IMG/VR virus record: IMGVR_UViG_3300044697_000098
Span: 1-22,843 of that record
Direction: 5' to 3' (one strand)
DNA: 22,843 bases
DNA from: a virus
Shown here: positions 1 to 22,843 of the stretch, piece by piece
How positions within the stretch are numbered: the first letter of the stretch is position 1
How the letters are laid out: each line of letters begins with the position of its first letter
Notes under the pieces: generated by a model
Databases searched by the model: none
Told to the model about the DNA's origin: nothing
Seen by the model: the letters and a program-made list of their open reading frames with translations, nothing else
Made by a program: the position numbers and the translations under genes

Positions 1-1907
1 AGGCTGCCGCCGACACCCTCGAGCCGGCCCCACCGATCGACTATCTGGCCTGGGCCGAAACCAACATCGTCTTCTCGGAACGGGAGAGCCCGCTGCCCGG
101 CCCCTATAACCGCCGGCTCTTCCCATTCTTCGACGAGATCCTGACCGCCTTCGGGGCCGAGGACCCCTGCCGCATCGTCACGCTGGCCAAGTCGGCCCAG
201 ATCGGCGGCACGGTCCTGGCCAACATCTTTACCCTCGGCTCGCTGCAGCTCGACCCTGGCGACTTCCTCTATGTCCACCCGACGGACGACAACGCCCGCC
301 GCTGGTCGAAGATGAAGCTCTCTCCGATGCTGAAGAGCACGGTGTCGATGGCGGCGCTCTTCCCGCAGAAGTCGCGCGATGGCTCCGACAGCGTCCTCTA
401 CAAGGAGCGGGTCGACGGGCGCGGGGCCCTACAGATCTCCGGCGCCAACTCGCCGGCCAGCCTCAGCCAGGTCAGCATGCGCCGCCAGGTGCAGGATGAC
501 CTCGCCAAGTGGGAGCCCAACGCCGCCGGCGACCCGGAGCACCAGGCCGACAGCCGCAGCCAGGCCTTCGCCTTCGCCAAGATTTTCAAGGTCTCGACGC
601 CGCTGGTTCTCCCGGGCTGCCGCATCTCGCGGGCCTATGACGCCGGCAGCCAGGAGGTCCCCGAGGTACCGTGCCCCCACTGCGAGCACTACCAGGTGCT
701 CGAATGGGACAACATGCTGGCCAATCTCGACGAGAGCCGGCCGGAAGACGCCCACTTCACCTGCGTCGCCTGCGGCTGCGAGATCCGCGAACACGACCGC
801 CGCTGGATGCTCGCCCGGGGCCGCTGGACGGCCAAGCACCCGGAACGCAAGCGCTATCACCGCAGCTTCTGGATATGGTGCGCCTACAGCTTTCTGGTCG
901 CCTGGGAGGACGTCGCGCGGCGTTGGCTCGGGGCCAAGGGCGACCCCTCGTCCGAGCAGACCTTCGCCAACGATGTCGCCGGCAAGGGCTGGCAGGCCCA
1001 GGGCGAGGCGGTTCCCTGGGAGGAACTGCGCGACCGGGCGGCGAAGTCTCACTACGCGCGCGGCGACATCCCCGCCGGATTCCCGATTCTCACCTGCGGC
1101 GTCGACGTCCAGAACGACCGCGTTGAGGCCCACGTCACCGCCTGGGGTCCGGACTGGCGCAGCGCCACCGTCGACTACCGGGTCATTCCGGGTCACATCA
1201 CCGAGGAGCGCTGCCGCGAGGCCCTCGATGGGCTGCTGCTGCAGACCTGGCGCAATGCCGGGGGCGGCCGGGTCGCCCTCGACATGCTGGCCATCGACGG
1301 CAACGCCTGGACCGAGGACGTCTGGGCCTGGGTCCGCCGTCATCCGTCCAGCCGGGTGATGATGGTTCGCGGTGTCGCCTCCGAAGCTGCCCCGCTCCTG
1401 GCCCGGGTCAAGAAGGAACGGTCGAAGGACGGCAAGCTGCTGCGTTACTCGCGACGGTTCTTCAACTTTGGCACCTCGGTCCTGAAGTTGGCCCTCTATC
1501 GCAACCTGACCAAGACCGACCCGCTGAGCGCCGGGTATCACGCCTTCCCGCGGGGCCTTGAGGACGAGTATTTCCGCCAGCTGACCGCCGAGCGGCGCAA
1601 GGGCGTCAAGCGCAAGGATGGTTTCCAGGTCTACCAGTGGGTCAAGGATCCCGGGCAGGCGAACGAAGGCCTCGACAGCCGCCTGCAATCCGAGGCCGCC
1701 GCGATCCGTTTCGGTGTCCGCGCCTTCCCGGATTCGGTCTGGGGCCGCTATCTCGACGAGCGCGAGGCCCCGTCCGCGCCCGCCCAGGGCGATCTGGAAG
1801 ATCTGCTGCTTGGCGAACGCCGTTCGCCCGCGCCGCCGTCGTCGGCCACTCCGACGCCCTCTACCGCGGGAGCCAAGCCGAAGGCTCGAACCCGCCTCGC
1901 CATGTGA
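1..1907 (+). CDS. Phage terminase large subunit, lambda gpA family (5' partial)
   Basis: This is the ATPase/nuclease motor that packages DNA into the prohead and cuts it. The reading frame is open from base 3 to the TGA at 1905-1907 and gives 634 visible residues. Lambda gpA has 641, so only a short N terminus is missing. A Walker A-like loop, AKSAQIGGT, lies at 186-212, as expected for GpA proteins. The typical GANSPASL segment follows near 440-470, then a two-pair cysteine cluster (CPHC near 670 and CVAC near 763). The nuclease-domain start GVDVQNDRVEAHVTAWG lies near 1098-1150. The canonical hydrophobic Walker B plus DEVD is not obvious; the position after GANSPASL reads RRQVQDDLAKWE. An ATG at 312 is internal and cannot be the true start because Walker A lies upstream. 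The small terminase subunit would be to the left, outside the window. Confidence 0.95.
   Translation, partial: AAADTLEPAPPIDYLAWAETNIVFSERESPLPGPYNRRLFPFFDEILTAFGAEDPCRIVTLAKSAQIGGTVLANIFTLGSLQLDPGDFLYVHPTDDNARRWSKMKLSPMLKSTVSMAALFPQKSRDGSDSVLYKERVDGRGALQISGANSPASLSQVSMRRQVQDDLAKWEPNAAGDPEHQADSRSQAFAFAKIFKVSTPLVLPGCRISRAYDAGSQEVPEVPCPHCEHYQVLEWDNMLANLDESRPEDAHFTCVACGCEIREHDRRWMLARGRWTAKHPERKRYHRSFWIWCAYSFLVAWEDVARRWLGAKGDPSSEQTFANDVAGKGWQAQGEAVPWEELRDRAAKSHYARGDIPAGFPILTCGVDVQNDRVEAHVTAWGPDWRSATVDYRVIPGHITEERCREALDGLLLQTWRNAGGGRVALDMLAIDGNAWTEDVWAWVRRHPSSRVMMVRGVASEAAPLLARVKKERSKDGKLLRYSRRFFNFGTSVLKLALYRNLTKTDPLSAGYHAFPRGLEDEYFRQLTAERRKGVKRKDGFQVYQWVKDPGQANEGLDSRLQSEAAAIRFGVRAFPDSVWGRYLDEREAPSAPAQGDLEDLLLGERRSPAPPSSATPTPSTAGAKPKARTRLAM
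1812..1828. repeat. 17-base repeated inverted repeat, copy 1
   Basis: GGCGAACGCCGTTCGCC occurs here inside the end of the terminase gene and again, identical, at 7504-7520 after the capsid gene. The core 14 bases GCGAACGCCGTTCG also occur at 12036-12049 in the tape measure gene. Each copy is an inverted repeat around a central GCC. Confidence 0.5.
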
Positions 1908-1932
1908 CCGACCGCACTCCGGGGAGGGACCG

Positions 1933-2217
1933 ATGTTTCCATACGTCCCGCCCCAGTTCATTGGCCTCTCGACCGCGACCCTGCAGCAGAATCTGGCCAC
2001 CGCCCAGGCGGCCTATGCCCAATTGACGGCCGGATCGAAGGTCGTTCGCGCCGCCTACAACCAGGGCGACGGCGGATCGAAGGAGATCACCTACTATCTG
2101 ACCGACCAGACCCTGGCGAACCTGCAACAGTACATGGCCAGCCTCGCCCAGCAGCTCGCCGGACCTGGCCCGGGCAACCGCTATCGCCGCCGCCCGGCGC
2201 GGCCGCTCTACCTGTGA
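1933..2217 (+). CDS. gpW-like head-tail joining protein
   Basis: This is a 94-residue protein between terminase and portal, which is the place of lambda gpW, the small protein that joins head and tail. The start is the ATG at 1933, preceded by GGGAGG at 1922-1927. The same frame is open far upstream, but that part overlaps terminase and is not used. Residues 14-40 form an alanine/glutamine-rich helix (LQQNLATAQAAYAQL). A short turn then contains GSKEITYYL, and a second helix follows (LANLQQYMASLAQQL). This helix-beta-helix order fits the gpW fold, and the tail is basic (RYRRRP). The stop overlaps the GTG start of the portal gene. Assignment rests on order, size and pattern rather than a unique motif. 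Confidence 0.75.
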   Translation: MFPYVPPQFIGLSTATLQQNLATAQAAYAQLTAGSKVVRAAYNQGDGGSKEITYYLTDQTLANLQQYMASLAQQLAGPGPGNRYRRRPARPLYL

Positions 2218-3911
2218 GCAAGCCCCGGGTGCGCGTGAAGGCCGGCGAGACGGCCTTTCCGGCCGCCGCCGCGCCGGTCGCTCCATTGGCGGCCCCGTCA
2301 CCGCGGCGCCCGAGCATGCTGGTCGGGGCCGGTGTCGGTTACGGAACGCCCTACGACGCCGCCAACGTCACCGACGATCGCGCGGCTGCGTGGCGCCCCT
2401 ATCTTTGGTCCGCCGACGCCCAGCTCAACATGTACCGCGACCGGATCGCGGCCCGCGCGCGGGATCTCGTCCGCAACGACGGTTGGGCCTCCGGCGCCGT
2501 CACCCGCCTGCTCGACAACGCCATCGGGGCCAGCTTCCGGCCGATCAGCAAGCCCGATCACCGCGCCCTGGCCGCCTACACCGGCAACCCCGCCTTTGAC
2601 GCCAGCTGGGCCGAGGACTTCGGCCGCGCCGTCGATGCTCACTACCGCAGCTGGGCGGACGATGATCTCGGTCGCTATTGCGATCTCGAACGCAACATGT
2701 GGCTCGGCGAGCTGTTCGGCGTCGCCTTCCGTCACCTGCTGATCGACAACGACGCCCTCGCGGTGCTCCAAGACCGGCCCGAGCGCGTCTACCCCGGCGG
2801 CGCCCGCTACGATCTCTGTGTCAACCTGATCGATCCGGACCGCCTGTCGAACCCGCAGAATGTCTTCGACCGGCGTTATCTGCGCGGCGGCGTGAAGATC
2901 GACGACGATGGCGTTACGGTCGGCTACCACATCCGCAAGGCGCACCAGGGCGACTGGTGGGCGGCTGTTGACGCGGTGACCTGGGAATATATCCCGCGCT
3001 AAACCGAGGACGGCGATCCGATCGTCGTCCACTTCTGGGACCGGCAGATGGCCGGCGAGCATCGTGGCGGCAACGGCATCTTCACGCCGATCCTACTGCG
3101 CATGCGCATGCTGCTGAAGTACGACGATGCCGAGCTGGACGCCGCCGTCATCAACGCCTTCATGGCGGCGGTCGCCGAGAGCCCCTTCGACCATGAACTG
3201 CTCGGCGAAGCGTTGGGCGAAGGCGATGCGAAGCCCCTTCTCGCCTACCAGGAAGGGCGAACGGAGTTCCACGACCAGGCGCGCATGATGGTCAACGGCG
3301 CCAAGGTCATGAAGCTCTATCCCGGCGAAGATCTGAAAATGATCAAGTCGGAGCGCCCGAACCCGAACTTCTCGGCCTTTCAGGGCGCTTTCCTGCGCAA
3401 CGCCGCCCAGGCGGTAGGCGCGAGCCCGACGCAGATCTCCGGCAACTGGGCGGAGATGAACTATTCCAGCGCCCGCGCTGAACTGGGCGAGGCCTGGAAG
3501 ACCACGGTGCGCCGCCGCGCCAACTTCGGCCGCGGCTTCGGGGCGCCGATCCGCGCCGCATGGCTGGCCGAGAGCTTCGATGTCGACGATCTGCCGTTGC
3601 CGGCTGGAGCGCCATCGTTCCAGGAATGCCGCGCGGCTTACGCCCGCGCCCGCTGGCTTGGCCCGGGCCGAGGCGTCATCGACTCGGTGCAAGAGCGCAA
3701 GGGTTCAGTGCTCGGCATGGATGCCGGCCTGACCACGCTGGAAGAAGAGTCGGCTGAAAGCTCGGGCGCCGATTACGAAGACATCCTCGATCAACGCATG
3801 ATCGAGATCGAGGCCTTCAAGCGCCGTGGCATGCAGCCGCCCAGCTGGTCGGCCATGAACCCGCAGGCCGAGCCCGCCGAGCGCACCGTCCGGAATCCGG
3901 AGCCCGCATGA
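2214..3911 (+). pseudogene. Portal protein, lambda gpB family, interrupted by an in-frame TAA
   Basis: The portal is the dodecameric ring through which DNA enters and leaves the head. The gene starts at GTG 2214, overlapping the gpW-like stop (an ATG at 2316 is an alternative start), and would have 565 codons. Codon 263 is TAA (3000-3002). The first half (2214-3002) carries the N-terminal portal landmarks GYGTPYDAAN and ARARDLVRNDGWASGAVTRLLDN, and ends ...TWEYIPR. The same frame resumes at once with TEDGDPIVVHFWDRQMAG and continues to 3911 with the C-terminal core (AFQGAFLRNAAQAVGASPTQISG and MNYSSARAELGEAWK). Lambda-family portals usually read IPRE-T at this spot, so a single GAA-to-TAA change explains the stop. 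The downstream piece has an ATG at 3048, but no strong ribosome binding site was seen. The gene ends in an ATGA overlap with the protease. Confidence 0.88.
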
Positions 3912-4804
3912 GCCGCTTGGCCTTCCTTTCGCAACGTGTGTTCAACACGCCTCTAGCGGTCCATCCCCGCAAGGCGGAAGTGATCGTTGCGGCCCTGGCC
4001 GAGCGGCTCGGCGTCGCCTCCATGGCGCGCCTCGAGGCGGATGGCCTGGCGATCATCCCCATGGCCTACGACGATTGGGGCGATGACGATCTCGCCCATC
4101 CGTCGACCGTCCGGACGTCGCCGGATCGTGGCTATGACTTACTCGGCCCCATCGCCGTCATTCCGGTGACTGGCACCCTGGTCCAGAAGAACAACTCGGT
4201 CCGCCCCTATTCCGGCATGACAGGTTACGACGGCATCCGCGCCGCCGTGGCCCTCGCGCTCGATGACCCCAACGTCGAGAAGATTGCGCTCAATATCGAC
4301 TCGCCCGGCGGGGAAGTGGCCGGATGTTTCGACCTGGTGGACGGCATCTTCGCCGCCCGGGGCGACAAGCCGATCTGGGCCGTGCTCGATGAAATGGCCT
4401 GCAGCGCGGCCTACGCTATCGCCTCTGCGGCCGATCGCGTCATCGTCCCGCGCACGGGATTTGCCGGCTCGATCGGCGTCATCTGGATGCACGTCGATTT
4501 CAGCCAGGCGCTCGGCAAGGCGGGGATCAAGGTCACCTTCGTCACATCCGACGCCGCCGACCGCAAGACCGACGGCCATCCGGAGATCCCGCTCAGCGCC
4601 GAGGCGTTCGCCTCCATCAAGGGCCAGATCGATGACATGGGTCAGCTATTCTACGACACCGTCGCCCGCAATCGCGGCCTGACCTCGGCCGCCGTGCGCG
4701 GCCTGCAGGCTGACACCTTCCTCGGCCCCAAGGGCCTCGACGTTGGCCTAGCCGACGCCGTCATGGCCCCCGACGCCGCCTTCCGCGCCCTCCTGGGCGT
4801 CTGA
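3908..4804 (+). CDS. Capsid maturation protease, S49/ClpP-like (lambda gpC type)
   Basis: This is a serine protease that acts inside the prohead, removing scaffold and trimming head proteins. The 298-residue product has the signal-peptide-peptidase-A fold signature: NIDSPGGEVAG (about 129-139), CSAAYAIASAADRVI with the nucleophile at Ser166, GFAGSIGVIWMHVD (184-197), and a candidate catalytic lysine, Lys220, in ADRKTDGHP. This is the Ser/Lys dyad pattern of phage S49 enzymes. Lambda gpC is 439 residues and carries the Nu3 scaffold in frame at its C terminus. This protein stops after the protease domain, and the scaffold-like part appears to be the next, separate gene. Start ATG 3908 overlaps the portal stop as ATGA, so translation is probably coupled. 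Confidence 0.93.
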   Translation: MSRLAFLSQRVFNTPLAVHPRKAEVIVAALAERLGVASMARLEADGLAIIPMAYDDWGDDDLAHPSTVRTSPDRGYDLLGPIAVIPVTGTLVQKNNSVRPYSGMTGYDGIRAAVALALDDPNVEKIALNIDSPGGEVAGCFDLVDGIFAARGDKPIWAVLDEMACSAAYAIASAADRVIVPRTGFAGSIGVIWMHVDFSQALGKAGIKVTFVTSDAADRKTDGHPEIPLSAEAFASIKGQIDDMGQLFYDTVARNRGLTSAAVRGLQADTFLGPKGLDVGLADAVMAPDAAFRALLGV

Positions 4805-4826
4805 TCTCACCGCAAAGGAAAATCTC

Positions 4827-5501
4827 ATGACGGCTCTGCGCACCGCCGCGCGGTCCACGACCGCGCTCGGCTCCTTCGCCCACCTGCTCGGCATCCCGGT
4901 CGCCAAGCGGGCCGAGAATGACGAACCGCGTTCGCCGCCGGAGGACGACGATTCCGGCGCCCAACGCGCCGAAGACGAAGACGGCGCCAAGCGCGCCGAG
5001 AGCGACGACCGGGAACCCTGCAAGGAATGCGACGGCACCGGTGAAGACGACGAAGGCGAAGCCTGCGACGCCTGCGACGGCACCGGCAAAGAACCGGCGG
5101 AAGACGATGACGCCCGGCGCGCCCGCCGCGCCAAGAAGGCCGAAACCGACGAGGAGGCTGCCGAGGAGCAGGACGAAGACGAAGATGTGCGCAAGGCCGC
5201 CAAGGCCGGCCGTCGCTTCGAGCGCGCTCGCTGCAAGGCGATCTTCGCCCATCCGGCCGCCGGCGTCCGCCCAGATATGGCCGCCCAACTGGCCTTCGGC
5301 ACCAAGCTCTCGGCCAAGCAGGCGATCAGCCTGCTGAAGGAGTCCGCCAATGTGCGCGGTGGCCACCAGCATGGTCCGCGCGCCGCGCGGCCGCGGGTCG
5401 AACTCGTCGATGGCGCGCCGGCCCCGACCGGGTCGAAAGGCATGGCCGCCCGCATCGTCGCCGCCGGCAAGAAGCGCCGCGGCGAAAAGCCGACGAACTG
5501 A
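4827..5501 (+). CDS. Probable scaffold-like acidic protein with paired CxxCxGTG zinc motifs
   Basis: This 224-residue protein sits between capsid protease and decoration protein, where lambda encodes the Nu3 scaffold. AAGGAAA at 4814-4820 precedes the ATG. Residues 27-62 hold three related units, AKRAENDE, AQRAEDED and AKRAESDD. Residues 65-72 and 80-87 read CKECDGTG and CDACDGTG, two DnaJ-type CxxCxGxG motifs that could bind one zinc ion. Residues 92-133 are highly charged and probably helical or coiled. Residues 134-171 (ERARCKAIFAHPAAG... AKQAISLLKE) resemble, from memory, the C-terminal extension of gpC-type proteases, so this looks like a protease/scaffold gene split in two. The end is basic (KKRRGEKP). 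The scaffold role is inferred from position, charge and helicity. No J domain is present, so it is not a DnaJ chaperone. Confidence 0.6.
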   Translation: MTALRTAARSTTALGSFAHLLGIPVAKRAENDEPRSPPEDDDSGAQRAEDEDGAKRAESDDREPCKECDGTGEDDEGEACDACDGTGKEPAEDDDARRARRAKKAETDEEAAEEQDEDEDVRKAAKAGRRFERARCKAIFAHPAAGVRPDMAAQLAFGTKLSAKQAISLLKESANVRGGHQHGPRAARPRVELVDGAPAPTGSKGMAARIVAAGKKRRGEKPTN

Positions 5502-5506
5502 GATCA

Positions 5507-5524
5507 GGCGGCCGGTCGGCCGCC
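5507..5524. repeat. GC-rich inverted repeat between scaffold-like gene and gene D
   Basis: Arms GGCGGCCG (5507-5514) and CGGCCGCC (5517-5524) are perfect complements around GT. In RNA this would be a very stable hairpin with about 7 paired bases. No run of T follows, so it is a poor intrinsic terminator. It may act as an mRNA stability or processing element between genes needed in different amounts. Confidence 0.45.
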
Positions 5525-5563
5525 GCCCCTCCCTGAAACCTCAAGCTGAAAGGGCTCGGCCCG

Positions 5564-6289
5564 ATGACGATCCTCAACCCCACCTCGTATGGTGACAATC
5601 AACAGGTTCCGAGCGCCTCCGCCGAAACCTTCATTCCTGACCAGCTTATCGCTGGCGGTGGCGCGGGCCTGGTGTCCGACACCGTAATCTTCGTTGGGGG
5701 CGCCGACCTGAAGCGCGGAACGCTCGTCGGCCTGCAGGCCGGCGTCGCGCCAGGCGCGGCTGTCGCGGCAGGTCAAGGCGCTGGCGGCGCCAACACCGGC
5801 AACGGCACAATTTCGGCGATCAGCGTCAGCGCGGACGTTTCGGCGGGTCTCTACCTCCTGACCTTTACGGGCGCGACAGCCTTCACCTTGACCGATCCGT
5901 TCGGGAATGTGGTGGCGGCGCCGGCCGCGCTCGGCGCCTTCACGTCGAACCAGATCAACTTCACGTCGGCGGCCGGAGGGACTGCCTTTGTCGCCGGCGA
6001 TGGCTTCAGCTTCACGGTCACCGGGGGGGCTTTCATCCTCTCCCTGCCCGGCGCGACCGATGGCAGCCAGGTGCCGGCTGGTGTCACGGCCGACTATGTG
6101 CCCCTGTCGGTGACGACCCCGCAGCAAGGCGGCATCTATCTGCAGGGCGAATTCAACGCCAACTATATGACCTTCGGCGCCGGCTGGGATCCGGCCAGCG
6201 CGAAGGTCGCCCTGCAGAAGGCCGGCAAGCCGATCTACCTCAAGGACGTCGGCGCGCTCGACTCCACGAACATCGATCCCACCCTCTGA
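5564..6289 (+). CDS. Head decoration protein, lambda gpD family, with an inserted beta domain
   Basis: Decoration protein D trimers cap and stabilise the expanded capsid. At 241 residues this is roughly twice the size of lambda gpD (about 110). The N terminus (residues 1-68) contains the family features DLKRGTLVGLQ. The C terminus (about 155-241) contains GGIYLQGEFNANYMTFGAG and LQKAGKPIYLKDVG. Between them, residues about 72-154 form an extra segment (GANTGNGTISAISV ... FTLTDPFGNVV ... FVAGDGFSFTVTGG). It is rich in Thr, Ser, Gly and alternating hydrophobics, as expected for an added beta-sandwich exposed on the capsid. I recall similar segments in other phage decoration proteins, so it is probably a mobile domain rather than unique. 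The start is ATG 5564; the ribosome binding site is weak (GAAAGGG at about 5547). It lies just before the major capsid gene, as D precedes E in lambda. Confidence 0.85.
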   Translation: MTILNPTSYGDNQQVPSASAETFIPDQLIAGGGAGLVSDTVIFVGGADLKRGTLVGLQAGVAPGAAVAAGQGAGGANTGNGTISAISVSADVSAGLYLLTFTGATAFTLTDPFGNVVAAPAALGAFTSNQINFTSAAGGTAFVAGDGFSFTVTGGAFILSLPGATDGSQVPAGVTADYVPLSVTTPQQGGIYLQGEFNANYMTFGAGWDPASAKVALQKAGKPIYLKDVGALDSTNIDPTL

Positions 6290-6390
6290 ATAGTCGCGTG
6301 AGCATGGGCAGCCGCTTCATCGGTCGCCCCCTCCCGCACCTTCCCCTTTAAACCCGCCGGGCCCGAGCCCGCGCAGACGGAGCATTCCCC

Positions 6391-7479
6391 ATGCCTGGTG
6401 GCAATCTGATCTACGACACCAACACCCTTGTCGAGGTGGTGCCGAACCTGAAGACGAGCCAGAACTGGCTCGCCGACCGGTTCTATCCCAACATCATCGA
6501 GGCCGATTCCGAGTTCGTTTCGATCGACGTTGACGTCGGCAAGCGGCGCATGGCGCCCTTTGTGAGTCCGTTGGTCGAGGGTCGGTTGATCGAGCAACGG
6601 CGCTACCAGACCAACACCTTCAAGCCCGCCTATACCAAGGACAAGCGGGCGCCGGATCTACGCAAGCCCGTGCGCCGGATGATCGGCGAGCGCATCGGTG
6701 GCGACATGTCCGGCGAAGAGCGGCAAATGGCCAATCTCGAGTTCGAACTCACCGACCAGATCGATATGCTCAACCGACGCATCGAATGGATGGCGGCTTC
6801 GGCGCTCGAATATGGTCAGGTGACGATCGCCGGCGACGGATTCGAGTCGGTCACCGTGAACTTCGGACGGGACGCGAGTCTGAGCGTCACCCTGACCGGA
6901 ACCTCCGCCTGGGGCGTCCCGGCCAACTTCACCGCCGCGGGCAAGGATCCTCTGCCCACCGCCTACATCGAGGGCTGGCAGCGCCAGATCCTCCAGGTTT
7001 CGGGCGCCGTGGTCACCGATGTCGTCTTCACCACGGCGGCCTGGGCGCTGTTCATGAACTCGGTGTTCGCCGAGGGCGCCATCTTCTATCCCAAGCTGGG
7101 TGACGGCAACGCCCTCAACCCAGGTGCGGAGATCAAGCAGGGGGCGGTGTTCAAGGGCTGGTGGGGTCAATATCAGTGCTGGCTCTACAACGACTGGTAT
7201 GTCGACCCGACCAACACCGAACAGCCGATGATCACCGACGGTATGGTCATCCTCTGCGGCGAGCAGCTGATGGGCACCCGCGCCTTCGGCCAGATCATGG
7301 ACCCCCGGTTCAACTATGAACCCATGGCCTATGCGCCCAAGACCTGGATCTCCGACGACCCGGCGCAACAATACGTCATGATGCAGTCCTCGCCGATCGT
7401 GATCCCGAGCCGGGTCAACGCCTGCCTGGCGGCCAACGTCCTCAGTGGCGACTCGGTCGTTCCCGGCATCACGATCTGA
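6391..7479 (+). CDS. Major capsid protein, lambda gpE family
   Basis: This is the main shell protein of the head. It has 362 residues (lambda gpE has 341). Visible gpE-family features are the N-terminal QNWLADRFYPNIIEADSEFVSIDVD, the following PFVSPLVEGR segment, the YTKDKRAPDLRKPVRRM arm, and the C-terminal stretch from about residue 315 that ends QSSPIVIPSRVNACLAANV. Start ATG 6391 has GACGGAGC upstream at 6374-6381. Position directly after D supports the call. The 101-base gap before it (6290-6390) holds no gene and no clear promoter; a 5-bp GC hairpin near 6358-6371 is too short to interpret. Confidence 0.93.
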   Translation: MPGGNLIYDTNTLVEVVPNLKTSQNWLADRFYPNIIEADSEFVSIDVDVGKRRMAPFVSPLVEGRLIEQRRYQTNTFKPAYTKDKRAPDLRKPVRRMIGERIGGDMSGEERQMANLEFELTDQIDMLNRRIEWMAASALEYGQVTIAGDGFESVTVNFGRDASLSVTLTGTSAWGVPANFTAAGKDPLPTAYIEGWQRQILQVSGAVVTDVVFTTAAWALFMNSVFAEGAIFYPKLGDGNALNPGAEIKQGAVFKGWWGQYQCWLYNDWYVDPTNTEQPMITDGMVILCGEQLMGTRAFGQIMDPRFNYEPMAYAPKTWISDDPAQQYVMMQSSPIVIPSRVNACLAANVLSGDSVVPGITI

Positions 7480-7502
7480 TCTGACGATCCAACTCACCCA
7501 AC

Positions 7503-7521
7503 CGGCGAACGCCGTTCGCCG
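7503..7521. repeat. 8-bp inverted repeat after the major capsid gene
   Basis: Arms CGGCGAAC (7503-7510) and GTTCGCCG (7514-7521) flank a GCC loop, 23 bases after the capsid stop. No T run follows. The inner 17 bases recur exactly at 1812-1828. This may be a weak transcription pause, an mRNA-stabilising hairpin behind the most highly expressed gene, or a DNA site. Confidence 0.45.
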
Positions 7522-7550
7522 ATCTGGAACCCAAACCGACAGGAGGCCTT

Positions 7551-7847
7551 ATGGCCGAAGCTCAAGTCGCGCGCCTTGGCGCAATGCAAACCGCCGTGGT
7601 GCGCCGCGGGGTCGTGATCTGGGGCGCTGGCCCCTGGGATGAGAAGAAAAGGGCCTTTCATCCGCCGGCCGTGAAATCCGGCCCCGGCGAGAAAGTCAGC
7701 CTTCCGGCGAAGGAGGTCGCTCGGCTGCGCGCCGCCGGCGTGCTGCATGACCCCCAACAACCTGAGATCGCCATGGGCATGGGCCCGAGCTACGCGATCG
7801 AGGATGGTAAGCAGGTGGAGAAGCTGTCGGCGGACGCCGCGGCTTAA
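7551..7847 (+). CDS. Small post-capsid protein (Mu gp35/HI1506-like by position)
   Basis: This is a 98-residue protein with a strong ribosome binding site (AGGAGGCC at 7541-7548) and ATG 7551. The segment GPGEKVSLPAKEVARLRAAGVLHDP, at about residues 44-68, resembles the short domain of small proteins that follow the capsid gene in Mu-like and lambda-like phages, where it is often described as HI1506- or gp35-like. No enzymatic motif is visible, and there is no signal peptide or membrane segment. The next gene begins 8 bases after its TAA. A head-completion or connector accessory role is inferred from position only. Confidence 0.6.
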   Translation: MAEAQVARLGAMQTAVVRRGVVIWGAGPWDEKKRAFHPPAVKSGPGEKVSLPAKEVARLRAAGVLHDPQQPEIAMGMGPSYAIEDGKQVEKLSADAAA

Positions 7848-7854
7848 GCCTCCT

Positions 7855-8190
7855 GTGGCCGTCGACTGGGACCAGCTCGTCGTCGCACCGAACTTTGCCA
7901 TTTTCGGCGAAGAGGAGTCGGCGTTCTATACGCCGCAGGGCGGCAGCGGGTTCTCGATCGCAGGTGTCTTCGATCCGCCGTACCACGAGGTCCGGCTGCT
8001 CGACGATGAGCCGAGTGTGACCACACAGCCGGTGCTGGGCGTGCGTCTCGTCCAGTTCCCGACCCCTCCCAGCCAGGGCGATCAGGTCCGGATTGCCTCA
8101 GTCGCCACGACCTTCACGGTCAAGGAAGTCAAGCCGGACGGCCACGGATGGGCGCTTCTGGTCCTGATGGGGCCGACGGCGGGCACATGA
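7855..8190 (+). CDS. Head-tail joining protein, lambda FII-like
   Basis: The product is 111 residues if started at GTG 7855 (MAVDWDQLVVAP). The frame is open further upstream to an ATG at 7747, but that lies inside the preceding gene, and the GTG start gives the natural beginning of the family. Visible features are VVAPNFAIFGEE, then FSIAGVFDPPYHEVRLLD, then TTQPVLGVRLVQFP and a C-terminal VKEVKPDGHGWALLVL. They match the compact beta-barrel head-tail attachment proteins (gpFII/Phage_attach type). These sit on the connector and form the docking site for the tail. The stop overlaps the next start as ATGA, suggesting coupled translation. Its ribosome binding site is poor, so it likely depends on coupling to the upstream gene. 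Confidence 0.75.
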   Translation: MAVDWDQLVVAPNFAIFGEEESAFYTPQGGSGFSIAGVFDPPYHEVRLLDDEPSVTTQPVLGVRLVQFPTPPSQGDQVRIASVATTFTVKEVKPDGHGWALLVLMGPTAGT

Positions 8191-8750
8191 CGGCGATGTC
8201 GGACATTCTGCTGGCGGTGAAGGCGGCCCTGACCGTGTCGCCGACCACGACAGCCGCCGGCGCGAACGTCTTCACGCCCGGCGACTGGCCGCTGCAGATC
8301 AACAGCTATCCGGTCATCCTGCTCAGTGTGCAGAGAGAGCGGAAAGCCAGCCTTGGCAAGAACGGGCCGCCGCAGTTCAAGACCACGACCACGGTGCGGA
8401 TCTCCGCCCGGGTCGCGGCGCCCCCAGCAGCAGCAGATGGTGGTGGCTCCGCGGCCGAGGTCGCTCTCTGGGCGCTTGCCCGCCAGATCGAGATTGCCGT
8501 GGTCAACGCCCCCGGGCTCTGGCAACTCGTCGAACAGATGAGCCAGGCCGAGGCTGAGCTGGCCTTCTCCAGCGACGGCGCCGAGCATATCGCCCAGATC
8601 AACTACGACATGGACTTCCAGTACTACCAGGGCCTTGAGGACTTCTATCAGTCCGAACTGGTGGCGCTTGAGGAAGTCGACGTCCAGTTCCCGAACTATC
8701 CGACGCCGAGCGGCCAGGATGTCGGGATCATCATCGATCTCCCCCAATAA
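8187..8750 (+). CDS. Tail completion/terminator-like protein (Mu gp37 position)
   Basis: This 187-residue protein starts at ATG 8187, overlapping the FII-like stop. An in-frame ATG at 8148 would only extend it into the upstream gene. The order is an N-terminal helix (MSDILLAVKAALTV), a beta strand region (YPVILLSVQRERKASL), TTTTVRISARV, a long helix (EVALWALARQIEIAVV) and YDMDFQYYQGLEDFYQSE. The C terminus ends IIIDLPQ. In contractile phages with Mu-like tails, the gene between the head-tail joiner and gp38 encodes a neck or tail terminator type protein (Mu gp37). I see no motif that proves the function; the call rests on order, size and a remembered resemblance to proteins at this place in similar prophages. 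Confidence 0.5.
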   Translation: MTAMSDILLAVKAALTVSPTTTAAGANVFTPGDWPLQINSYPVILLSVQRERKASLGKNGPPQFKTTTTVRISARVAAPPAAADGGGSAAEVALWALARQIEIAVVNAPGLWQLVEQMSQAEAELAFSSDGAEHIAQINYDMDFQYYQGLEDFYQSELVALEEVDVQFPNYPTPSGQDVGIIIDLPQ

Positions 8751-8772
8751 CCCAAACCTCCGAGGAGGGTGC

Positions 8773-9006
8773 ATGCTGATCCAGCTCGCGCCGGGCGTGC
8801 GCCTGCGCAACCCGGTGACCCTGCGACTCGTCGGTCCCGAACCGTTCACGGTCGGCGACCACGACTATTTCTGGCTGCGCCGCCTGCGCGACGGTGACGT
8901 CGTGAAGGTCGAATCGGCTGCGGCGGTCCCGGTTCCCTCGCCGGCCGCCAAGCCGGCCGCGTCGGCGTCCACCTCCGTTGATGGGCCCAAGGAGGCCGTC
9001 CAATGA
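8773..9006 (+). CDS. DUF2635 protein (Mu gp38-like)
   Basis: This is a 77-residue protein preceded by GAGGAGGG (8762-8769) and started at ATG 8773. The N-terminal half (LIQLAPGVRLRNPVTLRLVGPEPFTV) followed by YFWLRRLRDGDVV is the typical pattern of DUF2635, the small protein encoded just upstream of the tail sheath in Mu-like phages. After residue 48 it becomes a low-complexity Ala/Pro/Ser/Val tail. Its stop overlaps the sheath start as ATGA. Its role in virions is not known to me. Position directly before the sheath is the strongest supporting evidence. Confidence 0.85.
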   Translation: MLIQLAPGVRLRNPVTLRLVGPEPFTVGDHDYFWLRRLRDGDVVKVESAAAVPVPSPAAKPAASASTSVDGPKEAVQ

Positions 9007-10535
9007 GCGACATCGCCTTCGCCCAGATCCCGCAGAACCTCCGGGTGCCGCTGTTCTACGCCGAGCTGAACAACAGCCAGGCCAACACGGCCCAGAGCGC
9101 CCAACCGACCTTGCTGATCGGCCAGATGCTGACCACGGGTTCGGCGACGCCGAACGAGCCGGTGCAATGCGCCGGGCCCGCGAACGCCATCGCCCTCTGT
9201 GGCGCGGGTTCGATCCTCGCCCAGATGGCCGCGACCTATCTGAAGATCGACCCCGCGGCCGACCTGTGGCTGTTGCCGCTCTCCGATCCGTCGGGCGGCG
9301 CGGCGGCGACTGGCGCGATCGCCTTCGCCGGCTCGCCCACGGCAAATGGAACGATCAGCCTCTATATCGCCGATCAGCTGATCTCGATTCCGGTCACCAC
9401 GAGCGAGTCCGCCACCTCCATTGCCGCGGCTGCGGTTGCGGCGATCACCGCCGCCTACGGCTGTCCGCTCTCGGCGGTGGTCGATGGCGTCACGGTGACC
9501 AAGGTCGACGTCACCGCCCTGAACAAGGGAACGCTCGGCAATGGCATCGGCCTCGCGCTGAACCTCGGCGGCAACGGCTCCGGCCAGGCGACGCCGGCTG
9601 GCCTCACCGTGACGATCACCGCCATGTCCGGCGGCACGGGCGTTCCAGTCCTGGCCACGGCCCTGGCCAACCTCACCAGCCATCCGGCCGATTTCATCGG
9701 TCATCAATTCGTCGACACGACCTCGATTGCGGCCATTACCGCCTTCCTGGCCGACATCGGCGGTCGCTGGGCCTATAACGCCCAGATCTACGGCCACGCC
9801 TATGGCTCGATCGCCGCGACATTCAGCGCCGCCGGAACCTTCGGCTCCGAGCTGAACGACCAGCATCAGACCTTCCTGCCGGTCAACGGTTCGGCGACCA
9901 TGAACTGGAACTGGGCCGCCTGGATGACCGCCTTGGTGGCGCAGAGCATCCGCGCCGACCCGGCCCTGCCGCTTCAGTTCATCGGCGCGGCGGGCGTCAT
10001 GGCGCCGCCGATCGCCGACCGCTTCGACGCCGTCGTCGGCGAGACGAACACCCTGCTCTATGAAGGGATGAGCGTCTTTGACGTGCTGCAGGGGGGCATC
10101 TGCCAACTGCTGGCAGTGATCACCACCTACCAGCTCAACGCCGAGAACCAGCCCGACAATTCGTATCTCTACGTCACCACGCTCTACACGCTGATGGCCT
10201 TCATCCGCGGAATGAAGAACCTGGTGCTGTCGAAGTACAGCCGGATCAAGCTGGTCACCGACGGTTCCCGGCCCACGCCAGGCAGTGGCGTCGTCACCCC
10301 CGCCACCATCGAAGCCGACCTCAACGTCTGGTACCAGAGCCAGATCCCGCAGCTGGTCCAGAACGCGGCCTATTTCGCCGCCAATCTGATCGTCGAGCAG
10401 AACGCCCAGAACCCGAACCGGGTCGACGTTTTCGCCGAGCCGATCCTCACCGGCGGGATCTCGATCTTCGCGGTGCTCAATGAGTTCCTGCTGGCCACGC
10501 CGGCGTCCGCCACCACCACCGCCGCGGCGGCCTGA
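9003..10535 (+). CDS. Contractile tail sheath protein (Mu gpL type)
   Basis: The 510-residue sheath subunit contracts to drive the tail tube through the envelope. AAGGAGG at 8989-8995 gives an ideal ribosome binding site 7 bases before ATG 9003. Features in order: IPQNLRVPLFYAELNNSQAN near the start; ALCGAGSILAQMAATYLKIDP; a Thr/Ala-rich beta insertion around residues 105-215 (ATGAIAFAGSPTANGTISLYIADQ ... VDVTALNKGTLGNGI); then FIGHQFVDTTSIAAITAFLADIGGRWAYNAQIYGHAYGS and a C-terminal domain ending GGISIFAVLNEFLLA. This is the Mu L family layout and size (Mu gpL has 495 residues). It is followed by tube gene M in the standard order. It proves that the tail module is of the contractile kind despite the lambda-like head. 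Confidence 0.94.
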   Translation: MSDIAFAQIPQNLRVPLFYAELNNSQANTAQSAQPTLLIGQMLTTGSATPNEPVQCAGPANAIALCGAGSILAQMAATYLKIDPAADLWLLPLSDPSGGAAATGAIAFAGSPTANGTISLYIADQLISIPVTTSESATSIAAAAVAAITAAYGCPLSAVVDGVTVTKVDVTALNKGTLGNGIGLALNLGGNGSGQATPAGLTVTITAMSGGTGVPVLATALANLTSHPADFIGHQFVDTTSIAAITAFLADIGGRWAYNAQIYGHAYGSIAATFSAAGTFGSELNDQHQTFLPVNGSATMNWNWAAWMTALVAQSIRADPALPLQFIGAAGVMAPPIADRFDAVVGETNTLLYEGMSVFDVLQGGICQLLAVITTYQLNAENQPDNSYLYVTTLYTLMAFIRGMKNLVLSKYSRIKLVTDGSRPTPGSGVVTPATIEADLNVWYQSQIPQLVQNAAYFAANLIVEQNAQNPNRVDVFAEPILTGGISIFAVLNEFLLATPASATTTAAAA

Positions 10536-10550
10536 TAGGGAGATTGACCG

Positions 10551-10925
10551 ATGGCCATGGGCCGCCTCGCCGGCACCGCTTACCTGTATATCGACGGCGT
10601 CAGCTATCCGCTGGTCGGCGACTTCAAGTACAGCGTCGCGCCGATCAGCCGTAGCACCCTATCCGGCATGGATAGGGTCCACGGCTACAAGGAAAAGCCG
10701 CGCCCGGGGTCCATGGCGGCCAAGATTCGCGACTGGGGTGGCCTCTCGGTCGGCGGCGTCAACGCCATGACCAATGTCACGGTCGTGGCCGTGCTGGCCA
10801 ACGGCAAGACCATCACGCTCGGGGGCGCCTGGACGGTCGGCGAGGGCGAGGAGGTCGAATCCGAGGACGCCGACTTCGACGTGCGCTGGGAAACCGACAA
10901 CTTCACCGAGGCCACAAGCCAATGA
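10551..10925 (+). CDS. Tail tube protein (Mu gpM type)
   Basis: This 124-residue subunit forms the inner tube under the sheath. TAGGGAGA at 10536-10543 precedes ATG 10551; a second in-frame ATG at 10557 is also possible. The family pattern is clear: AGTAYLYIDGVSYPLVGDFKYSV, then GMDRVHGYKEKPRPGSMAAKIRD, then ALANG-type strand VLANGKTITLGGAWTVGEGEEVESEDADFDVRWE. The length matches Mu gpM (118 residues). It lies directly after the sheath and overlaps the tail chaperone start (ATGA at 10922-10925). Tube and sheath are made in large amounts in equal copy number, which fits their adjacent strong ribosome binding sites. Confidence 0.93.
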   Translation: MAMGRLAGTAYLYIDGVSYPLVGDFKYSVAPISRSTLSGMDRVHGYKEKPRPGSMAAKIRDWGGLSVGGVNAMTNVTVVAVLANGKTITLGGAWTVGEGEEVESEDADFDVRWETDNFTEATSQ

Positions 10926-11254
10926 CCGCCGACGCCGAAGAGCCGAAGCCGACGAAATATGTCTTCCGCGGCCAGGGGTTCGCCGAACTGCCGGACGAAC
11001 TCGTCATCCCGCTGCCGCGCAGCTATGGCCTGTCGCCGACGGCGCCGCAGCACGACGAACTGCGTTTGCGCGAGCCGACCGAAAAAGAGTTCCGCACCGA
11101 GGCCTCCAAGAGCAGGTCCCACCTCATCGCCAAGATCTGCGGCATGCCGGTTGAGTTGGTCGAGCAACTGCCGGTTTCGATCGTCAATTCGGCGGAGGCC
11201 TACCTGCTTTTTTTCGTCAACGCCGACCAGTGGACGGAGACGCCCGCAAGCTGA
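10922..11254 (+). CDS. Tail assembly chaperone, Mu gp41-like (zero-frame product)
   Basis: This 110-residue protein lies between tube and tape measure, the conserved place of the tail assembly chaperone that coats the tape measure before tube polymerisation. Visible family features are LREPTEKEFRTEA at about residues 55-67 and LIAKICGMPVELVEQLPVSIVNSAEAYLLFF near the end. Codons 96-98 are CTT TTT TTC, giving the -1 slippery heptamer T-TTT-TTC at 11209-11215. Without a shift, translation ends at TGA 11252-11254, giving a short tail (VNADQWTETPAS). With a -1 shift it enters the gp42-like frame, giving a fusion of about 152 residues. Such paired products are a conserved feature of long-tailed phages. 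Confidence 0.88.
   Translation: MTADAEEPKPTKYVFRGQGFAELPDELVIPLPRSYGLSPTAPQHDELRLREPTEKEFRTEASKSRSHLIAKICGMPVELVEQLPVSIVNSAEAYLLFFVNADQWTETPAS
11209..11215 (+). promoter_or_regulatory. -1 ribosomal frameshift slippery site (T TTT TTC)
   Basis: Seven T and one C (TTTTTTTC, 11208-11215) lie in the gp41 frame as CTT TTT TTC. The heptamer T-TTT-TTC allows both tRNAs to re-pair one base back. It is located 13 codons before the zero-frame stop, exactly where chaperone genes of tailed phages shift. The -1 frame then stays open for 54 codons and closes precisely at the tape measure start. A possible stimulatory stem-loop follows at 11219-11270. Confidence 0.8.
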
Positions 11255-11379
11255 CGCTGGCGGCGGCGTTTGGCTGGACGCCGCGCACGATCGCCGATCT
11301 CACCATGAGCGAGATCGTCTGGTGGTCGGACGGCGCCTTGAGGCTGAAACGCGGCGGCGAGCCTGATCGGGAGGCCTGA
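11215..11379 (+). CDS. gp42-like C-terminal extension of the tail chaperone, reached by -1 frameshift
   Basis: This frame has no start codon of its own near its beginning (the only ATG is at 11305), so it is most likely read as the end of a gp41-gp42 fusion. After the shift it gives RQRRPVDGDARKLTLAAAFG, then WTPRTIADLTMSEIVWWSDG, then a charged tail ending PDREA. The AFGWTPxxIADLTMSEIVWW core resembles the second half of tail chaperone pairs, for example the P2 E' and Mu gp42 kind (AFGWSP-x-L... W). The TGA at 11377-11379 overlaps the ATG of the tape measure gene. Inferred from family knowledge, the extension recruits the tape measure while the gp41 part recruits tube subunits. Confidence 0.78.
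   Translation, partial: RQRRPVDGDARKLTLAAAFGWTPRTIADLTMSEIVWWSDGALRLKRGGEPDREA
11219..11270 (+). promoter_or_regulatory. Possible frameshift-stimulating stem-loop
   Basis: AACGCCG (11219-11225) can pair with CGGCGTT (11264-11270), and CCAG (11227-11230) with CTGG (11257-11260), leaving a small bulge and a loop of 26 bases. It begins 3 bases after the slippery site, somewhat closer than usual for stimulators. No folding energy was computed. Confidence 0.35.
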
Positions 11380-13091
11380 TGCGCTTTCCCATCGACATCA
11401 CCGCCGATGAACATCCGAGCATCGGCCGGGCGATCGGCAAGGTCGAGAACCGGTTCAAGCGGCTCCAGGAGCCCTCCGCCCGCTGGCGGAAGGATGTTCT
11501 GGATGCGGTCAAGCCCTTCGACGCTCTGCATCGCAGTGTCGAGCGCATCGTCAAACCCATCGCCCGGGTCCACGACTCCTTGGCTGGTCTCGGCCGGACC
11601 CGTGGTAGCCTCGGCGGCGCATCGAGCGCCGCCAGGTCCCTGGCGCAATCCCTACGCCAGGCCATCCCAGGGATCGGCGACGTCGCCAATGACAACGGCC
11701 TCGCCGGCGCGGCGGGACGGATGTCGGCCCTCGGCGAGGCCGGCGAGGCGGCCGGCGGCGGCCTCGAGGCGGCGGCGGGCAGTGCGGGCGGTCTAGCGAT
11801 CGCCAGCCTTGGGGTCGTCGGCGCCGTAGGCGGCGCGGCCGTCGCAGTCGCTGGGGCCGGCGTCGCCGGCCTCGAAATGGCGGCGAAATGGGACAGCTCC
11901 GTCGTCGCCCTCGACAACCTGTCGAAGAACATCGGCATCTCCATCGTCGACTTGCAGGCCTGGAAGGCCGCGGCCGAACAGGCCGGCGTCAAGGCCGACG
12001 ACATGGCCACCGCCATCGGCAACATCCGTCGTCACGCGAACGCCGTTCGTCTCGGTCAAGACCCTACGGCCCAGTCCATCCTGCAGACCTATGGCGTCAA
12101 CCCACAGGACTTCGCCAAGGCCAGCTTCGCCCACCAGGCCGACCTGATCGGGGCCATCACGCGGCAGCAAAGCACGCCGCAGATGCAGGCCCTGGTCGCC
12201 GAGGCCTTCGGGGCCGGCGGCATCCTGCCGCTCCTGCGCCAGAGGCCAGGACAGACCCGCGCGGCGATGGACATCTACAAGGCCACCGGCTCGCCGATCA
12301 CGGCGGAACAGGCGGCCAAAGATCGCGCCCGCGTCGCCAATGAGGCCCGCACCAAGCAAGCGATTGGGGGCGTGGGCAATCGCGTGGGCCAGTTCGGCTC
12401 CGACATCGCCAATCCGGTCTGGGCGGCCGGCGCCGGCTTCACCTCGTTGTTCGCCTACATGGCTCACCGGATGATGGGCGGAAAGCCGGGAGCTCCGGCC
12501 ACGGGGGCGCCGACGGCGAAGGGCGTCGCCTCGGTCGATCACCTCAGCACGGCCTTCGACACGTTCGCGCGCCGGATCGAACAGATGGAATCCGGTGGCC
12601 GGCAGTTCTGGCGCGCCGGCGGGGTCAAGGTTTCTCCCAAGGGCGCGGTGGGCGCCATGCAGCTGCTGCCCGCGACGGCGCGCCGCGTCGCCCAATCGCT
12701 CGGCGAGGCCTTCGATCCAGCGCGTCTCCTTGGCGATCAAGGCTACAACGAGCATCTCGGTAGGGCCGAGTTGGCGCGGCTGCTCAAGGTCTATGGTGGC
12801 GACCAGACCCTGGCGGCGGCAGCCTACAACGCCGGCGAAAAGCGGGTGAACCAGTGGCTGCATCGCCCGGGGATGGGCGATCCGCGCTCGGGTCGGATCT
12901 CCGATGCCTCCTGGGCGGCCATGATCCCGTTCCGCGAGACCCGCGACTATGTGCGTCAGACCGCCCAGCCGCAAAAGATCGAGGTCGTCGTGACGCTGGC
13001 CAATCTCCCCGCCGGTTCGACCGCGACGGCGCACAACGATCACGGACCGGTGCCGGTGAAGATCGGCCATAGCCAGGTGGGGCGAAGCTGA
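11379..13091 (+). CDS. Tape measure protein with C-terminal lytic transglycosylase domain
   Basis: This protein sets tail length and is ejected into the host, where its enzymatic part can open peptidoglycan. It has 570 residues. Residues 1-70 are helical and charged, residues 115-168 are Gly/Ala-rich and hydrophobic (possible membrane-active segment), and residues 170-330 are helical. From about residue 390 there is a soluble lytic transglycosylase-like domain: RRIEQMESGG with candidate catalytic Glu404, then KGAVGAMQLLPATARRVAQ (421-439), YNEHLGRAELARLLKVYGG (456-474), and AAAAYNAGEKRVNQWL (479-494). These are the ESGG, GAMQLLP and AYNAG landmarks of the family. It is short for a tape measure; if about 0.15 nm per residue applies, the tail would be near 80-90 nm or less. 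Starts overlapping the gp42-like stop and ends overlapping the gpN-like start. Confidence 0.9.
   Translation: MRFPIDITADEHPSIGRAIGKVENRFKRLQEPSARWRKDVLDAVKPFDALHRSVERIVKPIARVHDSLAGLGRTRGSLGGASSAARSLAQSLRQAIPGIGDVANDNGLAGAAGRMSALGEAGEAAGGGLEAAAGSAGGLAIASLGVVGAVGGAAVAVAGAGVAGLEMAAKWDSSVVALDNLSKNIGISIVDLQAWKAAAEQAGVKADDMATAIGNIRRHANAVRLGQDPTAQSILQTYGVNPQDFAKASFAHQADLIGAITRQQSTPQMQALVAEAFGAGGILPLLRQRPGQTRAAMDIYKATGSPITAEQAAKDRARVANEARTKQAIGGVGNRVGQFGSDIANPVWAAGAGFTSLFAYMAHRMMGGKPGAPATGAPTAKGVASVDHLSTAFDTFARRIEQMESGGRQFWRAGGVKVSPKGAVGAMQLLPATARRVAQSLGEAFDPARLLGDQGYNEHLGRAELARLLKVYGGDQTLAAAAYNAGEKRVNQWLHRPGMGDPRSGRISDASWAAMIPFRETRDYVRQTAQPQKIEVVVTLANLPAGSTATAHNDHGPVPVKIGHSQVGRS
12036..12049. repeat. 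14-base core of the repeated inverted repeat, copy 3
   Basis: GCGAACGCCGTTCG here encodes part of HANAVR in the tape measure protein. It shares the core with the copies at 1812-1828 and 7504-7520. Codon bias may account for it, since it lies inside a coding frame. Confidence 0.35.
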
Positions 13092-13588
13092 TGGCCTGGC
13101 GTGACCAGCTGCAGCAAGCCAGTTTCCGCGGGGTGCCGTTCGGCGTCCTGACCATCGACAACCACGACGGCCGCGAGGTCGCCGTTCACACCTATTTTGG
13201 CCGCGACGACGTCTGGCCGGAGGATGTTGGCGGCGCTCCGAGCCGTCACGGGATCCTCGGCTTCCTCGTCACGGACTCCAAGGTCTATGGCGGCGGCGAT
13301 GTCCTGCAGCAGCGCACCCAGATGGTTGCGGCATGCAAGACCAAGGGCTCGGGCACGCTGGTCCATCCGACCCTGGGCGCGCTCACGGTCACCCTGGTCA
13401 CCCCACTGATCACGCGGGAGCGCTGGGATAGCGGTCGTTATTTCGAGATCCAGTTCGACTTCGTCGAGGCCGGAAAGCAGCTCTTCCCATCGTCCAACGC
13501 CAACACCGGCCAGGGCGTTCAGACGGCGGCGACGAACGCCAATGGCGCGGCCTCGAACGCCTTCAGCCAGACCCTGCTGACCGTATGA
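13091..13588 (+). CDS. DNA circularization/baseplate protein, N-terminal half (Mu gpN-like)
   Basis: This 165-residue product corresponds to the N-terminal domain of Mu gpN (DNA_circ_N family): WRDQLQQASFRGVPFGVLTIDNHDGREVAVHTYFGRDDVWPEDVG, then a GFLVTDSKVYGGGDVLQQRTQMVAAC helix region, then GSGTLVHPTLGALTVTLV. GTLVHPxLG is the most characteristic part. The end (residues 140-165) is a short Asn/Ala-rich linker. In Mu the protein is about 490 residues in one chain; here the remaining part is the next gene, joined by an ATGA overlap at 13585. Despite the historical name, gpN is a baseplate component at the tail tip. Confidence 0.85.
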   Translation: MAWRDQLQQASFRGVPFGVLTIDNHDGREVAVHTYFGRDDVWPEDVGGAPSRHGILGFLVTDSKVYGGGDVLQQRTQMVAACKTKGSGTLVHPTLGALTVTLVTPLITRERWDSGRYFEIQFDFVEAGKQLFPSSNANTGQGVQTAATNANGAASNAFSQTLLTV

Positions 13589-14433
13589 GCCTTTCATCGG
13601 CCGACTATGCGGCCGCCTCAGCGGTCTGCGCCCAATGGGTCGCCCAGTACGAGGCTGCGGCCCAGGACGCCACCCGCCTGCTCGGTCTGGTCAGCGAGCT
13701 GAGCGCGCCCCCCGACACGACCTTCGGCCGCTATGTCGCCGGCGGCAATCAGGGGTTCCTGGCCGGCAACGCCGGGCCCTATTCGGCTGACACCACGGTC
13801 GACCAGCTGGTCGCGCAGGGCGCGGCCGAGCTGGCGGCCGTCACGGCGGCGGCAGAGGCCGCGCAGGCGGCCGTCGACGACATGGGCAGCACGGGGAGCT
13901 TCGCGGGCGCCGCCACGGGCGCCCAGGCCCTCGCCGCCGCCCTGCTGGCGGCCTGCGCCGACCCAGCCGACGCCGTTCGGCTATTCGCCGGCCTCGCCGC
14001 CTTCCAGGCCACCGGCCTCTCGGCGGCGACCACGGCCGGCGGCGCGGTGCAGAGCCTCTTCGCGGCCACCACGGTCGTCGCCCTGGCCCAGGCCGCCCAG
14101 ACCTATCAGCCATCGAGCCAGACCGACGCCCAGTCCGTGCTGGAGCAGGTCACCGGTCTGCTCGACGCGCAGATCATGGCGGCCGGCAACACCTTCCAGG
14201 ATGCGCTGTTCACGGCCCTCCGGGCGCTGCGGGTCGCGACGGTGCAGGATCTTCAGGCCCGCGGCGCCAACCTCGCGCCGATCGTCACGGTGACCGAGGC
14301 GGCCAACCTGCCCAGCCTGGTCATTTCTCAGCAGCTCTATCGCGACGCCACCCGCGCCAACCAACTCGAGATCCAGGCCAACCCCGTCCATCCGCTATTC
14401 ATGCCGACGTCGTTCCCGGCCCTGGCGTCCTGA
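13585..14433 (+). CDS. Mu gpN-like C-terminal half as a separate protein
   Basis: This 282-residue, very alanine-rich and helical protein is encoded right after the gpN N-domain. The region DALFTALRALRVATVQDLQARGANLAPIVTVTEAANLPSLVISQQLYRDATRANQLEIQANPVHPLFMP (about 200-276) matches the remembered pattern of the gpN C-terminal part: a helix, 'DLxARGAxLA', 'LPSLVxAxxLY' and a terminal 'NPxHPxFxP'. The middle (60-190) is low-complexity helix. Start ATG 13585 overlaps the previous stop, and its own stop is one base into the next start (TGATG). Likely function: part of the baseplate hub together with the upstream product. The split could be ancestral in this phage group. Confidence 0.7.
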   Translation: MSLSSADYAAASAVCAQWVAQYEAAAQDATRLLGLVSELSAPPDTTFGRYVAGGNQGFLAGNAGPYSADTTVDQLVAQGAAELAAVTAAAEAAQAAVDDMGSTGSFAGAATGAQALAAALLAACADPADAVRLFAGLAAFQATGLSAATTAGGAVQSLFAATTVVALAQAAQTYQPSSQTDAQSVLEQVTGLLDAQIMAAGNTFQDALFTALRALRVATVQDLQARGANLAPIVTVTEAANLPSLVISQQLYRDATRANQLEIQANPVHPLFMPTSFPALAS

Positions 14434-15110
14434 TGGTCGCCATCCGCATGGACGTGCGCCGCGGGTTGCGCGAACTGGAGTGCGGCTTCGACGCCTTCAC
14501 GCGTCGCCAACTGCCGTTCGCCACCGCCCAGATGCTCAACGCCGTCGCACCGATGGCCGCCGCGGCCGAGATGGTGGGGATCCAGGATACCCTGGGGCCG
14601 GTCACGGCCTTCACCCGGCGGGCCATGGCCGTGCGCCGAGCCTCGAAATCCCGACCGGTGGCGACGATCTTCGTCAAGGACATCCAGGCCGAATATCTGG
14701 AGCCCTACATGCCGGGGGGCTCCGGCCGCCAGGTCTTGAAGTCCCGCGCCGTGCTGGCGCCCGTTGACCTCAAGACCAACCAGTACGGCAACATCCCGCG
14801 CGGCAAGCTCGATGCCCTGAAGGGTCAGAAAGACATCTTCATCGGACCGGTGAAGACCAAGGATGGGGTCATCAACGGCGTGTGGCGGCGGATCGCGGCC
14901 GGCAGGGCGCAGGGGCGTCGGCGGCGCGCCAAAGGCACGGGCGTCGATCTCGGCGCCAAGGGGCGGCTGGAGCTGCTCATCCGGTTCGAGGATCCCAAGG
15001 CCGTGCGCCCGCGCCTGAAATATGGCCAGCCCACGGCCATCGTCCTCTCCCGTCACGTCTATCCCGAACTGGAGAAGGCCTTGCGCCAGGCCCTGGCGAC
15101 GGCGCGCTGA
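14433..15110 (+). CDS. Putative minor tail/neck protein (gpZ-like)
   Basis: This is a 225-residue basic protein. The N-terminal pattern RGLRELECGFDAFTRRQLPFATAQMLNAVAPMAAAAEM, followed by a TRRAMAVRRASK segment, ARIFV-type strand (VATIFVKDIQAEYLEPYMPGG), resembles phage proteins often described as minor tail protein Z-like. These have a helix with 'QLPFAxAxALN' and then a beta domain. Residues 150-168 are strongly basic (RRIAAGRAQGRRRRAKG), and residues 175-190 contain ELLIRFEDPKAVRPRLKYG. In this position, between gpN and hub protein P, it could belong to the baseplate or neck. The function is not proven by any motif. It is placed one base over the preceding stop and is followed by the P gene after one base. 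Confidence 0.5.
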   Translation: MVAIRMDVRRGLRELECGFDAFTRRQLPFATAQMLNAVAPMAAAAEMVGIQDTLGPVTAFTRRAMAVRRASKSRPVATIFVKDIQAEYLEPYMPGGSGRQVLKSRAVLAPVDLKTNQYGNIPRGKLDALKGQKDIFIGPVKTKDGVINGVWRRIAAGRAQGRRRRAKGTGVDLGAKGRLELLIRFEDPKAVRPRLKYGQPTAIVLSRHVYPELEKALRQALATAR

Positions 15111-15111
15111 T

Positions 15112-16173
15112 ATGGCGACCGACCCGGACCTCCTCAGCCTGGTGGTGAACGGGCAGGCCCTGACCGGCTGGCAGAGCGTGCGGGTCACGGCCGGCATCGA
15201 ACGCTGCCCGCGCGATTTCGACATCGAGCTGACCGAGAAGGATCCGCAGGCGACGCAGGTCCAGATCCAGGCCGGCAATCCATGCACGGTGATGATCGGA
15301 CAGACCCTGGTCGTCACCGGTTATGTCGACCGCTACATACCGAGCTTCGCGCCTGGCGCGCACAGCGTGCGCATCGTCGGCCGCGGCAAGGCTGAGGATG
15401 TCACCGACAGTTCGGTCGAATGGCCGGGCGGCCAGATCACCGGCGCCAACGCCCTCTCGGTCGCCCAGAAGCTCTGCCAACCCTATGGGATCACGGTCTC
15501 CAGCACCGCGCCAGCCGGCCCGTCAATCCCGCAGTTCAACCTCAACCTCACCGAAAGCGCCTGGGAGGTGATCGAGGAGATCAGCCGGTTCGCCGGCCTC
15601 CTCGCCTATGACGGTGCGGACGGAAACCTGATCCTCGCCCAGGCCGGGACTCAGACCCACGCATCGGGCTTTCAGGAAGGCGTCAATGTCCAGACGGCCT
15701 CCGTGGTCTATTCCATGGACCAGAGGTTCAGCGAGGTTGACGCCTGGCTGCAAGGCACGGAGACCCTCGGCGAGGCCGGCAACGGCGGCAACCTGCTCTA
15801 CCGCGCCACCGACCCCCAGGTTCCGCGCCATCGCCGCAAGTCGATCATCACCGAGGCCACCTATGGTGGCCAGGACGTCGCCAAGCAGCGGGCGTTGTGG
15901 GAAGTGGCCCGGCGGGCCGGTCGCTCGGCCAGCGTCACCCTGACCACGGACACCTGGCGCGACAGCGCCGGCAACCTCTGGACGCCGAACTGGCTGGCGT
16001 CGGTCAACCTGCCGGCCTTGAAGCTTCAGACCGTCACCTGGTGCGTCGCCGAGGTGACCTTCCTTCGGGCGCGGGCGGGGGGCACCATGGCCCGGCTGAC
16101 GTTGATGGACCCCAAGGCGTTCCAACCCGAGCCGATCCTGCTGGCGCCGGTCATCCGGGGGCTAGCGCAATGA
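15112..16173 (+). CDS. Baseplate hub protein (Mu gpP/gp44-like)
   Basis: This 353-residue product starts at ATG 15112, one base after the previous stop. The frame is open further left but would run into the upstream gene. Features: LLSLVVNGQALTGWQSVRVTAGIERCPRDFDIELTEK at the N terminus, VMIGQTLVVTGYVDRYIPSFAPGAHSVRIVGRGKAEDVTDSSV, then ALSVAQKLCQPYGI, then a domain with NLNLTESAWEVIEEISRFAGLLAYDGADGNLILA and a C-terminal VTFLRARAGGTMARLTLMDPKAFQPEP. This order (beta barrel, 'GRDxxxDLVDSSA'-like loop, helix 'AWEVIExIARxxGLL') is that of hub proteins of the gpD/gp27/gp44 kind. It forms the trimeric centre of the baseplate and holds the spike encoded next. Overlaps the gp45 start as ATGA. Confidence 0.9.
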   Translation: MATDPDLLSLVVNGQALTGWQSVRVTAGIERCPRDFDIELTEKDPQATQVQIQAGNPCTVMIGQTLVVTGYVDRYIPSFAPGAHSVRIVGRGKAEDVTDSSVEWPGGQITGANALSVAQKLCQPYGITVSSTAPAGPSIPQFNLNLTESAWEVIEEISRFAGLLAYDGADGNLILAQAGTQTHASGFQEGVNVQTASVVYSMDQRFSEVDAWLQGTETLGEAGNGGNLLYRATDPQVPRHRRKSIITEATYGGQDVAKQRALWEVARRAGRSASVTLTTDTWRDSAGNLWTPNWLASVNLPALKLQTVTWCVAEVTFLRARAGGTMARLTLMDPKAFQPEPILLAPVIRGLAQ

Positions 16174-16721
16174 TCGAGGCCCTGGCCAAGCGGCTCAATC
16201 TTGCCATCGGTCGCGGGCGCATCAAGGCCGTGGACGACAGCGGCCCGGTGCAGATGCTGCAGGTGGATCTCGGGCCGACCGGCCCGGACGGCGGTTCGAT
16301 GCAGACGGTCGACCAGGTGCCCATGGTTCTGCACTTCGGTTTTGAGTCGAGCCCGCCGGCGGACACCGATATCGTCACCCTGCACATTGGCGGCCGGCGC
16401 ACCTCGGCTATAGGAATCGGCCACAACAGCCAGCAATACCGCGGCCGGAATCTGCCTCAGGGCGATGTCCGCATGCGCGACATCCGTGGGGCCTATATCT
16501 GGCTCACCGCCGCGGGCCCGGTGATCGACGCGGGTGGCCAGGATGTCACGATCCAGAATGCCGCCAATGTGACGGTGACCGCGACCACGAAGGTGACCGT
16601 CAACGCGCCGGCCGTCGAGCTGGGGGGCTCAGGGGGCCAGCCGGTCGCGCGGGTCGGCGACACCGTAAATCTCACTACCGGTGTGATCGAGACTGGCTCC
16701 GATGTCGTCTCCTCCACCTAG
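16170..16721 (+). CDS. Baseplate spike/assembly protein (Mu gp45, gpV-like)
   Basis: This 183-residue protein starts at ATG 16170 within the P gene stop overlap. The N-terminal OB-fold-like part reads RGRIKAVDDSGPVQMLQVDLG ... MQTVDQVPMVLHFGFESSPPADTDIVTLHIGGRRTSAIGIGHN. The C terminus changes to repeating strands, ITAAGPVIDAGG-type turns and VTIQNAANVTVTATTKVTVNAPAVELGG (about 128-155), the pattern of a triple-stranded beta helix. It ends GQPVARVGDTVNLTTGVIETGS. This is the membrane-piercing spike at the tail tip in Mu (gp45). No HxH iron-binding tip motif was seen. The stop is directly followed by the gp46 ribosome binding site. Confidence 0.9.
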   Translation: MIEALAKRLNLAIGRGRIKAVDDSGPVQMLQVDLGPTGPDGGSMQTVDQVPMVLHFGFESSPPADTDIVTLHIGGRRTSAIGIGHNSQQYRGRNLPQGDVRMRDIRGAYIWLTAAGPVIDAGGQDVTIQNAANVTVTATTKVTVNAPAVELGGSGGQPVARVGDTVNLTTGVIETGSDVVSST

Positions 16722-16730
16722 GGAGGCCGC

Positions 16731-17171
16731 ATGGACATCACCACGGTCTGGCGGACGACGCACGGCGACTGGTGCATGAGCGGCCCGGGGCTGCTCGCCG
16801 GCGACGATCTCCAGACCTGCGTGGCGATCATGCTGTTCACCGATCGGGTCGCCGATCCGGATGATGTGATCACCGATGGCACCGGAGATCCGCGCGGTTG
16901 GTGGGGCGATGCCTATCGCACCCGCCCGATCGGCTCGAAACTCTGGCTCTATGAGCGGGCGAAGCAGATCGCGCCGACTCTGCTGAGTGTCCAGAGCGCC
17001 GCCCAGACTGCGTTGCAGCCGCTGATCGACGACGGCGTCGCCGCCAGCGTGAGCGTCGCGGTGAGTTGGAACGGCCCCGGCTTCCTGCTGCTCCAGACCG
17101 GGATCCAGCGGCCCGGCGCCGCGCAGCCCAGCGCTTACAGCTGGGCCTGGGACATGCAGCGGAGCGCCTGA
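16731..17171 (+). CDS. Baseplate wedge protein (Mu gp46, GP46 family)
   Basis: This 146-residue protein has GGGAGG at 16721-16726 and ATG 16731. The family landmarks are LLAGDDLQTCVAIMLFTDRVADPDDVITDG, then DPRGWWGDAYRTRPIGSKLWLYERAKQ, followed by a long helix (TLLSVQSAAQTALQPLIDDGVA) and a closing strand region. The GWWGD...IGSKLWLLxR block is characteristic of Mu gp46 and related gp25-like wedge proteins. These link the hub to the J wedges and start sheath assembly. It overlaps the next gene by one base (TGATG). Confidence 0.92.
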   Translation: MDITTVWRTTHGDWCMSGPGLLAGDDLQTCVAIMLFTDRVADPDDVITDGTGDPRGWWGDAYRTRPIGSKLWLYERAKQIAPTLLSVQSAAQTALQPLIDDGVAASVSVAVSWNGPGFLLLQTGIQRPGAAQPSAYSWAWDMQRSA

Positions 17172-18337
17172 TGCCCTTTAGCCGTCCGACGCTTCAGGCC
17201 CTGATCGACGAGGCCGCGGCCGATGTCGCATCCGCTCTGCCGGGTGCTGACGCCTTGCTGCCAGAGAACAACCTCACCGTCCTCGCCTTCGTCCTCGGGG
17301 CGATGACGAACGGCAACTACGGCTTTCTGGACTTCATCGCTCAGAACGCCGTGCCGTTCACCGCCACCGGCGAATTCCTCGAGGCCTGGTCGGCGTTCAA
17401 AGACATCACGCGCCTGGCGGCCACGAGCGCCAGCGGTTCGATCGCCTTCACCACGACCGGCGCCAATATTCCGAGCGGCACGCCGATCCAGCGCGGCGAC
17501 GGTGAGCCGTTCGTCACCGTCGGCGACGGGACGGTGGTCAGCACGACCGTCACGGTCCAGGCCATTGACCTGAACACCGGCGCGCAGGGCAACTGCCCGT
17601 CCGGAACAGCCTTCACGCTCGGGACCGCCATCGGCGGCGTGACCTCGACCGGCGCGGCCTCGACAGCCTTCACCGGCGCCGCCAACGTCGAGACCGACGC
17701 CGCGCTCCGCACGCGGATGCTCAAGGCATACGCCGCGCCGCCGCAAGGGGGCGACCTGGCCGACTACATCAACTGGGCGCTCGATGTGCCCGGCGTCACG
17801 CGGGCCTGGGCCGTCGGCTCGACCCTCGGGGCCGGCACCGTCCAGGTGTTCTTCATGATGGACGTGTCGGAGGCGACCTACGGCGGCTTCCCGCAGGGAT
17901 CCAACGGCGTCGCCACGGCGGAAACCCGCGCCACACCCGCGACGGGAGATCAGCTGGCCGTGGCCAACGCCATCTTTCCGAAGCGCCCGGTCACAGCCGA
18001 AGTCTATGCCTACGCGCCGCTGAACAACCCGGTGGCCATTACGATCGCGGGGCTCGCCAGTTCGACAACCGCGACGCGGCTGGCGATCCAGACCGCGATC
18101 GCCGCGGCCTTCCTGCAATATGCCGCGCCAGGGGGTGTGACCGATTCCGACGGCAACCCGATCGGCGTCATGGACGTCTCGGCGATCGATGCGGCTATCC
18201 TCTCGGTCAGCGGCACGACTGGCTTCGTGGTCACTGCGATCACCTGCCCGAACGGGACGGTGACACCGGGCGCGGCCGGCAACATCACCTCCAACACCGG
18301 CTATCTCGCGACACTCGGCGCAATCGCCTATGTCTGA
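17171..18337 (+). CDS. Baseplate J-like wedge protein (Mu gp47)
   Basis: This 388-residue product starts at ATG 17171; the upstream open frame lies inside gp46. N terminus RPTLQALIDEAAADVASALPGADALLPENNLTVLAFVLGAMTNGNYGFLDFIAQNAVPFTATGEFLEAWSAFKDITRLAATSASGSI is the typical J start. The middle carries ETDAALRTRMLKAYAAPPQGGDLADYINWALDVPGVTRAWAVG, and the end carries FPKRPVTAEVYAYAPLNNPVAITIAGL. These are the conserved J-family blocks. The protein forms the arms of the baseplate and controls sheath triggering. It overlaps gp48 by 8 bases (ATGTCTGA). Confidence 0.94.
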   Translation: MPFSRPTLQALIDEAAADVASALPGADALLPENNLTVLAFVLGAMTNGNYGFLDFIAQNAVPFTATGEFLEAWSAFKDITRLAATSASGSIAFTTTGANIPSGTPIQRGDGEPFVTVGDGTVVSTTVTVQAIDLNTGAQGNCPSGTAFTLGTAIGGVTSTGAASTAFTGAANVETDAALRTRMLKAYAAPPQGGDLADYINWALDVPGVTRAWAVGSTLGAGTVQVFFMMDVSEATYGGFPQGSNGVATAETRATPATGDQLAVANAIFPKRPVTAEVYAYAPLNNPVAITIAGLASSTTATRLAIQTAIAAAFLQYAAPGGVTDSDGNPIGVMDVSAIDAAILSVSGTTGFVVTAITCPNGTVTPGAAGNITSNTGYLATLGAIAYV

Positions 18338-18995
18338 CGTGACCTTCGTCGACCTGGCCGTCGACGCCGCCGGCGACACCCTGGCGGTCGATGCCGGCGG
18401 CGACTCCCTGCTCGCCTACATCCAGAACGACTTTCCGCCGCCCAATCCGCCGGTCTTCACCCAGGCCGACTATCTGTTCGCGATGCAGGCTCTGATGCCC
18501 CGCGGCCGCGTCTGGCCGCGCTCGCCGGGCGCGACGCAGACACAGGTTCTGGCCGCTCTGGCCGCCAGCTTCTGGCGCGTTTCGGTGGCCGCCGGCGAAT
18601 TGATCCAGGACGCTTTTCCCTCCGACACCGACCAACTGCTGCCGGAGTGGCAGGCCACGCTCGGTCTGCCGGATCCCTGCATCGGGCCCCCGGCCACCCT
18701 GGCCATCGCGCAGGCCCAGGTGATTGCCCAGTTCGCCAACGCCGGCGGCCAGAGCATCGCCTTCTTCGTCGCCCTGGCCGCCCAGCTCGGTTACGCGATC
18801 ACCATTACCGAGTTCACCGGCGCCCAGGCCCATCACTGGCAGGTGAACGCGCCTGGCGCCTCGGAGAGCTTTTTCCACGTCGGGATCAACACGGCGGGGC
18901 AGCCGCTCAGCGTCGATCCGAACACGGCGCTGGAGTGCATCTTTAACCGGCTGAAGCCGGGCCACACCACAGTCAGTTTCGTCTACGGCGGGTAG
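18330..18995 (+). CDS. Baseplate protein, DUF2313/YmfQ family (Mu gp48)
   Basis: This 221-residue protein starts at ATG 18330 inside the end of gp47. The family region begins at about residue 44 (TQADYLFAMQALMPRGRVWP), continues with LLPEWQATLGLPDPC, a helix AIAQAQVIAQFANAGGQSIAFFVALAAQLGYAITITEF, and ends ALECIFNRLKPGHTTVSFVYG. ALLPxGxAWP, LLPxWExxLGLP and LKPAHT are the signature blocks of this family. In Mu, gp48 is the last baseplate gene before the fibres and probably anchors them. Residues 8-27 contain a small tandem repeat (VDAAGDTLAVDAGGDSL) that looks like an added N-terminal segment. Confidence 0.92.
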   Translation: MSDVTFVDLAVDAAGDTLAVDAGGDSLLAYIQNDFPPPNPPVFTQADYLFAMQALMPRGRVWPRSPGATQTQVLAALAASFWRVSVAAGELIQDAFPSDTDQLLPEWQATLGLPDPCIGPPATLAIAQAQVIAQFANAGGQSIAFFVALAAQLGYAITITEFTGAQAHHWQVNAPGASESFFHVGINTAGQPLSVDPNTALECIFNRLKPGHTTVSFVYGG

Positions 18996-19069
18996 AGCGC
19001 GGTGCGATCAGGCGCCGGCGCCTGATCGTTGAATCGTGCTCGGAAAGACAAGAAATCGAGCGCGGTGCG
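18995..19069 (+). repeat. Pair of 12-base direct repeats between gp48 and the fibre gene
   Basis: GAGCGCGGTGCG occurs at 18995-19006 and again at 19058-19069, 63 bases apart. The first copy runs into the left edge of a 24-base palindrome and the second forms part of a smaller hairpin. The repeats bracket the intergenic segment before the variable adsorption genes. Confidence 0.6.
19005..19028. repeat. 24-base perfect palindrome upstream of the tail-fibre gene
   Basis: The twelve bases CGATCAGGCGCC (19005-19016) are followed directly by their exact reverse complement (19017-19028). It lies 10 bases after the gp48 stop. As RNA it could form a stem of about 10 pairs with a tiny loop. TTGAATC follows instead of a T run, so it is not a convincing terminator. 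A protein-binding or recombination site is also possible. Confidence 0.6.
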
Positions 19070-19075
19070 CGCTCG
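19057..19075. repeat. 7-bp stem-loop next to the fibre ribosome binding site
   Basis: CGAGCGC (19057-19063) pairs with GCGCTCG (19069-19075) around GGTGC. The Shine-Dalgarno sequence GGGAGGGG starts 2 bases later (19077-19084), so the hairpin ends just before the ribosome landing site of the fibre gene. It could affect translation or mRNA stability. Confidence 0.5.
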
Positions 19076-19086
19076 TGGGAGGGGCG

Positions 19087-20046
19087 ATGTATCCGGTCGA
19101 CAACGCCTCGAGTGTCGCCACCCTGCCGGCCGTTCCGGCGGCTGGGTCCGGAGGCTGGTTCATCGACACCGGCAACGGCACGATCGTACCGGCCTGGTGG
19201 TGCAACCAGGTCCAGGAGGAACTGCTCGCCATCCTGCAGGCGGCGGGGCTGACGCCCAACAAGACCCAGTTCAACCAGATCGTCACCGCCATTCTGATCC
19301 TCATCGGTGGCGGCTACGAGGTCGACGCCGGCACGGTGAACGCCATCGTCATCGCGCCGACGCCCGCGCCCAGCGCCTATGCGCCCGGGCAGCGCTGGTC
19401 GGTGAAGATCGCGAATACGACGACGGCCGCGGCGACCTTTGAGGCGTCGCCTCTCGCCACGCTGAACATAACATTCCAGGGCTCCGCGCTCGGCGTCGGC
19501 GCCCTACAGGCCGGCCAGATCTACGACTTCGAATATGACGGGGCGAACATCCAGCTCCTGACGCCGCCTGGCGGCTCCAGCGCGTGGCTGACCAACGGCC
19601 AGCTCGCCCAAATGGCCGCCGGCAGGGTCAAGGCGAACCTGACAGGCTCGGCCGCCGCGCCCGCGGATGTCACGCTTGCGGCGCTTGCCACCGCCCTCGG
19701 CGTCGTCACCCAGACCGTCACCACCAATTCGCTCGGCACGGCGGTCGATATCGGCGGCCAGATCACGCAGCGCGGGACATTCACCTTCACGTTCACGGGT
19801 GAGGAGTTCGAGGGGAATATTCCGTTCGACTTCCCGATCGCGTTCCCGGCGTCGTGCGATGTCTGCATCGTTCAAAGTCAGGACAAGCATGACGCATCCG
19901 ACCCGACCACCGCGACCGATAACGACACGGTCATCTGCTACAACCTCTCGCTGACGGGCGCGGAAATTCGGGTGGACCCAGATTCCGGCACGGGCGAGAC
20001 CCTGACCGGCACGCACACCTTCATGTTCATCGCGATCGGCTCCTAG
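19087..20046 (+). CDS. Tail fibre protein with gp53-like C-terminal domain
   Basis: The product is 319 residues from ATG 19087, chosen because GGGAGGGG at 19077-19084 lies just upstream. An in-frame ATG at 19036 is less well supported. The N terminus (ASSVATLPAVPAAGSGGWFIDTGNGTIVPAWWCNQVQEELLAILQAAGL...) is the common attachment segment of phage tail fibres: 'PGFFxxGxP...VxAxWLNxVQEELxxxIxxAGLxxxK...QLxxAI'. A beta-rich middle (about 80-180) follows, then residues 188-215 (helical AQMAAGRVKANLTGSAAAPADVTLAALATALG). The C terminus (about 230-319) has FDFPIAFPASCDVCIVQSQD and TGTHTFMFIAIGS, resembling the receptor-binding gp53-like C-terminal domain. The likely role is host receptor recognition. 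Confidence 0.82.
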   Translation: MYPVDNASSVATLPAVPAAGSGGWFIDTGNGTIVPAWWCNQVQEELLAILQAAGLTPNKTQFNQIVTAILILIGGGYEVDAGTVNAIVIAPTPAPSAYAPGQRWSVKIANTTTAAATFEASPLATLNITFQGSALGVGALQAGQIYDFEYDGANIQLLTPPGGSSAWLTNGQLAQMAAGRVKANLTGSAAAPADVTLAALATALGVVTQTVTTNSLGTAVDIGGQITQRGTFTFTFTGEEFEGNIPFDFPIAFPASCDVCIVQSQDKHDASDPTTATDNDTVICYNLSLTGAEIRVDPDSGTGETLTGTHTFMFIAIGS

Positions 20047-20059
20047 CCAGCCCGATGCC

Positions 20060-20076
20060 GCGCCGAGTCTCGGCGC
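20060..20076. repeat. 7-bp stem-loop between fibre and SGNH genes
   Basis: GCGCCGA (20060-20066) pairs with TCGGCGC (20070-20076) around GTC, 14 bases after the fibre stop. CACCGTTGG follows, with no T run. It may be a weak pause or a mark of the join between two cassette-like genes. Confidence 0.4.
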
Positions 20077-20110
20077 CACCGTTGGTTCCTACCGTGAAGG
20101 GCCTCTAAAA

Positions 20111-22408
20111 ATGATCCGACTCCGCGCCATCGGCTTTTGGCTTGCGATGATGCTCACGCCAGCGATGGTGTCCGCGGCGACGACGTCGATTCCGCTGCCC
20201 AGCCTGCCGAACAACCCCACGCCAGTCGGCTCCGACCTGATCCCCGACCAGCCCAATGGTTCGTTGACGCTGAAATATGTCACGCTCGACCAGATCAAGG
20301 GCTATGTGGCTGGCGGATCTGTCACCAGCGTTGGCCTGACCCTCCCTTCGCCGTGGAGTTGCACCGGCTCCCCGGTGACCGGCGCCGGGATCATCGCTTG
20401 CACGGTCGCGGTCCAGAGCGCCAACACCATCTACGCCGGGCCGTCCTCGGGCTCTCCGGCCGCGCCCGCCTTCCGCGCACTGGTCGCGGCTGACTTGCCG
20501 GCGAGTGGTGTGACGCCAGGAACTTGCACAAGCTGCAACCTGACGTTTGACGTCGCTGGCCGCATCACGGTGGCCGCGAACGGTTCGGGGGGAGGGGGTG
20601 CGCCGGCGGGATCGGTCAATCAGCTACAGACCAACGCGGGTTCGGGAAGCTTCGGCTACGTGCCGTCGAGCGACGGCCTTAACGCCTTCGCCATCAATCC
20701 GGTGCGAACGGGCCTCGAGGCCGAATATCCGATCCTCGATGGCTCGGGCTCCAGCGTCGCGGATATCAGCGGAAACGGCGCGACGGCGACGTTGAGTTCG
20801 GCGACGCCGCCGACCTGGACGACCTATGGAATATTCTTCCAGGCGGCGAAAAACGCCAATGTCACAGTCAGCTACACTGAGCAATATGTTCAGACGCCGA
20901 TCGCGACGTGGAAGACCGCGATAGTCAACGCTTGCGTCGCGCCCCTTCCGCAGACCAGCGGCAACTTGCTGTACGGCCCCTATTTCTCGACCTATCCGAC
21001 GATCCTCGCACCATCGACCAACAGCGATGGCTTGATGCTGATCGTGCCCACCGTGGCGACGCACTCCGGGGCGATTTTTCCGGCGGTCTATGCCCAGAAC
21101 GGCGGCAGCTTCAACACTACCGCTCAATCCCCAGCGCCTGAGCCCTGCGCCACGATCGCGATCACCCTGGACACCGCCGATCATATCTACATCGATGGCG
21201 TCGAGATCGCCTACGCCGCCCAGGGCGCGAGTTCGTCGAAGGTGACCACGACCGGCAGTTATCGGTTCGGTTCCAATGGCCCGACGCCTAGCACCAATTA
21301 CTTCATGGGTTCGATCAATTATCTTGAGTTCTATTCTGGCGTCCTGACGCCGACCCAGATCGCCCAGGAAGCGCAATACATAAACTACAAGGTCCGCTCG
21401 CGGCCGGGGTTTCCGCTGACGTCTCGTGCATCGACGAACACGCCTCAGATCATATGTATCGGTGACAGCTTGACCGCCGCCGCCACCGGCTCTCCGTGGT
21501 GCCTATCGAGCGTAATGACTACCACCAACACCTACGGTTTCTCGAATTGGGGGATCGGCAGCGACCAGCCGAATACTGACCTCGCCAGCGGCGCCATTCG
21601 CTATCAGACCGCGATCTCACCGGTTTCCGGCGGCAACATCTGCAACATTTTCGAGGGGACAAATTCTTTCGCCGACTCCACCTTCACTCCATTGCAGGTT
21701 TGGGATCAGCTTCAGGCGCTTGGGCGTCAGGCGCGCGCAGCCGGATGCAACCGGGTCATTGTCGACACGATGATTTCGCGAAATGGCTACGATACGAGCA
21801 AGAACGCCTATAACGCGCTCATCAGAGCCGGCTGGCGGCAGACGTTCGACGCCATGGCGGATTTCGGCGCCATTCCGGGCATCGGGGCTGACGGCGCCTA
21901 CAGGCAAACCTCGTCGCCCGCGTGTTTTTATAGTGATGGAATCCACCTTTCGAGCTCGGGAACCTGCGCGACCTATGCGGGATCGAGCATCGCCTCCTAC
22001 CCGCTGCTCGGGGCAGTCCTGGCGAACGAGATCAACGCCCTCGATGGGTCGACACCTTATCTGCCTTCGACGACGGCCTGCCCGTCAAACGTCTATACTG
22101 AGGGATTTGCCGACACCTATCTCCTCGCGACACCCACCGCCGCCTGCACGATCACCTTCCCGGACGCGACCGGCCAGACCGGGATGAAGCGTTCGCTCAT
22201 CAATAATTCGGCGTTTTCGATCACGGTGGTCGGCGCGACCGAATACTACGGGAACGGCTCATCCGCTGGCGCGGCCCCGATAGTGGGATCAACCACCATC
22301 GCCGCCAACAGCACTGCGGAGTTCACTTCCATGTTGGCCGGCACGCCGTCCGATCCGCTTCCGAACCTCACGAGCGCCATCTCCTACCAGTGGCTGCGAA
22401 CGAAGTAA
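20111..22408 (+). CDS. Fibre-like SGNH/GDSL hydrolase with signal peptide and LamG-like region
   Basis: This 765-residue product starts at ATG 20111, preceded by GAAGG at 20096-20100. Residues 1-22 look like a Sec signal peptide: R3/R5, hydrophobic AIGFWLAMMLTPAMV, cleavage after VSA. Residues 45-165 carry tail-fibre motifs (IYAGPSSGSPAAPAFRALVAADLP, GRITVAANGSGGGG). Residues about 205-415 resemble a laminin-G/concanavalin-like sandwich (YPILDGSGSSVADISGNGATATL ... HIYIDGVEI). Residues about 446-640 form an SGNH hydrolase: GDS with Ser453, block II NWGIGSD (Gly481/483), EGTN with Asn518, and SDGIH with Asp609 and His612, so all catalytic residues are present. Residues 650-765 are a beta-rich tail. 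Fourteen cysteines fit an exported protein. Possible roles are an adsorption-linked esterase that deacetylates surface polysaccharide or a lysogen envelope-modifying enzyme. The substrate is unknown. Confidence 0.8.
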   Translation: MIRLRAIGFWLAMMLTPAMVSAATTSIPLPSLPNNPTPVGSDLIPDQPNGSLTLKYVTLDQIKGYVAGGSVTSVGLTLPSPWSCTGSPVTGAGIIACTVAVQSANTIYAGPSSGSPAAPAFRALVAADLPASGVTPGTCTSCNLTFDVAGRITVAANGSGGGGAPAGSVNQLQTNAGSGSFGYVPSSDGLNAFAINPVRTGLEAEYPILDGSGSSVADISGNGATATLSSATPPTWTTYGIFFQAAKNANVTVSYTEQYVQTPIATWKTAIVNACVAPLPQTSGNLLYGPYFSTYPTILAPSTNSDGLMLIVPTVATHSGAIFPAVYAQNGGSFNTTAQSPAPEPCATIAITLDTADHIYIDGVEIAYAAQGASSSKVTTTGSYRFGSNGPTPSTNYFMGSINYLEFYSGVLTPTQIAQEAQYINYKVRSRPGFPLTSRASTNTPQIICIGDSLTAAATGSPWCLSSVMTTTNTYGFSNWGIGSDQPNTDLASGAIRYQTAISPVSGGNICNIFEGTNSFADSTFTPLQVWDQLQALGRQARAAGCNRVIVDTMISRNGYDTSKNAYNALIRAGWRQTFDAMADFGAIPGIGADGAYRQTSSPACFYSDGIHLSSSGTCATYAGSSIASYPLLGAVLANEINALDGSTPYLPSTTACPSNVYTEGFADTYLLATPTAACTITFPDATGQTGMKRSLINNSAFSITVVGATEYYGNGSSAGAAPIVGSTTIAANSTAEFTSMLAGTPSDPLPNLTSAISYQWLRTK

Positions 22409-22428
22409 GAGCGGCGCTTCCACACAAC

Positions 22429-22843
22429 CTAGGCCGGCCGCGCCAGAGGCGCCCACCGCCGGATGCGATCGACCGTCGCCTGCACAGCGGCGACCACTGG
22501 GCGCTTTCTCGCCAGCACCCGCTTCTCGACGAAATACCAGGAGAATGCCGCGTAGACGAAGCACAACGGGATCACGATGGCGAAATTGCCGAGAGCGGTC
22601 TTGCCCCAGGGCAACAGCCAGACGGCCTGCTGCATGGGGTAGGCGAAGAGATAGATCCCGTAGGAATAGTCGCCGCTGAGGATGATCGGCAGTTTCCTGG
22701 GATGCAGAAGACCCAGCCAGACCGTGACATAGGCGGCGGGAAAGACGCCCAGGGGGCTGAGCGGCCGGATCGAAAATAAGGCGCCGCAGACCAGGAGGCA
22801 CGCCGCGAAGAGAGCCGGGCTGTGGGGAATCTTGTCGGCGTAG
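22429..22843 (-). CDS. Acyltransferase 3 (OafA-type) membrane O-acyltransferase, C-terminal part
   Basis: This is transcribed leftward; the gene enters from the right edge and ends at TAG (22431-22429), 20 bases from the SGNH stop. The 137 visible residues contain hydrophobic segments SPALFAACLLVCGALFSI and VFPAAYVTVWLGLL, then the family-typical GDYSYGIYLFAYPMQQAVW, a last membrane span NFAIVIPLCFVYAAFSWYFVEK and a basic tail (RVLARKRP). SYGIYLxHxPxQ and FSWxxVEKP are hallmark C-terminal blocks of acyltransferase family 3 inner-membrane enzymes. These transfer acetyl or other acyl groups to surface polysaccharide or lipid sugars. The catalytic N-terminal part (with the conserved His) is outside the window. 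In a prophage such a gene can change O-antigen on the lysogen; it could also be the first flanking host gene. Confidence 0.88.
   Translation of the reverse strand, partial: YADKIPHSPALFAACLLVCGALFSIRPLSPLGVFPAAYVTVWLGLLHPRKLPIILSGDYSYGIYLFAYPMQQAVWLLPWGKTALGNFAIVIPLCFVYAAFSWYFVEKRVLARKRPVVAAVQATVDRIRRWAPLARPA

Follow-up and report, generated by a model that had tools for sequence, protein, structure and literature searches.

Predicted programmed −1 ribosomal frameshifting in a phage with a Mu/SfV-type contractile tail joins two tail assembly chaperone frames

Results

Two overlapping reading frames between the tail tube and tape measure genes

The stretch of virus DNA analyzed here, called the window, comprises 22,843 nucleotides (IMG/VR record IMGVR_UViG_3300044697_000098). 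It is a mosaic of lambda-like head genes (GpA terminase, capsid E family; 312-7479) and a Mu/SfV-type tail module (9003-18995). On the plus strand, a tail sheath gene of the Mu gpL type (9003-10535; phrog_165, E = 5.7e-145) is followed by a tail tube gene (10551-10925; PF10618, E = 2.7e-29), and 11379-13091 holds the tape measure gene, whose product carries a transglycosylase (SLT) domain at its C terminus (PF01464, E = 8e-13) and matches several tape-measure PHROGs (phrog_2276 at E = 2e-14, for example). Beyond it, two overlapping open reading frames (13091-13588 and 13585-14433) encode separate portions of the baseplate hub/DNA circularisation protein, matching residues 3-157 and 197-404 of phrog_184; the related locus L029 has a single gene. 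A putative tail tip or fibre protein (20111-22408) contains weak Laminin_G_3 and GDSL-lipase-like domains, both below the Pfam cut-offs.

A pair of chaperone genes, also on the plus strand, fills the space between the tail tube and tape measure genes. The zero-frame gene (10922-11254) codes for a 110-aa tail assembly chaperone (TAC), the analogue of lambda G and P2 E, with the C terminus ...VNADQWTETPAS. Its product matches PF10109 (Phage_TAC_7, a family that according to Pfam covers the tail assembly chaperones E, 41, or 14) above the gathering cut-off, at E = 5.3e-6, and the tail protein family phrog_166 at E = 4.9e-5. Neither this part nor the −1 part matched an NCBIfam family, and no solved structure matched the chaperone by sequence.

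The −1 frame extension (11215-11379), the analogue of lambda T and P2 E', consists of 54 codons (11215-11376) followed by a TGA at 11377-11379 that overlaps the ATG of the tape measure gene at 11379 by one base, as the original prediction had described. The motif AFGWTPRTIADLTMSEIVWW that it had read in this frame is present, and a GpE-type domain spans approximately 11239-11358. Comparison with PF06528 (Phage_P2_GpE) gave E = 0.0011, which is under the gathering cut-off. A profile of the downstream domain built from relatives, with the window left out, recovered the −1 frame of the window at E = 2.3e-8 in a search of 26,965 peptides, the next best window peptide reaching only E = 34. In tblastn searches, the −1 peptide weakly matched a Burkholderia phage protein annotated as "tape measure chaperone" (E = 0.02); a match to the "tail assembly protein E/E'" from a Xanthomonas phage had an E value at chance level. 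Past the zero-frame stop, the GC content at third codon positions of the −1 frame is 0.88, close to that of the sheath (0.89) and tape measure (0.85) genes, which we count as a coding signature. Judged by its sequence, the segment is a P2 GpE/E'-type domain. The name gp42 given to it earlier is a misnomer, since gp42 of Mu is the tape measure protein.

A slippery heptamer in the canonical register

Reading of the sequence, checked with a script, placed the heptamer T_TTT_TTC at 11209-11215, where it had been predicted, inside a run of seven Ts (11208-11214). The zero-frame codons are CTT (11207), TTT (11210), TTC (11213), and GTC (11216), which is the canonical register for −1 slippage, and 12 sense codons separate the heptamer from the zero-frame stop (TGA, 11252-11254). 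The T run is the sole A/T homopolymer of at least 6 nucleotides in the 22.8-kb window, whose GC content is 67%, and T_TTT_TTC is the sole in-frame X_XXY_YYZ heptamer with Y = A or T among the 23 called genes of the window. The site is therefore more than chance would provide. No Rfam family matched near the slip site, apart from one sub-threshold snoRNA match on the opposite strand that was disregarded. A −1 slip at the heptamer would yield a fusion of 152 aa, the size originally estimated, with the residues ...AYLLFFRQRRPVDGDAR across the junction.

Conservation of the −1 relation in related tail modules

The chaperone gene alone, used as DNA and protein query, retrieved no relatives from phages or IMG/VR. 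As it is too diverged for a direct search, we gathered tail modules from IMG/VR, GTDB genomes, and phage records with the sheath and tail tube genes as bait. A scan with the N terminus of the tape measure protein found nothing, and scanning 385 genomes that belong to the same class as one alphaproteobacterial relative revealed none that was closer. Identity to the nearest chaperone relatives is only about 30 to 35%, so that the slip site cannot be traced through close relatives.

The two chaperone domains were detected side by side in 228 loci out of 243, a total that includes the window. The downstream domain lay in the −1 frame in 227 of these 228 scored loci, including isolate phages and bacterial genomes, and the remaining one was Mu, with a −2 relation; this proportion slightly overstates the rarity of −2, because the 15 loci without an automatic score include −2 cases of the Mu kind as well as Mesosutterella loci. 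The 227 loci collapsed to 186 distinct junctions, which are counts of non-independent events since the loci are mutually related. Of the 186, 143 contained one or more canonical in-frame heptamers in which Y is A or T; the rate in the remaining genes of these loci (378,000 codons) would predict about 8, so that the enrichment is approximately 17-fold. The heptamers found were T_TTT_TTG, G_GGT_TTT, T_TTT_TTC, G_GGA_AAG, A_AAT_TTT, and others; exact T_TTT_TTC occurred in 11 distinct junctions besides that of the window, including those of alphaproteobacterial and Pseudomonas prophages and of phage SfV.

These data bear on how the downstream part is expressed. A separate small protein might start at GTG 11230 through translational coupling. 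This GTG is the one weak start in the −1 frame and stands ahead of the domain, and E' of P2 likewise has a possible GUG start (PMC3931495); to this extent the earlier statement that the frame has no suitable start needs qualification. No Shine-Dalgarno (SD) sequence precedes position 11230, however. When relatives with a separately started downstream gene were sought, the −1 overlap proved to be kept in all scored loci apart from Mu, and 86 of the 186 distinct junctions offered no ATG, GTG, or TTG in the −1 frame ahead of that domain. Separate initiation would not need slippery heptamers, yet these are strongly enriched, which makes it very unlikely.

We consider it just as improbable that the fusion arises from slippage of RNA polymerase on the T run, giving a fused mRNA. 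Seven consecutive Ts could permit low-level transcriptional slippage, of which bacterial cases exist (PMC4256274), but many relatives with this arrangement lack a long run of one base, having G_GGT_TTT, G_GGA_AAG, or A_AAT_TTT instead, and the register of the heptamer together with SD-like elements (see below) fits a ribosomal event. Finally, the contig is an IMG/VR-type virus record and homopolymer runs are error prone, but an accidental overlap or a sequencing error, leaving one true frame or unrelated parts, is hardly credible given that the same −1 relation recurs across the scored relatives, isolate phages and bacterial genomes among them, and that both parts belong to known partner families.

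Candidate stimulators of frameshifting

The sequence GGAGG at 11194-11198 (plus strand) ends 10 nt before the heptamer and resembles an SD sequence; the best anti-SD duplex is predicted at −9.5 kcal/mol. Taken singly, the GGAGG of the window was not significant (p = 0.21). Across 69 sites dereplicated at 80% identity, the best anti-SD match with spacers of 6 to 19 nt averaged −7.5 kcal/mol, compared with −5.3 kcal/mol under a synonymous-codon null in which codons were redrawn from the usage of each locus (Wilcoxon p = 5e-9, a value that ignores phylogeny). The excess was absent at spacers of 20 to 33 nt, and also upstream of 207 control Phe codons.

Downstream of the heptamer, a stem had been proposed to follow after 3 bases. 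Folding did predict one at 11221-11265 on the plus strand, but it starts five bases after the heptamer, and its stability (−20.3 kcal/mol in 11216-11265) differs little from that of shuffled sequences (z = −1.36); with longer windows it was no better than shuffles, and a further folding analysis gave z values of −1.3, 0.03, and 0.6, near zero outside the best window. In the 69 dereplicated sites the downstream regions were modestly more structured than shuffles (mean z of −0.9; family-wide means of −0.7 to −0.9), with z below −2 at 16 to 26% of the family sites, and the site under study falls outside these clear cases. As a predicted stimulator at this site, the stem is a weak candidate.

The upstream GGAGG is thus the better-supported stimulator, and it probably helps slippage by pairing with the tail of the 16S rRNA. 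Interference by a ribosome-binding site is a known general stimulator of frameshifting (PMC10885494), and the literature that we searched contained no statement of an upstream SD-like stimulator as a family rule for tail chaperones. We lean slightly toward the view that chaperone frameshifting in Mu/SfV/P2-like tail modules is commonly stimulated by an internal SD-like sequence 6 to 19 nt upstream, maintained by selection at the RNA level, with the GGAGG of the window as one example.

Unusual junctions among the relatives

Approximately 31 junctions, of which those from bacterial genomes belong to Burkholderiaceae, lacked a canonical heptamer; in its place the alignment shows an invariant GGT TTT CAG (C_GGT_TTT), and the −1 frame still holds the P2 GpE-like domain (loci L002-L008, L011-L015, L018, L019, L021-L025, L027, L030, L042, L046, L047, L094, L100, L112, L115, L122, L136, and L142; e.g., L029:7932-8656). 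The zero-frame protein of L029 contains two tandem TAC domains. Gene order is unusual in this clade (L029:8656-11694): next to the chaperone gene comes that for the baseplate hub (DNA circularisation), and only then a tape-measure-like gene, which encodes a tail lysozyme domain. The authors of the Burkholderia phage KS10 genome found no slippery site in its 184-aa chaperone (PMC2628397), which is possibly of the same type.

In prophages of Mesosutterella porci and a near-identical IMG/VR contig, the −2/+1 frame holds the GpE-like domain, the site being CCT CTT TTT GGA (L062:7843-8266, L063:7843-8266, L244:2863-3286, and L246:4843-5266), whereas the related locus L245 (4846-5258; 70% sheath identity) had a −1 relation at CCT TTT TTT ACG. 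By sequence, the direction of the shift appears to have switched here independently of Mu. We regard the Burkholderiaceae junctions, the apparent Mesosutterella switch, and the SD-like excess as being of greater interest than the slip site of the window itself.

Discussion

We propose, with a probability of roughly 0.94, that the tail assembly chaperone gene of this phage with a contractile Mu/SfV-type tail undergoes programmed −1 ribosomal frameshifting at T_TTT_TTC, giving products of 110 and 152 aa. The two frames, the slip site, and the homology and conservation of each are direct observations, and together with the enrichment of heptamers at the junctions they lend strong support to the joining of two tail chaperone frames that was originally predicted. 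Slippage itself, its rate, its stimulator, and the chaperone role we infer. Most ribosomes would translate 10922-11254 into the 110-aa chaperone, while a small fraction (by analogy, probably a few per cent) would slip at TTT TTC (11210-11215), both tRNA-Phe re-pairing one base back on TTT TTT in a tandem slip that the upstream GGAGG probably assists by pairing with the 16S rRNA tail. The slipped ribosomes would continue in the −1 frame to 11379 and produce the fusion with the P2 E'-like domain. By analogy with lambda G/GT (PMC5009743), the 110- and 152-aa products may both bind the tape measure, and recruitment of the tail tube protein during tail assembly may fall to the longer one.

One of the closest parallels is P2 E/E' (E and E+E'; Christie et al. 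2002, as described in PMC3931495), which has PF10109 followed by PF06528 in the same order, a −1 shift on a T run between the tail tube and tape measure genes, and a downstream part that closes on the tape measure start. Unlike the P2 heptamer, that of the window ends in C rather than G; the P2 slip site is T6G, and P2-like phages have T7G or T7C (PMC3931495). The head genes (lambda-like) and sheath (Mu type) also set the window apart from P2, and sequence identity is low. SfV (orf13), Citrobacter phiNP, and Acetobacter phiAP1, whose downstream frames were read as −1 by eye, share the sheath type, the gene order, and the −1 relation, at T_TTT_TTC, TTG, or TTT, but sheath identity is only about 36 to 44% and the sequences of the extension domains differ. 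In lambda, gpG/gpGT has the same genetic arrangement and −1 direction, but the proteins lack sequence similarity to those of the window. The lambda slip site, G_GGA_AAG, is unlike that of the window. The lambda G-T frameshift is reviewed in PMC5009743, which cites Levin 1993 and Xu 2004 for gpG/gpGT. The slip site of Burkholderia phiE067 is GGGTTTT (PMC7266877).

Mu gp41 resembles the window chaperone in its tail module and position and in a weak match to PF10109. It differs in that Mu makes a −2 shift at CGG GGG CGA, whereas the window has a −1 relation and no G-rich site; gp41 also has its own Pfam family, Gp41_Mu, and the Mu extension matches no Pfam family. A −2/+1 downstream frame at CGG GGG CGA was likewise read by eye in Shewanella MuM16-2, Vibrio phage 1.136, and the alphaproteobacterial locus L238. 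The original prediction had noted the −2 shift of Mu, and a 2014 paper on Mu-like phages of Pseudomonas, which describes a −1 shift at T TTT TTC, calls it exceptional (PMC4378225). The suggestion that a −1 site in a Mu-type module would be an informative variation is not supported, because −1 is the rule and Mu the exception. On sequence grounds, the site is a standard −1 frameshift of the P2/lambda/SfV type, a real feature of a well-known kind. Chaperone −1 slips are already known in most long-tailed phages.

In annotations, the chaperone of the window should be entered as two products, of 110 and 152 aa, and the name gp42 should not be used for the extension. The window is a further lineage illustrating that tail modules of the Mu/SfV type commonly use −1, with −2 as the exceptional case. 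From the junctions assembled here comes a testable hypothesis, namely, that an SD-like sequence upstream of the slip site acts as a stimulator, and their survey exposes a clade that lacks the canonical heptamer.

Follow-up and report, generated by a model that had tools for sequence, protein, structure and literature searches.

P0001, the product of the last forward-strand gene in Table 1, combines a predicted Sec signal peptide with parts of a phage tail fibre and an SGNH hydrolase domain, and we interpret it with moderate confidence as a late, Sec-exported, disulfide-stabilised polysaccharide deacetylase that would be stored in the periplasm until lysis sets it free. The window, i.e. the whole 22,843-nucleotide stretch analysed here, is a 22.8-kb virus record with structural genes of a contractile-tailed soil phage, including terminase, portal region, protease, sheath, tape measure, a Mu-like gp46/gp47/gp48 baseplate and a tail fibre. 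The P0001 gene closes the late structural operon; it lies on the same strand as the tail-fibre gene, separated from it by a 64-base gap, and its ATG start codon is preceded by the purine-rich sequence GTGAAGGG. RNA structures predicted in its vicinity did not surpass those of shuffled sequences. Elsewhere in the window, between the protease and head genes, a very acidic 224-aa ORF (4827-5501, + strand) carries a DnaJ-like CxxC zinc motif (CKECDGTGEDDEGEACDACDGTG).

Table 1. Features of the P0001 gene and its surroundings in the window.
Feature	Position	Strand	Basis or remark
Baseplate wedge subunit	17123..18337	+	phrog_6
Mu gp48-like baseplate protein	18330..18995	+	Pfam PF10076 E 1e-26, phrog_203
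Virion-type tail fibre, no signal peptide, Gp53-like C terminus	19087..20046	+	directly upstream of P0001 gene
P0001: signal peptide, fibre-like linker, LamG, SGNH and C-terminal beta region	20111..22408	+	765 aa
Sec signal peptide, residues 1-22, predicted cleavage VSA/ATT	20111..20176	+	rule-based call; signal in 19/22 relatives
Fibre-type module, residues ~69-130 (GSVTSVGL...GSPVT...ANTIYAGPSSGSPAAPAFRALVAADLP)	20315..20500	+	matches phage tail-fibre proteins
LamG / ConA-like jelly-roll domain, residues ~201-430	20711..21400	+	Pfam Laminin_G_3 E 8e-6; jelly-roll matches of model
SGNH hydrolase domain, residues ~446-645	21446..22045	+	Pfam Lipase_GDSL_2; conserved catalytic residues; VIA-align Z 16-17 to carbohydrate esterases
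C-terminal beta-rich region	22073..22405	+	common to L132, L137 and Tunturi_5 gp342 (alignment)
Acyltransferase-3 / O-acetyltransferase-like membrane protein, C-terminal part	22429..22842	-	phrog_3333 E 1.5e-7, Pfam E 0.03

The initial annotation had described a 765-residue chain with 14 cysteines, fibre-style repeats and a LamG-like region, and this description was borne out by the ORF, by Pfam and by the fibre-module matches. Pfam placed Lipase_GDSL_2 at residues 449-617 (E 5e-6, below the curated cut-off) and Laminin_G_3 at residues 320-418 (E 8e-6, just under the curated cut-off), while PHROGs and NCBIfam contained no family for P0001. Residues ~69-108 matched annotated phage tail-fibre proteins, and the fibre module, which encloses the cysteine pair C84/C97, recurs in more than 500 viral contigs. 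No virion attachment domain was found at the N terminus of P0001 in searches of Pfam, PHROGs and NCBIfam.

Instead of such a domain, P0001 starts with MIRLRAIGFWLAMMLTPAMVSA followed by ATT, which divides into the n-region MIRLR, the h-region AIGFWLAMMLTPAMV and a predicted cleavage motif ending in VSA. Signal peptides were called with a home-made rule-based scanner considering n-region charge, an uncharged hydrophobic core and the -3/-1 rule, which 1.2% of shuffled N termini pass, counted per start. The P0001 N terminus scored 3.13, and the GC3 of its signal codons (0.83) matched that of coding sequence. Scanning viral and genome collections with the plain protein sequence of P0001, or with only its residues 1-82, revealed no relatives, and a genome-collection search gave weak partial matches at most. 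Relatives were recovered by alignment-based scans of viral contigs, first L131-L133 and then L136-L140, all with signals (8/8 at that stage); among 50,697 phage records the only relative was Tunturi_5 gp342, which has its own signal peptide.

The 8/8 pattern was treated as a hypothesis to be tested, and with 30 further loci examined a signal peptide was present in 19 of the 22 non-redundant phage LamG-SGNH proteins, counting L165, which the scanner missed and which was added by eye (MRKTCTILAGAAAWLALSATALA followed by Q). Proteins sharing only the fibre module carried a signal in 6/64 cases, at least two of which look like false calls (Fisher 4e-11 for 19/22 versus 6/64). In most signal-bearing LamG-SGNH members Gln follows the predicted cleavage site. 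The linkers from signal to LamG domain are unrelated among members, which implies that the signal was kept while the part downstream changed. Thus, the signal-peptide-like N terminus noted in the initial annotation is confirmed by the scanner score and by its recurrence in 19/22 relatives, and export of P0001 is well supported by this recurrence together with even cysteine numbers.

Even numbers of cysteines are expected of disulfide-bonded exported proteins and are an indirect, statistical sign of them. Mature cysteine counts in the 19 signal-bearing LamG-SGNH members were 14, 16, 12, 6, 8, 16, 8, 12, 10, 8, 10, 10, 16, 10, 8, 12, 17, 12 and 18, i.e. even in 18/19 (p = 4e-5) with L183 (17 Cys) as the odd exception; for several members the cleavage site was placed by eye, and this influences the parity. 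Among hand-picked signal-bearing tail-region proteins parity was even in 30/30 compared to 39/70 signal-less controls with at least 2 Cys, but this set, chosen for tail-region position and including eight members of the LamG-SGNH family, is not fully independent, since the parity was spotted part-way through its collection. An unselected scan gave a weaker contrast, with even counts in 14/18 signal-bearing versus 142/253 signal-less ORFs; the four odd cases include L064, which resembles an antisense ORF, and L041 and L046, whose signal calls are doubtful. Cysteine content alone was rejected as a criterion, and because the virion fibre G7C gp63.1 possesses 11 Cys without a signal, the argument is carried by parity and signal together. 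Comparison of cysteine content with all ORFs was uninformative, as the controls included antisense ORFs.

The hydrophobic N terminus could also be read as a segment that anchors an ordinary, cytoplasmically assembled tail fibre in the virion. The fibre module, the adjacency to a tail fibre and the existence of signal-less relatives would fit such an anchor, but the AxA-type predicted cleavage motifs, the Gln after most sites, the even cysteine counts and the variable linkers argue against it, and we consider it very improbable.

The complete SGNH set proposed for P0001 from its sequence proved to be conserved. All four blocks of the SGNH superfamily (GDS Ser, Gly, GxN Asn, DxxH) are present, and Ser453, Gly481, Asn518, Asp609 and His612 were invariant in a five-row alignment of relatives. 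In a seven-row alignment Ser453, Gly481, Asn518 and His612 were still invariant, with Gly replacing Asp in L137. AlphaFold2 prediction of the full chain from 3 sequences reached a pLDDT of 34 and was discarded, and that of residues 196-657 from 7 sequences gave a pLDDT of 60 and a pTM of 0.52. In this model of moderate confidence, model residues 248-453 aligned to SGNH esterases with Z 16-17 and an rmsd of 2.5-3.5, and the SGNH part matched CE3, the Sinorhizobium carbohydrate acetylesterase Est24, acetylxylan esterases and sialate O-acetylesterases with Z 15-17. The structure prediction advised in the initial annotation, followed by structural comparison, returned a carbohydrate esterase-like SGNH part, with a predicted flavodoxin-like alpha/beta/alpha fold, and an N-terminal part matching ConA-like jelly rolls; parts of the model lie below pLDDT 50. 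Foldseek matches to sialidases and clostridial toxin binding domains were rejected as evidence of identity, as they reflect the common jelly-roll fold only. Specificity for acetyl groups is suggested by the fold neighbours and by SGNH fibres with proven esterase activity (PMC13123978).

Three relatives, L167, L170 and L178, contain the LamG-SGNH unit without a signal. In L178 (4939-8475) the unit is fused to Mtd_N, a virion receptor-binding N-terminal domain, which implies that the catalytic body exists in virion-type as well as exported forms and can serve on virions. In a domain tree the rows nearest to P0001 were the signal-bearing L165 and L136, and the forks placing L170 and L178 were weakly supported. 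Fibre heads and signal peptides thus appear to have been swapped on a common catalytic body.

Signal-bearing fibre-like genes were not confined to the LamG-SGNH family. In L004 and L005, relatives of the window phage, the tail fibre is flanked or followed by three (L004 10210-14146) and four (L005 7267-7872 and 10899-14789) such genes. By eye, L004c and L005c resemble each other and the gene that follows the SGNH gene in L136, as a small family with 4 mature Cys. Among isolated phages, Tunturi 1, 2, 4 and 5 have signal-bearing genes for fibres, tailspikes or SGNH proteins in runs. Tunturi_5 (PP885688.1 284114-298448; L157 25403-39737) has six consecutive signal-bearing genes, gp337-gp342, with 18, 6, 0, 0, 14 and 12 mature Cys, Tunturi_4 has gp113-gp114, and Tunturi_2 has gp13, gp14 and gp17; no signal-bearing fibre-like gene was detected among 29 genes scanned in Tunturi_3. 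In Tunturi_1 (PP887698.1 10371-23028; L201) gp12, gp13, gp14 (annotated as tail spike), gp16 and gp17 are signal-bearing, with 20, 10, 20, 1 and 32 mature Cys. Nearly all large fibre or tailspike candidates of this phage thus have a signal, and the single annotated tail fibre that lacks one measures 124 aa. The term 'signal peptide' is absent from the text of the paper describing the Tunturi phages (PMC11924767). The open literature yielded single-domain precedents and cellular exported fibres but no account of this phage class, which is weak evidence of novelty, most subscription papers lying outside the scope of the search. The fibre module also occurs in cellular proteins with signal-like hydrophobic N termini from Bdellovibrionales (L107, L109, L112), which resemble mosaic adhesive trimer (MAT) proteins, and from Chitinophaga (L095). 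Circe gp063 and SD286 gp38 were examined and set aside as not relevant.

These runs bear on the question whether exported fibre proteins reach the particle. P0001 might be a receptor-binding protein that folds with disulfide bonds in the periplasm and, at or after lysis, docks onto a short adapter fibre of the virion, so that the particle acquires its deacetylase. Signals on nearly all large candidates of Tunturi_1 would be hard to explain if none of these proteins reached the virion, and joining after lysis gains weight because this phage leaves few signal-less candidates for receptor binding, with gp12, gp13, gp14 and gp17 all signal-bearing. It gains further weight because several genomes, namely the window, L004, L005, L132 and L165, combine long signal-bearing fibres with a short one that has no signal; the short fibre of L132 is a T7-like fibre N terminus of 283 aa. 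The fusion of a signal-less relative to Mtd_N in L178 points in the same direction. However, the literature searched held no precedent in a tailed phage, release would dilute the partners, and a fibre of ~320 aa without a signal is already encoded by the window phage. The second option of the initial annotation, an unusual adsorption enzyme, would likewise require P0001 to attach to the virion once exported. We regard the reading of joining after lysis as possible but doubtful. Its generalisation, that in some tailed phages of diderm hosts receptor-binding or tailspike proteins are Sec-exported, matured by disulfide formation in the periplasm and attached to the tail only at or after lysis, in a two-compartment assembly, is rather unlikely as well. 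The recurrence of this signal-bearing, probably disulfide-bonded class in unrelated phages suggests that in some phages part of the 'tail fibre' repertoire is produced outside the cytoplasm.

The acyltransferase-3-like gene at the end of the window is convergent with the P0001 gene and cut by the record end. In the closest relative, L165, an acyltransferase-3 gene (7702-8802, - strand) is likewise convergent beside the signal-bearing SGNH gene, and in both genomes the neighbours are possibly an acetylate/deacetylate pair. This arrangement would suit lysogenic conversion, in which P0001 and the acyltransferase, expressed from the prophage, edit the O-acetylation of surface polysaccharide and block superinfection. 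Compared to the tail genes, gene 20111-22408 has a lower GC content (0.62 versus 0.66-0.70) and GC3 (0.77 versus 0.85-0.89), suggesting that it was acquired. Against conversion, the gene lies on the strand of the late operon and no promoter-like site was found before it in a sigma-70 scan, which is unreliable in this GC-rich DNA. Moreover, the genes of its relatives sit among structural genes, inside structural operons, the two acyltransferases show no detectable similarity to each other, and no acyltransferase gene was found near other relatives. Integrase or recombinase genes were reported for Tunturi 3-5 only (PMC11924767), and the occurrence of the signal-bearing class in Tunturi 1 and 2, which have no annotated integrase, indicates that it is not restricted to lysogens. 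We therefore consider lysogenic conversion improbable and a purely lysogenic role of P0001 less likely. The initial annotation had suggested an exported lysogen protein built from fibre parts: export holds in view of the signal in 19/22 relatives and the even cysteine counts, and the fibre parts hold in view of the module matches to phage tail fibres, but the lysogen part is not supported as a general account, given the late-operon strand and position, the relatives among structural genes and the Tunturi phages 1 and 2.

A periplasmic esterase could also assist lysis by de-O-acetylating peptidoglycan and thereby enabling the endolysin to act. P0001 shares signal and SGNH domain with PBR31 gp40, for which such a role was suggested (PMC10975493), but its LamG and fibre modules are better suited to surface glycans, and its gene adjoins tail fibres rather than a lysis block, which makes this role highly improbable.

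According to the interpretation that we favour, deacetylation of polysaccharide by a protein released at lysis, P0001 would be expressed late, along with the tail genes, and then pass via Sec into the periplasm, with cleavage by signal peptidase I. The mature protein would fold with disulfide bonds in the periplasm and be freed on cell lysis. Outside the cytoplasm the LamG domain may bind surface glycan, and the SGNH domain may strip acetyl (or other ester) groups from the envelope or from capsule or exopolysaccharide. We infer as the likely benefit that the coat of the producing cell is loosened and the receptor cleared on debris and neighbouring cells.

These data show an SGNH fibre body that recurs in at least 19 phage proteins together with a Sec signal and paired cysteines, and signal-bearing fibre-like genes that are arranged in consecutive runs in isolated, culturable phages; the environmental contigs in the survey are fragments. 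If the proteins act outside the cytoplasm, the annotation 'tail fiber' misplaces them and host-range prediction from them is unsafe, and exported fibre enzymes would constitute a new layer of phage-host interaction that is testable with cultured phages. If they end on virions, the textbook rule on where tailed phages are assembled needs an exception.

Fibres with an SGNH deacetylase are familiar as components of virions. Like P0001, Escherichia phage G7C gp63.1 and the Klebsiella prophage proteins 164_08 and 174_38 combine a fibre with an SGNH esterase domain for which deacetylation of surface polysaccharide is presumed or shown, and the Klebsiella fibres are active esterases (PMC13123978). 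The term 'signal peptide' is absent from the text of the Klebsiella paper (PMC13123978). G7C gp63.1 differs from P0001 in lacking a signal by the same scanner, in its 11 Cys and in showing no BLAST similarity beyond chance. Tunturiibacter phage Tunturi_5 gp342, annotated as tail fiber protein, shares with P0001 the LamG-SGNH-beta unit (~29% identity), a signal of its own and an even number of cysteines (12), but has two tandem copies of the unit and no fibre linker, and belongs to a jumbo phage infecting an acidobacterium. Like P0001, gp40 of Xanthomonas phage PBR31 is a phage-encoded SGNH esterase that starts with a signal peptide (PMC10975493), but it comprises 215 aa with the SGNH domain only and is encoded in the lysis block. 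The Bdellovibrio MAT proteins (PMC10769870) are phage-fibre-like and signal-exported like P0001 and carry a binding domain at the tip; unlike P0001 they are cellular proteins of a predator, not phage-encoded, and by description have a conserved ~130-aa beta-rich domain after the signal (PMC10769870). Receptor-binding proteins of the Bordetella phage Mtd type are linked to P0001 by L178, in which Mtd_N is fused to a P0001-like LamG-SGNH unit, whereas P0001 itself carries a signal peptide in place of Mtd_N.
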